From Eubacterium sp. ER2 (GTDB lineage: Bacteria > Bacillota > Clostridia > Lachnospirales > Lachnospiraceae), in assembly GCF_000765215.1 (NCBI RefSeq), contig NZ_JPJE01000021.1, forward strand, positions 1 through 64,000: a DNA stretch of 64,000 bases. The letters are read 5' to 3'. The position numbers were made by a program, and so were the translations under genes. A model generated the notes under the pieces. The model had not been told where the DNA came from. It ran no database searches and saw nothing but the letters and a program-made list of their open reading frames with translations. Within the stretch, counting starts at the first letter, position 1, and the number at the start of each line of letters is the position of its first letter. This document shows positions 1 to 64,000 of the stretch, one piece after another.

Positions 1-88
1 CCCTTGAAGACGACGAGGTAGATAGGGCAGAGGTGGAAGTGTGGTAACACATGGAGCTGACTGTTACTAATCGGTCGAGGGCATAACC
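1..88 (+). rRNA. 23S ribosomal RNA, 3' end (partial)
   Basis: The first 88 bases match the conserved end of bacterial 23S rRNA, including the helix around GTGTGGTAACACATGGAGCT and the terminal GGTCGAGGGCATAACC. The rest of the gene lies to the left of the window. No 5S gene follows: the next 77 bases look like plain spacer and lead straight into tRNA-Asp. The exact mature end is estimated to within a few bases. Confidence 0.93.
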
Positions 89-165
89 AAAGAGGTTCGG
101 GTAGAGAATGGATGGAAGATTTCTTGTATGTGGTTTTGAAGGTACATGGTATCTTCAATATAGAT

Positions 166-239
166 GGCCCAGTGGCTCAGTTGGTTAGAGCGCCGCCCTG
201 TCACGGCGGAGGTCGAGAGTTCGAGTCTCTTCTGGGTCG
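166..239 (+). tRNA. tRNA-Asp (GTC)
   Basis: A cloverleaf with acceptor arm GGCCCAG/CTGGGTC and anticodon GTC in the loop of the stem CCGCC/GGCGG. CCA is not encoded. First of seven tRNAs behind the rRNA genes, probably co-transcribed with them. Confidence 0.96.
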
Positions 240-245
240 TTGTAT

Positions 246-318
246 GGGGTCTTAGCTCAGCTGGGAGAGCATCTGCCTTACAAGCAGAGGGTCATAGGTT
301 CGAGCCCTATAGGCCCCA
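246..318 (+). tRNA. tRNA-Val (TAC)
   Basis: Acceptor arm GGGGTCT/AGGCCCC, D-arm TAGCTCAGCTGGGAGAGC, anticodon TAC, T-arm GGTTCGAGCC. CCA is not encoded. It starts six bases after tRNA-Asp, so both are in one transcript. Confidence 0.96.
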
Positions 319-324
319 TTACAT

Positions 325-406
325 GGATGGATTCCCGAGTGGCCAAAGGGGGCAGACTGTAAATCTGTTGGCAACGCCTTCGAAGGTTCGAATCCTTCTC
401 CATCCA
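325..406 (+). tRNA. tRNA-Tyr (GTA)
   Basis: Acceptor arm GGATGGA/TCCATCC, anticodon GTA, and a long variable arm (TTGGCAACGCCTTCGAA), which marks a class II tRNA. Length is 82 nt without CCA. Confidence 0.96.
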
Positions 407-458
407 TTCAGATGTGAAATACATCTGTTGCCGGTTTTGACCGGACAGCCCATGGCAC

Positions 459-531
459 GCCGATGTGGCTCAATTGGCAGAGCAGCTGATTTGTAATCAG
501 CAGGTTATCGGTTCGAGTCCGATCATCGGCT
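459..531 (+). tRNA. tRNA-Thr (TGT)
   Basis: Acceptor arm GCCGATG/CATCGGC, D-arm GGCTCAATTGGCAGAGC, anticodon TGT. A 52-base spacer holding the hairpin GCCGGTTTTGACCGG separates it from tRNA-Tyr. Confidence 0.95.
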
Positions 532-560
532 TTCATTTTCTAAAAATTGTTAAATATTGA

Positions 561-634
561 CGCGGGGTGGAGCAGTCTGGAAGCTCGTCGGGCTCATAAC
601 CCGAAGGTCATAGGTTCAAATCCTATCCCCGCAA
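561..634 (+). tRNA. tRNA-fMet (CAT), initiator
   Basis: The anticodon is CAT. Initiator marks are the C1/A72 mismatch (CGCGGGG against CCCCGCA) and three stacked G-C pairs in the anticodon stem (TCGGG/CCCGA). Confidence 0.95.
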
Positions 635-638
635 CTAT

Positions 639-711
<73 letters not shown>

Positions 712-736
712 CTTTCTTTTTCTTAAAATTGTATAT

Positions 737-809
737 GGGCGTGTAGCTCAGGTGGTAGAGCACTTGACTTTTAATCAAGTTGTCCGGGGTTCGAATCCCC
801 GCACGCTCA
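737..809 (+). tRNA. tRNA-Lys (TTT)
   Basis: Acceptor arm GGGCGTG/CACGCTC with one G-T pair, anticodon TTT in the stem TTGA/TCAA, T-arm GGGGTTCGAATCCCC. Last tRNA of the cluster, followed at once by a terminator hairpin. Confidence 0.96.
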
Positions 810-820
810 TGGGATGAGAG

Positions 821-860
821 GAAAAATCAGCACTGCAGATACGCAGTGCTGATTTTTCCT
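821..860 (+). terminator. Rho-independent terminator of the rRNA/tRNA operon
   Basis: A near-perfect hairpin, AAAAATCAGCACTGC paired with GCAGTGCTGATTTTT around a short AGATAC loop, ending in a T run. It closes the tRNA cluster just before the MATE gene. Confidence 0.85.
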
Positions 861-894
861 GTATCTGAAATATTTGAGTCAGGGGGAATGTACT

Positions 895-2250
895 ATGGCC
901 GACAAAGCCGCATCTGCAACACTTATGACGGACGGTCCTATCTGGAGGCGACTGATCGCATTTGCTATTCCGCTTTTCTGGGGCAATCTCTTTCAGCAGC
1001 TCTACAATACAGCGGACTCCGTAATCGTTGGAAATTTTCTTGGAAATAATGCTTTGGCTGCCGTCAGTTCATCCGGAAATCTGATTTTTCTCCTGGTGGG
1101 ATTTTTTAATGGAATTGCCATCGGTGCGGGCGTAGTTACAGGAAAATATTTTGGGGCTGAGGATGGTGAAAACCTGAGAAAGTCCATCCACACAACGATT
1201 GCTTTTGGAGTGGCGTGCGGTATCATTTTGACTATCGTGGGAGTGCTGGCAGCGCCTCGCATTCTTGTGCTCATGGGAACCCCGGATGAAGTGCTGCCCC
1301 AGTCTCTAGCCTACTTCCGGGTCTACTTTGCGGGCTCGCTGGCTTTTGTCATGTACAATTTTTTTGTGGGAATCCTGCAGGCTCTGGGGGACAGCAGGCA
1401 TCCGCTGTTTTTCCTGATCATTTCCTCCTTTACGAATATAGTGCTGGATCTGCTGTTTGTGGGAGGAATGGGAATGGGCGTCTGGTCCGCGGCATTTGCC
1501 ACGATTCTTTCCCAGTTTCTGAGCGCCTTTCTCTGTCTGCGTCAGCTGATAAAAGGAAATGAGGTGTTCCGGCTGAGGATAAGGGAAATCAGGCCGGATA
1601 GGCAGATGTTGAAGCAGATCGTAAAAAACGGAGTTCCGGCGGGGGTGCAGAACTCTATTATTTCAGTGGCAAATGTGTTTGTACAGTCCAACATCAATGC
1701 CTTTGGCGCCACGGCAGTGGCGGGATGCGGATCCTATTCCAAGATCGAGGGCTTTGGATTTCTGCCCATCACATGCTTTGCGCTGGCCCTGACTACATTT
1801 ATCAGTCAAAATCTGGGCGCCAGAGAGTATGAGAGGGCGAAGAAGGGAGCTGTGTTTGGCGCGTTATGCTCCCTCACTATAGCGGAGATTATTGGACTTG
1901 CCATCAATCTTCTGGCGCCGGTGCTGATCGGAGCTTTTGGAGGAGGTCCGGAGGCTGTAGGCTATGGCGTCCAGTGGGCGAGGACAGTGACCTGGTTCTA
2001 TTTTCTGCTGGCTTTCTCGCACTGCATGGCAGGTATCCTGCGGGGGGCGGGCAGGTCTGTGATACCCATGTTTGTCATGATGATCTGCTGGTGTGTGATC
2101 CGTGTCAGCTACATCAGTATCGCGGTACGCATCGTTCCTGACATCAGGACCGTGTTCTGGGCTTATCCGCTGACCTGGGCGCTGAGCAGTGTGGTATTCC
2201 TTGTTTATTTTCTGAAGTCAGACTGGATCCACGGATTGGAGAAAATGTAA
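895..2250 (+). CDS. MATE family multidrug/cation efflux transporter
   Basis: A membrane antiporter of the MATE family (NorM/DinF type), which exports organic cations and drugs using a Na+ or H+ gradient. The 451 residues fall into about twelve hydrophobic segments in two halves. The N-terminal half carries the family pattern IPLFWGNLFQQLYNTADSVI followed by VGNFLG, and QALGDSRHP lies after the fourth segment. The start at 895 is preferred over an upstream in-frame codon because CAGGGGG stands eight bases before it. The gene has its own position behind the tRNA terminator and converges on the zinc-ribbon gene. The substrate cannot be read from sequence. Confidence 0.9.
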   Translation: MADKAASATLMTDGPIWRRLIAFAIPLFWGNLFQQLYNTADSVIVGNFLGNNALAAVSSSGNLIFLLVGFFNGIAIGAGVVTGKYFGAEDGENLRKSIHTTIAFGVACGIILTIVGVLAAPRILVLMGTPDEVLPQSLAYFRVYFAGSLAFVMYNFFVGILQALGDSRHPLFFLIISSFTNIVLDLLFVGGMGMGVWSAAFATILSQFLSAFLCLRQLIKGNEVFRLRIREIRPDRQMLKQIVKNGVPAGVQNSIISVANVFVQSNINAFGATAVAGCGSYSKIEGFGFLPITCFALALTTFISQNLGAREYERAKKGAVFGALCSLTIAEIIGLAINLLAPVLIGAFGGGPEAVGYGVQWARTVTWFYFLLAFSHCMAGILRGAGRSVIPMFVMMICWCVIRVSYISIAVRIVPDIRTVFWAYPLTWALSSVVFLVYFLKSDWIHGLEKM

Positions 2251-2290
2251 CCGACAGGCAGAGATTTACAGAGAAGATATTTATAGAGAT

Positions 2291-2322
2291 AAAAAAACGG
2301 GCAGATGTCTGCCCGTTTTTCT
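2291..2322. terminator. Bidirectional terminator between convergent genes
   Basis: Hairpin ACGGGCAGA/TCTGCCCGT with seven A on the left and five T on the right, so it can stop transcripts from both the MATE gene and the convergent zinc-ribbon gene. Confidence 0.85.
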
Positions 2323-2331
2323 GTTCATTCG

Positions 2332-2967
2332 CTATTCCAATCCAAGCTGTGACTTGCTGGATACGGTGCCGTCCTGGAAGGATACGGAGGCGTTGTCAGA
2401 AGCGTTATCTGACGTATTTTCAGTGGTGTCCGAGCGGCTGCCGCTGTCATCAGACGGATCCTTAATTGCCTTTACCACCGCGGCCAGAAAAAGGATTGCA
2501 AGGACGATCAGGACAATCCGAAGGCAGCCGCCCTTTTTCTTCTTCTTTTCCGGCTCCTCCATGGTCTCCATAGCCATGGGGGGAGGAGTTTGCTGTCGCG
2601 GTGCCTGTTGCCGCGGAGTCTGTTGTCGGGAAGTCCTCGGCTGTGAAGCGCGCTTTTGCGCAGTGGAAGCAGTGCCGCGGGCTTTCTGACCGGTTGTCTG
2701 ACTGGTTTCCTGATCAGAAGCCTGGCCGTAGTTGTATGGAGACGATGAGTGGATGTCGGAAGGGGAGGGGCGGCGCCTGGCGCTTTGCTTTGCGCCGGCG
2801 CGGCTCTCACGGTCCCGGTCCTCAAAATTTCCGAAGCCTTCGTCTGTGTCAGCATTCTTTTCTTCCGGGATGAGCTTGAATTTTTTCCGGCAGTTGTCGC
2901 AGAGGCCAAAGCTGGGATCTCTCTGGCTTCTGCGCAGCTCCTGCCCGCATCTTGGACATTTCATCAT
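2332..2967 (-). CDS. Zinc-ribbon, single-pass membrane protein of unknown function
   Basis: A 211-residue protein. The N-terminus has two CxxC knuckles (CPRCGQE and CDNC) that form a zinc ribbon. A long disordered stretch rich in Pro, Gln, Arg and Thr follows, including repeats of RQQTPRQQAP type, then a Lys-rich stop-transfer patch and one membrane helix (CLRIVLIVLAILFLAAVV). A short Ser/Asp/Asn tail would lie outside the cell. The start at 2967 is chosen because AAAGGTGG lies ten bases upstream. A GTG fifteen bases earlier overlaps that ribosome binding site and is less likely. It lies 97 bases downstream of the NSS transporter on the same strand. The function is unknown. Confidence 0.75.
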   Translation of the reverse strand: MMKCPRCGQELRRSQRDPSFGLCDNCRKKFKLIPEEKNADTDEGFGNFEDRDRESRAGAKQSARRRPSPSDIHSSSPYNYGQASDQETSQTTGQKARGTASTAQKRASQPRTSRQQTPRQQAPRQQTPPPMAMETMEEPEKKKKKGGCLRIVLIVLAILFLAAVVKAIKDPSDDSGSRSDTTENTSDNASDNASVSFQDGTVSSKSQLGLE

Positions 2968-3064
2968 AATATGTTTTTCCACCTTTCAAAGCGCCGGGAA
3001 GTGGCGGTGCATGGATCATCCATTATCCATGGACGATTGATAGCTAATCAATATCGATAAGAAA

Positions 3065-4531
3065 TCAGCGCTGTCCGCGGGATTTCCGGTATACGATCCG
3101 GGCCTGCACAAGCAGGTACAGAGGATAGATTAGGCAGAGGGCCGGGAGCAGATAATTTGCCGGGAAGCCCAGCTTCTCAATAAATCCCTGTATCAATATG
3201 AAAATAATGATAAGCGGAAGGATATAGGTCAGGTATCCCTTTGTCCATTTTGGCAGCTTCAGCCCCTTTCCGCTGTTTACTTCCTTGTAGTAATTGTCCC
3301 ATCCCCAGGCGTACCGGCTTGTACAGAACAGAAGGTACAGAAGGGAGCCAAGGGGCAGGAGGGTGTTGGACAGGATAAAGTCCTCCAGATCCTGAACTGT
3401 GGAGCCCGCTCCGAAGGGCTGGAAGCCGCTGAGCACATTGAAGCCCAGAGCGCAGGGCAGAGACAGGATCATGATGGCGATAATATTTACGAGAACAGCC
3501 TTCTTCCGGGTCCATCCAAAATCCATGGCAAAGGCGATGATATTTTCAAAGACCGCAATGACTGTGGTCAGGGCGGCAAATGCCAGGAACATGAAGAACA
3601 GAGCGCCCCACAGGCGTCCTCCGGCCATCTCACTGAAGGTCTGGGGCAGGGTCACGAAGATCAGGCTTGGTCCGCTTCCCGCATCCACGTTGTAGGTAAA
3701 GCAGGCCGGGAAGATGACAAGTCCGGACAAAAAGGCTACGGTGGTGTCCAGGATGACTACGTTCAGACTTTCGGAAACGAGAGAGTGCTGTTTATCAATA
3801 TAGCTTCCGAAGATCGCCAGCGCGCCGATCCCAAGGCTCAGGGTGAAGAAGGACTGCCCCAGGGCAGCGAACAGGATCTCACCGAGAGAATAATTTTCAA
3901 GCGCAGTCTTAAAATCCGGTATCAGGTAGAAGGAAAGTCCCTCCTTTGCTCCATCCAGGAAAAAGCTGTGTATCACAAGCACGATCAGGATGATAAACAA
4001 AAGTCCCATCATGTACTTGGATATCCTTTCAACGCCGCCCTTGAGTCCACGGGAGCAGATGAGGAATCCGATGACCGTGACAGCCAGCATCCAACCCACC
4101 TGCTGGGCGGGATCAGCCAGCAGCTCGCTAAAGGCGTTTCCCACCTGGGCGGTGTCCATGTGGGCCATGGAGCCGGAGGCCATTTTCCAGAAATAGGCCA
4201 GCGTCCATCCTCCTACAGTGGTGTAGTACATCATGAGCATGTAGTTGCCGATCAGGGGAATCAGCTTGGTCCAGTGCCATTTTGTTCCGGCAGGCTCCAG
4301 AACCTCAAAGGACTTTGCGGCGGACTTCTGGGAGGCCCGTCCCACAGAGAATTCCATTGTCATGATGGGCAGGCCCAGGATGGCAAGGAATATCAGATAG
4401 ATGATCACAAAGGCAGCTCCCCCGTACTGTCCTGTGATGTAAGGAAAGCGCCATACGTTACCAAGTCCGATGGCGCACCCGGCGCTTATGAGAACAAAGC
4501 CAAGCCGGGAGGAAAATTTTTCTCGTTTCAT
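3065..4531 (-). CDS. Neurotransmitter:sodium symporter (NSS/SNF) family transporter
   Basis: A LeuT-fold Na+-coupled symporter, probably for an amino acid or related amine. The 488 residues open with the NSS signature GCAIGLGNVWRFPYITGQYG, which includes the unwound first helix that binds Na+ and substrate. About eleven to twelve membrane segments follow, and segment six reads ALGQSFFTLSLGIGAL as in bacterial homologues. The start at 4531 has TTGAGG eight bases upstream. A GTG 21 bases earlier has no ribosome binding site. The gene runs away from the rpiR-type regulator, with 176 bases between the two starts. The substrate is not predictable. Confidence 0.9.
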   Translation of the reverse strand: MKREKFSSRLGFVLISAGCAIGLGNVWRFPYITGQYGGAAFVIIYLIFLAILGLPIMTMEFSVGRASQKSAAKSFEVLEPAGTKWHWTKLIPLIGNYMLMMYYTTVGGWTLAYFWKMASGSMAHMDTAQVGNAFSELLADPAQQVGWMLAVTVIGFLICSRGLKGGVERISKYMMGLLFIILIVLVIHSFFLDGAKEGLSFYLIPDFKTALENYSLGEILFAALGQSFFTLSLGIGALAIFGSYIDKQHSLVSESLNVVILDTTVAFLSGLVIFPACFTYNVDAGSGPSLIFVTLPQTFSEMAGGRLWGALFFMFLAFAALTTVIAVFENIIAFAMDFGWTRKKAVLVNIIAIMILSLPCALGFNVLSGFQPFGAGSTVQDLEDFILSNTLLPLGSLLYLLFCTSRYAWGWDNYYKEVNSGKGLKLPKWTKGYLTYILPLIIIFILIQGFIEKLGFPANYLLPALCLIYPLYLLVQARIVYRKSRGQR

Positions 4532-4633
4532 GTAAAAAACCTCAATTTCCACACTCTCATCTACTATATTCTAAGGAAAGAGAGGGGGATTGTCAACCGG
4601 GAGGAAATATAGGAATTCGGGGAAATGAAAGGG

Positions 4634-4662
4634 TTGTAAAAAAATTGCTTTTTTATTAAGAT
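4634..4662 (+). promoter_or_regulatory. Candidate promoter of the RpiR-type regulator
   Basis: TTGTAA and TAAGAT with a 17-base spacer. The start GTTGTAAAA resembles the left half of the operator at 5744-5761, so the regulator might also control itself. This is a weak match only. Confidence 0.35.
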
Positions 4663-4707
4663 AATAGAAAAGACATCAGAATACAGAGAGAATGAGGTGG
4701 GTAAACC

Positions 4708-5565
4708 ATGAACGATAAAAAGGGATGTAAGGAGAGGCTGATCGAAAAGCTGGAGGGGGAGCACACTAAGAAGGCGGAGAGAAAAATCGCCGACTACTTT
4801 TTGAAAAATTTCGAAAAGACACTGCACAGCACACTGCTGGAGCTGGCGGAAGAGATAGGCGTCAGCGATGCGTCTATTGTTCGTTTCTGTAAAAGCATCG
4901 GCTATGTGGGCTTTCAGGAGTATAAGATCAATGCCGCGCTGGAGAGCGTGCCCGCGCCTAAGCTTTATAATTCCAGTCTGACGGCCCAGGACAGTCCCTC
5001 GGAAATATGCAGTAAGATTTTCTCTATAGAAAACTCCGCGCTGCAGCAGACTAGTATGGAGATGAACGTGGAGGTGGTCGAACAGGCTGCGGAAGATATG
5101 CTTTCTGCCAGGAAAATCATGATCGTGGGAACCGGGGGAAGCAGTATTGTCGCAAAGGATCTCCAGCACAAGCTCCTGAAGATCGGAGTGTTTTCTCTGG
5201 TAAATGAAGATAAGGATCTGCAGCTTATGACGGCTTCGCTTCTTGGAAAGGGGGATGTTCTCCTGGCAATTTCCGCCTCCGGGGGCAACAGGCATACGGC
5301 CCGGGTAGTGGAGATTGCCCATGGAAACGGGGCAAGGATCATTACTCTGACAACCAAAGCAAAAAATATTATGGAGGAGCAGGCGGATCTGAGCCTGTAC
5401 ACGGTGAGTGAGAAGACGATCTTTGAGTCAGAGTCCTTCAGCGTGAGACTGGCGCAGCTAGCTGTGCTCGACTGTCTGGTGGCGATCATGGCTTTCCGCA
5501 ATTATGACAGGTCGCTGGAGGCGATGAGCGCCACTCGGCTCTCCACTTCTTCCGATAAGGAATAG
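4708..5565 (+). CDS. MurR/RpiR family transcriptional regulator
   Basis: A sugar-phosphate responsive regulator, 285 residues. Residues 1-80 form the RpiR-type winged helix-turn-helix (ELAEEIGVSDASIVRFCKSI is the recognition part). Residues from about 125 to 265 form a SIS domain, the fold that binds phosphosugars, with the loop IMIVGTGGSS and the later SASGGNRHT. GAGGTGG precedes the ATG. It ends in a terminator, and the six-gene catabolic operon begins 246 bases downstream on the same strand. By position and family it is the likely controller of that operon, with a pathway sugar phosphate as inducer. Confidence 0.92.
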   Translation: MNDKKGCKERLIEKLEGEHTKKAERKIADYFLKNFEKTLHSTLLELAEEIGVSDASIVRFCKSIGYVGFQEYKINAALESVPAPKLYNSSLTAQDSPSEICSKIFSIENSALQQTSMEMNVEVVEQAAEDMLSARKIMIVGTGGSSIVAKDLQHKLLKIGVFSLVNEDKDLQLMTASLLGKGDVLLAISASGGNRHTARVVEIAHGNGARIITLTTKAKNIMEEQADLSLYTVSEKTIFESESFSVRLAQLAVLDCLVAIMAFRNYDRSLEAMSATRLSTSSDKE

Positions 5566-5573
5566 GATATAAA

Positions 5574-5616
5574 AAGGAAACGCTACATCATAAAAAATGT
5601 AGTGTTTCTTTTTTTA
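5574..5616 (+). terminator. Terminator after the RpiR-type regulator
   Basis: Hairpin AGGAAACGCTACAT paired with ATGTAGTGTTTCTT, ending in a long T run (TTTCTTTTTTTAT). It isolates the regulator from the following operon. Confidence 0.85.
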
Positions 5617-5743
5617 TATCTAAAAGAAGTAAAAAAACTAAATTCTAAAACAGGGGAAATCAGCAGCAAAATGTAATAAATAGACAAAAACACGGGAAAA
5701 ACTGAGATATAAAACTGTGCAGATTAGTAAATTTTGAAAATGA

Positions 5744-5774
5744 TGTTGTAAAATTACTACATTTGTGCTAGTAT
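5744..5774 (+). promoter_or_regulatory. Promoter with 18-bp palindromic operator of the catabolic operon
   Basis: The palindrome TGTTGTAA-AA-TTACTACA (5744-5761) has one mismatch between arms. It overlaps a -35 box TTGTAA (5747-5752). The -10 box TAGTAT (5769-5774) follows after 16 bases and carries an extended TG (TGC-TAGTAT). A regulator bound here would block the polymerase. The RpiR-type protein encoded just upstream is the obvious candidate. The rest of 5617-5743 is AT-rich with no gene. Confidence 0.6.
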
Positions 5775-5811
5775 CAATTACAGAAGAAATACATATGTAG
5801 GAGGAAGAAAC

Positions 5812-6852
5812 ATGAAAGCAGTAGTTTTAAACGGCCCAAATGACTTTACTGCGGTAGAAGATTATCCGAAGCCGCAGATTGGTCCGAGAGATATGCTGTT
5901 GGAGATGAAGAGGACAGCAATCTGTGGCACAGATATAAGAATTCTTGAAGGAAAAAAGACAAAGGATGTGCGCTACGGACACATCATCGGGCATGAGATC
6001 AGCGGCGTGATCTGTGAAGTGGGGGCAGAGGTCGAGGGATATTCCGTTGGCGACAGAGTCGCTGTGGAGAATGTAATCCCGGACGGCACATGCGCGATGT
6101 GCATCAGCGGCCACGACAATGTATGTCTCCACAGACAGGCCATCGGCTACGAGTTTGACGGAGGATTTGCGGAGTATGTATTTATTCCGGAGGTGGCAAT
6201 CAGGGGCGGAAATGTAGTAAAACTTACTGATAATATTTCCTATGGAGAAGGAGCCCTGATCGAACCTCTCTCCTGCTGTCTGAGAGGGCAGAGAAACGCA
6301 GGGGTGAAATTCAACGATGTAGTTGTGATCGTTGGGGCAGGTCCTATCGGACTGATGCATACCCTGCTGGCAAAGGCAGCAGGCGCCCGGAAGGTCATCG
6401 TCAGTGAGCTGAATGAGTTCCGCCGCGGCAAGGCTCTTGAGTGCGGAGCGGATATCGTTGTAGACTCGGCAAATGAAGATTTAAAGGGAATCGTGATGAG
6501 TGAGACAAACGGCGTGGGAGCGGACGTTGTCATTGTCGCTATCGGCATCCCGGCTCTGGTCAATCCAAGCATCGAGCTTGTCAGAAAGAATGGAAGCATC
6601 TGCCTGTTCGCCGGATTTACAAAAGGTGTGAAAGCAGAAATTGATCCGAACCTGATCCACTACGGTGAGATTAAGATGTGCGGCTCCAGCGCCTACAGGC
6701 GCCAGGACTACCAGGAGGCGGCCCAGATGGTCATGAGCGGAGCGGTAGATATGAAGCCGATCATCACAAACGTATTTAAAATAGAAGATTTCCAGAAGGC
6801 CTACGAAGCTGTAAAGAGCGGAGCGGACCTGAAGGTGGAGATCGAACCATAA
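5812..6852 (+). CDS. Zinc-dependent medium-chain (sorbitol/threonine-type) dehydrogenase
   Basis: An NAD(P)-dependent polyol or alcohol dehydrogenase of the MDR superfamily, 346 residues. The catalytic zinc site is visible as Cys38 (AICGTD) and His61-Glu62 (GHE). The Rossmann nucleotide loop reads VVIVGAGPIGLM. The structural zinc lobe is unusual: of the four usual cysteines the first is Asp (Asp91, then Cys94, Cys97, Cys105). First gene of the operon, with AGGAGGAAG before the ATG. It probably oxidises the incoming polyol or aldonate to a keto sugar, which the kinase and aldolase then process. The substrate is unknown. Confidence 0.9.
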   Translation: MKAVVLNGPNDFTAVEDYPKPQIGPRDMLLEMKRTAICGTDIRILEGKKTKDVRYGHIIGHEISGVICEVGAEVEGYSVGDRVAVENVIPDGTCAMCISGHDNVCLHRQAIGYEFDGGFAEYVFIPEVAIRGGNVVKLTDNISYGEGALIEPLSCCLRGQRNAGVKFNDVVVIVGAGPIGLMHTLLAKAAGARKVIVSELNEFRRGKALECGADIVVDSANEDLKGIVMSETNGVGADVVIVAIGIPALVNPSIELVRKNGSICLFAGFTKGVKAEIDPNLIHYGEIKMCGSSAYRRQDYQEAAQMVMSGAVDMKPIITNVFKIEDFQKAYEAVKSGADLKVEIEP

Positions 6853-6945
6853 ATGAACGGTAGCCAAAAAGCTTGCCAACCCGGAACTATATCCGGAAGC
6901 CATAAAATGTAAATAATAGATATAAGAAAAAGGAGTGTATGAACA

Positions 6946-7791
6946 ATGGCAATGATGGGAAAAGAAGTAAGACTTGCGAGACTTGTAAATCCGAAGAGCA
7001 ATAAAATGATGGCGATCACAGTGGATCACGCAATTTCAAGGGGAATTGCACCGATGACTGGTATTCACGATATCCAGGGAGCTATTGACAAGATTGTTGC
7101 CGGAAGACCGGACGCTATGACAATGACAAAGGGAATTCAGGAGAGATGCTGGGGACCTCACGTTGGATCCGGAATTTCCGTACTGCAGAAAATCTCCAAC
7201 TATTCCCCGACAGCTCCGACAAATGATATCGTTTTCGGATCTGTGGACGCTGCTATCAGAATGGGCGCTGACGCTGTATCTATGGGAGCTATGACACTGG
7301 GCGATTTCCAGAACGAGCAGTTCGAGCGTATCGGCGAGGTGTCTGACTATTGCGACAAGATGGGTATGCCTCTGATCGGACATGTTTATCCAAAGGGAGA
7401 GAGCGTTCCGGTTGACAAGAGAACCGCATGGGAGAATATCGCTTACTGTGTGAGAAGCGCCTGCGAGCTTGGAATGGATGTTGTGAAGACAACCTATACA
7501 GGAGACCCTGACAGCATGGCCAAAGTAATCGCCTGCGTGCCCTCCTCCTTCCGCGTGGTGATCCAGGGCGGCGATGCCTGCAAGACACTGGATGATTACC
7601 TTCAGATGACTCGTGACGCCATGGACTGCGGAGTAGGTGGAGTTACAATGGGACGTTTTGTATGGGATTACAAGGATGTAACAGCCCTTGTCATCGCCCT
7701 GAGATATATGATCCATGAGGGGTACAGCGTAAAAGAGGCAAAAGAGCTGCTGGCACAGCTTGAGAACGATAAGAACTACGATCAGTTTTAA
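6946..7791 (+). CDS. Class I aldolase of the DhnA/LsrF (FbaB) family
   Basis: A TIM-barrel Schiff-base aldolase, 281 residues. It shares the opening layout RLARLVNPKSNKMMAITVDH with LsrF and archaeal-type FBP aldolases. The probable Schiff-base lysine is Lys181 in VVKTTYTGD, and the phosphate-binding end of the barrel has IQGGDACK and GGVTMGR. AAAGGAG lies upstream of the ATG. Placed between a dehydrogenase and an FGGY kinase, it most likely cleaves a ketose phosphate made by the kinase. FBP aldolase, LsrF-like thiolase and aminodeoxyheptulosonate synthase activities occur in the same family and cannot be excluded. Confidence 0.85.
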   Translation: MAMMGKEVRLARLVNPKSNKMMAITVDHAISRGIAPMTGIHDIQGAIDKIVAGRPDAMTMTKGIQERCWGPHVGSGISVLQKISNYSPTAPTNDIVFGSVDAAIRMGADAVSMGAMTLGDFQNEQFERIGEVSDYCDKMGMPLIGHVYPKGESVPVDKRTAWENIAYCVRSACELGMDVVKTTYTGDPDSMAKVIACVPSSFRVVIQGGDACKTLDDYLQMTRDAMDCGVGGVTMGRFVWDYKDVTALVIALRYMIHEGYSVKEAKELLAQLENDKNYDQF

Positions 7792-7845
7792 TTAGACACA
7801 ATCAATTTTAAGTTTTAAAGGAAAATTTTACAGGCGGGATGTTGT

Positions 7846-9396
7846 ATGGAAAAAGAATATTTACTCGGCGTCGATGTGGGAACGACCAGTATCAAAGTGG
7901 CGATTATCGACAAAGATGCCAATCTGCTGGGAATCAGCAGCAGTTCTTACCGTCTGATCACGCCAAAACCGGACTATGTGCAGATTGACACGGAGGACAT
8001 GTGGGAAGCCTATCTGAAGTGTATGAGACTTCTGTTCGAGGGAAAGGGGATCGATCCTGGAAAGATCGCCGGAATAGGAATCTCAAGCCTTTGTCCGGGG
8101 CTGGCCGCGTTTGGCGAAGACGGGGAGATCCTTGTAGATCCTATTATTTATTCCGACAGGAGAAGCACAAAGGAGGCTGAGATCATCCTGGATGCAGTGG
8201 GGGAAAAGAAGCTGTTTGAGATCACAGCCAACAAGTGTATGTCCGGAGCCCATTCGGGAACCTCCATGCTCTGGATCAAGAGAAATCTGCCGGATATCTA
8301 CGAGAAGACAAAATACTTTGGCCATGTCAATACGGTCATGGCCCAGAAAATGACAGGAAACTATGCCATTGATTACTCCAACGCCTCCTACACCAATCTG
8401 TTTGAGACGGCGAAGGGGCACGATGGCCAGTGGTCGGATTACCTCTGCGAAAGGATAGGAATCCCAAAAGAGAAGCTGCCGCCGCTGATGGACTCCGCGG
8501 ATGTAGTGGGCGGTCTTATCAACAAGGAGATGATCAGGATGGGGATTCCGGAGGGAACGCCCGTCGTGATCGGCGGAGCCGATACACCCTGCGCCACTCT
8601 TGCGGCCGGGGTAAAGGCAAACGGGGATGCCTGCGAGTCTGTGGGGACCACGGATGTCCTGACGATCTGCGTGGATAAGCCGAATTTTGACGAGAGCTTT
8701 ATCAACCGCTGTCACGTGGTGAGAGGCACCTGGATCTACCAGGGGGCCATGTCCTACACGGGGGCTGCCTACCAGTGGTTCAGGGATAAATTCTGCAGTG
8801 ATATGAACGAGAGGGCAGCAGGCAGTAATCGGAATGCGTTTATGCTGATGAATGAGGAGGCTGCCCAGTCGGAGCCGGGAGCGGGAGGGGTTGTATTCCT
8901 TCCCTACATGCAGGGAGAGAGAAGCCCGGTGTGGGATTCCTACGCAAGAGGCGTGTTTTTCGGCGTGTCCCTGCGAAGCTCCAGAAAGGATTTTAACCGT
9001 GCCGTTATGGAAGGCTGCGGTTATGGCCTTCGTCAGCTCTGTGAGATCGCGGAGCGGGTGACCGGCCACAGGATGACAGGATTTTCCTCCATAGGAGGCG
9101 GAGCAAAGAGCGAGCTGTGGGCTCATATCAAGGCGGATATCACAGGAAAGGATATTGAAATCCTGGATATGAACGACACGGCGCCGGTGGGAGCAGCTCT
9201 GCTGGCCGGAGTGGGAGCCGGAATATACAAGGATGCGGTGGAGGCGTCTGACAAGGTGAAAAAGGCCGTTTACAAGGTGATCAAAAGCAGTGACGAGAAC
9301 AAGGACGCCTATGAAAAGGGATACCAGGTCTACACACATCTGTATCCGAGAATAAAGGATCTTTACAGGATCAATCAAGGGAGTTTTGTTGAATGA
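7846..9396 (+). CDS. FGGY family carbohydrate kinase
   Basis: An ATP-dependent sugar kinase, 516 residues, as usual for xylulokinase/gluconokinase/LsrK relatives. The N-terminal phosphate-binding loop is GVDVGTTSIKVAI. The second actin-fold half begins at VVIGGADTPCATLAAG with a further phosphate loop near SVGTTDV, and SSIGGGAKSELWAHIKADI matches the FGGY C-terminal signature. Its stop codon overlaps the start of the next gene (ATGA), so translation is coupled. It is expected to phosphorylate the ketose or aldonate produced by the dehydrogenase. The exact sugar cannot be read. Confidence 0.9.
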   Translation: MEKEYLLGVDVGTTSIKVAIIDKDANLLGISSSSYRLITPKPDYVQIDTEDMWEAYLKCMRLLFEGKGIDPGKIAGIGISSLCPGLAAFGEDGEILVDPIIYSDRRSTKEAEIILDAVGEKKLFEITANKCMSGAHSGTSMLWIKRNLPDIYEKTKYFGHVNTVMAQKMTGNYAIDYSNASYTNLFETAKGHDGQWSDYLCERIGIPKEKLPPLMDSADVVGGLINKEMIRMGIPEGTPVVIGGADTPCATLAAGVKANGDACESVGTTDVLTICVDKPNFDESFINRCHVVRGTWIYQGAMSYTGAAYQWFRDKFCSDMNERAAGSNRNAFMLMNEEAAQSEPGAGGVVFLPYMQGERSPVWDSYARGVFFGVSLRSSRKDFNRAVMEGCGYGLRQLCEIAERVTGHRMTGFSSIGGGAKSELWAHIKADITGKDIEILDMNDTAPVGAALLAGVGAGIYKDAVEASDKVKKAVYKVIKSSDENKDAYEKGYQVYTHLYPRIKDLYRINQGSFVE

Positions 9397-10358
9397 AAAT
9401 AGTAGTATTAGACGGATATACAGAAAATCCCGGCGATCTGAGCTGGGATAAGCTGAAGGAGTTTGGTGATCTGACTGTATATGACAGGACTCCGGTGGAC
9501 GATGAGGAGGAGATCATCAGAAGGATCGGTGACGCGGAGGTTGTATTTACCAACAAGACACCTGTCTCCAGGAAGGTCATCGACGCCTGTCCGAACATGC
9601 GCATGATCAGTATGCTGGCCACAGGCTACAATGTTGTAGATTATACATACGCAAAGGAAAAGGGGATACCGGTCACAAACGTGCCCACATACGGGACAGC
9701 CTCAGTGGGACAGTTCGCCATCGCGCTGCTGCTCGAGATCTGCCACCATATTGGTCATCACGACAGGACCGTGCATGAGGGAAAATGGGAAAACTGCGAA
9801 GACTGGTGCTACTGGGACTATCCCCTGATCGAGCTGGATGGCAAGACCATGGGAGTCATTGGATTTGGGCGTATTGGCCAGACTACCGGCAGGCTGGCAA
9901 AGGCGCTGGGGATGCGGGTACTCGCCTACGACTCTTACCCGAACGAGGCGGGAAAACAGATCGCGGAGTATGTGGATCTGGACACGCTGCTGGCACAGTC
10001 GGATGTGATCGCGCTCCACTGTCCGCTCTTCCCGGATACCGAGGGGATCATCAATAAAGAAAACATTGCCAAAATGAAGGACGGAGTCATCCTGATCAAC
10101 AATTCCCGGGGCCCGCTGGTCGTAGAGCAGGATCTTGCGGACGCCCTGAATACAGGAAAGGTTGCCGCGGCGGGACTGGACGTTGTCTCCACAGAGCCCA
10201 TCAGAGGGGACAATCCGCTTTTGAAGGCGAAAAACTGCATCATTACGCCTCACATTTCCTGGGCGCCGAAGGAGAGCAGACAGAGGATCATGGACTGCGC
10301 GTATGACAATCTGAAGGCGTATGCGGAGGGAAAACCGGTCAACGTGGTCAACAGTTAG
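9393..10358 (+). CDS. D-2-hydroxyacid dehydrogenase (glycerate/hydroxypyruvate reductase type)
   Basis: An NAD(P)H-dependent 2-hydroxyacid dehydrogenase, 321 residues. It has the nucleotide loop [10 protein letters not shown], the substrate-binding Arg239 in NNSRGPLV, the paired Glu in VVSTEP and the catalytic His in TPHISWAP. It begins inside the stop codon of the kinase (ATGA overlap). In this operon it may interconvert hydroxypyruvate or glyoxylate with glycerate or glycolate, handling a C2-C3 fragment from the aldolase. That role is inferred from position. The family assignment is firm. Confidence 0.9.
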
Positions 10359-10372
10359 AAGGAGCGAGTGTC

Positions 10373-11689
10373 ATGAAGGAACAAATACAGTTTGTGGATG
10401 AGGGAGTCAGGGACTGGATCTCTGACGAAGAATTTAAAAATTTCCAGGCCACTGCGGAGGCGGCGAAAGAGCGCCTCATGAAACGGGAGGGAGCGGGAAA
10501 CGACTTCCTTGGGTGGATGGATCTTCCGGAACAATATGATAGAGATGAGCTGCGCAGGATCAAAGAGGCGGCCAGGAAAATCCAAAATGATTCCAGGGTG
10601 CTTCTGGTCATCGGCATCGGCGGTTCTTATCTGGGAGCCAGGGCAGCCATTGAGTTTTTACACCACAGCTTTTACAACAGCCTCTCCGACGACGAGAGGA
10701 CGACACCGAAAATCTATTTCTGCGGAAATTCCAATTCCTCCAAATACCTGGCGGATCTGATGGACATTCTTGGCGATCAGGATTTCTCCATCAATGTGAT
10801 CTCGAAATCAGGGACAACCGCAGAGTCCGCGGTAGCCTTCCGCATCTTTAAAAAGAAGCTGGAGGAAAAATACGGGAAGGAGGAGGCGGCCAAAAGGGTC
10901 TACGCCACCACCGACAGACAGCGCGGAGCGCTGAAAAAGATGGCTGACAAGGAAGGGTACACCTGTTTTGTCATTCCGGACGACGTGGGAGGCAGATACT
11001 CTGTGCTGACCGCAGTGGGGCTTCTTCCCATCGCCGTGTCGGGGGCCGATGTGGATGCGCTTCTTGAGGGGGCGGCAGACATGAGAAGGCGGGTCATGGA
11101 AGCTTCCTATGAAGAAAATCCTTCTGTGCGGTATGCGGCCTGCCGCAATATCCTTCTCAGAAAGGGAAAGGCCGTGGAGGTGCTGGCCAACTATGAGACG
11201 AGCCTTCACTATGTATCTGAGTGGTGGAAGCAGCTGTACGGGGAAAGCGAAGGAAAGAACCAGAGAGGCCTCTTCCCGGCAGCAGTGGATCTGACCACAG
11301 ATCTTCACTCCATGGGACAGTACATGCAGGACGGGGCAAGGATCCTGATCGAGACTGTGATGAATGTGGAGGAATCCCCCCGCACGGTGGAGATCCCCGC
11401 TGAGGAGGAGGATCTGGACGGACTGAACTATCTGGCCCATAAGACGGTAGATTTTGTCAACAAAGCGGCAATGGAAGGAACCATCGCGGCACATGAGGAG
11501 GGCGGTGTCCCCATCATGCGCATAGACCTTCCCAGACAGGACGAATATACACTGGGACAGCTGTTCTACTTTTTCTGGTTTGCCTGCGGAGTGAGCGGCT
11601 ATATAGGAGCCATCAACCCCTTCGACCAGCCGGGGGTAGAGAGCTATAAGAGAAATATGTTTGCGATACTTGGCAAGCCTCAGAAATAG
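10373..11689 (+). CDS. pgi: Glucose-6-phosphate isomerase
   Basis: Interconverts glucose 6-phosphate and fructose 6-phosphate in the cytosol. The 438 residues match the short Firmicutes form. Signatures are GAGNDFLGW near the start, [16 protein letters not shown], the phosphate-binding SKSGTTAES, and [14 protein letters not shown] with the catalytic Glu. AAGGAG stands before the ATG, 14 bases after the preceding stop. A pgi inside a substrate-specific operon is unusual. It may be a second copy, or it may act on a pathway-specific aldose/ketose phosphate. Only a genome-wide count would tell. Confidence 0.93.
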
Positions 11690-11722
11690 TCTGGAATTAT
11701 TTGTTTTAAAGGAGGAGAGAAA

Positions 11723-12781
11723 ATGAAAGAAAATAACAACGCTGTTCAGGAGAACAGGCCAAAGGATCTGGATCTGCTGAACAAGATGAAGAACCTGCCC
11801 GGAGGACTGATCATTGTACCTCTGCTGATCGCCGTACTGCTGGCCACGTTCTGCCCCCAGGTATTTGAGATTGGCGGCTATGTGACAGCCCTGTTCTATG
11901 AAGGAAATTCCTGTATGATGGGATTTTTCCTGATTGTCTGCGGATCTGCCATCAATGTAAAGCAGGTTGGTATGCCTCTCTACAAGGGCGTGACACTGAC
12001 AGCCACCAAATTCCTTCTCGGCGTGGTCATCGGTATGCTGGTGAGCGCCATCTGCGGACCGGAAGGATTCCTTGGGATCGCCCCCTTCGTGTGGATCGCG
12101 ACCATCACGAACTCAAACGGATCCCTGTACATCTCCCTGTCCTCTCAGTTCGGTAACGCGACGGACACAGGAGCCATCTCCATCCTGTCCCTGAACGATG
12201 GGCCGTTCTTCACCCTGGTAGCCCTGGGCGCGACAGGACTTGCATCCATCCCCTTTAATTCATTTGTCGCAGTGCTTGTTCCGCTGCTCATTGGTTTCAT
12301 CTGGGGCAACCTGGACGCAGGCTTCAGAAAGGCCTGTGCGACAGCACAGCCGATCGTCACCTTCTTCATGACGATCCCCATCGGAGCGCAGACAGATATT
12401 AACACCATCGTGACCGCCGGAGCGGCCGGTATCATCCTTGGCCTTGTATCCGCGGCAACAGCAGTGATCTTCTTCTTCACAAACAACATTCTTCTTCCGA
12501 AGAAGGAGAGAAACGCCATGGGAGCTGCCATCGGTACGACAGCCCTGAACTCTGCCATGACACCTGCGGCAGTAGGTGAGGCGGATCCGTCCATGGCTCA
12601 GTACGTGGACATGGCCACAGCACAGTGCGCCACAGCATCTGTTGTCACCCTGTTCCTCTGCCCGTTCATCACAGCGTTCTTTGACAAGCTGATGCAGAAG
12701 AAGCAGCTTGGCATCTACTCACCGGAGGGGTGGGCGCGCTACAAGGTTGACCCCAGCGTGCCGGCACCCGCTGAGATGTAG
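11723..12781 (+). CDS. 2-keto-3-deoxygluconate permease (KdgT) family transporter
   Basis: A cation symporter of the KdgT family, 352 residues with about ten membrane segments. The N-terminus LPGGLIIVPLLIAVLLATFC, the motif ITNSNGSLYISL and the later GTTALNSAMTPAAVGEADP are features I associate with this family. AAAGGAGGAG precedes the ATG. It is the last gene of the operon, followed by a terminator, and presumably imports the pathway substrate, an acidic sugar or sugar acid if it follows the family norm. No KDG kinase or KDPG aldolase is in the operon, so KDG itself is not the obvious substrate. Confidence 0.82.
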   Translation: MKENNNAVQENRPKDLDLLNKMKNLPGGLIIVPLLIAVLLATFCPQVFEIGGYVTALFYEGNSCMMGFFLIVCGSAINVKQVGMPLYKGVTLTATKFLLGVVIGMLVSAICGPEGFLGIAPFVWIATITNSNGSLYISLSSQFGNATDTGAISILSLNDGPFFTLVALGATGLASIPFNSFVAVLVPLLIGFIWGNLDAGFRKACATAQPIVTFFMTIPIGAQTDINTIVTAGAAGIILGLVSAATAVIFFFTNNILLPKKERNAMGAAIGTTALNSAMTPAAVGEADPSMAQYVDMATAQCATASVVTLFLCPFITAFFDKLMQKKQLGIYSPEGWARYKVDPSVPAPAEM

Positions 12782-12815
12782 GCGAACAAGGTACATAATA
12801 TATAAAGAAGTAAAC

Positions 12816-12868
12816 AGGCGGACATGCCTCCAGGGAGCGATCCCCGGATGTGTGTCCGCCTCTCTTTT
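12816..12868 (+). terminator. Terminator of the catabolic operon
   Basis: Stem AGGCGGACA (12816-12824) with TGTCCGCCT (12853-12861), enclosing a small inner hairpin, then CTCTTTTC. It lies 35 bases after the permease stop codon. Confidence 0.75.
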
Positions 12869-12916
12869 CGAGGCGCGTTTTCGTATAGCGGATACATTTT
12901 CTGGAAAAAATAATGG

Positions 12917-12945
12917 TTGACACAAGGGAAAATATCGTTTATATT
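12917..12945 (+). promoter_or_regulatory. Consensus promoter of the manganese-riboswitch operon
   Basis: TTGACA and TATATT with a spacer of exactly 17 bases. Transcription would begin about 12952, just before the riboswitch. Confidence 0.8.
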
Positions 12946-12955
12946 TGTTTTTGTA

Positions 12956-13064
12956 AATAAAAGGGAGTAACTGGCATGCAGGCCGGAGGTGGCCGCATGT
13001 TTGCGATATCGTCAATACGATGAGCACTCATCCGTATCGTAATGAAACAGTGAGACTTTTATTG
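12956..13064 (+). promoter_or_regulatory. yybP-ykoY manganese riboswitch (aptamer)
   Basis: The hallmark segments of the yybP-ykoY RNA are present in order: AAAAGGGAGTAACT on the 5' side, ATCGTCAATACGATGAG in the second binding loop, and GTGAGACTTTTATT on the 3' side. The closing helix P1 is AATAAAAG (12956-12963) with CTTTTATT (13056-13063). This RNA binds Mn2+ and generally turns on Mn2+ exporters. Here it stands before a P-type cation ATPase, a known target type. The 3' strand of P1 is also the 5' arm of the terminator downstream, so Mn2+ binding should prevent termination. Confidence 0.87.
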
Positions 13065-13098
13065 CATAACAGATCGTATGCAATAAAAGTCTCTTTTT
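13052..13098 (+). terminator. Riboswitch-controlled terminator
   Basis: A 16-bp hairpin, GAGACTTTTATTGCAT (13052-13067) with ATGCAATAAAAGTCTC (13078-13093), followed by five T. It shares bases 13056-13063 with riboswitch helix P1, so the two structures exclude each other. Confidence 0.87.
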
Positions 13099-13167
13099 AT
13101 TTCGCTTCCTTTTATATAAATACCTTTTACTGCAGACAGAAATGCAAATGAAGAGAGGAGAAATGCT

Positions 13168-15702
13168 ATGTTAACAAGCGAACAGGCCAGACAAAACCAG
13201 GAAAAATATGGTTTTAACGAGCTGGTGGAAGGGAAGAAGAAGAGCACGCTGCAGATCTTTCTGGAGCAGTATAAAGACTTCCTTGTCATTATACTGATCA
13301 TCGCGGCGATTGTGTCCGGATTTCTGGGAGATTTTGAGAGCGCCATCGTTATCCTTGTCGTTATCACCATGAATGCGATCCTGGGGACAGTGCAGACCTT
13401 AAAGGCAGAGCAGTCCCTGGACAGCTTAAAGCAGATGTCAGCGCCGGAGGCAAAGGTCATCCGTGACGGCGTGCTGAAACAGATCCCGTCCCGGGAGGTC
13501 ACCATCGGTGACCGGGTGATCCTGGAGGCAGGAGACTGCGTGCCGGCAGACGGAAAGCTGGTGGAATGTGCCAGCCTGAAGGTGGACGAGAGCGCGCTGA
13601 CAGGAGAGAGCTTATCAGTTGAGAAATCCCTGGACGAGGTGCCTGAGGGAGCGGCCCTGGGCGACCAGACAAACCGGGTGTTCTCAGGAAGCTTTGTAAC
13701 CTACGGGCGGGCAGCCTACGAGGTCACCGGCATCGGTATGGGCACTGAGGTGGGCAAGATTGCCAGCCTTCTGAAAAATACATCTGAGAAGAGAACCCCC
13801 CTCCAGGTAAATCTGGACGATTTCGGAAAGAAGCTTTCCATATTGATCATTATTTTCTGCGCGATCCTGTTCGGCATCAGCATTTTCAGAGGAGACCAGC
13901 CGGGAGACGCCTTCCTCTTTGCGGTTGCCCTTGCAGTGGCAGCGATCCCGGAGGCTTTGAGCTCTATCGTGACCATCGTGCTTTCCTTCGGTACACAGAA
14001 GATGGCCAAGGAGCACGCCATCATCCGCAAGCTCCAGGCAGTGGAGGGACTGGGAAGCGTGTCCATCGTCTGTTCCGATAAGACGGGTACACTGACACAG
14101 AACAAGATGACAGTGGAGGACTACTATGTAGACGGAAAGAGAATTCCGGCGGCTCAGATCGATCTGAATGATCCCAACCAGGAGAGACTGCTGAACTTCA
14201 GCATCCTCTGCAATGACTCCACAAACACAGACGGACAGGAGATCGGAGATCCCACAGAGACAGCCCTCATCAACCTGGGAAGCAAGCTGGGAAGAGAGGC
14301 CCTGGAGGTTCGGGATCTGTATGAGAGAAAGTCGGAGATCCCATTTGACAGCGACAGGAAGCTTATGTCCACAGCGCACATCCTTGACGGAAAGCACACC
14401 ATGGTGGTCAAGGGAGCCGTGGATGTCCTTCTCACAAGGATGACACATATCCGTCTCGGCGAGACAGCTGAGCCCATGACAAAGGAGAGAAAGGCACAGA
14501 TCGAGGCGCAGAACATGGAGTTCTCCAGAGATGGTCTCCGGGTGCTCGCATTTGCATATAAAGAGATAGAGGAAGACAGAGATATCGCCCTTGAGGATGA
14601 GAACGACCTCACCTTCCTTGGCCTTGTGGCCATGATGGATCCGCCGAGGGAGGAGTCCAAGGCGGCTGTCGAGGAGTGTATCCAGGCCGGCATTAAGCCT
14701 ATCATGATCACAGGAGACCACAAGGTGACAGCGGCGGCCATCGCAAAGCGCATCGGCATCCTGAAGGATGAGTCTGAGGCCTGCGAGGGCGCGGTGATCG
14801 AGGACATGACAGACGAGGAGCTGCAGGAGTTTGTTCCGAAGATTTCTGTGTATGCCCGGGTGTCACCGGAGCACAAGATCCGCATTGTCCGGGCATGGCA
14901 GGACAGAGGGAACATCGTTGCCATGACAGGAGACGGAGTCAACGACGCGCCGGCTCTGAAGCAGGCGGATATCGGCGTGGCCATGGGTATCACGGGAACC
15001 GAGGTCTCCAAGGACGCGGCGGCCATGGTGCTGACAGACGACAACTTTGCTACTATTGTCAAAGCAGTGGAGAACGGACGAAACCTGTACAGGAACATCA
15101 AATTTTCCATCCAGTTCCTGCTCTCCGGAAACTTTGGAGCTATCCTCACCGTGCTTTTTGCATCCATCATGGGGCTCCCGGTTCCATTTGCACCGGTACA
15201 CCTTCTGTTCATCAACCTTCTGACCGACAGCCTTCCGGCTATTGCCCTGGGACTTGAGCCCCACTCCAAGGATGTCATGTCAGAGAAGCCGAGGCCGATT
15301 AATGAGTCTATTCTGACAAAGGACTATCTGCTCCGCATCGGAACGGAGGGACTGTGCATCGGCGCTATGACGACCATCGCGTTTCTGATCGGTCTGAATG
15401 AGAGCGGTAGCCTCCTGGCAAGCACGATGGCCTTCGGCACACTTTGTACATCCAGGCTGGTACATGGATTTAACTGTAAATCCAACAAGCCTGTCATATT
15501 TACAAACAGATTTTTCAACAATATTTACCTGATCGGCGCATTTGTACTTGGACTTCTCCTGATCACGGGCGTTCTCATGATCCCCGGACTTCACAACCTG
15601 TTCAGTGTACAGACGCTGGATGGAGCACATCTCCTGATCGTGTACGGACTTGCGCTTCTCAACCTGCCGATCATCCAGCTCTTAAAGAAATTGAGGAAAT
15701 AA
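13168..15702 (+). CDS. P-type cation-transporting ATPase (Ca2+/Mn2+ type)
   Basis: A plasma-membrane P-type ATPase, 844 residues, SERCA/PMR1-like. Motifs in order: actuator loop ALTGES near residue 145, ion-site helix four with AIPEALSSIV (not the common PEGLP), phosphorylated Asp304 in CSDKTGTLTQNK, nucleotide-domain KGAVDVLL, and TGDGVNDAPALKQADIGVA at the hinge. About ten membrane helices. AGAGGAG precedes the ATG. The manganese riboswitch in its leader argues strongly that it exports Mn2+, though Ca2+ transport is also possible in this family. It is followed after one base by the AI-2E family gene. Confidence 0.92.
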   Translation: MLTSEQARQNQEKYGFNELVEGKKKSTLQIFLEQYKDFLVIILIIAAIVSGFLGDFESAIVILVVITMNAILGTVQTLKAEQSLDSLKQMSAPEAKVIRDGVLKQIPSREVTIGDRVILEAGDCVPADGKLVECASLKVDESALTGESLSVEKSLDEVPEGAALGDQTNRVFSGSFVTYGRAAYEVTGIGMGTEVGKIASLLKNTSEKRTPLQVNLDDFGKKLSILIIIFCAILFGISIFRGDQPGDAFLFAVALAVAAIPEALSSIVTIVLSFGTQKMAKEHAIIRKLQAVEGLGSVSIVCSDKTGTLTQNKMTVEDYYVDGKRIPAAQIDLNDPNQERLLNFSILCNDSTNTDGQEIGDPTETALINLGSKLGREALEVRDLYERKSEIPFDSDRKLMSTAHILDGKHTMVVKGAVDVLLTRMTHIRLGETAEPMTKERKAQIEAQNMEFSRDGLRVLAFAYKEIEEDRDIALEDENDLTFLGLVAMMDPPREESKAAVEECIQAGIKPIMITGDHKVTAAAIAKRIGILKDESEACEGAVIEDMTDEELQEFVPKISVYARVSPEHKIRIVRAWQDRGNIVAMTGDGVNDAPALKQADIGVAMGITGTEVSKDAAAMVLTDDNFATIVKAVENGRNLYRNIKFSIQFLLSGNFGAILTVLFASIMGLPVPFAPVHLLFINLLTDSLPAIALGLEPHSKDVMSEKPRPINESILTKDYLLRIGTEGLCIGAMTTIAFLIGLNESGSLLASTMAFGTLCTSRLVHGFNCKSNKPVIFTNRFFNNIYLIGAFVLGLLLITGVLMIPGLHNLFSVQTLDGAHLLIVYGLALLNLPIIQLLKKLRK

Positions 15703-15703
15703 A

Positions 15704-16882
15704 ATGGATTTAAGCAGGGAAAACATTAAAAAGATAAGAGGACTCATTATTTTCACGGCACTCCTTGTGGTGTGCCTGTGGAAATATGACGTGGTATTTT
15801 CAGTGCTGCGTTTTATCTTTGGCGTGACATTTCCGTTTATTCTGGGAGGCGCCTTTGCCTTTGTGCTGAATGTTCCCATGAACTTCTTACAGAGGCATCT
15901 GTTTCCGAAAAAGGTCACGGAAAAAAGCAGATTTCTGAAAAAGGCGGCCCGCCCCTTCAGCATGATCGCCGTGATCCTGCTTGTCATTGGCGTGGTAGCC
16001 CTTGTCATGCTGGTGCTGATCCCTCAGCTTGGAAGCACGCTGGGAACCCTTGGCAACAGCATTCAGGACTTTATCCCGAGAGTACAGAAGTGGGGGGAGG
16101 ACATGTTCCGGGACAACGACCAGATCAGCCAGTGGCTGGAAAACCTGGACTTTGACTGGAACCGGATCATGGAAGTGGGGATGTCCTTCTTCCGCAACGG
16201 CGCCGGCAGCATGCTGGACTCCACCATCACTGTGGCCCGCAGTATCATCAGCGGACTCACCACATTTTTCATTGCCTTTGTGTTTGCCTGCTATATCCTT
16301 CTCCAGAAGGAGAAGCTGAACGTGCAGGTGCGAAAGGTACTCTATGCCTTTATCCCAAGGGGAAGAGCGGAGGCGGCGCTGGAAGTATTTTCGCTGACCT
16401 ACAGCACATTTTCCAGCTTTCTCACAGGCCAGTGCGTGGAGGCCATCATCCTGGGGACCATGTTTGTCGTCGCCATGACGATCTTCAACATGCCCTACGC
16501 TCTGCTGGTGGGTGTGGTCATCGCCTTCACAGCGCTGATCCCCATATTCGGGGCCTTCATCGGATGCGCCATCGGAGCGTTTCTGATCTTCATGGTGGAT
16601 CCTGTCAGGGCCCTCGGGTTCATCGTCCTCTTTCTGGTGCTGCAGCAGATCGAGGGGAATTTCATATATCCCCACGTGGTGGGCAATTCCGTGGGACTGC
16701 CCTCCATCTGGGTGCTGGCAGCAGTCAGCCTGGGCGGCAGTCTGATGGGGGTTGTGGGTATGCTGATCTTCATCCCCATCGTCTCTGTGGTCTACGCCCT
16801 CTTCCGAGAGGTGGTGTATCTGAAGCTGAAGAAGCAGCAGATCACGCCGGAGGAGATCGAGGCGGAAGTGAAAAGAGAATAG
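15704..16882 (+). CDS. AI-2E family membrane transporter
   Basis: A polytopic membrane protein of 392 residues with about seven to eight hydrophobic segments. The last part shows the family pattern GALIPIFGAFIG in close variant (ALIPIFGAFIGCAIGA) and QQIEGNFIYPHVVGNSVGLP. The family includes proposed autoinducer-2 exporters and Na+(Li+)/H+ antiporters, so the substrate is open. The ATG lies one base after the ATPase stop, with GAGG inside the end of that gene, so it is co-translated and under the same Mn2+ riboswitch. A link to metal or ion balance is an inference from that position. Confidence 0.87.
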   Translation: MDLSRENIKKIRGLIIFTALLVVCLWKYDVVFSVLRFIFGVTFPFILGGAFAFVLNVPMNFLQRHLFPKKVTEKSRFLKKAARPFSMIAVILLVIGVVALVMLVLIPQLGSTLGTLGNSIQDFIPRVQKWGEDMFRDNDQISQWLENLDFDWNRIMEVGMSFFRNGAGSMLDSTITVARSIISGLTTFFIAFVFACYILLQKEKLNVQVRKVLYAFIPRGRAEAALEVFSLTYSTFSSFLTGQCVEAIILGTMFVVAMTIFNMPYALLVGVVIAFTALIPIFGAFIGCAIGAFLIFMVDPVRALGFIVLFLVLQQIEGNFIYPHVVGNSVGLPSIWVLAAVSLGGSLMGVVGMLIFIPIVSVVYALFREVVYLKLKKQQITPEEIEAEVKRE

Positions 16883-16895
16883 CATTGCAGGAAAG

Positions 16896-16925
16896 ACGGG
16901 CGGTATATCCGCTCGTTTTTTTCAT
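16896..16925 (+). terminator. Terminator after the AI-2E family gene
   Basis: Hairpin ACGGGCGG/CCGCTCGT with one G-T pair and a TAT loop, followed by seven T. Confidence 0.85.
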
Positions 16926-16962
16926 AGGATATAAAAAAGATAAATTTTACAGGGAGACAGAC

Positions 16963-17580
16963 ATGCTGAATTATCTCTGGGCGGGAATGATCGTTGTCGG
17001 CATCGTGTATGCGGCGTGTACGGGACATATCGTGGAGGTGACCAACGCGGCGCTGGACTCCTCCAAGGAGGCCATCACTCTGTGCATCACCATGGCGGGG
17101 GTGATGGCCTTCTGGACAGGGCTCATGGAGATCGCCCAGAGGGGCGGGCTGATCCGGGCGCTGACAGGGCGGATGGCGCCGGTGCTTAAATTCCTTTTCC
17201 CGGGACTGCCGGTCGGGCATCCGGCGAGAGAACACATTGCCACGAATTTCATCGCCAATGTGCTGGGGCTTGGCTGGGCGGCCACGCCGGCAGGGCTTCG
17301 GGCCATGGAGGAGCTGGGAAAGCTGGAGGAGGACAGGAGAGCGGGCCGGGCGGCAGGGCCGGCAAGGAAGCGGGGGATCGCCAGCAATGAGATGTGCACC
17401 TTCCTTATCATAAATATCTCTTCGCTCCAGCTTATCCCGGTGAACGTGATCGCCTATCGCAGCCAGTACGGGAGCGTGAACCCGGCGGCTATCGTGGGGG
17501 CCGGGATCCTGGCCACATCGGTGAGCACAGGGGCGGCGATCCTGTTTTGCAGGGTGATGGAGAGAAAAAGGAGGGCCTGA
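16963..17580 (+). CDS. spmA: Spore maturation protein A
   Basis: A membrane protein of the nucleoside-recognition (Gate) family, 205 residues. In Bacillus and Clostridium SpmA acts with SpmB in dehydrating the spore core. Typical segments are SSKEAITLCITMAGVMAFW, GLMEIAQRGG, HIATNFIANVLGLGWAATPAG and MCTFLIINISSLQLIPVNVIA. The start at 16963 has AGGGAG seven bases upstream. A longer reading upstream in the same frame is only an overlap with the previous gene. Its normal partner spmB is 1.5 kb away, beyond an inverted MATE gene. A short insertion rich in Arg, Ala and Gly (about residues 115-135) is a little unusual. Confidence 0.92.
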   Translation: MLNYLWAGMIVVGIVYAACTGHIVEVTNAALDSSKEAITLCITMAGVMAFWTGLMEIAQRGGLIRALTGRMAPVLKFLFPGLPVGHPAREHIATNFIANVLGLGWAATPAGLRAMEELGKLEEDRRAGRAAGPARKRGIASNEMCTFLIINISSLQLIPVNVIAYRSQYGSVNPAAIVGAGILATSVSTGAAILFCRVMERKRRA

Positions 17581-17588
17581 CGCCCTCC
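17565..17588 (-). terminator. Terminator of the inverted MATE gene, overlapping the spmA stop
   Basis: On the minus strand GGAGGGC-GTCAG-GCCCTCC is followed by TTTTTCTC. The hairpin covers the last codons of spmA, so the two convergent genes share it. Confidence 0.7.
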
Positions 17589-17594
17589 AGCTAT

Positions 17595-18983
17595 TTAATC
17601 TTGTTTTGCAGTTTCTTTTTCCTTCCTGTTAAGCAGAGGCCACACAGTCAGCAGCATGGTGACGAAGCAGGCCGTGCCGCCCACAAAGTTGGAGATGGGC
17701 TCGGCCAGGAACACGCCGTCTGTGCCAAGTCCGCCCACAGCGGGCAGGATCAGGGTCAGCGGGATCACGATGATCACCTTCCGGAACAGGGAGAAGAAGA
17801 CCGCCTGCTTGGAGCGGCCCAGGGCCACGGCTGTGGACTGGCCGGCAAACTGCAGGGACATCATGAAGATGCCTGCAAAGTAGATGCGCATGGCGGGCAC
17901 GCCCTTCTCGATCAGCTCCGGATCGCTGTTGAAGAGGTGGATGAAAAAGTGTGGGAAGAAGAACAAAAGGGCCCAGGCGAAGAAGGAAAATACGATACAC
18001 GCCCAGGAGGTGAATTTGATCGCTGATTTCACCCTTCTGTATTCCCCGGCGCCGTAATTGTAGCTCATGACAGGCTGGGCGCCGTTTGTCAGCCCGTTGG
18101 CAGGCATGGTGATGATCTCCCGCACGGAGTTAATGACCGTCATGATGCCCACGTACAGGTCGCCGCCGTAGTGCTGCAGGGTGGCGTTGCACATGATCTG
18201 CACAGATCCGTTCGTGACGGACATGATAAAGCCGGACAGTCCCAGTCCGGTGATTTTTTTTATGATTGGAAGCTCCGGTTTCATGTAAGCGCGGGACAGA
18301 GTGATGACCGCCTTTTTCCCGGTGAGGAAATGGAAGACCCACACAGCGGACACGAACTGGGAGATGATGGTGGCCAGCGCGGCTCCCTGGACGCCCATGC
18401 CGAACACAAAGATAAACAGGGGATCCAGAACCAGGTTCAGCACAGCTCCAATGGATACAGAGAGCATACCTGTGACGCCGAAGCCCTGGGCGTTGATAAA
18501 GTTGTTCATGCCAAGGCTCACCATCACAAAGAGCGTGCCGCACAGGTAAATAGTGAGGTAGGCGTCCGCATAGGGATAGGTTACATCGCTGGCGCCGAAA
18601 AGATACATCAGCGGGCGGCGGAAAATGTAGCACAGGACGGCAAGGATCGCACCGCTTACAAGGAGCATGGTAAAGGAATTTGCCATGATCTTTTTTGCCT
18701 TTTCTGTCTCGCCTCCTCCCCTGGCAATGGAGAAGAGAGGGGCGCCGCCGGTGCCGAACAGGTTGGCAAAGGCAGTGATGATAGTGATGACGGGAAGAGT
18801 GAGGCCGATCCCGGTCAGGGCCTGGGTGGAGGTGTGGGGAATGTGACCGATGTAGATCCGGTCCACCACATTATATAAGACGTTGATGAGCTGTGCGCAG
18901 GTCATGGGGACAGCGAGCCTCAAAATATTTCCGGCTACGCTTCCCTTGCTGAAATCGCTGGAATTCTGTGCTGTATTCTGCAT
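17595..18983 (-). CDS. MATE family efflux transporter
   Basis: A second MATE antiporter, 462 residues with about twelve hydrophobic segments. It carries LAVPMTCAQLINVLYNVVDRIYIG at the first helix in shortened reading LYNVVDRIYIGHIP, GTGGAPLFSIARGGG after it, and ANGLTNGAQPVMSYNYGAG in the second half, a motif of the MepA/DinF branch. AAGGTGAT precedes the ATG. It lies on the opposite strand between spmA and spmB, which are normally adjacent, so it appears to have been inserted there. Only distant similarity is apparent to the MATE gene at 895-2250. The substrate is unknown. Confidence 0.9.
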   Translation of the reverse strand: MQNTAQNSSDFSKGSVAGNILRLAVPMTCAQLINVLYNVVDRIYIGHIPHTSTQALTGIGLTLPVITIITAFANLFGTGGAPLFSIARGGGETEKAKKIMANSFTMLLVSGAILAVLCYIFRRPLMYLFGASDVTYPYADAYLTIYLCGTLFVMVSLGMNNFINAQGFGVTGMLSVSIGAVLNLVLDPLFIFVFGMGVQGAALATIISQFVSAVWVFHFLTGKKAVITLSRAYMKPELPIIKKITGLGLSGFIMSVTNGSVQIMCNATLQHYGGDLYVGIMTVINSVREIITMPANGLTNGAQPVMSYNYGAGEYRRVKSAIKFTSWACIVFSFFAWALLFFFPHFFIHLFNSDPELIEKGVPAMRIYFAGIFMMSLQFAGQSTAVALGRSKQAVFFSLFRKVIIVIPLTLILPAVGGLGTDGVFLAEPISNFVGGTACFVTMLLTVWPLLNRKEKETAKQD

Positions 18984-19109
18984 GAGATCACCTTCTGCTA
19001 CGTAAAATTTCTGTAAATAGTATAGACGTTTTTGAAATGGTTTTCAAGATTTCTTCATATACATAAGAGAGGTGTATTTCAGATGTGATCAGCGAAAAGA
19101 GGGATAGCG

Positions 19110-19640
19110 ATGGAACTGTTTATGATCATTTCGAACATGATCATCCCTGTGGTGATACTGGGGGTCGTCTGCTTTGGGGTGTCCAGAAGGGTGCAGGTGT
19201 ACGATGCGTTTATCGAGGGGGCAAACAGCGGATTTCATATTGTGGTGAAGATCATGCCAACTATGGTGGCGCTGATGATCGCGGTGGGGATTTTGAGAGC
19301 GTCTGGATTTCTGGATATGATGGCCTCCCAGATCGGTCGGCTGACAGACCAGATCGGATTTCCGGGAGAGCTGGTGCCTCTCACTGTTGTGAAAATGTTT
19401 TCCTCCTCAGCAGCCACCGGGCTTCTACTGGATATTTTCAAGGAATTTGGTACGGATACATACATAGGCCTTGTAGCCTCTATCAGCATGTCCTGCACGG
19501 AGACGATCTTCTATACCATGAGTGTATATTTTATGACGGCAAAGGTGACGAGGACGAGGTTTACCCTGGCCGGGGCCCTCATCGCCACATTTGCCGGGCT
19601 GGCCGCCAGCGTGGTGCTGGCCGCGGGGATGGCGAGGTAG
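19110..19640 (+). CDS. spmB: Spore maturation protein B
   Basis: A Gate-family membrane protein of 176 residues. Family segments are IMPTMVALMIAVGILRASG, GFPGELVPLTVVKMFSSSAA and SISMSCTETIFYTMSVYF. It works with SpmA in late spore maturation. AGAGGG stands before the ATG. It has been separated from spmA by the inverted MATE gene and would need its own promoter in the 126 bases between the MATE start and this gene. The length is the normal one, so the gene looks intact. Confidence 0.92.
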   Translation: MELFMIISNMIIPVVILGVVCFGVSRRVQVYDAFIEGANSGFHIVVKIMPTMVALMIAVGILRASGFLDMMASQIGRLTDQIGFPGELVPLTVVKMFSSSAATGLLLDIFKEFGTDTYIGLVASISMSCTETIFYTMSVYFMTAKVTRTRFTLAGALIATFAGLAASVVLAAGMAR

Positions 19641-19641
19641 A

Positions 19642-20109
19642 TCATCCCCGCAGCGACGCAATAATGCGGTGGGGCTTCAGGAAGAGCTCCATGGCGTCCA
19701 GAATGGAGGGGACGCACAGGTCTGTGGCTGTCATGAGCCTTCCGTACATGCCCTCCTGACCCAGCACGGACACAGAGAAGGCGGCCTCCCGGCACATGAG
19801 AAGGTCGTTTCGGCCATTGCCGATGGCGGCGCAGTTCTCCTTGCCAAGAGAGTAGAGGATGTTCTGCTTTTCCTGCATGGCGGCATCATTTGGGAAGGTC
19901 AGGATGTCCACCGGCAGACCCTCGCACATCTGACGGGCTGTGCCGTTTGTGTCAGCCGTCAGCACATAGATGTGGAACAGGTCAGAGAGCTGGCGGATCT
20001 TGTTTGCCACCGCCTCCGAGATGATGCCGTCCAGGGCGATTGTGCCGTTATAGTCCAGAAGAAGATATTTCAGGTCCAGTGAGGGATAGCCGGGAATTTC
20101 TATTTTCAT
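19642..20109 (-). CDS. HAD-superfamily hydrolase-like protein (soluble P-type ATPase-like)
   Basis: A short HAD-fold protein of 155 residues with no cap domain. Motif I reads LLLDYNGTIALDG: the nucleophile Asp19 is present, but the usual second Asp is Asn21. Motif II is the Thr in VLTADT, and motif IV is GNGRND. Proteins of this type are often labelled soluble P-type ATPase domains. The Asp to Asn change is typical of that group and points to phosphatase-poor or regulatory activity. AAAGGA precedes the ATG. It ends one base from the spmB stop, convergent to it. The function is not established. Confidence 0.78.
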   Translation of the reverse strand: MKIEIPGYPSLDLKYLLLDYNGTIALDGIISEAVANKIRQLSDLFHIYVLTADTNGTARQMCEGLPVDILTFPNDAAMQEKQNILYSLGKENCAAIGNGRNDLLMCREAAFSVSVLGQEGMYGRLMTATDLCVPSILDAMELFLKPHRIIASLRG

Positions 20110-20274
20110 GAATCTTTCGTCCTTTCTGTGAAAGCCGGTCAGCCGGCGTTTTTCTGTGTGGATTTCCGGGCTCCGGTGAGGAGCCCTGCTTAGAATAACA
20201 TAGCATATTTGTGGGGAAATATCTATATACGGAAGGAGAAACCAGGAGAAAATAAAAGTAAAAAAATTAATTTA

Positions 20275-20303
20275 TTTACACTCTTGTAATCTTATGATAT
20301 TCT
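20275..20303 (+). promoter_or_regulatory. Promoter of the HTH/HipA-like gene pair
   Basis: TTTACA and TATTCT with a 17-base spacer and an extended TG (TGA-TATTCT). The 50 bases before it are very AT-rich. Confidence 0.55.
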
Positions 20304-20326
20304 GAAGATAGAAGGGAGGGAGCGGT

Positions 20327-20965
20327 ATGGAGAAGGAGCAAAGGCTTCTTTGGCAGTGCCTGGAAATCTTCGGGACGGATGATCCGGAGCAATGGAAGAA
20401 AATTATGGAAAAGGCAAAGAAGTACGATGAGCTGATGCGTGGAGCCAGGCCGGTAAATCCCAGGGGAGCCGGGAGAAAAGGGCTGGAAGAGGAGAAGGCC
20501 GATGCGATACGCAGAATGTACCGGAAGGGCGTATCTGTCGCGGGAATTGCAAGGGAGATGTCTGTCAGCCGGCCTACGGTCTACCGGTATGTTGGAGAGC
20601 TCAGGCGGTGGGAGAGTCATCCCTCTGTTCAGATGCAGCTGGAATATATGTACAAAGACAGAGTGTGTACGGTCATCGATGTGGATTGGAAAAATCAGAC
20701 AATCTATGTGGAAAACCATACGGACCAGCTTCCTCTGACAGCCTTTGGGGTCAATAAAACGCCTGGCTGGGAGGAATTCAGGGAGTTTCTGGAGGACAGA
20801 TGTGTTCCCAGGACAAGGTTTCATTTAAAGGAGCTTCTGAGAGATATGGGGGTGGACTTTTACGACCCCATGCTGATCATAGAAGAGACAGAGGGGAGAA
20901 TGGCTGAAGACGATCAGTGGATCAGAATACATTACCGGGAGGGCGCGCTATGTCAGGAAGGATAA
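20327..20965 (+). CDS. Helix-turn-helix protein with resolvase-type DNA-binding domain
   Basis: 212 residues. Residues about 47-90 resemble the C-terminal helix-turn-helix of Hin-type resolvases: GRKGLEEEKADAIRRMYRKG, then VSVAGIAREMSVSRPTVYRY. There is no resolvase catalytic domain. The C-terminal 120 residues are unlike anything I recognise, with patterns such as VIDVDWKNQTIYVENHT. GGGAGGGAG precedes the ATG. It overlaps the HipA-like kinase by 16 bases, so the two are co-translated. By analogy with HipBA it may be the DNA-binding and neutralising partner of the kinase, but that is an inference. Confidence 0.75.
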   Translation: MEKEQRLLWQCLEIFGTDDPEQWKKIMEKAKKYDELMRGARPVNPRGAGRKGLEEEKADAIRRMYRKGVSVAGIAREMSVSRPTVYRYVGELRRWESHPSVQMQLEYMYKDRVCTVIDVDWKNQTIYVENHTDQLPLTAFGVNKTPGWEEFREFLEDRCVPRTRFHLKELLRDMGVDFYDPMLIIEETEGRMAEDDQWIRIHYREGALCQEG

Positions 20966-21768
20966 AGCTGGATATTCTGAACCGGGATGATCTGAGGGGG
21001 CACTCGTCAAAGGGAAACCAGCTGAAGGCAAGGGGTGGAAGCTACTGGTATAAAGCGGACTGCATGGGATACGAGGGGCTGGCGGAGACAGTTGTATCCT
21101 CTCTTCTGTCCCGCTCAGGGATTTTGGAAACGGTTCTCTATGAACCGGTGGAAATGGAATATAGATCACATGTGTATACAGGGTGCAGAAGCAGGAGCTT
21201 TTTAATGGAGGGTGAGTCTCTTCTCACAGTGGAAAAGCTGATCCGTCTGTACACAGGGAAAAGCGCGGCAAGGACCATGGCTCACATGGCGGATGTGAAG
21301 GATCGCATCTGCTATCTGGTGAATGTGATCACAGAGATTACGGGATTGACAGATTTTGGGAAATATCTTACGGCTATGCTGGAGATAGACGCCTTTTTCC
21401 TGAATGAGGACAGGCATACCAATAACATTGGGGTGATCTATCAGCCGGAGACCAGACGGTTTCGGCACTGCCCGTATTTTGATCATGGCCTGGCGCTGCT
21501 TGCGGACACAATGACGGTCTTTCCCCTGGGGGAAGCCTTGGAAAAATGTATGGAGAAAATCGAGGCAAAGCCGTTTTCAAGAAGCTTTGATGAACAGATG
21601 GATGCTGCGGAAGAAATGTATGGCCAGCAGGTGCATTTCCGGTTTTCTGTAAAAGAGGCAATAGAAGTACTGGAGGAGTGCAGATCCTGCTACTCTGAGG
21701 ATGTGCTGGAGCGGGTGGAACAGATCCTGCGATGGCAGATGTGGAAATACAGGTATCTGTTCCAGTAA
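20950..21768 (+). CDS. HipA-like protein kinase
   Basis: A 272-residue protein with the HipA kinase catalytic loop NEDRHTNNIG (catalytic Asp154, Asn159) and the metal-binding YFDHGLALL in place of the DFG motif. A lysine in WYKADCMGYEGLAE is a candidate ATP-binding residue. It lacks the N-terminal HipA domain and is about 160 residues shorter than E. coli HipA, so it resembles the minimal HipA/CtkA-type kinases. The start at 20950 is chosen because GGGAGGG precedes it. The gene ends without a close downstream partner, convergent to the DUF885 lipoprotein. A toxin-like or regulatory kinase role is likely but unproven. Confidence 0.72.
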   Translation: MSGRIKLDILNRDDLRGHSSKGNQLKARGGSYWYKADCMGYEGLAETVVSSLLSRSGILETVLYEPVEMEYRSHVYTGCRSRSFLMEGESLLTVEKLIRLYTGKSAARTMAHMADVKDRICYLVNVITEITGLTDFGKYLTAMLEIDAFFLNEDRHTNNIGVIYQPETRRFRHCPYFDHGLALLADTMTVFPLGEALEKCMEKIEAKPFSRSFDEQMDAAEEMYGQQVHFRFSVKEAIEVLEECRSCYSEDVLERVEQILRWQMWKYRYLFQ

Positions 21769-21797
21769 AGCTTCTCCACTGCAAAGACGATCCGTCC

Positions 21798-23549
21798 CTA
21801 CCTCGCTTCCCGCACCGCCCTCTCCACGATCTCAAAGGGCGCGGGCCCGGTGTCCAGCACGGCCTTGTGAAACCGTTTCTGGGAGAAGTCCTCTCCCCAT
21901 TCTCTGACGGCCGTCTTTTTCAGCTCCAGAAATTCCACATACCCGATATAGTATTTCAGATAATTGCCCGGGTCTCCGAGGATAAGGTCGTAGATGTCCC
22001 GTATGGTCTCTGTGTCCGTGATGCCGAAGCTGCGGAAGAAGGCCACCGTCTCGGTAAGAGACCAGCCGTCGTAGTGGATGCCCATGTCGGCCAGGGCGTA
22101 GAGACCTAAGATGACAGAGGCGTTCCGCTGCTCCAGGAGAGCTCTGTCCTCATCCATGCCGGTGAAGTAGTAGGAGAGCATTTCCACATAGGTGGCCCAG
22201 CCCTCTGTGTAGCCCCCGAAGGAGAGGAGACTGCGGACAGGGTCAGGATCCGTGGAAGCGTAGTACACGTTCTGGTAGAGATGCCCCGGATAGCCCTCGT
22301 GGGCCAGGGTGGTGAAGAGTGTCAGGTCGTCGGGGAGGTGTCCCTGGTTGATGTAGATCACATTTTCCTCTGCGTTGTCCACCGCGGGCACCATGTAGAA
22401 GGCGGGGCTTACGTACTCCGCCATCTCCTCCTGCACGAATTTGATCTCTGCGGTGACCTCCGGCAGGGAGGGGAAGGAGGAGGCAGTCTTCTCCCTCAGA
22501 TCTGCTAGGATGGCTTCCGGGTTAGAGTCATCCAGGGTGAAAATGGAGGCGGAGGCGGCCTTCGTCTCCTCCGGCGCTTCTCCCTCCCCTTGGGACAGGG
22601 GAGCTACGGACTGCATGGCGGACAGATCCTCCATCATTTGCTCTCTGGTCAGGTTCTGGAGCTGGGGGACTGTGCGGGCGGAGCCGGTGTCCCGCTTCAC
22701 GATGTACTCATAGTATTTTTTCCCATCCGGGTAATAGCACAGGCCGCACTCGTTTGTGCCTGTGTCCTTCAGGGCGGACACGGCGGCCGTCAGACGGTTG
22801 TAGGCGGGGAACAGGCAGTCATACACCAGATCCCGGTGCTGCAGGATGCAGGCCTCTTTCTGGCTGTCGGTGAGCTCTGTCAGCTTTTCCAGCCTGGACT
22901 GGAAGGAGGAGAAAAGGTAGTGGCTGTCTCCCAGGGCGGTGAAGGCGGCGCACTCGTCCAGCACATCCTGGGCGTTCCTTGAGGACATGAAAAGCCCGGC
23001 CCTTGACTTTGCCTGCTCAAAGGAGATGAGGGAGTCAAAGTAGGCGGGAACCTCCTCCAGGAGAGCCAGGTAGGTGTCCACGTCCTCCGGGGTGTCAAAG
23101 GAGAACTCGCACAGGAGGATGGGGAGCTGGGCCTGGACGCCGGTGAGGGGACTTAAGGGCTCCTCGTAGAGGGCGTAGGGAGAGCCCTGGAGGGCTGTCT
23201 CCAGCCAGGACTTCAGCACATCGAAGGTGAGCTGGTTTTCCGGGGAGAGCTTTTTGTACCGGAAATCCTCCAGGAGGGCCAGGCAGTTCTCAAGGGATGC
23301 GGCGGAGGCGGCTGTGTCGGCGCCAAAGGATCCCAGGGTCACAGGCGCGTCCTGGATGCCGTAGCTTTCCGGCTCCTTTACCGTATAGTGGAGTGTGATG
23401 GTGTCGGCTGCCACCTCCTGCCGGAACAGCTCCAGGGTGAACTGGCGGAAGAGGTCATTTTCGTCAGGACCGGGGAACAGGCTGCAGGAGGTCAGACAGG
23501 GAAGCAGCAGGCAGACGAGAAGCATGAGGGAAGTACACTTTTTGCGCAT
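21798..23549 (-). CDS. DUF885 family lipoprotein, putative metallopeptidase
   Basis: An exported protein of 583 residues with a lipoprotein signal peptide (LLVCLLLPCLTSC, lipid attached to the Cys). The rest matches the DUF885 family. The probable zinc motif is TLAHEGYPGHLYQ, an HExxxxH variant, and ALADMGIHYDGW with EMLSYYFTG lie on the C-terminal side as in relatives. This points to a surface-anchored peptidase. Substrate and pathway are unknown. It is transcribed away from the Wadjet operon, 149 bases from jetA, and is convergent to the HipA-like gene. Confidence 0.85.
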   Translation of the reverse strand: MRKKCTSLMLLVCLLLPCLTSCSLFPGPDENDLFRQFTLELFRQEVAADTITLHYTVKEPESYGIQDAPVTLGSFGADTAASAASLENCLALLEDFRYKKLSPENQLTFDVLKSWLETALQGSPYALYEEPLSPLTGVQAQLPILLCEFSFDTPEDVDTYLALLEEVPAYFDSLISFEQAKSRAGLFMSSRNAQDVLDECAAFTALGDSHYLFSSFQSRLEKLTELTDSQKEACILQHRDLVYDCLFPAYNRLTAAVSALKDTGTNECGLCYYPDGKKYYEYIVKRDTGSARTVPQLQNLTREQMMEDLSAMQSVAPLSQGEGEAPEETKAASASIFTLDDSNPEAILADLREKTASSFPSLPEVTAEIKFVQEEMAEYVSPAFYMVPAVDNAEENVIYINQGHLPDDLTLFTTLAHEGYPGHLYQNVYYASTDPDPVRSLLSFGGYTEGWATYVEMLSYYFTGMDEDRALLEQRNASVILGLYALADMGIHYDGWSLTETVAFFRSFGITDTETIRDIYDLILGDPGNYLKYYIGYVEFLELKKTAVREWGEDFSQKRFHKAVLDTGPAPFEIVERAVREAR

Positions 23550-23628
23550 GGACGCCTCCTGGAATGAACAGAGTATTTTATCTATAGATATGCGGGGCAG
23601 ACGGGGAAAATTCGCCCGGGAAAAGCGG

Positions 23629-23658
23629 TTTTCACGGGTTTGGGAGATGTGGTATAAT
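23629..23658 (+). promoter_or_regulatory. Promoter of the Wadjet operon
   Basis: A perfect -10 box TATAAT (23653-23658) with extended TG (TGG-TATAAT). The -35 box TTTTCA (23629-23634) is weaker, 18 bases upstream. Transcription would start about 23665, 34 bases before jetA. Confidence 0.7.
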
Positions 23659-23698
23659 GGTTGTGCATTTGTCCCATATGAAAAGACAGGAGAAGCAT

Positions 23699-25027
23699 AT
23701 GAAATACCTATACGAAATCCCGGACTCCTTCTGGAGCCTGTTCCGCTCCAGAAACCGGGATATATACATAGAAGCGCTGCTTCAGATCAACGAGGAATAC
23801 GAGTACAACAATTACTTCCTGAGCCGGGAGGTGTGCCTGGAGATCCTGGGGAATTTCTATACCCAGAAGAAGGTCACCCTGGAGGCGGAAGAGTCGGAGG
23901 ACGAGCTGGACATGCTGGAGACGCCGGCATCCAGGATCCTGAACTGGCTCCTTAAGACTCAGTGGCTGAAAAAGATCGAGGATTTTAATACCCTTGTGAC
24001 CAATATTGTCATCCCCGACTACGCAGCCATTTTCATAGAGGCCTTTGACCGGCTGACCCGGGAGGGGATGGAGGACACGGAGCTGTACATCCAGAACGTG
24101 TACGCCACTTTGTACTCCTTCCAGAACAATCCCAGGCTGAACAGCGCCATGCTCCGCTCCGCCCTGGTGAACACGAGGAAGCTTAATAAGGCTCTGCAGG
24201 ATATGCTCCACAATATGGACCGGTTTTACGGGCGGCTGCTGGAGCAGAAGGAGTACGGCCAGCTCCTGGCCGAGCACCTGGAGGGGTATGTGGAGGAGGT
24301 TGTCCGGAAGAAATACCACATTTTAAAGACAAGCGACAACTTTTACATTTACAAAATGGATATCAAAGAGTGCCTGGAGAAAATGCGGGAGGACGAGACG
24401 ATCTACGACCGCATCGGCGAGGAGGGGCTGGACATCCTGGACCGGATCGAGAGGAGCTTTGACGACATTGAGCGGCGCATCGCCAATATGGACAAGGAGA
24501 ACACAAAGTACATCCGGGCCACTGTGACCAGGCTCAACTATCTCCTGAACGGGGAGACGGACACAAAGGGGCTTGTGATCCAGCTTCTGAACCAGCTCGG
24601 AAAAGAGGGAAAGGAGGAGGAGAGGATCCGTAAGACTGCCTCGCGGATGAACCTGTCCCTCTTTGAAATCCTGTCGGAGAAATCCCTCTACAAGAGGAGA
24701 AGGCCGAAGAAGGATTTTGTCAGCCAGCTTGAGCGGGAGGAGGAGCCCCGGGAGCTCTCAAAGGAGGACGTCCTGAAGCTGAACCGCATCCACACCCGGT
24801 ATACGAGGAAGCAGATCGAGGAGTTCATTGAGGAGCATATGACCGGAGAGCAGATGCGGCTCGCGGATATGAAGGTGGAGGATGACGAGGATTTTGAGAA
24901 GATCATCCTGGCCTACGACTACAGTACAAAGCACGGCAGCAGGTACCAGGTGATCGAGGAAGGCGGCCTGGTGGAGAGCGGGAAATACCGCTATCCGAAG
25001 CTGACATTCGTGCGCAGGAGGGTGTGA
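23699..25027 (+). CDS. jetA: Wadjet defence protein JetA (kleisin-like subunit)
   Basis: First gene of a four-gene Wadjet system, 442 residues. The product is an acidic, mainly helical protein resembling the type II JetA family (DUF5716), which acts like the kleisin MukF and joins the two SMC arms. The N-terminus FWSLFRSRNRDIYIEALLQI and the later coiled stretch around residues 240-290 fit this. The start at 23699 follows AGGAG at a good distance. Upstream in-frame ATGs lack a site. The next gene starts seven bases after its stop. The family assignment leans on the unmistakable neighbours JetB, JetC and JetD. Confidence 0.88.
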   Translation: MKYLYEIPDSFWSLFRSRNRDIYIEALLQINEEYEYNNYFLSREVCLEILGNFYTQKKVTLEAEESEDELDMLETPASRILNWLLKTQWLKKIEDFNTLVTNIVIPDYAAIFIEAFDRLTREGMEDTELYIQNVYATLYSFQNNPRLNSAMLRSALVNTRKLNKALQDMLHNMDRFYGRLLEQKEYGQLLAEHLEGYVEEVVRKKYHILKTSDNFYIYKMDIKECLEKMREDETIYDRIGEEGLDILDRIERSFDDIERRIANMDKENTKYIRATVTRLNYLLNGETDTKGLVIQLLNQLGKEGKEEERIRKTASRMNLSLFEILSEKSLYKRRRPKKDFVSQLEREEEPRELSKEDVLKLNRIHTRYTRKQIEEFIEEHMTGEQMRLADMKVEDDEDFEKIILAYDYSTKHGSRYQVIEEGGLVESGKYRYPKLTFVRRRV

Positions 25028-25034
25028 GAAGGAT

Positions 25035-25679
25035 ATGATCGATTACACAGAGCAGCTAAGCGATGAGGAGAGGGAGCAGATTACCGAAGTGATCCGGCTT
25101 CTGTACAGGCAGACCTTTATTCTGGAGAGAAAATACGACAGGAGGGCCGAGAGATGGCAGTACAGCAGGGAGTATAAGATCTGTGTCCAGCACATGGAAT
25201 TTTTGAAGGCGTACTTCCAGGTGGCGGGCATTGAGCTTGTGGAAAATATCTACCTGGGCGTGATCTACATCCGGGACGGCATGCTCATGGGCGAGAAGCT
25301 TCCGCGGCTTGCCACCATTTACATCCTTGTGCTGAAGATTCTGTACGACGAGCAGATGGCCCAGGTGTCGTCCAGCACAAGGATCGTGACAACGCTGGGG
25401 GCGGTGAACGGCAAAGCCGGGGAGTTCCAGGTGATGAAATCCCTGCCGTCTCCCACGGAGATACGGCGCAGCATTGCCCTTCTGAAGAAATATCAGATCA
25501 TAGAGCCTCTGGACATTCTGGAGGAGTTAAACGAGGGGACCAGGATGATCATTTACCCTACCATCAACATGGTACTCACCGGGGACGATATCCGGGCGCT
25601 CTTAAAGACATTTGGCGAGGAGGAGAACAGTGGAGACGAAACAGGCGTTCAAAATACTATCGAAGATCTGTCTGAATAA
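25035..25679 (+). CDS. jetB: Wadjet defence protein JetB (DUF4194, MukE-like)
   Basis: A 214-residue protein of the DUF4194 family, the MukE-like partner in the Wadjet SMC complex. Typical parts are LYRQTFILERKYDRR at the N-terminus and LPRLATIYILVLKILYDEQM, followed by a winged-helix region with SPTEIRRSIALLKKYQII. It overlaps jetC by 50 bases, since jetC starts at the GTG at 25630 inside its end. In Wadjet, JetA, JetB and JetC form the loop-extruding motor. Confidence 0.9.
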   Translation: MIDYTEQLSDEEREQITEVIRLLYRQTFILERKYDRRAERWQYSREYKICVQHMEFLKAYFQVAGIELVENIYLGVIYIRDGMLMGEKLPRLATIYILVLKILYDEQMAQVSSSTRIVTTLGAVNGKAGEFQVMKSLPSPTEIRRSIALLKKYQIIEPLDILEELNEGTRMIIYPTINMVLTGDDIRALLKTFGEEENSGDETGVQNTIEDLSE

Positions 25680-28600
25680 CTGGCATTATATAGACAGAAA
25701 GGTGTTGTCGCTGAACAAGGAAGTAAATTTCTTTACCGGCCACTCGGGAAGCGGAAAGTCCACAGTCATTGACGCGCTTCAGATCGTCCTGTACGCCAAC
25801 ACGGATGGGCGGGGCTTTTTCAACAAGGCGGCGGCCGATGACTCGGACCGGAGCCTGATCGAGTATCTGCGGGGCATGGTCAACATCAGCGACAACAATG
25901 AGTCCCAGTATCGGAGAAACAAAAATTTTTCCAGCACCATCGTGCTGGAGTTCACAAACAGCGTCACCGGAGAGCAGGAGTGCGTGGGCGCCTCCTTTGA
26001 CGTGGAGACGGCCACCAACGAGATCAGCCGCCTCTTCTTCTGGCACAGGGGCGAACTCCTTCCCAACCTGTACCGTGGAGAGGGGCGGGTCCTGTCCACC
26101 GTGGAGGTGCGGGAGTATCTGCAGAGGAATTTCCCCCAGGACGGCTACTACTGCGGCCCCAGCAATGAGAGGTTCCGCCGCCAGCTCTACGACGTGTATC
26201 TGGGAGGGCTGGACAAGGAGAAGTTCCCCAGGCTTTTCAAGAGGGCGATCCCCTTCCGCATGAACATCCGGCTGGAGGACTTTGTGAAGGAGTACATCTG
26301 CATGGAGCAGGATATCGAGATCCAGGACATGCAGGAGAGCGTCATGCGCTACGGGCAGATGCGCAGCAAGATTGAGGCTACACTGAAAGAAATTCAATCG
26401 TTGACAAAAATAGAAGAAAGTTTCTCTCTCTATAAGGAGAAAAAGACAGAGGAGGAGAGCTGGCTGTACCGGGCCCTGCGCCTGGAAATCCTCCAGCTTC
26501 GCCGCCGTCTGGAGGGCATCCGGGACCGGAAGGCCCAGGAGGAGAAGGAGAAAAAGGAGCAGCAGAGCCTGAAGGAGAGGACAGACAGGGAGGCGGAGGA
26601 GCTGCAGAGGCAGTACGAGGACATCATCGTCCGCATTGCCCAGACCGGGTACGAGGAGCTGAAGGATAAGCTCTCCCAGGTCAATCTGTTCCTGGAGCAT
26701 CTGTCCGCCAGCAGGAGCAGCCTGCAGAAGACAAAGGAGAGCATGGAGGAGTGGAAGAAGCAGGACATGGTGTCCAACCCCATGCTCAGAGATATGGAAA
26801 AGCTCTGCCAGGGCAGCATCACAGAGGAGGAGCTCCAGCGGCTCAAGGACAATTTCACCGACATCCGGCGGGAGCTGGAGGAGGAGAGAGGCGAGCTGGG
26901 CGCCCAGCTTCGGGCTATGAAAAAGGAGATGCAGGCGGCCCGCCAGGAGATCGCTGACCTGAAGCAGGGAAAGAAGGCCTATCCCCGGGAGCTGGAGGAG
27001 GCCAGATACTATATCCGGGAGGAGCTCCAGAAGAGGGCCGGAAAATTTGTGAACGTACAGATTTTGGCGGATATGCTGGAGGTCAGGGACGAGACATGGC
27101 ACAATGCGGTGGAGGGCTATCTGGGGAACAACAAGCTGTCCCTCATGGTGGAGCCGGCCTACGCAAAGGAGGCCATGGAGATCTATGAGACCATGGATAA
27201 AAAGAAATTCTGGCGCGCCGCCGTGGTGGACACGGAGCGCCTCATGCAGGGCAGCCACCCGGTCAGGGAGGGTGCTCTGGCAGAGGAGGTGAAGGCGGGG
27301 ACAGACTTTGCCCAGGTCTACACGGATTTCCTTCTTGGCAGGGTGATCAAGTGCCGGGATATCGACGAGCTGCGGCAGCAGACTGTGGGCATCACCCCCG
27401 GGTGCATGCTGTACAAGAGCTATAAGCTGCAGCATATCAATCCGGAGAATTACACAGAGCGCGCCTCTATCGGCGAGAACAGTCTCCGGAAGAGGAGAAA
27501 GAGGCTGGAGGAAAAGCTGGAGAAGCTGGAGAAGCAGAGGGTGCCCCTGGAAGAGCGCCAGGAGGAGATCCGCTCTGTCCTTGCCATGGACTATCTGGAC
27601 CGCCCCGCCGGAGAGTACTTGAGCATGATAAAGGATATCCGGATGATCGGCGAGAAGGAAAAAGAAAGAGAAATGCTGCAGAGCCAGATACAGGAGCTCA
27701 AGGAGGAGAATGTAGGCAGGCTTGAGCGGGAGAAGGAGGAGCTGAGGGAGCGCCAGACAAGGAAAAAGCAGCAGGCAGACGGCATCCAGAAGGCCATCTG
27801 GCAGCATGAGAGAAGGATCCAGGAGGCGGATCAGGAGTATCTGGATTTGGATGAAGAGTTAAATGAGAAACAGAAAAGTTTCAAAGAAAACGAAGAATTT
27901 GCGGAGAGCTTCCAATCCTATATGGAGAGCAGGAAGAGCTCCAACTATGAGTACCTGAAAAATCTCTGCTTCCGGGAGCAGGCTGTCTGCCGGGAGGAGA
28001 GGGAGAAGAGATACCAGGAGCTGGTGGACATCCGCAGCAGCTACCTGCGGGAGTACCCCCACCGCACATTCTCGGCCAGCGCGGAGGACAATGGAGATTA
28101 CGAGAAGCTCCTGAACACGCTCCAGTGCGACCATCTGGAGGAGTACAAGGAGAAAGCGGCGGAGCAGGCCAGGACCGCGGTCCAGCATTTCAAGGAGGAC
28201 TTTATCTACAAGATCCGCAGCGCCATCAAGGAGGCGCTCCAGCGAAAGGATGAGCTGAACCGGATCATCAGCCGGCTGGACTTCGGAAAGGACAAGTACC
28301 AGTTTGTGATCACCAGGAACAAGGGGGCCTACGGGGAATACTATGACATGTTCATGGACGACTCCCTGGAGATCGATCCTTCCCAGCTCTCCTACAATAT
28401 GGAGAACCAGATGAACCTGTTTACCATGGAGCACGAGGAGAAGTACGGGGAGCTGATAGGGGAGCTGATCCAGATCTTCATCCCGCCGGAGAACGCCTCC
28501 GCCGAGGAGATGGAGGAGGCAAAGCAGAATATGCGGAAATACTCGGACTACCGCACATACCTCTCCTTTGACATGCAGCAGATCGTGCGGGGCGAGAAGA

Positions 28601-28986
28601 ACATGCACATTGGTCTTGGAAAGATGATCTCCAAGAACTCCGGCGGGGAGGGCCAGAATCCCCTCTATGTGGCGCTTCTGGCCAGCTTTGCCCAGCTCTA
28701 CCGTCTGGACTATTCGCCCAGAGTCCGCAGGAACCCCACCATCCGCCTTGTCATCCTGGACGAGGCCTTTTCCAAGATGGATGCGGAGAAGGTGGCTACC
28801 TGCATCGAGCTGATCCGGGGGCTTGGCTTCCAGGCTATCATCAGCGCCACCAACGACAAGATCCAGAACTATCTGGAGAACGTGGACAAGACCTTTGTCT
28901 TCGCCAACCCGGACAAGCAGAACATCTCCATCATGGAGTTTGAGAAGCAGGATTTTGACGAGCTGATGGAGGAGGCTGAAGAATAA
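25630..28986 (+). CDS. jetC: Wadjet defence protein JetC (SMC-like ATPase)
   Basis: An SMC/MukB-like ATPase of 1118 residues. The Walker A motif GHSGSGKST is at residues 37-45. The ABC signature is NSGGEGQNP (Ser1004), and Walker B is LVILDEAF (Asp1044-Glu1045). Between the two heads are long Glu/Lys/Gln/Arg-rich coiled coils, with a globular hinge near residues 470-600. JetC extrudes DNA loops, which lets the complex sense small circular DNA. The start is GTG at 25630, with GAGGAGG seven bases upstream. An in-frame TTG 18 bases earlier would precede that site and is unlikely. Confidence 0.95.
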   Translation: METKQAFKILSKICLNNWHYIDRKVLSLNKEVNFFTGHSGSGKSTVIDALQIVLYANTDGRGFFNKAAADDSDRSLIEYLRGMVNISDNNESQYRRNKNFSSTIVLEFTNSVTGEQECVGASFDVETATNEISRLFFWHRGELLPNLYRGEGRVLSTVEVREYLQRNFPQDGYYCGPSNERFRRQLYDVYLGGLDKEKFPRLFKRAIPFRMNIRLEDFVKEYICMEQDIEIQDMQESVMRYGQMRSKIEATLKEIQSLTKIEESFSLYKEKKTEEESWLYRALRLEILQLRRRLEGIRDRKAQEEKEKKEQQSLKERTDREAEELQRQYEDIIVRIAQTGYEELKDKLSQVNLFLEHLSASRSSLQKTKESMEEWKKQDMVSNPMLRDMEKLCQGSITEEELQRLKDNFTDIRRELEEERGELGAQLRAMKKEMQAARQEIADLKQGKKAYPRELEEARYYIREELQKRAGKFVNVQILADMLEVRDETWHNAVEGYLGNNKLSLMVEPAYAKEAMEIYETMDKKKFWRAAVVDTERLMQGSHPVREGALAEEVKAGTDFAQVYTDFLLGRVIKCRDIDELRQQTVGITPGCMLYKSYKLQHINPENYTERASIGENSLRKRRKRLEEKLEKLEKQRVPLEERQEEIRSVLAMDYLDRPAGEYLSMIKDIRMIGEKEKEREMLQSQIQELKEENVGRLEREKEELRERQTRKKQQADGIQKAIWQHERRIQEADQEYLDLDEELNEKQKSFKENEEFAESFQSYMESRKSSNYEYLKNLCFREQAVCREEREKRYQELVDIRSSYLREYPHRTFSASAEDNGDYEKLLNTLQCDHLEEYKEKAAEQARTAVQHFKEDFIYKIRSAIKEALQRKDELNRIISRLDFGKDKYQFVITRNKGAYGEYYDMFMDDSLEIDPSQLSYNMENQMNLFTMEHEEKYGELIGELIQIFIPPENASAEEMEEAKQNMRKYSDYRTYLSFDMQQIVRGEKNMHIGLGKMISKNSGGEGQNPLYVALLASFAQLYRLDYSPRVRRNPTIRLVILDEAFSKMDAEKVATCIELIRGLGFQAIISATNDKIQNYLENVDKTFVFANPDKQNISIMEFEKQDFDELMEEAEE

Positions 28987-29055
28987 GCCGGGATACAGGC
29001 GGAAGACACACCGGGAGCGAAGATCGGCGCGGAGAACAGGAGCGGAGGTAATTCT

Positions 29056-30309
29056 GTGGACGGATACAGAGGCGGCTACATTGTCAGGAAGATCATTGAA
29101 AATTATGAGAAGAAGAAAAATGACTGGAACCATTCCCTGGAGGGGCGCCGCAGCCTGAAGATCCATCAGGAGGATTTTGATAAAGCGGAGAGGGAGGCGG
29201 GCGCCCCGAGGGGAGCAGGCCGTGACCTGGTGGTCCGGGAGATGCTGGAGCTGGAGCGCCTGGGACTGATCCCCAAAAAGGAAGTGCGCTGGCAGAATTA
29301 TAAGCAGGATTTCAGCGAATTTCACTACTATAACAAAGACATGCCCGTCTATTATAAAATGGCGGGAAAGACGCCCAAGTATGAGACTGCCGCCGCGTAC
29401 AAGCGGGAGCTGGAGGAGCTGGCCGGTGCACTGCGCAGACAGTGGCTCAGGGACTATGTCAGAGACCGCTGGAGGGAGGCGTACAGCGGAAAGCTGAAGG
29501 CAAAGGAGTTGAGCCGGATCTTCGGACAGGGGAGAAAGGAGCAGTACTTTGCCTGCCTGAAGGGGCTGGATGAGCTGGAGGAGCCTGTCTATGTACAGAT
29601 CTTCAGCAGCCGGTATCTGGGGCGTCCCAAGATTTTCAGGGATGACCCGGCCGGGTTCAGGGGCTGGGTGGTCCAGATGGCACGGGACTACCACCCGGAT
29701 ATAGACAGAGCTATGGATGACTCCCAGGTGCTCTCCTGGCTCTACATAGAAGAGTACTCCCAGCAGATGGAGGTGAAGGGGCCGCTGCGCCTGGAGATCG
29801 AAGGGCAGACTGTGGACCTGGGAAAGCTGCGGTACGGCACGGTCCTCAACAGCGAGACGCTGAAGAGCGCCCGCATCTGCCGGCAGCAGAACATCCGGCG
29901 GATCGTGACGATAGAGAACAGGGCCAGCTTTATCTGCGAGCCCTTTGAGGAGGAGACACTGTATGTCTTCACCCACGGCTTCCTCTCTCCCAAGGAGAGA
30001 GATTTCCTGAAGAACCTTGCGGAAGTGCTGAAGGACAGGACCGTGGAATATCTGCACAGCGGGGACATGGATTTCGGAGGACTTCGTATCTTCTGCTTCA
30101 TCCAGGACAATCTCTTCCCGGATGTCAGGCCGCTGTATATGAGCGCAGAGCTCTACCGACGCCACCTGTCGTCGGGATATAAGATGGAGCCGGGAGCGCT
30201 CCGGGACCTGGAGAGGATGAGCGCAGACCTGCCGGAGGAGCTGGAAGAGCTCAGGCAGGAGATGCTGAAGACCGGCAAGGGTTTGGAGCAGGAGATGCTG
30301 CTCATATGA
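29056..30309 (+). CDS. jetD: Wadjet defence protein JetD (Toprim nuclease subunit)
   Basis: The nuclease of the system, 417 residues. The C-terminal half has the topoisomerase VI-like Toprim fold (DUF2220): Glu287 in VTIENRAS, and Asp337/Asp339 in SGDMDFGGLRI as metal ligands. The N-terminal half is a helical arm region with many Arg and Glu. JetD cleaves plasmid DNA once the JetABC motor has extruded it. The start is GTG at 29056 with GGAGGT seven bases upstream, 69 bases after the jetC stop. All catalytic acids that I can identify are present, so the system looks functional. Confidence 0.93.
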   Translation: MDGYRGGYIVRKIIENYEKKKNDWNHSLEGRRSLKIHQEDFDKAEREAGAPRGAGRDLVVREMLELERLGLIPKKEVRWQNYKQDFSEFHYYNKDMPVYYKMAGKTPKYETAAAYKRELEELAGALRRQWLRDYVRDRWREAYSGKLKAKELSRIFGQGRKEQYFACLKGLDELEEPVYVQIFSSRYLGRPKIFRDDPAGFRGWVVQMARDYHPDIDRAMDDSQVLSWLYIEEYSQQMEVKGPLRLEIEGQTVDLGKLRYGTVLNSETLKSARICRQQNIRRIVTIENRASFICEPFEEETLYVFTHGFLSPKERDFLKNLAEVLKDRTVEYLHSGDMDFGGLRIFCFIQDNLFPDVRPLYMSAELYRRHLSSGYKMEPGALRDLERMSADLPEELEELRQEMLKTGKGLEQEMLLI

Positions 30310-30311
30310 TC

Positions 30312-30932
30312 TCACATGCAGCGGCGGAAACGGGCTTCCGCGCAGGACCAGTTTACGACCCGGAACCAGTCGTCGATATAGCTGGCGCGCATGTTGTAAT
30401 GCTTCAGATAGTAGGCGTGCTCCCAGACGTCTATGGCCAGCAGCGGCAGGCAGCAGCGCAGGTTTGGCGTGTCCTGGTTCGCGGAGGTGGCGATGCATAA
30501 AGCGCCCTTTTCCCAGACAAGCCACGCGTAGCCGGAGCCGAACACAGAGAGGGCGGCCCCCTTAAAGCAGGATCTGAAATGTTCCGTGCTGCCGAACTGT
30601 CTGGTTATCTGCGTAGAGAGGGCGGGCGCCTGTCCCCGGGTGCCTGCCTTTGTCATGCCCTCAAAGAAGAAGCGGTGATTGAACACACCGCCCGCGTTGT
30701 TGAGCAGAGGAGTCCGGAGCTGGCAGGGCAGTCTGTCACGGCTGACCAGCAGCTCTGTCAGAGAGTACTTCTGAAGAGATGGATCAGCTTCAAGGAGCTG
30801 GTTCAGGTTGTCGATATATGTCTGGAGATGCCGGTCATGGTGCAGCCGCATGGTCTTTTCGTCGATGAAGGGCTCCAGGGCGTCATAGGCGTAGGGGAGC
30901 GGGGTGTTGAAAAAGGGATAGTGATCATTCAT
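30312..30932 (-). CDS. Fe/Mn superoxide dismutase
   Basis: Removes superoxide in the cytosol. The 206 residues show all four metal ligands: His in MRLHHDRH, His in GGVFNHRFF, Asp and His in IDVWEHAYY. FGSGYAWLV is the usual core segment. Whether iron or manganese is bound cannot be judged safely. The start is uncertain among ATGs at 30932 and 30938 and a TTG at 30944. The first has GGA seven bases upstream and is used here. The gene is convergent with jetD, with only two bases between the stops. The C-terminus is unusual in being rich in Cys and Arg (SCAEARFRRCM). Confidence 0.9.
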   Translation of the reverse strand: MNDHYPFFNTPLPYAYDALEPFIDEKTMRLHHDRHLQTYIDNLNQLLEADPSLQKYSLTELLVSRDRLPCQLRTPLLNNAGGVFNHRFFFEGMTKAGTRGQAPALSTQITRQFGSTEHFRSCFKGAALSVFGSGYAWLVWEKGALCIATSANQDTPNLRCCLPLLAIDVWEHAYYLKHYNMRASYIDDWFRVVNWSCAEARFRRCM

Positions 30933-30981
30933 GTTCATTTCCAATTAGGGTTTTTAACAGTATATGCATGGAGCTGACACC

Positions 30982-31010
30982 TTGACATTTCTCTTCCCCT
31001 ATGCTACGAT
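30982..31010 (+). promoter_or_regulatory. Promoter of the metG T-box transcript
   Basis: TTGACA and TACGAT with a 17-base spacer and an extended TG (TGC-TACGAT). Confidence 0.7.
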
Positions 31011-31016
31011 TTGAGA

Positions 31017-31328
31017 CAGATTATTTTTCATAATAGAAACGCTGTGACGAAGAGAGTAGGTTCGGGAAAGTTTTACAGAGAAATTTCCGTATGCTGAGAG
31101 GAAATGGATGGAAGCGGGCTGAAGATGGCTTCCGAGCGGCGCAGACGAACGGGGAGAAGCCTAAGTGCTCAATGTAAGTCTGTGAAGGGACCGCCCTCTA
31201 CAGCGGAGAGATGTCGGCCGAACCGGCACCTTATGAGGTTTCTGCCGCGAGGCAGGAGTGAATGAGAAGTGGTAACACGGTAAATTCGTCTTCTCTGATT
31301 TCCAATGGGAGTCAGAGAAGATTTTTTT
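31017..31328 (+). promoter_or_regulatory. T-box leader (methionine-specific) of metG
   Basis: A tRNA-sensing leader of about 310 nt. Stem I contains AGAGAGTAGG on the 5' side and the distal element GCTGAGAGG. An ATG specifier codon sits at 31125-31127 in the specifier loop between GAAG and GCTTCC. The T-box element AAGTGGTAACACGG (31267-31280) holds TGGT, which can pair with the uncharged acceptor end ACCA of tRNA-Met. This is a divergent form of the usual AGGGTGGTACCGCGG. A terminator follows directly. Uncharged tRNA-Met would stabilise the antiterminator and switch metG on. Confidence 0.87.
31289..31328 (+). terminator. T-box attenuator terminator
   Basis: Hairpin TCTTCTCTGA (31289-31298) with TCAGAGAAGA (31312-31321), then seven T. 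It competes with the antiterminator formed by the T-box element just upstream. Confidence 0.85.
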
Positions 31329-31351
31329 ATGAAAAAAGGAGAGTAGAGAGT

Positions 31352-33250
31352 ATGGAAAAACAGAAGTATTACATCACAACAGCCATTGCTTACACATCAG
31401 GCAAGCCCCACATCGGGAACACCTACGAGATCGTGCTGGCAGACGCCATTGCCAGGTACAAGAGGAGCCAGGGGTATGACGTGTTCTTCCAGACCGGAAC
31501 CGACGAGCACGGGCAGAAGATCGAGCTGAAGGCCGAGGAAGCCGGCGTGACGCCAAAGGAGTTTGTGGACAATGTGGCAGGGGAGATTAAGAGAATCTGG
31601 GATCTGATGAACACCTCCTACGACAAGTTCATCCGCACCACGGATCCGGATCACGAGAAGCAGGTGCAGAAGATTTTCAAAAAGCTGTACGACCAGGGAG
31701 ATATTTACAAGGGATATTACGAGGGGATGTACTGCACTCCCTGCGAGTCCTTCTTCACAGAGTCCCAGCTTGTGGATGGCAAATGTCCGGACTGCGGCCG
31801 GGAGGTGCAGCCTGCAAAGGAAGAGGCCTATTTCTTTAAGATGAGCAAATATGCGGACCGGCTCATCGAGCACATCAACACCCATCCCGAGTTCATCCAG
31901 CCGGTGTCAAGGAAAAATGAGATGATGAACAATTTCCTCCTCCCGGGACTGCAGGATCTGTGCGTGTCCAGGACCTCCTTTAAATGGGGAATTCCGGTGG
32001 ACTTTGACCCGGACCATGTAGTGTACGTGTGGCTGGACGCCCTGACCAACTATATTACCGGAATCGGATATGACTGTGACGGGGAGAGCACAGAGCAGTT
32101 CAAGAAAAACTGGCCGGCAGACCTCCATTTGATCGGAAAGGATATTATCCGTTTCCACACCATTTACTGGCCCATCTTCCTCATGGCCCTGGATCTGCCC
32201 CTTCCCAAGCAGGTGTTTGGGCACCCATGGCTTCTCCAGGGAGACGGCAAGATGAGCAAGTCCAAGGGAAATGTGCTCTACGCGGATGAGCTGGTGGATT
32301 TCTTCGGCGTGGACGCTGTGCGCTACTTTGTGCTCCATGAGATGCCCTTTGACAACGACGGCGTGATCTCCTGGGAGCTGATGGTAGAGAGAATGAACTC
32401 TGACCTGGCAAACACCCTTGGAAATCTGGTAAACCGCACGATTTCCATGACAAATAAATACTTTGGCGGCACAGTGACAGACAAGGGCGTGTCCGGGGAA
32501 GTGGACGCGGATCTGAAGGCTGTGACAGAGAACATGCCAAAGGCAGTGGAGAGCAAAATGGACGACCTGCGGGTGGCGGATGCCATCACAGAGATCTTTA
32601 CCCTGTTCAAGCGCTGCAACAAATACATTGATGAGACCATGCCCTGGGCCCTTGCAAAGGACGAGGTAAAGAGGGACCGCCTCGAGACTGTGCTCTTTAA
32701 TCTGATCGAGAGCATCAAAGCCGGCGCGGCGGCGCTGGAGCCCTTTATGCCTGAGACATCAGAGAAGATCCTGGCACAGCTGGGAGACGGCAAGGTGACA
32801 GAGAAGCCGGAGATCCTCTTCCAGAGACTGGATCTTGAGGAGGTCATGAAAAAGGTGGAGGAGCTTCATCCCCATGTGGAAGAGAAGGAAGAAGCGGAAA
32901 ATGTGATCGATATAGAGGCAAAGCCGGAGATCACATTTGAGGAGTTCGGAAAAATGCAGTTCCAGGTGGGCGAGATCATCGAGTGCGAGGCTGTGAAGAA
33001 GTCCAAAAAGCTTCTCTGCTCCAAGGTGCGCGTGGGAAGCCAGATCAAACAGATCGTGTCCGGCATTAAGTCCAACTACACGCCGGAGGAGATGGTAGGC
33101 AAGAAGGTCATGGTGCTTGTGAACCTGAAGCCGGCCAAGCTGGCAGGTGTGCTCTCAGAGGGCATGCTGCTCTGCGCTGAGGATGCAGACGGCAATCTGG
33201 CCCTCATGACGCCGGAGAAGGATATGCCGGCAGGAGCACAGATCTGCTAA
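31352..33250 (+). CDS. metG: Methionyl-tRNA synthetase
   Basis: Charges tRNA-Met. The 632 residues contain the class I signatures HIGN (from His20) and KMSKS (from Lys300). A zinc knuckle has CTPCESF and KCPDCGRE, and the C-terminal EMAP/Trbp111-type tRNA-binding domain begins near residue 530 (QVGEIIECEAVKKSKKLL). The start at 31352 has AAGGAGAG upstream. A longer in-frame reading runs through the terminator and is not used. Expression is controlled by the T-box leader, so it answers to methionine supply. Confidence 0.97.
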   Translation: MEKQKYYITTAIAYTSGKPHIGNTYEIVLADAIARYKRSQGYDVFFQTGTDEHGQKIELKAEEAGVTPKEFVDNVAGEIKRIWDLMNTSYDKFIRTTDPDHEKQVQKIFKKLYDQGDIYKGYYEGMYCTPCESFFTESQLVDGKCPDCGREVQPAKEEAYFFKMSKYADRLIEHINTHPEFIQPVSRKNEMMNNFLLPGLQDLCVSRTSFKWGIPVDFDPDHVVYVWLDALTNYITGIGYDCDGESTEQFKKNWPADLHLIGKDIIRFHTIYWPIFLMALDLPLPKQVFGHPWLLQGDGKMSKSKGNVLYADELVDFFGVDAVRYFVLHEMPFDNDGVISWELMVERMNSDLANTLGNLVNRTISMTNKYFGGTVTDKGVSGEVDADLKAVTENMPKAVESKMDDLRVADAITEIFTLFKRCNKYIDETMPWALAKDEVKRDRLETVLFNLIESIKAGAAALEPFMPETSEKILAQLGDGKVTEKPEILFQRLDLEEVMKKVEELHPHVEEKEEAENVIDIEAKPEITFEEFGKMQFQVGEIIECEAVKKSKKLLCSKVRVGSQIKQIVSGIKSNYTPEEMVGKKVMVLVNLKPAKLAGVLSEGMLLCAEDADGNLALMTPEKDMPAGAQIC

Positions 33251-33322
33251 AAGCGGGCGGAAGCAGGAAAGAACTCCGTAATTTGGAAAACAGAAAATAT
33301 ACAGAATGTATCTTTTGAAGGC

Positions 33323-33357
33323 AAAAAGCTGCGGGGCCAGTGCTCCGCAGCTTTTTT
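33323..33357 (+). terminator. Terminator after metG
   Basis: Hairpin AAAAAGCTGCGG with CCGCAGCTTTTTT around a short GC loop, ending in a T run. Confidence 0.9.
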
Positions 33358-33391
33358 GCAGCCACAGGCATATAACAATTCATATTAAGGA

Positions 33392-33420
33392 TTGCATAAG
33401 TGCAAAAATTATGTTATTTT
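33392..33420 (+). promoter_or_regulatory. Candidate promoter in the metG-Rpn intergenic region
   Basis: TTGCAT and TATTTT with a 17-base spacer. The -35 box is part of a perfect inverted repeat, TTGCA-TAAG-TGCAA (33392-33405). The remaining 230 bases up to 33650 show no convincing gene or RNA. They could be the leader of the Rpn gene. Confidence 0.35.
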
Positions 33421-33650
33421 AATAGCATCAGGACAGCACAGGATGCTGCCGGAAACAATTATTTTCACGCCGCAGATGTCAGAGCGGCAAAGATCTGATT
33501 TTCGGAGCCTGTATTCCAGGCATTAGCTCCGATTTGTAAACAAAGGAATAATGCAGGAACAGGGCTTACGTCTTTGAAGCTTCTAAGAGATGTGCTAATA
33601 TGAAAGCAGACCCCTTTCCTGTATGAGACACACAGGAAAGGAGAAGACAA

Positions 33651-34561
33651 GTGACGAAGAAAAATGACAAGTTTATCATGCTTCCCACCGTGGACGTGTG
33701 CTTTAAGGGACTGATGTACAATCCCAAGGTGAGAAAGGGCTTTATCGCCGCCCTGCTGGGAGCGGACCCGGCATCCATCCGGGAGACAGTGCTGCTTCCC
33801 ACGGCGCTGCGCAGGAATACCCGGACGAGAAGCTGGGCATCCTGGATATCCGGGCCCTGATGGAGGACGGGGCGCAGGTCAACATGGAGATGCAGGCGTA
33901 CCCCTTCGGGCAGTGGGACGCCAGATCCCTGTTTTATTTGAGTAAAATGTACACAGATCAGATTGGGAGGGGCGATCCCTACACGAAGCTGAAAAAGCGT
34001 ATCCATGTGAGCATACTGGACTTTATCCGCTTTGCGGATGACAGGAAATGCCACCGGACCATCAGCCTGTGCGATGAGCAGACAGGAGAAAAGTACACAG
34101 ACCTTCTGGAGCTGCAGATCCTGGAGCTGAAGAAGCTGCCGGGGGATCTGCGGGAGGACGACGAGGTCATCCAGTGGATGCGTTTTCTGGCTGGGAAGGA
34201 CCGGAAGGAGTTGGAGGATATGGCAAGTACAAGCGAATATATCGAGGAGGCTTACAGGGAGCTGGAGAGGATGAGCGCGGACGAGAGGGCCAGGCTGGAG
34301 TACGAGGCCCGGCAGAAGGCCATCCGGGATCACGATGCCATCATGAGCAGCGCCTGGGAGACCGGCATGGAGAAAGGCATAGAGAAAGGAATGGAGAAAG
34401 GTCTGCGGAAAGGCAGAGAGCAGGGCGTACGCCAGGAGAGAAAGGATATTGCCCTTCGCATGCTGGAAAAGGGCATGGACATGGAGACGATCGCGGATCT
34501 GACCGGTATGGATGTGGAAGAAGTCCGGAAGCTGTCAGAAAAGTTTCGGGCAAAAGAGTGA
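33651..34561 (+). pseudogene. Rpn family PD-(D/E)XK nuclease, frameshifted
   Basis: A recombination-promoting nuclease/putative transposase (Rpn/YhgA type). It starts with GTG at 33651 (AAGGAG upstream) and reads well to LLPTALRR, then leaves frame. The reading continues one frame back as EYPDEKLGILDIRALMED and runs to 34561. Restoring one G in AGGAATAC at 33814-33815 rejoins both halves perfectly, giving about 303 residues. The C-terminus has the usual GMEKGIEKGMEKGLRKG repeats and a short HTH-like tail. No slippery heptamer is visible, so a one-base deletion (or a sequencing error) is more likely than programmed shifting. Confidence 0.85.
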
Positions 34562-34670
34562 ACCAAATCCTTAACAAAAAATTAATTTTCCCGTTATATG
34601 ATTTGCTGAGAAATTATGGTATAATTGTTCTACTTACTTTAGATCAACAAGAGAATTGGATGGAAGCGGC

Positions 34671-35438
34671 ATGATTTTTGATACCCACGCGCACTACGAT
34701 GACGAACAGTTTGATACGGACAGAGACCAGCTTCTTGCCTCTATGGAGGCGGGAGGCGTGGGCACGATCGTCAATGTGGGCGCGTCCCTTGCTTCCAGCC
34801 GGACATCCGTTTCCCTGGCGGAGAGGTATCCCTTTATCTATGCTGCCGTGGGTGTCCATCCGGACCACACGGGGGAGCTGGATGAGGACAAGCTTCGGGA
34901 ACTGCGGGAGCTGTGCGGCCAGGAGAAGGTTGTCGCGGTGGGTGAGATCGGACTGGACTACTATTGGGATGAGGCTCCCAGGGAGGTGCAGAAGAGGTGG
35001 TTTGTGCGTCAGCTTGAGCTGGCCCGGGAGCTGGATCTGCCGGTGCTCATACACAGCCGGGAGGCAGCGGCAGATACGCTGGAGATCATGCAGGAGCACG
35101 CCCGGGGATTGGAGGGTGTGATCCACTGCTTTTCCTACTCGAAGGAGCTGGCCCGGGAATATGTGAGAATGGGCTTTTTTATAGGCGTTGGCGGCGTCGT
35201 AACTTTTAAAAACGGGCGAAAGCTCAAGGAGGTTGTGGAGGATATTCCGCTCACATCTATTGTCCTGGAGACGGACTGCCCCTATCTTGCGCCTGTCCCC
35301 AACAGAGGAAAGAGGAACAGTTCTCTCAATCTCCCCTATGTAGTGGAGGAGATTGCGGCGCTGAAGCATATTTCCTGCGAAGAGGTGGTGGCGCAGACGG
35401 AAGAAAACGCCAGAAGATTATACGGAATGAGGAACTGA
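34671..35438 (+). CDS. tatD: TatD family metal-dependent hydrolase
   Basis: A TIM-barrel metal-dependent DNase/hydrolase of 255 residues. Metal ligands are in FDTHAHYDD, VGEIGLDYYW, VLIHSREA, VIHCFSYS and ETDCPYLAP. The start at 34671 has GGATGG nine bases before it. It stands upstream of ksgA, as in many Firmicutes, although the rnmV (ribonuclease M5) gene often found between the two is missing here. A strong hairpin separates it from ksgA. Confidence 0.94.
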   Translation: MIFDTHAHYDDEQFDTDRDQLLASMEAGGVGTIVNVGASLASSRTSVSLAERYPFIYAAVGVHPDHTGELDEDKLRELRELCGQEKVVAVGEIGLDYYWDEAPREVQKRWFVRQLELARELDLPVLIHSREAAADTLEIMQEHARGLEGVIHCFSYSKELAREYVRMGFFIGVGGVVTFKNGRKLKEVVEDIPLTSIVLETDCPYLAPVPNRGKRNSSLNLPYVVEEIAALKHISCEEVVAQTEENARRLYGMRN

Positions 35439-35479
35439 CCTCCGTGCGATCCGGCTTTCGGCCGGGAAGCGGAGGTCGG
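35437..35479 (+). repeat. Strong nested hairpin between tatD and ksgA
   Basis: GACCTCCG paired with CGGAGGTC encloses a second stem CCGGC/GCCGG with a TTTC loop. No T run follows, so it is not an ordinary terminator. It may be an RNA processing or stability element in the tatD-ksgA transcript. Confidence 0.6.
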
Positions 35480-35521
35480 GGACGGCTCCGGGAAGACTAA
35501 ATGACGGAGGGAGGCGGGGCG

Positions 35522-36439
35522 ATGCCCGTACCAACACTGGGAAATCCCCAGAATACGATTGAGATACTGAAAAAGTATAATTTTTCTTTTCAAAAGAAAT
35601 TTGGACAGAATTTTCTTATAGATACCCGCGTACTGGATAAGATCATTGCGGCGGCCGATATAACAAGAGACGATTTTGTGCTGGAGATCGGCCCCGGCAT
35701 CGGCACTATGACGCAGTATCTGGCTGCGGCGGCGGGTAAGGTGACAGCGGTGGAGATCGACAAGGCGCTGATCCCAATTCTAGCGGATACCCTGAAGGAC
35801 TATGACAATGTAAATATTGTTAATCAGGACATACTGAAGATGGATATTCAGAGGCTGGTCGATGAGGAGAACGGCGGAAAGCCTGTGAAGGTGGTGGCAA
35901 ATCTGCCTTATTATATTACAACGCCTATTATCATGGGACTCTTTGAGAGCCATGTGCCCATTGAGAGTATCACCGTGATGGTGCAAAAAGAGGTGGCGGA
36001 CCGGATGCAGGTGGGACCGGGGACAAAGGACTACGGGGCCCTCTCCCTGGCCGTGCAGTATTACGCCTGTCCCTACATTGTGGCCAACGTACCGCCCAAC
36101 TGCTTTATGCCCAGACCAAAGGTCGGATCAGCGGTCATAAGGCTGACCGTACACGAGGAGCCGCCAGTGCAGGTGGAGGACGAACGACTGATGTTCCGCA
36201 TCATACGGGCATCCTTCAATCAGCGCAGAAAGACGCTGGCAAATGGACTGAAAAACTCAGCGGAGCTGAATCTTCCCAGGGAAGTGATCGAAGAGAGTAT
36301 AGCGGAGCTGGGCAAAGGCCCGGGTATCCGGGGAGAAGCCCTGACACTGGAAGAATTCGCCCTGCTTAGTAATATCATTTATCACAGGATAAATGGGCAG
36401 CCTGAAAACCATGAACAGAATAGAGAAAGGAGAACATAA
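35522..36439 (+). CDS. ksgA: 16S rRNA adenine dimethyltransferase
   Basis: RsmA/KsgA dimethylates two adjacent adenines near the 3' end of 16S rRNA. The 305 residues have FGQNFLID, the SAM loop EIGPGIGTMT, the catalytic motif NLPYYITTP and the C-terminal SFNQRRKTLANGL. The start at 35522 follows GGAGGGAGGCGGGG. An ATG 21 bases earlier lies before that site. The stop is one base before the ATG of the citrate synthase gene, so the two genes are closely linked. Confidence 0.96.
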   Translation: MPVPTLGNPQNTIEILKKYNFSFQKKFGQNFLIDTRVLDKIIAAADITRDDFVLEIGPGIGTMTQYLAAAAGKVTAVEIDKALIPILADTLKDYDNVNIVNQDILKMDIQRLVDEENGGKPVKVVANLPYYITTPIIMGLFESHVPIESITVMVQKEVADRMQVGPGTKDYGALSLAVQYYACPYIVANVPPNCFMPRPKVGSAVIRLTVHEEPPVQVEDERLMFRIIRASFNQRRKTLANGLKNSAELNLPREVIEESIAELGKGPGIRGEALTLEEFALLSNIIYHRINGQPENHEQNRERRT

Positions 36440-36440
36440 A

Positions 36441-37817
36441 ATGGAGAAACGTTATCCAGCAGCGAGAGCACTTTTTGAGATCACACCGGAGATTGAGCAT
36501 CTGGCAGAGCTCTGCGAAAAGAATACAGCCATTGACAAGGAGCTCTATACAAAGTACGAGGTAAAAAGAGGACTGCGAGACTTAAATGGAAAAGGCGTTC
36601 TGGCGGGACTTACCAATATCTCCGACATCATCGCCAAGAAGGTGGTGGACGGGCAGGAGGTTCCCTGCGAAGGTGAGCTCTACTACCGGGGCTACAATAT
36701 CAAAGAGCTTGTGAAAGGCTTCCTGGACGCGGATCACTATGGCTTTGAGGAGATCACCTATCTTCTCCTCTTCGGCGAGCTTCCGGATGAGAAGGAGCTG
36801 AAGAAATTCCACGAGACACTGGTGGAGAGAAGGACACTTCCCCCCAACTTTGTGAGGGATGTCATCATGAAGGCTCCGAGCCGCGATATGATGAACAGCC
36901 TGTCTCGCTCAATTCTGAATCTGTATTCCTATGACGCAAAGGCGGACGACACATCTATTCCAAACGTTCTGCGCCAGTGTCTGAATCTGATCAGCCAGTT
37001 CCCCATGCTGATGGTATATGGCTATCACGCCTACAACTACCGCATGGGTGAGGATCTGTTTATCTATGCGCCCAAGCCGGAGCTGTCCACGGCCGAAAAT
37101 ATTCTGATGATGCTCCGTGAAGACAGGCAGTACACGAAGCTGGAGGCCAAGATCCTGGATATGGCGCTTGTGCTCCACATGGATCACGGCGGCGGAAATA
37201 ACTCCACCTTCACCACACACGTTGTTACATCTTCGGGCACAGACACCTACTCTACGATCGCGGCGGCCATGGCTTCCCTGAAGGGACCAAAGCACGGCGG
37301 GGCAAATGTGAAGGTGACCCAGATGTTCGATGACATGAAGAAGCATGTCAAGAACTGGGAGGATAAGGACGAGGTACGCCAGTACCTGTGCGATCTGCTG
37401 GACAAGAAGGCATTTGACCACAAGGGACTTATTTACGGCATGGGACACGCGGTGTACTCTGTGTCTGATCCCCGTGCTGATATTTTCAAGTCGTTTGTAA
37501 AACAGCTCGCCGCTGAAAAAGGATATGAGAAGGAGTATGCGCTCTATGAGACAGTAGAGCACATGGCTCCGGAGGTGATCGGAGAGAAGAGAAGGATCTA
37601 TAAGGGCGTTAACGCCAATGTGGATTTCTACAGCGGACTTGTGTACAGTATGCTGGGTCTGCCGCCTGCCCTCTACACGCCCATCTTTGCCGCAGCCCGC
37701 ATTGTGGGCTGGAGCGCCCACCGGCTGGAGGAGCTGAAAAATGTAGACAAGATCATCCGTCCTGCGTACAAAGCGCTGGCAGAGCACAGGCCATATGTTA
37801 AGATGGAGGATCGCTAG
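36441..37817 (+). CDS. gltA: Citrate synthase
   Basis: Condenses acetyl-CoA and oxaloacetate, first step of the TCA branch toward glutamate. The 458 residues include the active-site His region VLHMDHGGGNNSTFTT, the second His in YGMGHAVYSVSDPRA, and the C-terminal YSGLVYSMLGLPPALYTPIF. The start at 36441 is chosen because AAAGGAG lies before it. The reading frame extends upstream only by overlap with ksgA. It is followed after ten bases by an alpha/beta hydrolase gene, and the three genes after ksgA may form one operon. No aconitase or isocitrate dehydrogenase is next to it. Confidence 0.95.
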   Translation: MEKRYPAARALFEITPEIEHLAELCEKNTAIDKELYTKYEVKRGLRDLNGKGVLAGLTNISDIIAKKVVDGQEVPCEGELYYRGYNIKELVKGFLDADHYGFEEITYLLLFGELPDEKELKKFHETLVERRTLPPNFVRDVIMKAPSRDMMNSLSRSILNLYSYDAKADDTSIPNVLRQCLNLISQFPMLMVYGYHAYNYRMGEDLFIYAPKPELSTAENILMMLREDRQYTKLEAKILDMALVLHMDHGGGNNSTFTTHVVTSSGTDTYSTIAAAMASLKGPKHGGANVKVTQMFDDMKKHVKNWEDKDEVRQYLCDLLDKKAFDHKGLIYGMGHAVYSVSDPRADIFKSFVKQLAAEKGYEKEYALYETVEHMAPEVIGEKRRIYKGVNANVDFYSGLVYSMLGLPPALYTPIFAAARIVGWSAHRLEELKNVDKIIRPAYKALAEHRPYVKMEDR

Positions 37818-37827
37818 GAGGAGGAAT

Positions 37828-38772
37828 ATGAAGAGAGAATTCTTTTACCCGTCCGCGGATGGAGAGACAGAGATCCATGGGGTGGAATGGCTCCCGGAGG
37901 GCGAGGTGAAGGCTGTGCTTCAGATCAGCCATGGCATGGTGGAATACATAGACCGCTATGACAGGTTTGCTTCCTGGCTTGCAGAAAAAGGATGGTATGT
38001 TACAGGGAATGATCATCTGGGACATGGGAAGTCCGTTACGTCAGAGGAGAAGTATGGATTTTTTCATGATCCGGATGGCAATGCCTGTGTCATCCGCGAT
38101 ATCCATACACTCAGGGAACGCGCCGGGGATAGATATCCCGGCGTTCCTTATTTTATGCTGGGTCACAGTATGGGTTCCTTTCTCCTGCGCCAGTATCTGC
38201 TGAAGCACGGCAGGGGCCTTGCCGGAGCCATCATCATGGGAACGGGATACAAGGGAGCGCCCATCCTCTGCGCGGGCCAGCTCCTCTGCCGCCTGCTGGC
38301 GGCTGTAAAGGGATGGGACTACAGAAGCCGACTCATTGACAGCCTGGGACTGGGAGGATACAATCGCAGCTTTGAGCCCTGTGAGAGCAAAAGGGAGTGG
38401 GTTACATCTGACATCGGGATGCGGGAAAAATATGAGGCAGATCCCCTCTGTAGCTTTACCTTCACAGTCAACGGCTACTATCAGATGTTTGAAGGCATGA
38501 AGCAGATCGCGGGAAAGAAGGGGGCGCTGCGCATCCCCAGGACCCTGCCGGTGCTTTTTGTGTCCGGTCAGAAGGATCCCGTGGGCCGCTTCGGGAAGGA
38601 TGTGGAAAAGCTTTTCCGGATGTACCAGGATGCCGGGATAAAGGATGTCAGCATGAAGCTGTATGAGAATGATCGCCATGAGGTGCTCAATGAGCAGGAC
38701 CGGCAGCAGGTGTATGAGGATCTGTATGAGTGGATGGAACAACATTTGGGGCAGCAGGAGGAAAAGAAATGA
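37828..38772 (+). CDS. Alpha/beta hydrolase (lysophospholipase / serine aminopeptidase S33 type)
   Basis: A soluble serine hydrolase of 314 residues. The nucleophile elbow is LGHSMGSFL. The Asp of the triad is likely in VSGQKDPVGRF and the His in NDRHEVLNE. GNDHLGHGKS near residue 60 is typical of monoacylglycerol lipase-like members. AGGAGGAG precedes the ATG. Its stop overlaps the start of the sugar isomerase gene (ATGA), so the two are translationally coupled. The substrate is unknown. An ester or glycolipid hydrolysed to release a sugar would fit the neighbour, but this is speculation. Confidence 0.88.
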   Translation: MKREFFYPSADGETEIHGVEWLPEGEVKAVLQISHGMVEYIDRYDRFASWLAEKGWYVTGNDHLGHGKSVTSEEKYGFFHDPDGNACVIRDIHTLRERAGDRYPGVPYFMLGHSMGSFLLRQYLLKHGRGLAGAIIMGTGYKGAPILCAGQLLCRLLAAVKGWDYRSRLIDSLGLGGYNRSFEPCESKREWVTSDIGMREKYEADPLCSFTFTVNGYYQMFEGMKQIAGKKGALRIPRTLPVLFVSGQKDPVGRFGKDVEKLFRMYQDAGIKDVSMKLYENDRHEVLNEQDRQQVYEDLYEWMEQHLGQQEEKK

Positions 38773-39455
38773 AACGTTCAGAAATTAACCAGGCACTAAA
38801 GGAAATGGAGGCCATGATCCGGGAGTACCGGATCTCCCTTCCTCCCTTCTGTCATTTTACACCGGACGAGTGGAAGACAAAGGGGCATGAGTACGATGAG
38901 ATCCGGGACAACGGACTGGGATGGGACATCACAGATTACGGCCTTGGAGATTTTGACAAAGTGGGATTTTCCCTCATCACAATCCGCAATGGAAACGTGC
39001 ACGATGACAAATACCCGAAGCCCTATGCGGAGAAGCTTCTTTATATAAAAGAAGGACAGCACTCTCCCATGCACTTTCACTGGAACAAGATGGAGGACAT
39101 TATCAACCGGGGCGGCGGCAATGTGCTGATCCGGGTATACAATTCTGATGAAAAGGAAGAGTTTGCAGACACGCCGGTAACAGTCCATTGCGACGGGCAT
39201 GCATACACCGTTCCGGCGGGCGCGCAGATCAGGCTGTGCCCGGGAGAGTCTATCACCATCACTCCTTACCTGTATCACGATTTTGACGTGGAGCAGGGGA
39301 GCGGCCCGGTTCTCCTGGGAGAGGTGTCCATGTGCAATGACGACAACACGGACAACCGGTTCTATGAAAATGTGGGAAGGTTCCCTGAGATCGAGGAGGA
39401 TGAGCCGCCCTACCGGCTGCTGTGCAATGAGTATCCGGCAGCGCAGGAAAAATAG
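38769..39455 (+). CDS. D-lyxose ketol-isomerase family cupin
   Basis: A cupin-fold sugar isomerase of 228 residues. The metal site is visible as MHFHWNKMED (two His and a Glu or Asp), with a further His in PYLYHDFDVE. Related enzymes interconvert D-lyxose with D-xylulose or D-mannose with D-fructose. The ATG at 38769 overlaps the hydrolase stop, with GAGGAAAAG upstream. No pentose kinase or transporter is beside it, so the in vivo substrate is unclear. It closes the citrate synthase cluster. Confidence 0.88.
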   Translation: MKRSEINQALKEMEAMIREYRISLPPFCHFTPDEWKTKGHEYDEIRDNGLGWDITDYGLGDFDKVGFSLITIRNGNVHDDKYPKPYAEKLLYIKEGQHSPMHFHWNKMEDIINRGGGNVLIRVYNSDEKEEFADTPVTVHCDGHAYTVPAGAQIRLCPGESITITPYLYHDFDVEQGSGPVLLGEVSMCNDDNTDNRFYENVGRFPEIEEDEPPYRLLCNEYPAAQEK

Positions 39456-39506
39456 TAATAACTGAATTTGAAGAACTGCTTAATCTTTCTGTAAGAACTA
39501 TAAAAA

Positions 39507-39553
39507 CAGCGGGGTGATAAGAGCGGGAATATCCCGTTCCTGCCACCCCGCTG
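39507..39553. terminator. Branched terminator between convergent genes
   Basis: CAGCGGGGTG paired with CACCCCGCTG encloses an inner hairpin GCGGGA/TCCCGT. On the minus strand it ends in TTTTTATAG, making it the terminator of the lipoprotein gene. For the plus-strand operon the T run is weak. Confidence 0.7.
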
Positions 39554-39572
39554 TAAGTGTCAGCTCACTTTT

Positions 39573-40646
39573 TTATTTGCCAAAGGAGCATGTAAAACTG
39601 TCACTGTACAGTGACTCGTAGCTGCCTGCGCCATTTACCTCCACCCAGTGCAGGATTTCCAGAGTGAAAGAGAGCTCTTCCGGAGATTCCCCTTCGGCGA
39701 GCCCATATGTCTTCTCGGCATTGGGGAAAAAGACAACATCGCTGAAGATACGTCTTCCTGCCGGAAGATCGTGTATGTAGTCGCCTAAAGTCATGTCTTC
39801 GGACGTATAGCCGTTGACAGATACATCTTCCCATGAAGTACTCAGGGGCTCTTCGGATTTGTTTTCCATGTATGTGTGAAGCGTATACATGGAACCATCA
39901 TCATCCCCCTCCAGACCACGGATGATATAGGTAAAGTTCTCGTTATCCGCAACCACCTGCTCGCCCTCGGCGGGCTCGTAGGAGGGAAAGTCAACGGTGT
40001 CGGCGGAAAGGCCTGTGGGATAGATGGTACATTCCTGTTCCGGGTTCATGGCCGAAAGTTGTTCGTAAGGGATCGGATTCGTAGCTGCCTGCTGTCCGGG
40101 ATCTTCGCTGGAATGTTGAGGTACCAGTTCAGGAACAAAAATAATTTCCTCAGCCACGGAAGTTCCATCGGGCAGAGAAAAGGCATATTTAGCAGTACCG
40201 CTCTCACCTGCAGCTGCGCCCAGGCCCAGAACATAACCATCTTCAATGCCGGCCGCTTCATTCATTTTTGCGTAGGAACTGTCTGCATCGGCATAGCAGA
40301 TATCCCCTTCTTCCTCCCAATCAGCATACGAAGCGGCACATCTGTTGATATAGGTGTTCATAGATGATATATCCAGGGCCATATCGTAGGAGGTCTTGTT
40401 GGTGAACTGGAATTCCACTATACATTTATCCGCCTCATCGGCCTCGGCTCCCAGTGCGGTGAGAGTATAGTAGTCGTTATCCGCCACCACCGTTTCCTTC
40501 AGGGAATATTCCGCATTCGGAGTAGAACTCTGCTCTACTCCGGTGGGGGATGGGGAGTCGCTGGAGTTGCTGTCAGAAGTGCCGCAGCCTGTCAGAAGTG
40601 CGGCGCATATAGTCAATGTAAGAAATGTACGTGTCTTTTTTTTCAT
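39573..40646 (-). CDS. Lipoprotein of unknown function
   Basis: A secreted, lipid-anchored protein of 357 residues. The signal peptide ends in ALLTGC, followed by a Ser/Asp-rich linker. The mature part is acidic and seems to hold two similar beta-rich modules: VVADNDYYTLTALG near residue 54 and VVADNENFTYIIRG near 230 share the same pattern. Such modules resemble extracellular DUF5067-like immunoglobulin-type folds. Together with the next lipoprotein and the membrane sigma factor it may form a surface-sensing group. That is only an inference from position. Confidence 0.75.
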   Translation of the reverse strand: MKKKTRTFLTLTICAALLTGCGTSDSNSSDSPSPTGVEQSSTPNAEYSLKETVVADNDYYTLTALGAEADEADKCIVEFQFTNKTSYDMALDISSMNTYINRCAASYADWEEEGDICYADADSSYAKMNEAAGIEDGYVLGLGAAAGESGTAKYAFSLPDGTSVAEEIIFVPELVPQHSSEDPGQQAATNPIPYEQLSAMNPEQECTIYPTGLSADTVDFPSYEPAEGEQVVADNENFTYIIRGLEGDDDGSMYTLHTYMENKSEEPLSTSWEDVSVNGYTSEDMTLGDYIHDLPAGRRIFSDVVFFPNAEKTYGLAEGESPEELSFTLEILHWVEVNGAGSYESLYSDSFTCSFGK

Positions 40647-40703
40647 ATGGTTTTACCTCGTTTCTCTTGAAATTTTTTCATATTTGCCAGGGACAGATGG
40701 GAG

Positions 40704-41687
40704 CTATATGGGAACGGACAGAGGTCCGATGGTCTTCATTCCGCTCCAGTCGCCGGATGCCGGGCCTCCAATGTCCAGTGAAAAGGAGATGGAAGAGCTG
40801 CCGGTGATCTCCGGGACTGTATCAGCTGCGTTGAATGATGTAGCGGTGCAGACTGCCTTGCCGTTATTTTCATAATAGTAGCCGCCGATGCTGTACCGGA
40901 ATGCATCTTCGTCAGGAGAGTAGGAGTATGTGAGGGGTGTACCGTCTACGGTAACATCCTTGATGCGCAGCTGGGCGCCGGCCCCGGTATTGTTGCGGAT
41001 AACAGCGATAAGACAGCCCTTATCATCCTCTGTTTCTCCTGGCAAATATTTTGCGTGGATCTGGATACCGTTCTGGTCGTAGACAAGCTGCAGATCTTCG
41101 GAAAGCTGCGTATCCATCTCACTTTCAAGGGTAGTCCTTACCGTACAGATAGACTGGCTTTCATCCAGGCATTCATTGTAATTGGCATCTGTTGCGCTGA
41201 AGGCCAGTTCTATCTCACCAATTTGAGTAATCCCCGCATTGTCGAGAACAGCCTTGCTCAGGGTACAGGTGTCCTCTGCGGTAGACTGGGCAGGAACAGC
41301 GATGTAGGCGGAGGAGGAGACCTGGAAACCATTCAGATATGTGTAGGTACCCTCACCTATGGACAGGGAGACATTAGGGCTGCGGAAGCCTATGGTGAGA
41401 TCCGTGTCGGTGGTGTTATCCACTGTCAGATCCAGACTGTAATCGCCGGTATACTCATTAATGCCAAGACCTGTAGCTGTGATGCGGATGCCGTTTGCAT
41501 CTATGAGTACCTGTTCTTCTACGTCAAAGTCCAGTCCGTTGTCTGTTTCCTCCGTTTGGGATGGATCTGTCTGTTCCACAGAAATGGAAATACTGTCTTT
41601 TTTGTCTTCTTTTTCCCCAGTACTACAGGCGCACAGTGATGTGGTGAGAGCTGTGACCAGAAGAAGGGGCACGATCTTCTTTTTCAT
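40704..41687 (-). CDS. Lipoprotein of unknown function, paired with its neighbour
   Basis: 327 residues with a lipoprotein signal peptide (TSLCAC before the linker). The mature domain is beta-rich, with two modules beginning VLIDANGIRITATGLG and LVYDQNGIQIHAKYLPG, the same xxNGIxIxA theme repeated. It is upstream of the other lipoprotein in one transcription unit, 57 bases apart. GGGAGG precedes the ATG. A TTGACC box in its upstream region could be its promoter. The duplication of modules suggests an extracellular binding role. No function is known. Confidence 0.75.
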   Translation of the reverse strand: MKKKIVPLLLVTALTTSLCACSTGEKEDKKDSISISVEQTDPSQTEETDNGLDFDVEEQVLIDANGIRITATGLGINEYTGDYSLDLTVDNTTDTDLTIGFRSPNVSLSIGEGTYTYLNGFQVSSSAYIAVPAQSTAEDTCTLSKAVLDNAGITQIGEIELAFSATDANYNECLDESQSICTVRTTLESEMDTQLSEDLQLVYDQNGIQIHAKYLPGETEDDKGCLIAVIRNNTGAGAQLRIKDVTVDGTPLTYSYSPDEDAFRYSIGGYYYENNGKAVCTATSFNAADTVPEITGSSSISFSLDIGGPASGDWSGMKTIGPLSVPI

Positions 41688-41788
41688 CTTTTCCTCCCTT
41701 ACGGCGTCTCTTGTGGAACGCCTCGTATCATATATAGTAAAAATTTATCACCTTAAAAGAAGCAGGGTCAACACGGTAAAACCTAACA

Positions 41789-41801
41789 TTTTACGGTAAA
41801 A
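41789..41801. promoter_or_regulatory. 13-bp palindrome between divergent lipoprotein and HTH genes
   Basis: TTTTAC-G-GTAAAA is a perfect inverted repeat. A further copy of its right half, CGGTAAAA, lies 20 bases to the left. It sits in the shared upstream region, so it may be the operator of the HTH protein encoded next to it. Confidence 0.45.
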
Positions 41802-41879
41802 AGTAAAAATAGTCTGTCCCCTTTTTGCTCTCTTGTGCGAATACACATTATAGAAGGAATAAAAAGGCGGGAGAGCATC

Positions 41880-42833
41880 ATGGAAAATAAAGAACAGAAA
41901 GAGGAAATACTCAGGGAGCTGCTGGAGATGGCCGAAAAGTGCGCGGTCGGGAGTGGAGCGGATCGCCCGGAAGTGAAGTGGCTGCAGAAGAAATTTGCCC
42001 GTATGCAGAGAAAATACATGCTAAAGAACAAAAGTCAGGTGGACGGAGTCCTGTATGAGAGGATGGAGGGGCATCAGCCAAAGACAGCAACGGAATGTCT
42101 GAAGATACGCTACTGGCGCACGGGCAGATATACACCGATCAACAGAGAACAATGTCTGCGGCTGGGAAAAGCACTGGAGCTGACAGATGAAGAAATGCTA
42201 TTCCTCATGCAGGGATATTTTGATCATAGTGAGAATGTGTATGACACGCAGGAAAAGTGGAGCAGCGCGTCTTGTGTGGAGAAAGGCAGTCTGCTCAGGC
42301 AATTGGAGGAGAGCTATCTGGCAGGTATACCAGAGGAGGAGTTGAAAGCCATGAATATCCGCCCGGGTGAGAGGGAGAAATATTTTCGCCATATCTATTT
42401 TACAGATGCTTTCCACTATGTGACCGTTTCGGGTGAGCACAGCATGGAGATGCTGCGGAAACATATTACCAGTACCCGCTATGATTCAGAGCTGAGAAGG
42501 CAGATGCGTCTTCAAGGGGAGATCCCGCGTAAAACCATGCTGCGGCATCTTCTGATCCTGAATGCTCCGATGGTGTCCCTTGAAACGGTAAATAGACAGC
42601 TTGATTTTCTGGGCTATCTTCCACTCAGTGAGGATCATACCCTGACCGGCGGGGAACGTCTGGACAGTCTGGTGATCCGTCTCCTTGAGGGTTACGGGGA
42701 GGTGTATGATCCGCAGCAGCCCCGCCGGTCACTGTGCTGGCTGCAGGAAGCCTGTCGGGAGATGGACAGGCTTTTTGTGCAGATGAAAAGACCGAGAATG
42801 CGGTTCATGCACTTTAAGGCTCTGGAATTATAG
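41880..42833 (+). CDS. HTH-containing protein of unknown function
   Basis: A 317-residue cytosolic protein. Around residues 55-100 it contains an XRE-like helix-turn-helix variant (TATECLKIRYWRTGRYTPIN, then EQCLRLGKALELTDEEMLFL). The remaining two thirds are helical with no domain I can name. GGGAG precedes the ATG at 41880. It is divergent from the two lipoproteins and convergent, four bases apart, with the membrane sigma factor. It may regulate the lipoproteins, but nothing shows this directly. Confidence 0.65.
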   Translation: MENKEQKEEILRELLEMAEKCAVGSGADRPEVKWLQKKFARMQRKYMLKNKSQVDGVLYERMEGHQPKTATECLKIRYWRTGRYTPINREQCLRLGKALELTDEEMLFLMQGYFDHSENVYDTQEKWSSASCVEKGSLLRQLEESYLAGIPEEELKAMNIRPGEREKYFRHIYFTDAFHYVTVSGEHSMEMLRKHITSTRYDSELRRQMRLQGEIPRKTMLRHLLILNAPMVSLETVNRQLDFLGYLPLSEDHTLTGGERLDSLVIRLLEGYGEVYDPQQPRRSLCWLQEACREMDRLFVQMKRPRMRFMHFKALEL

Positions 42834-42837
42834 AGCG

Positions 42838-44931
42838 TTAATTGACAAACAGAGGTATGTCCAAATCTTTGTCCCAGAGGTAGTTGATCTGGGGGATTGG
42901 CGCATTGCTTACAGGTACCAGGCGGAATGTGGAGACGTCATAGTAGGACGTGTCGATGCCAGCGACAGATAAGATTTCTCCTGTATGAAAGTCACCGGCT
43001 ATAGGAGTTGACATGGCTAGAAGCCCGCAGGGACAGAGATTACAGCTGGCTTCTGGCAGTATATCCTGATCGCCGGTAACATTAAAAGCGCACAGATAGA
43101 GGTCGGGTATGTTGCTTTCAAAGCGGAGTGTGAATTTCCAATAGCGAATACGCGGGCATGAGGAGACGGAACGGAGTTCTTCTATCTGACTGTCAGGAGA
43201 TGGACAGACTTCTTCTACTTGTTCCAGATACAGCCGCCCTCCGTAAATTTCACAGGATGTTTCCGCAGGCAAAGTGCATTCCGACAGATCAACAGGTATG
43301 TAGAAATCTTCGGGCATTTTATCGGAAAGACAGATGAAAGGGATATGAAGAGTGATTCCGCCGGGAGGAACCTGGCCAAAATTCCATTCGAAATAATCGA
43401 TGCCGCTGTTCATGGAATAGTACTCCTGGCATTCCCCGGTGTATACATTTCCGTACGGATCTGTCACTGTAAAAGGATTTTGGCTGTACCCATCACTGAA
43501 AAAGGCGGGACAGATAACTTCTGGCATGATGTTCGGACCGTCTCCGCTGCAGAGAGGGTAGATGGACAGGATCAAAGCTCCGCTGTCATCTCGGCGAGGG
43601 ACAGTGAGGAGACTGTATAGATCGTTAATCTTATATACATTGTCCTGAACCTCCCGGACAGGTGTGCGTTCCATGGAGAAGGTGACATCCACGTTGCAGG
43701 AGAAGTCAAAGATCTGTCCCAGGGAAGTTGCGGAAGACAGAGAGAGTGTGAGAACTTCCGGGGAAGCGGGCATTTCTATATTTTCGTAAGTGCAGTAAAG
43801 CCACTGAAAACTGTTACCCGAATTGCCTCTGGTGACAGTTCCGGAGCCAAGAAGCACTCCATCCAGGTACAGATCATGAAAGTATGGGATGAAAGAGTCT
43901 GAAGGTATGGAGAACAGGGGGAACTCAGGGTTTGAGATATCGGGGAAAGCGTCTCCCCTGGCCTGGACCAGAACCTTTACTTTGAGAGTGCTCTCTGCAT
44001 ATACGGCCGACTTCAGAGTGCCGGTCACGTATTCTGTCTCAAAGGAGACTGGAGTCCCCATATTGTAGGCGGCGGTTTCGGGAGTGGAGACCGGGCCATA
44101 GCCGTCCAGCCAGTAAAAAGCAGACTGGATCCCGCTGGTGCTGCCGGGAGAGGATTCCCGGACAGCAGCAAAATTATCCTGGGACTGTACCGGATTGTCC
44201 TGTGCATTTGCCTGCGGCTGCATGTTTGCCTTTGTACCGGAATCTTCGGGCTGTTCGTTGTCTTTGTCATTATCTGTTATGATCAAAGGCTCGGGCTTGT
44301 TATCCTCTTCGTTTTTCCCAACGATGATTTCCCACAGGTCCGGGATGAGATCGTAGTGCCGCAGTACGCAGTAGGTGCAGGCTGACAGGGCCAGTAGTGC
44401 CACAATGATGAGGGTGAGCAGGAAGGAACGACGCAGTTTTCCTATACTGCGCTGATGTCTCTTTTTTACAGTCTCGTAGGGCAGCCCCAGGGAGGCGGCG
44501 ATTTCTTTTATGGACATGCCGTCATAATATTTCATCCGGATTAGGTCCGCTTCATCGGGGCGAAGTTCTTTCATTGCTCTCTCTACATCGGCCCGGAGTT
44601 CTGCCAGGGCAATCTGGCGGTCTGCGGTAGATGTAGCAACGCGGCCACGGCTTTTTTCTTTCCGGTAGCGGGAGACGGCTAGATTTCGGGCGATAGCAGC
44701 CAGATAGACGGGCAGGGAGGACTTCTGCGGATCATACTTGTCCCGCTGGAAATAGAAGATGGAGAAGGTTTCGTTTACGCACTCCTTAATATCTTCCGGA
44801 TTTTGCAAATGCCGGGAGACAATGCTCCAGATAAGACCAGTGTAGCGCTCCATGAGAAGAGTAAGGCCGGTCTGGGGACTGCGGTTGATCCTGTCCAGGA
44901 TCTGCTGGTCTGTGAAAGGATGTGCGTGCAT
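42838..44931 (-). CDS. ECF-type sigma factor fused to a membrane helix and extracytoplasmic domain
   Basis: A 697-residue one-polypeptide signalling protein. Residues 1-90 are sigma-70 region 2 (LIWSIVSRHLQNPEDIKECV, then ARNLAVSRYRKEK). Residues about 110-160 are region 4 (RPDEADLIRMKYYDGMSIKE, then IAASLGLPYETVKKRHQRSI). One membrane helix follows near 167-187 (LLTLIIVALLALSACTYC). A disordered Asp/Gln/Asn-rich linker (about 200-260) leads to a large outer part of roughly 430 residues that I cannot name. GAGGAGGT precedes the ATG. With the sigma domain tethered to the membrane, release by proteolysis or direct action at the membrane are both possible. Confidence 0.85.
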   Translation of the reverse strand: MHAHPFTDQQILDRINRSPQTGLTLLMERYTGLIWSIVSRHLQNPEDIKECVNETFSIFYFQRDKYDPQKSSLPVYLAAIARNLAVSRYRKEKSRGRVATSTADRQIALAELRADVERAMKELRPDEADLIRMKYYDGMSIKEIAASLGLPYETVKKRHQRSIGKLRRSFLLTLIIVALLALSACTYCVLRHYDLIPDLWEIIVGKNEEDNKPEPLIITDNDKDNEQPEDSGTKANMQPQANAQDNPVQSQDNFAAVRESSPGSTSGIQSAFYWLDGYGPVSTPETAAYNMGTPVSFETEYVTGTLKSAVYAESTLKVKVLVQARGDAFPDISNPEFPLFSIPSDSFIPYFHDLYLDGVLLGSGTVTRGNSGNSFQWLYCTYENIEMPASPEVLTLSLSSATSLGQIFDFSCNVDVTFSMERTPVREVQDNVYKINDLYSLLTVPRRDDSGALILSIYPLCSGDGPNIMPEVICPAFFSDGYSQNPFTVTDPYGNVYTGECQEYYSMNSGIDYFEWNFGQVPPGGITLHIPFICLSDKMPEDFYIPVDLSECTLPAETSCEIYGGRLYLEQVEEVCPSPDSQIEELRSVSSCPRIRYWKFTLRFESNIPDLYLCAFNVTGDQDILPEASCNLCPCGLLAMSTPIAGDFHTGEILSVAGIDTSYYDVSTFRLVPVSNAPIPQINYLWDKDLDIPLFVN

Positions 44932-45172
44932 GAAACTTCTACCTCCTCTGCTCCTGCGGTGCCAGGATGATGCGACAAGGCTCTCCTGAGCAGGTGGATT
45001 ATTTACAAAAATAGTACCACAAGAAAAAGAAGGATATCAACAAAGTAAAAGTTAACCATTTTGGCACAAAAGACAGACCTGTTATTGTTTCCTTGCTGTC
45101 ATTTCTGCGCAGTCTGCCGCAGGAGAGACTGAGAAGAAAAACTGTGATGTAAAGAAGAGAAATGGACACTTT

Positions 45173-45700
45173 TCAGAAATCCTCATGCAGAATGGCCTGC
45201 ACAGGCTTTTTCGTCCTGGGAAGCCAGAACTGGACGAGAGGTCCGGTTAGAAAGACGGCGGCCACAGTCCCCGCGCCTACAGTGCCTCCGAGCAGGAAGC
45301 CAAGCACTACAAAAAAGAGGTCGCAGCCTACGCGCACCCACCGAAACTGGACGGAGGGGAGGCGGTCGGACAGGATCACGGCCACCAGGTCGTTGGGGCC
45401 GCCGCAGAAAGCGCAGACAACAGTGCCCGGCTTTACATAGCCTTTCGTGCCAAGCAGCATGAGGATCATGAGGATGCAAAGGACAATGACGTGGACGGTT
45501 CCCACCGTGAGGCCGGACAGACGGGACAGTCCCTGGATGAATACGGTGAATGTATCTGTGCCGAGCTCTGACAGGAGAAAGAGCGTTACTCCAAGATGAG
45601 CAACGGCGAGTCCTGCCAGCAGGATGGACAGCGCTTTTGCCCAGTCGGCAGCGGTTCTCCCTGAGGTGTCAGATGCAAATGTTTCCTTTTTGTTTTCCAT
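45173..45700 (-). CDS. YczE/YitT-like integral membrane protein
   Basis: A 175-residue membrane protein with about five hydrophobic segments: LSILLAGLAVAHLGVTLFLL, then VGTVHVIVLCILMILMLLG, and others. The pattern SELGTDTFTVFIQGLSRLSG matches the YczE/YyaS branch. The function of this family is unknown. It lies behind a structured leader that ends in a terminator hairpin (45815-45965), so its expression may be conditional. The N-terminus is hydrophilic and starts at 45700 with GGAGAG upstream on the minus strand. Confidence 0.72.
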   Translation of the reverse strand: MENKKETFASDTSGRTAADWAKALSILLAGLAVAHLGVTLFLLSELGTDTFTVFIQGLSRLSGLTVGTVHVIVLCILMILMLLGTKGYVKPGTVVCAFCGGPNDLVAVILSDRLPSVQFRWVRVGCDLFFVVLGFLLGGTVGAGTVAAVFLTGPLVQFWLPRTKKPVQAILHEDF

Positions 45701-45814
45701 GATCTACGCTCTCCTGATAGAAAATCTTTTTTTCTATAATAAAGCAAAGTGGGGAGATCCCGCAACTGTATTTTGGAGCGGACAGGACCGGGACGCGTTT
45801 TGGACAAACTTTAG

Positions 45815-45965
45815 ACAGCGAAAACCCGCTGGCCTTTCGGCCGGCGGGTTTTCGTCGTTGTTATAGTTATCTAAAGGAATGAGAGTAAAGTGCAACACCA
45901 AAGGTCTCCGCCCTGGTGCCTTACTTTATGAGGGGGGAGATAGTTGACTGTTGATCAACTATCTG
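45815..45965 (-). ncRNA. Candidate structured leader RNA (orphan riboswitch-like element)
   Basis: On the minus strand a TATAAT box (45971-45976) is followed by three hairpins. The first is GATAGTTGA/TCAACTATC (45938-45962). The second is a two-part stem TAAAGT/ACTTTA and CACCA/TGGTG separated by an internal loop (45886-45927). The third is the terminator hairpin. The YczE-like gene lies beyond. The layout is that of an attenuation leader or a small RNA. I do not recognise a known riboswitch class in it. Confidence 0.4.
45819..45854 (-). terminator. Terminator hairpin in the leader of the YczE-like gene
   Basis: CGAAAACCCGC with GCGGGTTTTCG around an inner GGCC/GGCC stem. It lies 119 bases before the YczE-like start codon on the minus strand. 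The A/T flanks make it usable in both directions. No plus-strand gene ends here. Confidence 0.65.
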
Positions 45966-45970
45966 ACTGT

Positions 45971-45976
45971 TATTAT
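45971..45976 (-). promoter_or_regulatory. Candidate -10 box of the leader RNA
   Basis: TATAAT on the minus strand, seven bases before the first hairpin. The -35 region (ATATTT at 17 bases) is poor. Confidence 0.4.
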
Positions 45977-46188
45977 AGGGAACAGATATGTCTAAAATAT
46001 GACCGGTCTCTAAAAAAATCAGAAAGTTTCTTAATAGAACCTTAAGTTTTTATAATCTGTATGTTTAGAATTAAAAAAATGACAAATATCGAAAGTTTTC
46101 GCTCTATTCATTACCTTTTATTATAGCACGAAATGCTGTAAAATCAAGGGATTTATGGCAATGAGGATGCAGCACTAAGGGAGTGAAC
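45977..46188. other. AT-rich spacer without a visible gene
   Basis: About 210 bases of AT-rich DNA with runs of A and T on both strands. I see no open reading frame with a ribosome binding site, no RNA fold of note and no repeat. Confidence 0.6.
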
Positions 46189-46226
46189 AAAAAAATAATC
46201 AGCCACCCGGGTGGGCGCCTGATTAC
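46189..46226 (-). terminator. Terminator of the tRNA-Gly pair
   Basis: On the minus strand AATCAG...CTGATT with an inner CCCACCC/GGGTGG stem, followed by ATTTTTTT. Confidence 0.8.
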
Positions 46227-46277
46227 TTTTTCTGCCCGGCTTCGGCAAAGCTGTGAAGCCTCTGATAGATTTTCAAG

Positions 46278-46348
46278 AGCAGATAACGGGAGTCGAACCC
46301 GCCTTTCCAGCTTGGGAAGCTAGCGTCATACCGATAGACTATATCTGC
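46278..46348 (-). tRNA. tRNA-Gly (CCC)
   Basis: Acceptor arm GCAGATA/TATCTGC, anticodon CCC in loop TTCCCAA, T-arm GCGGGTTCGACTCCCGT. 71 nt, CCA not encoded. It lies 35 bases downstream of the second tRNA-Gly. Confidence 0.92.
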
Positions 46349-46383
46349 ATATTTCCAGTATAACAGCTTTTGTAAAAAAATCA

Positions 46384-46454
46384 AGCGGGTGATGGGAATC
46401 GAACCCACGTATCCAGCTTGGAAGGCTGGTGTTCTACCATTGAACTACACCCGC
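46384..46454 (-). tRNA. tRNA-Gly (TCC)
   Basis: Acceptor arm GCGGGTG/CACCCGC, anticodon TCC in loop CTTCCAA, T-arm GTGGGTTCGATTCCCAT. 71 nt, CCA not encoded. First gene of the two-tRNA transcript. Confidence 0.95.
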
Positions 46455-46465
46455 GAACGAATGTT

Positions 46466-46494
46466 ATCTTATCATAGAAAAGGCCAAAATGCAA
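46466..46494 (-). promoter_or_regulatory. Promoter of the tRNA-Gly pair
   Basis: On the minus strand TTGCAT and TAAGAT are spaced by 17 bases, with the -10 box 12 bases before the tRNA. Confidence 0.7.
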
Positions 46495-46561
46495 GGGAAA
46501 ATATGAAAATCTGTGCAAAACAGCAAAAAATACAAAGTCCGGAATAGATGCAGGGGATCTG

Positions 46562-46609
46562 TGTGACGACATCACAGAAAAAAAGCCGGAAATGTGCTAA
46601 CATTATACT
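46562..46609 (+). promoter_or_regulatory. Palindrome and -10 box upstream of the CoA-disulfide reductase
   Basis: TGTGA-CGACA-TCACA (46562-46576) is a perfect inverted repeat with a five-base centre. It is close in style to CRP/FNR or Rex sites but not of the right spacing for either. TATACT at 46604-46609 could be the -10 box. No good -35 box is seen, which would fit an activated promoter. Confidence 0.35.
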
Positions 46610-46664
46610 GATATGAGCGAAAAGAGATACGGCAGTGAAATGCTGGCGGAAAGGAGAGATTGAC

Positions 46665-48368
46665 ATGAAGGTTGTGATCGTAGGGGGAGTGGCAGGAGGA
46701 GCCACGGCGGCGGCCAGGATCCGCAGACTGGACGAGGAGGCGGAGGTGATCGTATTCGAGAGATCCGGATATGTCTCCTATGCGAACTGCGGCCTGCCCT
46801 ATTATATCGGCGGCGTGATCGGGGAGGCATCGGAGCTGACGTTACAGACTCCGGAGAGCTTCTGGAGCCGCTTCCGCATTGACATGCGTGTGCGCCATGA
46901 AGTGACGGCTATTCATCCAAAGCGCAGGACTGTGACTGTCCGCAGCCTGGACAGCGGGGAAAGCTTTGAGGAGAGCTACGACAGACTTCTCCTTTCACCT
47001 GGGGCAAAGCCCATTCTGCCCCGGTCGGTGGACGCGGGAGTGCCGGGGCTGTTTACCCTGCGCACTGTGGAGGATACGCTGCGGATCCGGACATTCATAG
47101 AGAAAAATCATCCCAGGTCAGCGGTTCTGGCCGGCGGCGGGTTCATCAGTCTGGAGCTGGCAGAAAATCTCCGGGAGCTGGGGATGGACGTCACCATTGT
47201 CCAGCGCCCCGGGCAGCTTATGAAGCCCTTTGACCCAGATATGGCCTCCTTTATCCATGCCAGGATGAGAAAGAACGGTGTAAAGCTGCTGCTGGGACAC
47301 GCAGTGGAGGGAGTGGAGGAAAATGGCGGTAGCCTTCGGGTTCTCCTGAAGGACGGCAAGGCTCTGGCGGCAGACATGACTGTTTTTGCACTGGGAGTCT
47401 CGCCTGACACCCATCTGGCAAAGGAGGCCGGATTGAGGCTGGGCCTGAAGGACAGCATTGTCGTAAACGACCGGATGGAGACATCTGTGCCGGACATCTA
47501 CGCTGTGGGGGATGCGGTGCAGGTCATACAGTCTGTTTCCGGAGAGGATGTGCTCCTCTCCCTGGCAGGCCCGGCTAACAGACAGGGGCGCATTGCGGCG
47601 GACAACATCTGCGGCGGCGACAGCCGTTACAGAGGCTCCCAGGGATCCTCCATCATCAAGGTGTTTGATATGACGGCGGCTGTCACTGGGATTAATGAGC
47701 AGGCGGCAGAGAGAGCGGGCATCAGAGCTGACAAGGTCTACCTCTCCCCGGCCAGCCATGCGGGCTACTATCCCGGCGCCAGGACGATGATCATGAAAGT
47801 AATCTATGAAAAGGAGACCTGCCGTCTGCTGGGAGCCCAGATCGTGGGATATGAGGGGGTAGACAAACAGATCGACGTGCTGGCCACGGCCATAAGCGCG
47901 GGGATGACAGCTACCCGGCTCAAGGATCTGGATCTGGCCTACGCGCCACCCTACTCTTCGGCCAAGAGCCCGGTCAATATGGCCGGCTTTATCATCGAGA
48001 ATATAGCAGACGGAAGGCTGAAGCAGTTTCACTGGCACGAGGCAGACACGCTGCCGAGGGACGGGAGTGTGACTCTGCTGGATGTGCGCACAGAGCAGGA
48101 GTACGGGGCCGGACATATAGACGGCTTTTGCAATATTCCTCTGGATGAGCTGCGTGAGCGGATAGGCGAGCTGGAGCAGGGAAAGCCGGTTTACGCCGCA
48201 TGCCAGAGCGGTCTGCGCAGCTATATTGCGTGCTGTATTCTGTCCCAGAAGGGATTTGACTGCTATAACCTTTCAGGAGGATACAGGCTCTACAGGAGTG
48301 TGCGTGAGGATTGTGGCTGTGCGGATGAGACATTTCCGTGCGGTATGGACAGGACAGTATCCCGGTAG
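46665..48368 (+). CDS. cdr: CoA-disulfide reductase with C-terminal rhodanese domain
   Basis: A flavoprotein of 567 residues that uses NAD(P)H to reduce CoA disulfide, persulfide or polysulfide. The N-terminus has the FAD loop GGVAGGATAAARIRRL and a single redox cysteine, Cys42, in SYANCGLPYYIGG. IYAVGDAVQ is the second FAD motif. The rhodanese domain begins near residue 465 (LLDVRTEQEYGAGHIDGFCN) with its active Cys513 in AACQSGLRSY. GAAAGGAGAG precedes the ATG. The fusion form is typical of anaerobes, and it may help handle sulfane sulfur and oxidative stress. Confidence 0.93.
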   Translation: MKVVIVGGVAGGATAAARIRRLDEEAEVIVFERSGYVSYANCGLPYYIGGVIGEASELTLQTPESFWSRFRIDMRVRHEVTAIHPKRRTVTVRSLDSGESFEESYDRLLLSPGAKPILPRSVDAGVPGLFTLRTVEDTLRIRTFIEKNHPRSAVLAGGGFISLELAENLRELGMDVTIVQRPGQLMKPFDPDMASFIHARMRKNGVKLLLGHAVEGVEENGGSLRVLLKDGKALAADMTVFALGVSPDTHLAKEAGLRLGLKDSIVVNDRMETSVPDIYAVGDAVQVIQSVSGEDVLLSLAGPANRQGRIAADNICGGDSRYRGSQGSSIIKVFDMTAAVTGINEQAAERAGIRADKVYLSPASHAGYYPGARTMIMKVIYEKETCRLLGAQIVGYEGVDKQIDVLATAISAGMTATRLKDLDLAYAPPYSSAKSPVNMAGFIIENIADGRLKQFHWHEADTLPRDGSVTLLDVRTEQEYGAGHIDGFCNIPLDELRERIGELEQGKPVYAACQSGLRSYIACCILSQKGFDCYNLSGGYRLYRSVREDCGCADETFPCGMDRTVSR

Positions 48369-48494
48369 AGTGGTGCTCTGTGGCTGGAAGCGCACATATG
48401 ACAGCGTGCATATGCCGGCGCGCATATGGGGCAGTATACATCTGATGTGATGGGAAAGAAAAGCAGGAAGGGAGGAGGGCCCATTTTGCTTCGG

Positions 48495-48902
48495 TTATTT
48501 TAAATGCCCTGTAAGAATATCGACGAATTCACCAGTCGTAGGTTTGCTGAAAAGAGGGCAGGGAGAAATGGCCTGCAAAAGATTTTTGTTTCCTCTTTCC
48601 CAGCATACGGTGATGACAGTGCGCAGGTCACGCTCCACACTTCCGGCGCTTGTGTGGCAGATCTCTGCGATTTTAGGATATAGTAGCTTGCTGATGCCGA
48701 GCAGGTAGTCTTCGTCTTCAAGGCAAAGTGAAACCGCAACGATCAAATATCTATATCCCCTATAGGTAGCACCAATTCCAAGAGAACGCACAAGGTATTG
48801 AATATCTTTCATTTCAGCGATAACTATAACTCCCTTCCTGCCTGGCAGAACTCCACATGCTATATTATCGGAAAGCAGCCCGCTTCTAATTATAAACGAC
48901 AT
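48495..48902 (-). CDS. Stand-alone Spo0A C-terminal (DNA-binding) domain protein
   Basis: At most 135 residues. From MKDIQYLVRSLGIGATYRGY onward it matches the Spo0A effector domain: a YLIVAV segment, LLYPKIAEICHTSAGSVERD, then LRTVITVCWERGN and KPTTGEFVDIL. No receiver domain is present. The start is uncertain: the ATG at 48902 has no ribosome binding site, while the ATG at 48812 gives just the domain but has its GGGAG 17 bases away. It could bind 0A-box-like DNA without phosphorylation control, or antagonise Spo0A. Function is inferred from fold only. Confidence 0.78.
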   Translation of the reverse strand: MSFIIRSGLLSDNIACGVLPGRKGVIVIAEMKDIQYLVRSLGIGATYRGYRYLIVAVSLCLEDEDYLLGISKLLYPKIAEICHTSAGSVERDLRTVITVCWERGNKNLLQAISPCPLFSKPTTGEFVDILTGHLK

Positions 48903-48997
48903 TATTCGACATTCTACGATAAAACAAGACGTATTTGTGAACCTTTTGACGGGAATGACATATACTGATCATGAACAGAAAAAAAGGCGGTGGCTCT

Positions 48998-49630
48998 GTG
49001 AGTATTTTTGGAATAGACGTGAGCAGATTTCAGGGGAATATTGACTGGGCGGAGGTAAAGCGGGCGGGCGTGGAGTTCGCTATGCTCCGGGCAGGATTTG
49101 GCAGCGGGAGCATTGATGTCCAGTTTCGCAGGAACGCGGAGGGGTGCTGCGCGGAGGGCATCCCTTTCGGCGTTTACTGGTTTTCCTACGCCTATACGCC
49201 TGATATGGCGCGTCAGGAGGCGCGCCAGTGCCTGGAGACCATAGAGGATTACAGGGTGGAATACCCGGTGTGCATCGATTTTGAGCAGGATTCAGTCCGG
49301 TACGCCCAGACAAAAGGCGTCACAGTGACAAAGGAGCTGGCCACCCGGATCGTAGAGGAGTTTTGCGGGGAGGTGGAGGACAGGGGGTATTTTGCCATGT
49401 ACTACAGTAATCTGGACTTTCTGGAGCGGATGTTCGATGAAAGACTCCGGGAAAAGTACGCCCTCTGGTTCGCCAGGTACGCCCGCGAGCCGGGCATTGA
49501 CGGTATTGCCATGTGGCAGTACACGGAGAGCGGGAGCGTCCGTGGGATCGCCGGGGACGTGGATCTCAACCTGGCCTTCTACGACCTGGCGGAGGTGATC
49601 CGAAGGAGAGGGCTGAACCATCTGAAATGA
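48998..49630 (+). CDS. Glycoside hydrolase family 25 lysozyme
   Basis: A muramidase of about 210 residues, almost only the GH25 barrel. It has GIDVSRFQGNIDW at the N-terminus, the catalytic CIDFEQD, and DVDLNLAFYD near the C-terminus. No signal peptide is visible, so it may be released by lysis, by a phage-like route, or act in the mother cell. The GTG at 48998 with AAAGGCGGTGG before it is preferred over the ATG at 48971, which has no site. It is divergent from the Spo0A-C protein and lies upstream of the two-component operon. Confidence 0.88.
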   Translation: MSIFGIDVSRFQGNIDWAEVKRAGVEFAMLRAGFGSGSIDVQFRRNAEGCCAEGIPFGVYWFSYAYTPDMARQEARQCLETIEDYRVEYPVCIDFEQDSVRYAQTKGVTVTKELATRIVEEFCGEVEDRGYFAMYYSNLDFLERMFDERLREKYALWFARYAREPGIDGIAMWQYTESGSVRGIAGDVDLNLAFYDLAEVIRRRGLNHLK

Positions 49631-49713
49631 TTTCATAATTTCTTAAGAATTTCCCCAACTGCCTCTTAAAAAATCCCTGCTATTCTTGTAATATGTAAGG
49701 GAGGTGATAGAAG

Positions 49714-50409
49714 ATGGCAAAAATATTAGTATGCGACGACGATAAAGAGATCGTGGAGGCAATTGACATATATCTGACACAGGAGGGCTATGAGGTGCTG
49801 AAGGCCTACGACGGGCAGGAGGCGCTGAAGGTGCTGAAGGCCAACGATGTGGACCTTCTTGTGATCGATGTCATGATGCCCCGTCTGGACGGGATCCGGG
49901 CGACGCTGAAGATCCGGGAAGAGAACAATATTCCCATTATCATCCTCTCTGCAAAGTCCGAGGACGCGGATAAGATCCTCGGACTCAATGTGGGGGCGGA
50001 CGACTATGTGACAAAGCCGTTTAATCCGCTGGAGCTGGTGGCCAGGGTGAAATCCCAGCTGCGCAGATACACCCAGCTTGGGAGCACGGCAAAAGAGACA
50101 GACGCGGCAGTGTACACGACAGGGGGGCTGTCCATCAACGATGATCTCAAGGAGGTGACCGTGGACGGGGAGCCGGTGAAGCTGACACCCATTGAGTACA
50201 ATATCCTGCTGCTTCTCGTGAAAAATCAGGGCAAGGTTTTTTCTATCGAACAGATCTATGAAAACATCTGGAACGAGGATGCCATCGGAGCGGACAACAC
50301 AGTGGCGGTGCACATCCGTCACATCCGCGAGAAGATCGAGATCAACCCGAAGGATCCCAGATACCTGAAGGTGGTCTGGGGCGTGGGCTATAAGGTGGAG
50401 AAGCTTTAG
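49714..50409 (+). CDS. OmpR/PhoB-type response regulator
   Basis: A 231-residue regulator. The receiver has Asp8-Asp9-type acidic pocket residues (VCDDDKEI), the phosphorylated Asp52 in LVIDVMMPRLDG and Lys in YVTKPFNPLELVAR. The C-terminal winged helix reads VKLTPIEYNILLLLV and DNTVAVHIRHIREKIE. The layout is that of VanR-type regulators. AAGGGAGGTGAT precedes the ATG. The sensor kinase gene follows after 12 bases, so this is a cognate pair. Target genes cannot be read. The GH25 enzyme next door is one possibility. Confidence 0.95.
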   Translation: MAKILVCDDDKEIVEAIDIYLTQEGYEVLKAYDGQEALKVLKANDVDLLVIDVMMPRLDGIRATLKIREENNIPIIILSAKSEDADKILGLNVGADDYVTKPFNPLELVARVKSQLRRYTQLGSTAKETDAAVYTTGGLSINDDLKEVTVDGEPVKLTPIEYNILLLLVKNQGKVFSIEQIYENIWNEDAIGADNTVAVHIRHIREKIEINPKDPRYLKVVWGVGYKVEKL

Positions 50410-50421
50410 GAGGGAGAACGT

Positions 50422-53046
50422 ATGAATAAATGGTATAAATCGGCTCCCATAAAGGGAGTCCTGCTTCTGGTTCAGCATGTGCTTGTGGTCCTGGCGGTCA
50501 TAAGCCTTGTGTGGCTGGCGGCCTACCCGGGCATGGCCCAGGATATTTTTTCAGGGAAATCGGAGGCCAGCTACGCCCGGTCAGAGGGCTTTGGGCAGCA
50601 GGCCTATTATGACTCCCAGAGCATACTGAACGCTCTGGCGGACAAGGGGGATCTGGAGACAGACGGGAAGCTGGATGAAAACAAGCTGGTGGACATCCAG
50701 ACCCTCTACGACACGGGAAATATTTCAGGTGAGAATGAAAGCGGCCTGGCGTACACGATCCACGACCTGGTGGACTGGAGAGATAAGCTGAACAGCGGGG
50801 ACCTCTCCTCCGGCGACAACATGTCCTACAACAGCGGGGAGAACTCCATCGTGGTATGCCAGAGGCCGGACGGCACGTACGAGTACTACTATTATGAGGA
50901 GCTGAAGAGCCTGATCGACTCCGGGGAGCTGTCTTTTATGACAGACCCGGACACAGGAGTCACATCCGAGGATGTCATGAACTACCTGCGGGACGGCACC
51001 CTGTACGAGGGGGACGGCCTGGGAACGGTGGTAGACCAGAACAATCAGGTCATCTACCGCACCATCTGGAACTATGACGGCTTCTGGATCCAGGAGGGGC
51101 CCAGCCCGGACGGAGTCCAGTCCATTCTGGATATAGTGAACAGTGACGAGCGTTGGAACGGAAAGCTCTACGAGGCCTACTCGGAAATCTACTCGGCTAT
51201 CGACCTGGTGTCACAGAAAATGGACAATTACGAGGCGGCAGGCGATGCCTGGGAGGAGGGAAACACAAATCTTACCTATATATATGCGGACACCGCCTCC
51301 GGGACAGTGAGCACAAACAGAGCGGCGTTTGCGGACTATGACAGCCTGGAGGACAATATCCAGAAGCTGAAGGAAGAGGGAAGCTACACGGTAGTTCGCC
51401 CGGCCCTGGCCGACTTTGACAGCAATATGAGCGGCGTGGAGGGAAACAGCTGGAGACACACCGTGGAGAACATGGGTCCCGCAGGAGATCATTTCGTGTA
51501 TGCAGTGGGCATCAACACTGACTACCCGGTGCAGGACAGCTACTATGTACAGAACCAGCGGTATGAGAAATACGCGCCGGCCATCCAGGGTGTGATCGCC
51601 ATGGGCGTCCTCTCGGTGGTGGGAATTCTGGGCATCCTTGTGTGGCTCACTATTGTGGCCGGCCGCACAAACAGGGACGAAGAGCTTCACCTGAATTTCT
51701 TTGACCGGATCAAGACCGAGCTGGCGGCAGCGGTGACTGTCATAGCCTGGGTCTGCCTGGTATACCTGGTCACCAATGTCTATGGACCTTTTGTGGGAGT
51801 TGTCTACCAGGGAGACGCGTCCTACTATTACACAGAGACCGCATTTGATATCAACGTGCCGGATGTGGTGGTGGTATCCCTGATCGCGGTGCTCAGCTGC
51901 GCTGTGTTTATGATCGGCTACCTGAGCCTGGTGCGCAGGATCAAGGCGGGCACCCTCTGGAAGAACAGTATCCTCAGATGGCTGTGCGGCTTTGTGCGGA
52001 AGGTGATCCGGCATATGAACGAGGTGTGGCGGATCGTGGTGGCGCTGCTGGCAGTGCTCTTTCTACACTTCCTGGTGCTGGAGTCCGGAGGAAGCGTATT
52101 CCTCTTTGCGCTCCTCATGTTCGCGGTGGATGTGCTGGTGGCGGTCTACATGATCCAGCAGGCCATCGGAAGAAACAGGCTGGGAGCCGGGATCGAGAAG
52201 ATCGCGGCCGGCGAGGTGGACTACAAGATTCCCCTGGACGATCTCAAAGGCGGACAGAGAGACATTGCCGGGAAGATCAATACCATTGGCGAGGGGCTTG
52301 ACGCGGCTGTGGAGGCCAGCATGAAAAATGAGAGGCTGAAGACAGACCTGATCACCAATGTATCCCATGACATCAAGACGCCTCTCACCTCCATCATCAA
52401 CTACGTGGACCTTCTGAAGAGGGAGAATTTCACAGATCCGAAGATACGGGGCTATCTGGATGTGCTGGAGGCCAAGGCACAGAGACTGAAGACCCTGACA
52501 GAGGACGTGGTGGAGGCGTCCAAGGTGAGCTCCGGAAATATCTCTCTGGAGTACATGAACATCAACCTGGTGGAGATGATCCAACAGACCAGCGGGGAGT
52601 TCGAGGAGAAATTCGGCGCCAGGGGTCTGAAGGAGGTGCTGACTCTTCCGGAGGAGGAGGCTATCATCCACGTGGACGGACGTCGCATGTGGAGAGTGCT
52701 GGAGAATATTTACAACAACGCCGCCAAATACGCCATGGAGGGAACCAGGATCTACGCGGACCTGACAGTGGATGCGAAGACTGTGACCTTTAATCTGAAA
52801 AATGTGTCTGAGCAGCCCCTGAACATTGACGCGGATGAGCTGACCGAGCGCTTTATCCGGGGCGACGTGTCCCGGAGCACCGAAGGAAGCGGGCTGGGAC
52901 TTTCCATCGCCAAATCCCTGACCGAGATGCAGGGAGGCACATTTACACTGTATCTGGACGGAGACCTCTTCAAGGTGACTATCACCTTCCCAAGGGTGAC
53001 AAAGGATGGGGCCCCGGAGGGCCAGGGGGCAGCGCCGGAGCAGTAA
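50422..53046 (+). CDS. Large sensor histidine kinase with multi-helix membrane region
   Basis: 874 residues, far above the usual 450-600 for a VanS-type kinase. Helix one lies near 10-36. An acidic, Tyr/Ser/Gly-rich outer domain follows (about 37-388), then five further helices near 390-412, 435-460, 483-503, 538-555 and 560-583. The cytoplasmic part has the H box VSHDIKTPLTS (His649), the N box ENIYNNAAKYA (near 763) and GSGLGLSIAKSL. AGGAGGGAG precedes the ATG. It phosphorylates the response regulator encoded just upstream. The large outer domain suggests a specific ligand at the cell wall, which is unknown. Confidence 0.93.
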   Translation: MNKWYKSAPIKGVLLLVQHVLVVLAVISLVWLAAYPGMAQDIFSGKSEASYARSEGFGQQAYYDSQSILNALADKGDLETDGKLDENKLVDIQTLYDTGNISGENESGLAYTIHDLVDWRDKLNSGDLSSGDNMSYNSGENSIVVCQRPDGTYEYYYYEELKSLIDSGELSFMTDPDTGVTSEDVMNYLRDGTLYEGDGLGTVVDQNNQVIYRTIWNYDGFWIQEGPSPDGVQSILDIVNSDERWNGKLYEAYSEIYSAIDLVSQKMDNYEAAGDAWEEGNTNLTYIYADTASGTVSTNRAAFADYDSLEDNIQKLKEEGSYTVVRPALADFDSNMSGVEGNSWRHTVENMGPAGDHFVYAVGINTDYPVQDSYYVQNQRYEKYAPAIQGVIAMGVLSVVGILGILVWLTIVAGRTNRDEELHLNFFDRIKTELAAAVTVIAWVCLVYLVTNVYGPFVGVVYQGDASYYYTETAFDINVPDVVVVSLIAVLSCAVFMIGYLSLVRRIKAGTLWKNSILRWLCGFVRKVIRHMNEVWRIVVALLAVLFLHFLVLESGGSVFLFALLMFAVDVLVAVYMIQQAIGRNRLGAGIEKIAAGEVDYKIPLDDLKGGQRDIAGKINTIGEGLDAAVEASMKNERLKTDLITNVSHDIKTPLTSIINYVDLLKRENFTDPKIRGYLDVLEAKAQRLKTLTEDVVEASKVSSGNISLEYMNINLVEMIQQTSGEFEEKFGARGLKEVLTLPEEEAIIHVDGRRMWRVLENIYNNAAKYAMEGTRIYADLTVDAKTVTFNLKNVSEQPLNIDADELTERFIRGDVSRSTEGSGLGLSIAKSLTEMQGGTFTLYLDGDLFKVTITFPRVTKDGAPEGQGAAPEQ

Positions 53047-53066
53047 AAGCAGCATAGTGAGAGATC

Positions 53067-53106
53067 AATGGGGACTGGTATTTTCTGAAAAAAACCGGTC
53101 CCCATT
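53067..53106 (+). terminator. Terminator-like hairpin after the sensor kinase
   Basis: AATGGGGACTGGT with ACCGGTCCCCATT, a 13-bp stem, followed by TACTCATTT. The T run is weak. The 3' end of the hairpin overlaps the -35 box of the next promoter. Confidence 0.65.
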
Positions 53107-53133
53107 TACTCATTTCCCATCTTGCGCTATAAT
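53105..53133 (+). promoter_or_regulatory. Promoter of the methyltransferase gene, possibly leaderless
   Basis: TTTACT and a perfect TATAAT (53128-53133) with a 17-base spacer. The -10 box abuts one ATG (53134), and a second ATG starts at 53140, where transcription is expected to begin. No ribosome binding site stands before either codon. Confidence 0.6.
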
Positions 53134-53139
53134 ATGGCT

Positions 53140-54321
53140 ATGGAAAATTTAAGAGTACTATTTGAAGAAAATTTAAATACAGATTTTATCTCCGCCACCC
53201 TCAGCAGTCCAAGGACAAAGGGCGGCGCGGTCAAAGTGAAGGTGCGCCCCCTGCTGAAGAAGGGCACACTTTTCTTTCAGTTGGAGGAGTTTAAGGGGAA
53301 CCAGGCGTTTCACCGGAACCTGCCCGCCGATGAAGCCTGCGCGGCGCTTCTCCTATATATGGAAGAGATGAAGCAACTCCAGATGGAGACGCGGCAGGCG
53401 TCCGTCACGGCGCTGGTGAGCAAAAAGGGAAAGGTCACCGTAAAGAAGAAGGCCAGAAAGGAGCCGGCGAAGAAGGCTGACCTGTCTCACAACAGACAGA
53501 AGAGATACATCCTCGAGGAGGGGGTGCCTGTTCCCTTTCTGGTGGATCTGGGTGTCATGACCGGGGAAGGGAAGGTGGTTCACGCGAAATTCGACAAGTT
53601 TCGCCAGATCAACCGTTTCCTGGAGTTCATTGAAGATATCCTGCCCCGGCTTAAGGACCGGGCCGAAGACGGCAGGGAGCTGACGATCCTCGATTTTGGC
53701 TGCGGGAAATCTTACCTCACATTTGCCATATACTACTACCTTCACGAGCTGAAGGGATACGACATACGGATCATCAGCCTGGACCTGAAGAGGGACGTGA
53801 TCCGCCGATGTAATGAGCTGAGCGGGAAGTACGGCTATGAGAAACTGCGGTTCCTGGAGGGAGATATTGCAGACTACACCGGCGTGGACCGGGTGGACAT
53901 GGTGGTCACTCTACACGCCTGCGACACGGCCACGGACTTTGCCCTGGCCAAGGCCATCGGCTGGGACGCGAAGGTGATCCTGTCCGTGCCCTGCTGTCAG
54001 CATGAGCTGAACCGCCAGATTAAGAGCGATGTCCTGGAGCCGGTGCTTAAGTACGGCCTGATCAAAGAGAGGATGGCCGCTCTGGTGACGGATGCCCTGC
54101 GGGCCCAGTACCTGGAGAGAGAGGGCTATGAGACTCAGATCCTGGAATTTATCGACATGGAGCACACGCCGAAAAACATACTGATCCGGGCTGTGAAGAC
54201 CGGAAGGAAGGGAAGCAATGAAGAGAAGCTGCAGATGTGCGAGGAGGCGCTGCACGTGCGTCCCACGCTTGGAAGGCTGTTAGATACGAAGTCAGAAAAA
54301 GAGCAAGGAGCAGACAGATGA
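53140..54321 (+). CDS. Class I SAM-dependent methyltransferase
   Basis: A 393-residue methyltransferase with an N-terminal domain of about 150 residues (basic, KKGKVTVKKKARKEPAKK) and a Rossmann domain with SAM motif ILDFGCGKSYLTFAIYYYL near residue 190. The motifs VVTLHACDTATDFALAKAI and SVPCCQHELNRQI resemble the METTL25/RRNAD1-like group, so an RNA substrate is possible. The start is taken at 53140. An ATG at 53134 lies inside the predicted promoter spacer. The stop overlaps the next ATG (ATGA). Confidence 0.85.
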   Translation: MENLRVLFEENLNTDFISATLSSPRTKGGAVKVKVRPLLKKGTLFFQLEEFKGNQAFHRNLPADEACAALLLYMEEMKQLQMETRQASVTALVSKKGKVTVKKKARKEPAKKADLSHNRQKRYILEEGVPVPFLVDLGVMTGEGKVVHAKFDKFRQINRFLEFIEDILPRLKDRAEDGRELTILDFGCGKSYLTFAIYYYLHELKGYDIRIISLDLKRDVIRRCNELSGKYGYEKLRFLEGDIADYTGVDRVDMVVTLHACDTATDFALAKAIGWDAKVILSVPCCQHELNRQIKSDVLEPVLKYGLIKERMAALVTDALRAQYLEREGYETQILEFIDMEHTPKNILIRAVKTGRKGSNEEKLQMCEEALHVRPTLGRLLDTKSEKEQGADR

Positions 54322-56747
54322 AGAGACGCCTGATACACGCGGGCATACTGGCCGCCGTCTTTGTCGTGGCGGTCATCGTGTTCAGCTACGTGACCAACAG
54401 AGGAAACAACAATATGACAGCAGACCTGGGGAGCGCCACTTTGCCCTCTGTGTCCTTTGCCTGTCAGGGATATGAGGTGAACTATCTGACCGGTTACACC
54501 CAGGAGATGGATGTGACCACCATGCGGGACAGCATCACTCCGGTAATCGACCAGACACTGGAAATGCATATCCAGACCTACGATGCCCGTATCCGGTCTT
54601 TGGACTACGAAGTATACACTCTGGACGGCTCCAGTCAGCTGTCCCGGGAGAGTGTGGATGAGCCCCAGGAGACGGTGAGCCTTACCTTTGACGGGGGCCT
54701 TCTGACGGAGGAGCGGCTCCTTCTTCTGACTCTCCATGTGGACGATCAGGAGGTTTACTACTATACGAGAATAGCGGACGGGGCAGAGTTCTCCCTTCCG
54801 GAGTGTCTGAAATATATTTCCGACTACCATGTAAATGCCATGGGAAAGGTGGAGAATGTGGGTGTGGGAGCAGCCCTTGAGCCGACCGGCGAGGAGGGGA
54901 CGAACTTTTACCACGTGACCATCCACTCAGACTACGACCACGTGTCCTGGGGAAGCCTGCAGCCGCAGGTGACAGGGACTGAGAGGTGGAAGATCACTGA
55001 GTCGAACTCTACATACACCTCGGTCATCCTGGAGTACCAGGTGCAGTGCGCAGGGGAGGAAAATGAGCGGGATCTCTACACAGTAAAAGAATTTTTCCGG
55101 GTGAGAAATGCCTCCGGAACCATGTATCTTCTGGACTATGACCGGACTATGGAGCAGATCTTTGACCCCACCCAGACGGTGCTGAGCGAGAAGGGGATTC
55201 TTCTGGGGATTACAGATCCCGACGTGCCCTATCTTGTCAGCGAGGAGGGAAACCGGGTGGCCTTTGTCCAGGGAGGAGAGCTCTGGTACTACAATCAGGA
55301 GGCGGACGAGATGTCCCTTCTCTTCAGCTTTATGGACTCGGAGAGCAAGGATATCCGAAATCTCACAGATGAGCATGAGATCCGCCTGCTGCGCATGGAT
55401 GGGGACGGAAATGTCACCTTTGCGGTCTGCGGCTACATGAACAGAGGCTCCCATGAGGGAGAGGTGGGAGCGGCCATCTACTATTATCAGGCAGAGCAGA
55501 ACAACATCGATGAGAAGGCCTTTATTCCCAGCAGCAAGTCCGCCGCCGTGGCGTCGGAGGAACTGGGAAAGCTGGTCTACTACAGCGTGGACCGGGAGAT
55601 GCTCTACGTGCTGGCGGGAGGCACGCTCTATGAGATCAATATGGAAAACGAGGAGCAGACAGTCCTTGCGGAGGGGCTGGAGGAGGGACAGTATGTCACC
55701 TCCGACGACGGGCAGCTGGCAGCCTATCAGACAAGCGGCACCCTGTACGAGGCTTCGGAGGTCACGGTCATGGATTTGGAGACCGGGAAGAGCTACACGG
55801 TGCAGGCTGATCAGGACGCCTCCATCCGGCCTCTGGGATTTGTGAACACAGACTTTGTGTGCGGCATGTCCAGACAGTCTGACGCGGGGCGCACGGTCTC
55901 CGGCGAGGAGGTGTACCCCATGTATAAAGTGGAGATACGCAGCAGCGCCAAGAAGGTGCAGAGGACTTACCAGTCGGACAGCGACTATGTGCTGAGCGTG
56001 GAGGTGTCCGGCGGCATGATCAACCTGGATCGGGTGGTGAAGAGCGGGGACTCCTACACACAGATCGCGGCCAGCCAGATCACCAGCAATGCGGAGAAAA
56101 AGGAGAGCAATATCTCACTTGAGTCCTATGTGACAGACCTGAAGGAGACCCAGATGAGGCTCACCTTTGCGGACGGCATCCCCGACAGAAATCCCAAGGT
56201 GCTGAGGCCCAAGCAGGTGCTCTACGAGCAGCCGGCTCAGGTGGCCTTTGAGGAGACCGGTGAGGGGGATGTGTACTATGTGTACGGGACAGGCCGTTTC
56301 CAGGGCAGCTATGACAGGGCCGGGGACGCCATCGTGAAAGCGGACGAGGTCAGCGGCGTGGTGGTGTCCGGAGACCAGAAATACGTGTGGGAGAGAGGAA
56401 ACCGGTATCTGGAGTACCTCATCACGGACAGGGATGACGCGGTGAACGCTCTTCGGGAGAGACTGGCCGGGGGCGCCTCCGCTGTGGACGCCGTACAGGA
56501 GGTGCTGGGCGGACAGACCCTGGACCTGACCGGATGCACCACGGAGGAGATGCTGTACATTGTCAACAACAATATGCCTGTGGTGGGCGTCGGGGGTGAC
56601 GGTAGCTCCGTCATCCTCATCGGCTACGACCAGTCCTATGTGACCTACATAGAGACGGCCACGGGAAACAGGACAGCCATCTCCTATGAGCAGATGGACA
56701 GCCTCCTGGCGGGGAGCGGGCGCACATTTATCAGTGCGCTGGAATAA
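54318..56747 (+). CDS. Single-pass membrane protein with propeller-like and C39-peptidase-like regions
   Basis: 809 residues with one N-terminal membrane helix (LIHAGILAAVFVVAVIVFSYV) and a large outer part. The middle (about 300-560) has repeating strands such as GNRVAFVQGGELWYYNQEAD and GQLAAYQTSGTLYEASEVTV, as in beta-propellers. The C-terminal 100 residues resemble a C39-like peptidase fold (MPVVGVGGDGSSVILIGYD), but the usual His is Ser and I see no catalytic Cys, so it looks inactive. AAGGAG precedes the ATG, which overlaps the methyltransferase stop. The function is unknown. Confidence 0.75.
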   Translation: MKRRLIHAGILAAVFVVAVIVFSYVTNRGNNNMTADLGSATLPSVSFACQGYEVNYLTGYTQEMDVTTMRDSITPVIDQTLEMHIQTYDARIRSLDYEVYTLDGSSQLSRESVDEPQETVSLTFDGGLLTEERLLLLTLHVDDQEVYYYTRIADGAEFSLPECLKYISDYHVNAMGKVENVGVGAALEPTGEEGTNFYHVTIHSDYDHVSWGSLQPQVTGTERWKITESNSTYTSVILEYQVQCAGEENERDLYTVKEFFRVRNASGTMYLLDYDRTMEQIFDPTQTVLSEKGILLGITDPDVPYLVSEEGNRVAFVQGGELWYYNQEADEMSLLFSFMDSESKDIRNLTDEHEIRLLRMDGDGNVTFAVCGYMNRGSHEGEVGAAIYYYQAEQNNIDEKAFIPSSKSAAVASEELGKLVYYSVDREMLYVLAGGTLYEINMENEEQTVLAEGLEEGQYVTSDDGQLAAYQTSGTLYEASEVTVMDLETGKSYTVQADQDASIRPLGFVNTDFVCGMSRQSDAGRTVSGEEVYPMYKVEIRSSAKKVQRTYQSDSDYVLSVEVSGGMINLDRVVKSGDSYTQIAASQITSNAEKKESNISLESYVTDLKETQMRLTFADGIPDRNPKVLRPKQVLYEQPAQVAFEETGEGDVYYVYGTGRFQGSYDRAGDAIVKADEVSGVVVSGDQKYVWERGNRYLEYLITDRDDAVNALRERLAGGASAVDAVQEVLGGQTLDLTGCTTEEMLYIVNNNMPVVGVGGDGSSVILIGYDQSYVTYIETATGNRTAISYEQMDSLLAGSGRTFISALE

Positions 56748-56762
56748 GAAAAAAGAAGAGAT

Positions 56763-56823
56763 AAACGAGGCGCAGGCCATCCGTGTGGATCACAGAACGG
56801 CCTGCGCCTCGTTTGTATTTTTC
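56763..56823. terminator. Strong terminator between convergent genes
   Basis: AAACGAGGCGCAGGCC paired with GGCCTGCGCCTCGTTT (16 bp), followed by GTATTTTTC. On the minus strand a T-rich tract also follows, so it can serve queT too. Confidence 0.85.
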
Positions 56824-56865
56824 TATCTTTTGAGCATTCTGAGCAGGAAACGGCAGCGCTTCAGT

Positions 56866-57363
56866 CTACATGGCAGCGGCTCTGGGAAACAATGTGTTCC
56901 GGTAGCGGTTCAGCGCATAGTAGACGATCAGTCCCAGAATTGTACAGGAAATCACCTCGCCAACGCCAACTGTCAGCATCAGGAAGGGCAGCGGCAGGTT
57001 CACGCCATAGGCGATCCGGAGCACCAGGGGGACGATGACTACATTGGAAATGATGGGAGGCAGTGTGCCGATGACCGGTCTGCGGCTGCGCAGCAGCCAG
57101 GTGAACACGGCTCCGATCAGTGTGGCCAGGCTTCCGAAGATAATGTCCGGAAGAAGCGCTCCTCCCACCACATTTCCGAGCAGGCATCCGATGAAAAGTC
57201 CCGGGATGGCCGCCGGTGTAAAGAGGGGCAGGATGGTCAGCGCCTCCGCGATCCGCACCTGGATCTCCCCGAAGGAAATCGGTGCGAAAATGTAGGTCAG
57301 CACCACGTAGATGGCAGCGATCATGGCTGCCTGAGTCATAAATGCTACATTCTTGTTCTTCAT
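56866..57363 (-). CDS. queT: ECF transporter S component, QueT family
   Basis: The substrate-binding membrane subunit of an energy-coupling-factor transporter, 165 residues with about five to six helices. The pattern AAIYVVLTYIFAPISFGEIQVRIAEALTI in shortened form FAPISFGEIQVR is typical of QueT, which takes up queuosine precursors such as preQ1. It needs the shared EcfA/EcfT module encoded elsewhere. AAAGGAGAG precedes the ATG and forms part of a preQ1-I-like pseudoknot, so translation would drop when preQ1 is plentiful. Confidence 0.9.
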   Translation of the reverse strand: MKNKNVAFMTQAAMIAAIYVVLTYIFAPISFGEIQVRIAEALTILPLFTPAAIPGLFIGCLLGNVVGGALLPDIIFGSLATLIGAVFTWLLRSRRPVIGTLPPIISNVVIVPLVLRIAYGVNLPLPFLMLTVGVGEVISCTILGLIVYYALNRYRNTLFPRAAAM

Positions 57364-57375
57364 ATTCAGTTCTCT

Positions 57376-57416
57376 CCTTTAGTTTTGTTTTACGTGTGGA
57401 AGGTCTCGAACACACG
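57376..57416 (-). promoter_or_regulatory. Candidate preQ1-I riboswitch before queT
   Basis: On the minus strand the stem CGTGTG/CACACG (57411-57416 with 57393-57398) encloses the loop TTCGAGACCTTC. An A-rich tail AAAACAAAACTAAAGG follows and reaches into the ribosome binding site. Loop CCTT can pair with tail AAGG to give the H-type pseudoknot of preQ1-I RNAs. The A-rich tail closely resembles known members. The gene it precedes is a preQ1-type transporter. Confidence 0.68.
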
Positions 57417-57488
57417 GCACATTTTACGGCGGTGACCGCCGGCAGACCTTGAAAGACCTTGGTTTGATGTGGGTCTGCAACGTCTGCA

Positions 57489-57517
57489 AGTATAGCATGA
57501 TCAGAAAGAGAAATCAA
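57489..57517 (-). promoter_or_regulatory. Promoter of queT
   Basis: On the minus strand TTGATT and TATACT with a 17-base spacer and an extended TG (TGC-TATACT). This leaves a leader of about 120 nt. The leader holds the GC-rich hairpin GGCGGTCACCGCC before the pseudoknot. Confidence 0.65.
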
Positions 57518-57524
57518 TGGGTAA

Positions 57525-57559
57525 GCCAAAATTACGCCAAAATGATATTACGGCAAAAT
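57525..57559 (+). repeat. Short direct repeats at the chromosome/element junction
   Basis: ATTACGCCAAAAT (57531-57543) and ATTACGGCAAAAT (57547-57559) differ by one base and repeat every 16 bases. A third partial copy GCCAAAAT is at 57525-57532. They could be integrase arm sites or part of the attachment site. Confidence 0.5.
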
Positions 57560-57604
57560 TTTATCCCCCTTTTCCGGTGGCGCGTCGGGCGAGGGGGATT
57601 TTGG
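57560..57604 (-). terminator. Terminator of the phage repressor
   Basis: ATCCCCC (57563-57569) with GGGGGAT (57593-57599) encloses a GC-rich loop. On the minus strand the hairpin is followed by AAAATTTTGCC. It lies just after the repressor stop codon. Confidence 0.5.
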
Positions 57605-57606
57605 CT

Positions 57607-58374
57607 TTATTTGGAAGATGGAATATCCTTTTCGGGGGTGGTTACTTGATAATCAGATATTTTAGATAATAATTCTAACTGTTCAACGGCTTTTTTCTGT
57701 CCGTCGTGATTTAAGTTCTCAAAATAATTAAGCAATTGATTATAAAGCTTATCCGCTTCGGTTTCTTTGCCAAATCCCCATTCAAAAACAGTATTTGGAT
57801 CAATATCTACTGCAGCTACTCCCAGACATCTTGAAATCTTGACCAAAGTATCTAAATTTAGTGAACGCAAGTTGTTTTCAATTCTATAGAGTAGGGATAT
57901 AGGGAGTTTAGTTTGCGACGACATATCTGTTAAGGTAAACCCTTTTTTTAAGCGAAGCTTTTTTATTGTTTCTCCAGTTGTTTCATATAAATGTTGGCGT
58001 TCTGTATCTTTTGTCAATGATTTTAGTTGCTGGCAGAGTATTGCTTCTTGCTGTTTATACCTATTGTATATGGCATTAAATTTGTCTCCAAAAATCTCAT
58101 CTTGCGTAAATGATTGTAAGGCTTCTTTTTTTTGCTTTCTAAGTTCTTCAAGTGCTTCTTCCAGAGTGGAAATGTCTGCCCTTGGGTCGATTTCAGAGGT
58201 TGGCACTCCCAATGCCTTAGCAATTCGTTTTACAGTTTCATATTTGGGCGGAGTTGTATTGTTCTCATACTGCCCTATCATCTGTTGTGATACACCCAAC
58301 TTTTCGCCCAATTCTCGCTGTGAAAGTTTTTTTTCTTTTCTGATACGTTTAATATTTGCCCCAATAGTCACCAT
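57607..58374 (-). CDS. Phage-type repressor with two XRE helix-turn-helix domains
   Basis: A 255-residue protein. The first XRE domain spans residues 1-60 (RIRKEKKLSQRELGEKLGVS, then QQMIGQYENNTTPPKYETVK). A helical linker follows, then a second XRE-like domain near 135-195 (IKKLRLKKGFTLTDMSSQTK, then PISLLYRIENNLRSLNLDTL). No peptidase domain of the LexA/CI type is present, so induction is unlikely to be by self-cleavage. It is divergent from a Cro-like gene, the usual lysis/lysogeny switch layout. A double-HTH repressor without a protease domain also suits satellites, which are released by a helper-phage protein. Confidence 0.88.
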   Translation of the reverse strand: MVTIGANIKRIRKEKKLSQRELGEKLGVSQQMIGQYENNTTPPKYETVKRIAKALGVPTSEIDPRADISTLEEALEELRKQKKEALQSFTQDEIFGDKFNAIYNRYKQQEAILCQQLKSLTKDTERQHLYETTGETIKKLRLKKGFTLTDMSSQTKLPISLLYRIENNLRSLNLDTLVKISRCLGVAAVDIDPNTVFEWGFGKETEADKLYNQLLNYFENLNHDGQKKAVEQLELLSKISDYQVTTPEKDIPSSK

Positions 58375-58394
58375 TTTCTACCCCCTTTGTGATT

Positions 58395-58423
58395 ACTATA
58401 GCATTTGTGCTACTTTATTACAA
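58395..58423 (-). promoter_or_regulatory. Repressor promoter with embedded palindromic operator
   Basis: On the minus strand TTGTAA and TATAGT with a 17-base spacer and an extended TG. Inside the spacer lies the perfect palindrome TAGCA-TTTG-TGCTA (58399-58412), a likely operator for the repressor or the Cro-like protein. Confidence 0.6.
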
Positions 58424-58443
58424 GTAAAATATTGTCGTTTGTA

Positions 58444-58472
58444 TTGACAAAAGTATTTTATTGTGATAATTT
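58444..58472 (+). promoter_or_regulatory. Early promoter of the element
   Basis: TTGACA (58444-58449) with TAATTT 17 bases away, or GATAAT 15 bases away, driving the Cro-like gene. It is back to back with the repressor promoter. Confidence 0.55.
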
Positions 58473-58509
58473 AAATACAAGAAAAAGATTGTTTGAAGGA
58501 GGCGAGAAA

Positions 58510-58710
58510 ATGAGAATAGACAGGATTAAATTTGCTGTGCTGCTTGCAGAAAAGGATTTGACTTTAACAAGATTGTCGGATATCTCCGGAGTATCTAGGC
58601 AAACTTTAAGTTGTGTGAAACAGGGGAAAAGATGCACATCGGAAACAGCAGATAAAATAGCTCGTGCGTTTAATGTTGATGTTCAAGAGATTATGGAGGT
58701 GAAAAAATGA
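58510..58710 (+). CDS. Cro-like small XRE regulator
   Basis: A 66-residue DNA-binding protein, one XRE helix-turn-helix (KDLTLTRLSDISGVSRQTLS, then ETADKIARAFNVDVQEIM). GGAGG lies eight bases before the ATG at 58510. The reading frame extends upstream across the promoter and is not used. It is divergent from the repressor and overlaps the excisionase-like gene by four bases (ATGA). Confidence 0.85.
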   Translation: MRIDRIKFAVLLAEKDLTLTRLSDISGVSRQTLSCVKQGKRCTSETADKIARAFNVDVQEIMEVKK

Positions 58711-58898
58711 ACGCCGCTATTGTAAATCCAGAAGGGCGTTATTGCCGAGTAGCAGAAGCGTGTTCCCAGACTAATTGGAGCAGGAATACTTTAATGCGTA
58801 TTGCGGAAGAAGCAAATGCAATAATCAGAGTAGGGAGAACGGTAAGGATTGATATGCCGGTACTCTACAAACATATTGATGAAAATTACAAAGGTTAA
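58707..58898 (+). CDS. Excisionase-like HTH protein (DUF6462 type)
   Basis: A 63-residue protein resembling MerR/Xis-type helix-turn-helix proteins of mobile elements: YCRVAEACSQTNWSRNTLMR, then EANAIIRVGRTVRIDMPVLY. Such proteins bend DNA in excision or act as small regulators. It starts inside the stop of the Cro-like gene. An integrase partner is not in the window. Confidence 0.75.
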   Translation: MNAAIVNPEGRYCRVAEACSQTNWSRNTLMRIAEEANAIIRVGRTVRIDMPVLYKHIDENYKG

Positions 58899-58940
58899 TT
58901 ATCACATCTGAAAACTATAATTCTTGTACAAAAGATAAAG

Positions 58941-58954
58941 CACTCATTCGAGTG
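58941..58954. repeat. Small palindrome upstream of the primase gene
   Basis: CACTC-ATTC-GAGTG, perfect arms of five bases, in the 142-base gap between the excisionase-like and primase genes. It is possibly an operator. Nothing else stands out in the gap. Confidence 0.3.
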
Positions 58955-59040
58955 AAAATAAAATCCCATACCGAAGGAAGAACACCCGGTCAATAATAAG
59001 GAATTGATCGCTAACCTCAAATAATTGGAGAATAAACAGA

Positions 59041-59565
59041 ATGAAGGAAAATTTTGAAATAATTAAATCAGAAGTCAATATTAATGATGTTGCCACTCGT
59101 CTACTGGGTGAACCAATTAGAGGAATGTATAGGTTTCCTGGTGAAAGAACACCTTCTATAAAAATTTATAAAGGGACAGGTAGTTTTTTTGATTTTGGAA
59201 GGGCAAAAGGCGGCGATGCTGTAGCTTTATGGGCGCACGTTCGGAATTGCAACAACTGGGAGGCAATGAAGGAAATATCCTCTGTATTTGGCGTTTCTAC
59301 GGCTTTAAATAAAACGGACAGAAAAGTTATTGCTGAACGAATAAAGACGCAGGAACAGGCGCAAAAAGAGCGAGAACATGCTGAAAAATGTAAGCGAAAA
59401 AAATGGATAGCACAAGTGGACAGACTACATGAAGAATTAGAGTTATATGACAATCTTCTTAATTCTCCACACATTCCCCCGTTGTCTTGGGTGTGGACTT
59501 GGTGCATGAATGGCAAACAGTTAGCAGAATTTAAACTAGATAATCTGTGTGGAATTTTAGAATGA
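59041..59565 (+). CDS. DnaG-type primase, zinc-finger (CHC2-like) domain protein
   Basis: A 174-residue protein matching the start of phage primases: ATRLLGEPIRGMYRFPGERT, then SIKIYKGTGSFFDFGRAKGG and DAVALWAHVRNC. The CHC2 zinc ligands themselves appear to be reduced or lost. The C-terminal half is a Lys/Glu-rich helix. It overlaps the helicase reading frame, so primase and helicase are produced together. The full Toprim domain of DnaG is absent, as in many split phage primases. Confidence 0.75.
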   Translation: MKENFEIIKSEVNINDVATRLLGEPIRGMYRFPGERTPSIKIYKGTGSFFDFGRAKGGDAVALWAHVRNCNNWEAMKEISSVFGVSTALNKTDRKVIAERIKTQEQAQKEREHAEKCKRKKWIAQVDRLHEELELYDNLLNSPHIPPLSWVWTWCMNGKQLAEFKLDNLCGILE

Positions 59566-59582
59566 AAGGAGGGGAGGAATGC

Positions 59583-60914
59583 TTGGACGATTCATTTAAA
59601 CTAAAATTTCATCTTTTGGACGGAAAAGGGAAACCATGCGGAGTATTCGATGATGCGATTCTTCGATATATCAAAGAAACTCAAAATTTATTTTTTATGG
59701 CCGGAACGCCATACCATTATGTACACGGCACATATGTGGCAGACTTTTCCGGCTCACGACTTAAGACGTTAATTAGAGAATTGATACTTCCACGTTTTAT
59801 TAAAAGTACCACAATCACAAGGATTTATCAATTATTTGCAATGGATTATGAGTTGGAAAAAACATATGATGAAATCAATCAGTACCCAAAATACTGGATA
59901 CCATTTAAGAATTGTATGTTGGATGCAAAAACCGGGGAGAGACATGAACATAAGCCGGAATACTACTGCGTCAATCAAATACCATGGAATTATGAGCCTG
60001 ATAAGGAATATAGCGGCATTGAAACAGAGAGATTTTTCAAATCTGCTATGTCAGAAGAAGACAGAAAAACAATACTCCAGTTTCTAGGGCTATGCATGAC
60101 TCGATGCAATTTTCAGAAATTTATCATTTTGAAAGGTTCCAGAGGTACGGGAAAATCTGTTGTGGTCCGACTATTTGAAAATGTGATCGGTGCAGGCAAT
60201 TATAGCAATATTACCCTGCAAAAGTTGGAAGAAAAATTTTATTCAATCCAGCTAATGGGAAAGCTAATTAACGTGTGTGCCGATCTGAATGGAAATCCAT
60301 TAAAAACGGTAAATACAATCAAATTGATTACTGGCGGAGATAGTTTGTCAGACTCATACAAAGGGCGAGATATTATAACTTTCACACCGTATGCACGGTT
60401 ACTGTTTTCTTGCAATAGTGTTCCGATAAGTCTGGATGAAAAGAGCAATGCATTGTTTGAAAGAATCATCCTGATTGAGATGGACAATCGCCCAGAGAAG
60501 CCGGATCGACAACTTGAAGACAAATTAAGAGATGAAATCCCTTACATCATAGAACAGGCACTAAAGGAATTAAAGCAATTGTTTGAGGACAATGCCTTGT
60601 ATGAAAGTGAACGGAGCAGGGAACTTGTGGCGGAGTTGTATGCCGATAGTGATTCTGTACAGGCGTTTTTACAGGAACGTATGATAAGAGATATTTCAAA
60701 ATCAATTAAATCAACAAAGCTGCATGAATTATACAAGAAATATTGCGAAGAAACCGAACGAGAGCCATTGAGCAGAACTAGGTTTTATTCCAATCTGAAG
60801 AACAAAGGATTTGGGAAAAAGATTGTTCATGGGAATGAATATTTTGTTGGACTAGCAGAGAAAGAAGAAGGTTTTCTGAAGGTGGATGATTCGCAAGAGT
60901 TACCTTTTGAATGA
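59583..60914 (+). CDS. Phage/plasmid DNA primase-helicase, D5/P4 type (SF3)
   Basis: A replication helicase of about 443 residues. Walker A is LKGSRGTGKSVVV near residue 190. Walker B and motif C lie in LINVCADLNGNP and RLLFSCNSVP, with FERIILIEMDNRPEKPD as the usual end of the D5 domain. A winged-helix tail follows. The TTG at 59583 is preferred, since AAAGGAGGGGAGG lies just upstream. An ATG at 59562 overlaps the primase stop but has no site before it. It drives autonomous replication of the excised element. Confidence 0.88.
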   Translation: MDDSFKLKFHLLDGKGKPCGVFDDAILRYIKETQNLFFMAGTPYHYVHGTYVADFSGSRLKTLIRELILPRFIKSTTITRIYQLFAMDYELEKTYDEINQYPKYWIPFKNCMLDAKTGERHEHKPEYYCVNQIPWNYEPDKEYSGIETERFFKSAMSEEDRKTILQFLGLCMTRCNFQKFIILKGSRGTGKSVVVRLFENVIGAGNYSNITLQKLEEKFYSIQLMGKLINVCADLNGNPLKTVNTIKLITGGDSLSDSYKGRDIITFTPYARLLFSCNSVPISLDEKSNALFERIILIEMDNRPEKPDRQLEDKLRDEIPYIIEQALKELKQLFEDNALYESERSRELVAELYADSDSVQAFLQERMIRDISKSIKSTKLHELYKKYCEETEREPLSRTRFYSNLKNKGFGKKIVHGNEYFVGLAEKEEGFLKVDDSQELPFE

Positions 60915-60918
60915 TAAA

Positions 60919-61037
60919 GCCTAATAATGGGTGGATTAAGTGGAATGTTATTCTAAATCATTATATGTACGAAAAAAATAATATATGCATAATAAAATGA
61001 ATTTGAAATAAATCGCACTTTTCCCACCCTATTAGGC
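60919..61037. repeat. Long inverted repeat around an AT-rich core, candidate replication origin
   Basis: GCCTAATA-AT-GGGTGG (60919-60934) pairs with CCACCC-TATTAGGC (61024-61037), 14 bp with a two-base bulge. About 90 bases of extremely AT-rich DNA lie between. It stands directly after the helicase gene, where satellites and phage-plasmids often carry their origin, and ends next to the ribosome binding site of the following gene. An RNA-level role is also possible. Confidence 0.5.
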
Positions 61038-61050
61038 GAAAGGAGGCAAG

Positions 61051-61293
61051 ATGGATTTTCGAGATACATATTTCAACATTTGGAAATCTGCATGGGATTT
61101 TCACAAACAATTTGCAGATATGGCCGGAACAGATAAGGAATGGGAGACAGTAGTTAATACATCCGGCGAAATAGTGGAAAAATATAAAAATGAACCCGGA
61201 TATGAGTTCTTGAAAGATTTAATTTTAGCAACATTGAATGAGTTAGAGCGCCGAGACAAGATCAATAGAAAGGAGCACGGGGAACTTGGGTAA
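61051..61293 (+). CDS. Small phage protein of unknown function
   Basis: 80 residues, acidic and helical (FRDTYFNIWKSAWDFHKQFA). AAAGGAGG stands seven bases before the ATG. I do not recognise the family. It is the first gene after the inverted repeat. Confidence 0.65.
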   Translation: MDFRDTYFNIWKSAWDFHKQFADMAGTDKEWETVVNTSGEIVEKYKNEPGYEFLKDLILATLNELERRDKINRKEHGELG

Positions 61294-61294
61294 T

Positions 61295-61447
61295 ATGGAA
61301 CATTGGAATCATTTTCTGCAATCTGTATTGGCTGATACTAAACAAGATAAGAACCATAATAGCACGAGGAAGTCAGAGGATAAAGAAGCAGGTTCAATGC
61401 ATTTCGTTGACATCAAAAAAGGGGTGGAAAAAAATGAGCAAAAGTAA
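61295..61447 (+). CDS. Very small hypothetical protein
   Basis: A 50-codon frame starting MEHWNHFLQSVLADTKQDKN, hydrophilic and Lys-rich. It begins one base after the preceding stop and overlaps the next gene by 14 bases. The ribosome binding site is weak. It is supported mainly by its tight fit between neighbours. Confidence 0.4.
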   Translation: MEHWNHFLQSVLADTKQDKNHNSTRKSEDKEAGSMHFVDIKKGVEKNEQK

Positions 61448-61967
61448 TTTTCCTAATTCGCAGATTGATAATCTTCCAGCAGAGTTTGTGGCAGATGCGA
61501 TAGAGAGCATTCAAGAGCTGGCATCGTTAAAGAAGATTACGCGTGATGCAAGCATGGATCAAGAATTTGAAGATAGAGTCAATATGATAATTGAGTTCTG
61601 TAAGAGGAAGAAGATGAGGCTGGGGATTGAGACCTTATGTGCAGGACTTGGTATTTCGAGACAAGAACTACATAACTGGGAGAATGGCGTGGGAAATACA
61701 TCAGAACGCAGGAGGGACGGTGTAAAGCAAATAAAGCAGTTAATATATGCATTCCTTGAACAGTGTGGAATGTCCGGGCGGCTCAATCCCACTACATACG
61801 TGTGGTTGAGTAAAAATTGGATGAACTACGTTGATGAAGTGAAGATTGATACAGGGGGAACAGACATTAAAAATACACCAGCACTGAGCTATGAAGATAT
61901 AAGGCAGATTGCAGATCAAGCACGACAGGAAAGCATACGAGATATTATTGATGAACTACCAGATTGA
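61434..61967 (+). CDS. HTH protein, possibly terminase small subunit-like
   Basis: 177 residues. A helix-turn-helix is seen near residues 65-90 (GIETLCAGLGISRQELHNWE). The segment NPTTYVWLSKNWMNYVDE recalls the NPxxxxxxLKNWxxYxD pattern in small terminase and related phage proteins. AAAGGGGTGG precedes the ATG at 61434. If it is a small terminase, it would help package the element DNA, as satellites do with their own TerS. Only a profile search could confirm this. Confidence 0.55.
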   Translation: MSKSNFPNSQIDNLPAEFVADAIESIQELASLKKITRDASMDQEFEDRVNMIIEFCKRKKMRLGIETLCAGLGISRQELHNWENGVGNTSERRRDGVKQIKQLIYAFLEQCGMSGRLNPTTYVWLSKNWMNYVDEVKIDTGGTDIKNTPALSYEDIRQIADQARQESIRDIIDELPD

Positions 61968-62252
61968 TTTTTGGCTGATAATTTGGCTAAGAACAAAAAC
62001 AATGTTTAACAAACGCTGTATTTTCGCAGAGTGTGGAAGAAATCCACCTAAATATATTGTAAATGTGATGCGATTTTTGATGATATTAGTAAGAAAAACA
62101 AAGACTTGTTGAGATGGAATCATGAAGGGCAGAGGGGGTCTTGCGTATTCGTGCGCAGAGGGGGAGTGACGTGTCTTTTCTGCCGCAAGAATAAAAGGCA
62201 TTTCCGAAAAATCAGAAAATCATAAAAAGGCGATAGCCGGAAAGGGGAACAC
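61968..62252 (+). other. Intergenic stretch with possible gene remnant
   Basis: No intact gene with a ribosome binding site. One frame near 62002 reads NKRCIFAECGRNPPKY, and after a one-frame shift at about 62050 another reads YCKCDAIFDDISKKNKDLLR. Together they look like part of a cysteine-rich zinc-binding protein broken by a frameshift. The ten bases GCAGAGGGGG occur twice (62129-62138 and 62155-62164). Confidence 0.35.
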
Positions 62253-62330
62253 ATGGCGAGAGATAAGCCAGAACAGAACTACATCATTTATCAGGCAAAC
62301 ATAGAAAGGAGATTAAAAAAATGGCATTAA
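62253..62330 (+). CDS. Tiny overlapping reading frame, 25 codons
   Basis: Starts MARDKPEQNYIIYQANIERR, with AAAGGGG before the ATG, and overlaps the next start by ten bases. It may serve translational coupling more than produce a functional peptide. Confidence 0.35.
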   Translation: MARDKPEQNYIIYQANIERRLKKWH

Positions 62331-62527
62331 CACAACGGGAACTTGAAGATTGCAGAAATCAGAAACGGCGTTTAGATATGGCGCAGACACCACAGGGCAG
62401 AATTGCCATAGAATTGTCAGAGCGCCATAAAAGACAAGAAGAAGCTAAAAGCGCATTACTAAAGCGATGTGGACTTGATACGGGTGCGCAGTTAGTTGAA
62501 AACTCAATTTTGAAATATTATAAATAA
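62321..62527 (+). CDS. Small phage protein of unknown function
   Basis: 68 residues, basic and helical (RELEDCRNQKRRLDMAQTPQ). AAAGGAG lies eight bases before the ATG. No recognised domain. Confidence 0.62.
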   Translation: MALTQRELEDCRNQKRRLDMAQTPQGRIAIELSERHKRQEEAKSALLKRCGLDTGAQLVENSILKYYK

Positions 62528-62544
62528 TGATTGGAGAAATAAAG

Positions 62545-63429
62545 ATGAATGATAAAATGACAAAATTTGAAGAAATTAAGAAAATTGTGCTTGATTTCCA
62601 GAAACGGGCGGATCGCTATTTTTCTGAATATTGCGCAAAGGCTAGAGGCATGGAAGAGAAGTACCGCCCGGAGGTTTTTAAGAGAGAAATCATGACGCAG
62701 GTATGGCCGTATTATTCCGGGAATGTTTCTGCGGAACGAGATCACGCAAAAACAGCAATTTCCGATATTTGTGAGGACATAAGAAATGATCTGAAACGCT
62801 GGGCGCTGAAGCCGGTTGATCCGGGAACATTGCAGATTTTACAGTGTATGCATGATTTTGGCATCAAACTTTCACGCAGCGAATTATCAATAATTGAAAG
62901 CAGCGTTGAGAACAATCTTTTTGCACAAAAAATTTTCTGCGAAGTAGCAAAAAACAGCGGCTATCTTGCAAAGTTTCCAGATTTTTCTACATATCTTGCA
63001 GCATTGCAGGAAGCAGAATCTGATGCAAAATTGGCTGTTTCCGCATATGTCGGAAAATCCGAAAACGGACAGTTCCCAGGCGCTGATTTATTAGGTAAAA
63101 ATGAAATAAACGGTATTGTTTACGGTGATTTTCAATTTTATCAAAAAATGTTTGCAGCAGAGTATGCAGAAAATCATAGATCGCTTAGTGAAGCGGAAGA
63201 ACTTTGGAGCAAGGCACGAGTAAAAACAAGCTATACATTGACTGAAAAAGAAAGAACACGCCTTGAGAAAATTGTAGATGAAACTAAAAAAGGAGATGAA
63301 CAGGAAAGAAAATCCCGAATGAAACAGATTCTTGAAGCAGAGCCGGATATCGCGGATAAGTTTTCTCTTATGGGCGTCGATTATCAAAACATGATTGCAG
63401 GATATGTTGACACTGGTAAATTGGATTAA
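62545..63429 (+). CDS. Hypothetical phage-element protein
   Basis: 294 residues, helical, without membrane segments or a known motif. The N-terminus MTKFEEIKKIVLDFQKRADR and the C-terminal Lys/Glu-rich region (LTEKERTRLEKIVDETKKGD) suggest coiled coils. The start at 62545 has TGGAG upstream. An ATG at 62527 precedes that site. It may be structural or regulatory. Nothing decides between these. Confidence 0.65.
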   Translation: MNDKMTKFEEIKKIVLDFQKRADRYFSEYCAKARGMEEKYRPEVFKREIMTQVWPYYSGNVSAERDHAKTAISDICEDIRNDLKRWALKPVDPGTLQILQCMHDFGIKLSRSELSIIESSVENNLFAQKIFCEVAKNSGYLAKFPDFSTYLAALQEAESDAKLAVSAYVGKSENGQFPGADLLGKNEINGIVYGDFQFYQKMFAAEYAENHRSLSEAEELWSKARVKTSYTLTEKERTRLEKIVDETKKGDEQERKSRMKQILEAEPDIADKFSLMGVDYQNMIAGYVDTGKLD

Positions 63430-63450
63430 TAAAAAGGAGATTGTAGGAAT

Positions 63451-63753
63451 ATGCATCATTTAGAAAGCGCACGTTTTTCAAAGGTGGACAGACGTATGAA
63501 TGGAATTACAAGTCATAAAGTTTTTGAAGTTGAGGGGAATGACTTAGTTATCGCTGTGCCTTCGGTTTTATCGAAAGATGGTAAAATTTCTTTTCTTATG
63601 TCTGATACATCGGGCATTAAGCAAGGGGATTATGTTGATTTTTGTTTTGCTTATACTGTTACTAATGGACGGGCAAACAGCTATCAAGCGCAGTTTCTGG
63701 GAATAACACCGCCGGAATTTAAGCCGGAAAATGCAGAGACATATACAATTTAA
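63451..63753 (+). CDS. Hypothetical phage-element protein
   Basis: A 100-residue soluble protein, probably beta-rich (HKVFEVEGNDLVIAVPSVLS, then GDYVDFCFAYTVTN). AAAAAGGAG precedes the ATG. No family recognised. Confidence 0.62.
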   Translation: MHHLESARFSKVDRRMNGITSHKVFEVEGNDLVIAVPSVLSKDGKISFLMSDTSGIKQGDYVDFCFAYTVTNGRANSYQAQFLGITPPEFKPENAETYTI

Positions 63754-63769
63754 ATAAGATTGTGGGCGT

Positions 63770-63800
63770 GGCGGTTTCTGCTCCTACCTTTGAAGCCGCC
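63770..63800 (+). repeat. Hairpin between two small genes of the element
   Basis: GGCGGTTTC with GAAGCCGCC, nine base pairs with one G-T. No T run follows, so it is not a plain terminator. Confidence 0.4.
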
Positions 63801-63830
63801 AGTAAGTCCCAAAAGGGGGAACAATATTAC

Positions 63831-64000
63831 ATGGATAATGTTTTAGTATTGAAAATTATCGGAACAAGTGAGTACAACGGAATGAGCCGGAATGGAAAAC
63901 AGTACACGTTGACAACTTTGGAATTGGATTATCAAGGGAGTAAAGTGAAAATAAAGTGCTTTGAGAGCGGGGCAAAAGTTGGAGATTACGCTCAAATTGG
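63831..64000 (+). CDS. Hypothetical protein, cut by the right edge
   Basis: At least 56 residues, starting MDNVLVLKIIGTSEYNGMSR, with AAAAGGGGGA before the ATG. The visible part looks beta-rich, perhaps OB-like, as in single-strand DNA-binding proteins, but too little is seen to name it. Confidence 0.55.
   Translation, partial: MDNVLVLKIIGTSEYNGMSRNGKQYTLTTLELDYQGSKVKIKCFESGAKVGDYAQI

Follow-up and report, generated by a model that had tools for sequence, protein, structure and literature searches.

The window, a stretch of 64,000 nucleotides from Eubacterium sp. ER2, comes from a Claveliimonas-type member of the Lachnospiraceae and carries an operon that is, as read from its sequence, an intact type I Wadjet system, jetABCD (Table 1). 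The original prediction of a complete Wadjet operon was upheld, in that four intact genes on the same strand and in the order A-B-C-D were recovered at the predicted position by open reading frames and profiles alike. The PADLOC check proposed with it gave matches to all four proteins, JetA, JetB and JetD among them, and given that these matches are whole-length, with E-values from 1e-105 to 0, chance is ruled out. The promoter-like site is a consensus match only, and there are seven such sites in the region versus 3.2 expected in shuffles; as 23629 is its first base, 23629-30309 is fair as the span of the operon. The most likely start of jetA is ATG 23699 rather than ATG 23657, given that the best PADLOC model begins there, that AGGAG lies just upstream and that the promoter-like TATAAT overlaps ATG 23657. 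For jetC the most likely start is GTG 25630, 50 nt within jetB (the list of open reading frames gave TTG 25612), and jetD starts at GTG 29056. The stop codons of jetD and the superoxide dismutase gene are 3 nt apart. By synteny, the DUF885 gene has the same position and orientation in Claveliimonas bilis, which lacks JetD and in which metG is the next gene after jetC; in another relative (L066) metG lies downstream of jetD.

Table 1. Features of the jetABCD operon and its flanks
Feature	Coordinates	Strand	Basis
DUF885 protein, flanking	21798..23549	-	PF05960
Promoter-like site, 5' of jetA	23629..23658	+	TTTTCA, 18 nt, TATAAT; TG ahead of second hexamer
jetA, kleisin subunit, 442 aa	23699..25027	+	PADLOC PDLC00451 JetA1 728 bits; Pfam PF18982 JetA 464 bits
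jetB, KITE (MukE-like) subunit, 214 aa	25035..25679	+	PADLOC PDLC00483 JetB1 350 bits; PF13835 DUF4194
jetC, SMC/MukB-like ATPase, 1118 aa from GTG	25630..28986	+	PADLOC PDLC00505 JetC1 1610 bits; JetC motifs
jetD, Toprim nuclease, 417 aa from GTG	29056..30309	+	PADLOC PDLC00524 JetD1 390 bits; PF09983 JetD_C
Fe/Mn superoxide dismutase, flanking, convergent with jetD	30312..30944	-	PF02777/PF00081
metG (methionyl-tRNA synthetase), flanking	31262..33250	+	ORF; homologue in relative L045 is PF09334

Profile matches identify JetA as a putative kleisin and JetB as a putative KITE subunit, and JetA belongs, as had been predicted, to the DUF5716 family (PF18982). JetC is a predicted SMC-like protein in which the expected Walker motifs and signature were located (Walker A GHSGSGKST, Walker B VILDEA, SGGEG). 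The Toprim acids attributed to JetD are likewise present, as E287, H334, D337, D339 and E411-Q412-E413; they are invariant in 21 of 21 aligned JetDs and are presumably the catalytic ones. The predicted structure of JetD (pLDDT 87) suggests a Topo VI-A/Spo11-like fold and matches MksG 8b7f (E 1.8e-10), the PA14 JetD 7til and topoisomerase VI-A. Single-sequence searches of the PDB returned nothing related for JetA, JetB and JetD at E up to 10 or for JetC at E up to 0.001, and nothing related was returned by the JetB profile search.

The further suggestion that JetA, and with it the system, is of type II was not sustained. The best PADLOC models are all of type I, the top type II models, JetC2 and JetD2, reaching 34.4 and 27.5 bits against 1610 and 390 bits for type I. 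The JetC profile matches the type I JetC of E. coli GF4-3 (8as8, E 1.9e-23) and that of PA14, which at 1096 and 1119 aa compare with 1118 aa in the window; among Wadjet proteins it finds type I JetC only, with no match to the Neobacillus vireti type II protein. The JetA fold search alone leans weakly towards type II, as the low-confidence JetA model (pLDDT 74) has greater Foldseek likeness to the N. vireti Wadjet-II JetA 9qe0 and to MukF than to type I JetA. Given the PADLOC and JetC profiles, type II was rejected, and it is highly improbable that the operon belongs to that type, for which a channel-less hinge and longer coiled coils are described in the available text of PMC12647877.

The operon shares with the type I Wadjets of E. 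coli GF4-3 and P. aeruginosa PA14 the same four subunits, the size and profile match of JetC and the fold of JetD, and differs from them in that its proteins have no single-sequence PDB match to a Wadjet protein at the cut-offs used and that its JetA is of the PF18982 branch. The JetD model is closest to MksG 8b7f of Corynebacterium glutamicum MksBEFG, termed a Wadjet type I system in the available text of PMC10123090, but the sequences are distant, with the JetD profile matching 8b7f at E 0.23 only. From its description in the available text of PMC12287153, the native Wadjet of Clostridium cellulovorans is likewise a clostridial chromosomal jetABCD.

By homology with the studied systems, two JetABC motors, built of the SMC ATPase JetC, the kleisin JetA and the KITE subunit JetB, would engage DNA and, fuelled by ATP, pull it in. 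A small circle would leave the motors with no further DNA, and once they had stalled the Toprim nuclease JetD would cut, with the outcome that small plasmids would be destroyed and the chromosome spared. Winding up and cutting small circular DNA is most likely what the window Wadjet does, and resistance of the strain to plasmids can reasonably be expected. By itself the operon is an ordinary Wadjet, and the unexpected part is its relatives: JetABC is often inherited and maintained without JetD, hence the core probably also has a nuclease-independent role. The probable reading, and the one favoured here, is of a type I Wadjet whose JetD is a detachable effector, adding plasmid cutting in this Lachnospiraceae branch to a JetABC core that probably has a second role. 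That role may well be nuclease-independent and perhaps chromosomal, and would most simply be exerted on the cell's own chromosome, as by P. aeruginosa MksBEF. The gene content, the motifs, the predicted fold, the family, the distribution of JetD, selection and synteny are shown by the sequences; the extrusion of loops, the cutting of DNA, resistance to plasmids and a second role are inferred.

Close relatives have frequently inherited JetABC but not JetD. Across 80 relative loci picked by JetC alone, jetD lies directly 3' of jetC in 17 and is absent from 55, so that the lack of a nuclease subunit characteristic of MksBEF/MukBEF-type systems, which does not apply to the window, applies to most of these relatives; of the 20 with a whole jetD, 17 have it directly behind jetC. 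In the window's genus JetA occurs in 8 of 11 genomes, and JetD_C was not found in two single-contig genomes of that genus with JetA. Of 25 genomes of the Lacrimispora-type genus, 24 carry JetA, and at two of the 24 loci of that genus jetC is followed by jetD. Given that, in a wider family sample in which JetA was found in 57 of 200 genomes, JetD lies close to JetA in 33 of the 57 (a count read by hand), it is the nearer relatives that are characterized by frequent absence of JetD. A search for JetD remnants in the 9 kb behind JetD-less jetC recovered only an N-terminal fragment in one locus (L088), and the upstream control gave one weak match.

Such a loss of JetD is precedented in P. aeruginosa and Stenotrophomonas. 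P. aeruginosa MksBEF is, according to the available text of PMC7485682 and PMC10586767, a JetABC-like complex without nuclease, from which the window operon differs in retaining jetD; its absence recurs among close relatives, partly at orthologous loci. In Stenotrophomonas maltophilia, of a different phylum from the window host, jetABC of Wadjet I is conserved without jetD and is considered by the authors to be probably inactive; no selection or loss/gain analysis was found in the available text of that paper (PMC11680222).

Repeated loss of JetD fits best with the sequences, given that the divergence of JetC and JetD agrees (r 0.87, n = 21; 0.77, n = 17 without near copies). Repeated gain is less likely for three reasons: first, this same agreement of distances; second, three relatives (L147, L148 and L144) are joined in the JetD tree as they are by JetC similarity; third, jetD, where whole, stands so regularly behind jetC. 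In one pair (L081/L084), JetD is 99% and JetC 88% identical, so that here JetD moved alone, and, compared with the nearer relatives, the JetD of the window has diverged somewhat further than would be predicted from its JetC. The downstream flank of L148 is common to four JetD-less relatives, beginning behind jetD in L148 and behind jetC in them, and two of the four share both flanks with L148. Since jetABC is accompanied by jetD at some and lacks it at others of a set of corresponding loci whose flanks are homologous and whose JetCs are 89-95% identical, the role of JetABC without the nuclease is testable in natural close pairs. A tally limited to JetA, JetB and JetC would give too high an estimate of plasmid defence in these gut bacteria, in which the ease of plasmid uptake may depend on whether jetD is present.

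There is about an even chance that in this Lachnospiraceae branch JetABC serves as a resident second condensin of the chromosome, passed on vertically, with plasmid cutting added or removed via jetD. If so, Wadjet is repeatedly turning into an MksBEF-like condensin, and close species pairs would differ at the locus by jetD alone. In the Lacrimispora-type genus, JetC distances track those of the neighbouring housekeeping genes with r about 0.95 (FtsH, r 0.94, n = 12; UvrA, r 0.96, n = 10), and JetABC lies between ftsH and uvrA in 11 of 20 fetched loci. This apparent vertical inheritance and recurrent position, together with the near-universal JetA of that genus and purifying selection without JetD, would also suit a broader proposal, that JetABC is foremost a housekeeping condensin throughout the family, the window included, with JetD an occasional passenger and plasmid defence secondary. 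However, this is unlikely for three reasons: first, the occurrence of JetA in the window's genus and in the family sample is patchy, more like that of a defence system; second, an ordinary SMC is present in 11 of 11 genomes of the genus, so that JetABC can be no more than a second condensin; third, jetD, where present in the 80 relatives, is placed directly behind jetC in 17 of 20.

It is also conceivable, though quite unlikely, that JetABC without JetD remains defensive, either working with a different nuclease in trans or compacting and silencing incoming circles without cutting. Some JetABC could be served in trans, given that a JetD_C match above 40 bits lies elsewhere in 9 of 50 searched genomes (one being that of L088), and in some genomes a second copy of JetABC, which is divergent, is accompanied by a JetD of its own. 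Against this, 28 of the 50 have no JetD_C match anywhere, and no replacement effector was seen among the neighbour families present in at least four loci beside JetD-less JetABC (judged by eye, with Pfam names for metG and four Lacrimispora neighbours).

The detachable-effector reading is in keeping with selection on the core, as JetA, JetB and JetC are about as constrained without JetD (dN/dS mostly 0.02-0.12, even at dS above 1) as with it (0.02-0.13). In JetA and JetC the largest differences between sites with and without JetD are slightly above those of plainly shuffled labels, but once the tree was taken into account no site of the three proteins showed a clear link with loss of JetD. The best among the sites listed are JetA L226 and F112, with about 2-6 of 11 independent pairs changing and none against; the changes are conservative and the columns tested many, and therefore no claim is made for them. 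Two relatives with split jetC (L074 and L114) were left out of the relatives' tree and, with L086, L119, L121, L129-L132 and any row lying at a contig end or containing a fragment, out of the tree-aware site test. These splits, the jetC broken in frame in two Lacrimispora-type genomes (G264 and G278, the latter perhaps an assembly fault, as its neighbouring uvrA is also short), the fragment in L088 and the separation of jetA from jetB in a clade of five (L050, L054, L056, L059 and L094) could suggest that the JetD-less loci are decaying Wadjet remnants, but this is very improbable and largely answered by the selection data, given also that JetA persists in nearly every genome of one genus and that Walker A is retained by all 58 JetD-less JetCs and SGGEG by 57 of them.

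The original prediction of a complete Wadjet operon is borne out: the genes of the kleisin JetA, the KITE protein JetB, the SMC/MukB-like ATPase JetC and the Toprim nuclease JetD are intact and in the order A-B-C-D. Comparison with PADLOC identified whole-length Wadjet type I matches for all four proteins (JetA 728, JetB 350, JetC 1610 and JetD 390 bits), which fall into Pfam families PF18982, PF13835, the SbcC/Rad50-type ATPase families and PF09983, respectively. The Walker motifs and signature claimed for JetC are present as GHSGSGKST, VILDEA and SGGEG. The Toprim acids claimed for JetD were likewise confirmed: residues E287, D337, D339 and E411-Q412-E413, which we take to include the catalytic acids of the Toprim family, are invariant in all 21 aligned JetDs, and this assignment agrees with the modelled fold (pLDDT 87), which matches MksG 8b7f (E 1.8e-10), JetD 7til, topoisomerase VI-A and Spo11. 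The closest relatives by JetC identity are Claveliimonas monacensis (97%) and strain An118 (96%); the window's genome is 3.27 Mb in 74 contigs. Synonymous divergence between the operon and that of a relative, L042, is uneven (jetA 0.54, jetB 0.67, jetC 0.31, jetD 0.24), hinting at possible recombination inside the operon.

Features of the Wadjet operon in the window
Feature	Position	Strand	Description
promoter-like site	23629-23658		5' of jetA
jetA	starts operon span 23699-30309	+	442 aa, intact
jetB	between jetA and jetC	+	214 aa, intact; overlapped 50 nt by jetC
jetC	GTG start 25630	+	1118 aa, intact; 50-nt overlap with jetB
jetD	GTG start 29056, operon end 30309	+	417 aa, intact

JetA had also been assigned to the type II (DUF5716) family; membership of DUF5716 (PF18982) is upheld, and the type II label is not supported. 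The best PADLOC type II scores are low (JetC 34.4 bits, JetD 27.5 bits), and a profile of 25 JetCs matches those of E. coli GF4-3 (1096 aa, E 1.9e-23) and PA14 (1119 aa, E 3.7e-17), both classed as type I in PMC10586767, and gave no match with the JetC of N. vireti. However, the JetA model (pLDDT 74) leans the other way: it is more similar to MukF and the Wadjet-II JetA of N. vireti, and the PA14 and E. coli JetAs rank 11 and 12. On balance, the window Wadjet is type I. By homology with the systems treated in PMC12287153, PMC10586767 and PMC12647877, paired JetABC motors would extrude DNA and stall once a small circle is exhausted, and JetD would then cut the stalled circle.

Given that two papers already propose a condensin arising via JetD loss for P. 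aeruginosa MksBEF (PMC10586767) and describe a conserved Wadjet I without jetD in S. maltophilia (PMC11680222), the window operon is itself a known kind of system, and the part worth pursuing is the JetD distribution that surrounds it; among the titles and abstract openings listed by searches of an open-access collection, none describes recurrent JetD loss in Lachnospiraceae. Loci were picked via JetC alone, and subunits were called with iterated profiles at 86 loci, namely the best 80 of 123 relatives, the window and five loci of its genus. Among those best 80, jetD lies directly 3' of jetC (<=400 nt) in 17 and 0.7-7 kb farther downstream in three, is a fragment in one, is hidden by a contig end in four and is absent in 55. 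Within 9 kb downstream of JetD-less jetC genes, no JetD remnant was found but that of one locus, L088. A genome-wide JetD_C search of the 50 genomes that carry L088 or one of 49 JetD-less loci (out of 55) gave a match in 22, above 40 bits in nine of these (the L088 genome among them), and none in the other 28. Within the window's genus JetA occurs in eight of 11 genomes and JetD in five, and two single-contig genomes with JetA, JetB and JetC, the Claveliimonas bilis chromosome (G001) and G002, have no JetD match. The metG gene lies downstream of jetABCD in the window and in the relative L066, and in C. bilis it starts ~0.9 kb behind jetC. A sample of 200 genomes from the family contains JetA in 57 and JetD_C in 65; in tables read by hand, both lie on the same contig within ~8 kb in 33 of the 57 JetA genomes, and JetD_C is missing from 16. 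The wider JetA family thus mostly retains JetD, and its frequent absence is a trait of the nearer relatives. In L083 (12013-19165), ~7 kb of other sequence separates jetC from an intact-looking jetD. Three loci (L129, L173 and L175) are divergent second JetABC sets with JetD in genomes that also have another set, as if roles were divided between the sets.

Selection maintains JetABC lacking JetD. In 14 jetD-less pairs, one of which has a member at a contig end, the dN/dS of JetA, JetB and JetC is 0.02-0.12 where computable. Two values fall outside this range: 0.21 for JetC where the dS of the pair is 0.02, and 0 for JetB where the two members are nearly identical. Six jetD-carrying pairs give 0.02-0.13, and JetD itself gives 0.10-0.21 in the five of these that were computable. 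The JetD-less proteins of C. bilis and Lacrimispora xylanisolvens score much as the window's do, and against the same PADLOC models (JetA 710 and 791 bits, JetC 1563 and 1684 bits), except that the best model for L. xylanisolvens JetB is the next one in line. Walker A is present in 58/58 and SGGEG in 57/58 JetD-less JetCs, and in 21/23 and 22/23, respectively, of those with jetD. Nevertheless, there is evidence to the contrary: two loci, L074 and L114, have a split jetC, and a clade of five loci (L050, L054, L056, L059 and L094) is an interrupted operon in which jetB and jetC are intact and jetA does not adjoin jetB. In two of the five, jetA lies 7-9 kb upstream; in the available stretch of the other three it was not found.

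In the genus of L. xylanisolvens (L096), sequence comparison indicates that JetABC is the core locus and the nuclease is optional. JetA is present in 24 of 25 genomes and accompanied by JetB and JetC at all 24 loci; jetC is frame-broken in two of them, G264 and G278, and runs off the end of the contig in G272. The G264 split is confined to jetC (L157); in G278 (L161) jetA, jetB and jetC are all split across frames and the adjoining uvrA is also short, which suggests assembly indels, not decay. Only two of the 24 loci, G273 and G265, have jetD behind jetC, and only these genomes have JetD_C matches above 34 bits; the contigs of G270 and G272 end too close to jetC to reveal jetD, and neither genome has a JetD_C match. 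At 20 loci, ftsH lies upstream in 15, uvrA downstream in 12 and both in 11, and JetC distances track those of both neighbours, with r 0.94 for FtsH (n=12), r 0.96 for UvrA (n=10) and a permutation p of 0.0001. The jetD of G273 sits inside the ftsH-jetABC-uvrA arrangement. G265 and four relatives lacking JetD have a downstream flank in common (86-87% over 4.9 kb), which starts behind jetD in G265 and behind jetC in the relatives; the upstream flank of G265 is common to three relatives, two of them from the same four. In the Eisenbergiella tayi genus JetA is present in 10 of 13 genomes, and 10 places from eight genomes (leaving out G285 and G288) were examined: eight are of the close JetABC type, with jetD in one and two ending within ~1.1 kb of jetC, and two are divergent second copies with JetD.

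This distribution could reflect loss or gain of JetD. The number of presence changes, 16 on the first JetC tree and 13 on a 74-row tree, cannot by itself separate the two. Distances between JetDs are correlated with those between the JetCs (r 0.87, n=21; 0.77, n=17 with near copies removed; permutation p 0.0001), and the JetD tree groups G273 and G265 with G043, their nearest JetD carrier by JetC; loss is preferred rather than gain. JetD is able to move by itself, given that the JetDs of L081 (14399-15571) and L084 (14165-15337), encoded 0.7-0.9 kb behind jetC, are 99% identical (dS 0.05) and the JetCs 88% (dS 0.56), which looks like an exchange of jetD alone. Against nearer relatives, the window JetD is slightly more diverged than JetC would predict.

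Elsewhere in the window, one of two overlapping + strand genes (20327-21768) encodes an HTH protein of the resolvase type (PF02796), and the product of the other is weakly HipA/PI-kinase-like and matches the PADLOC candidate PDC-M03A at 35 bits; homologues, some truncated, occur in the same area of L042 and L044. An Rpn/PD-(D/E)XK recombination-promoting nuclease gene (33860-34561, +) is apparently N-terminally short, because its family-model match begins at about position 62. Near the right end, a minus-strand HTH repressor-like gene and a D5_N/DUF5906 primase-helicase gene (57607-60914) suggest a phage-like or satellite element.
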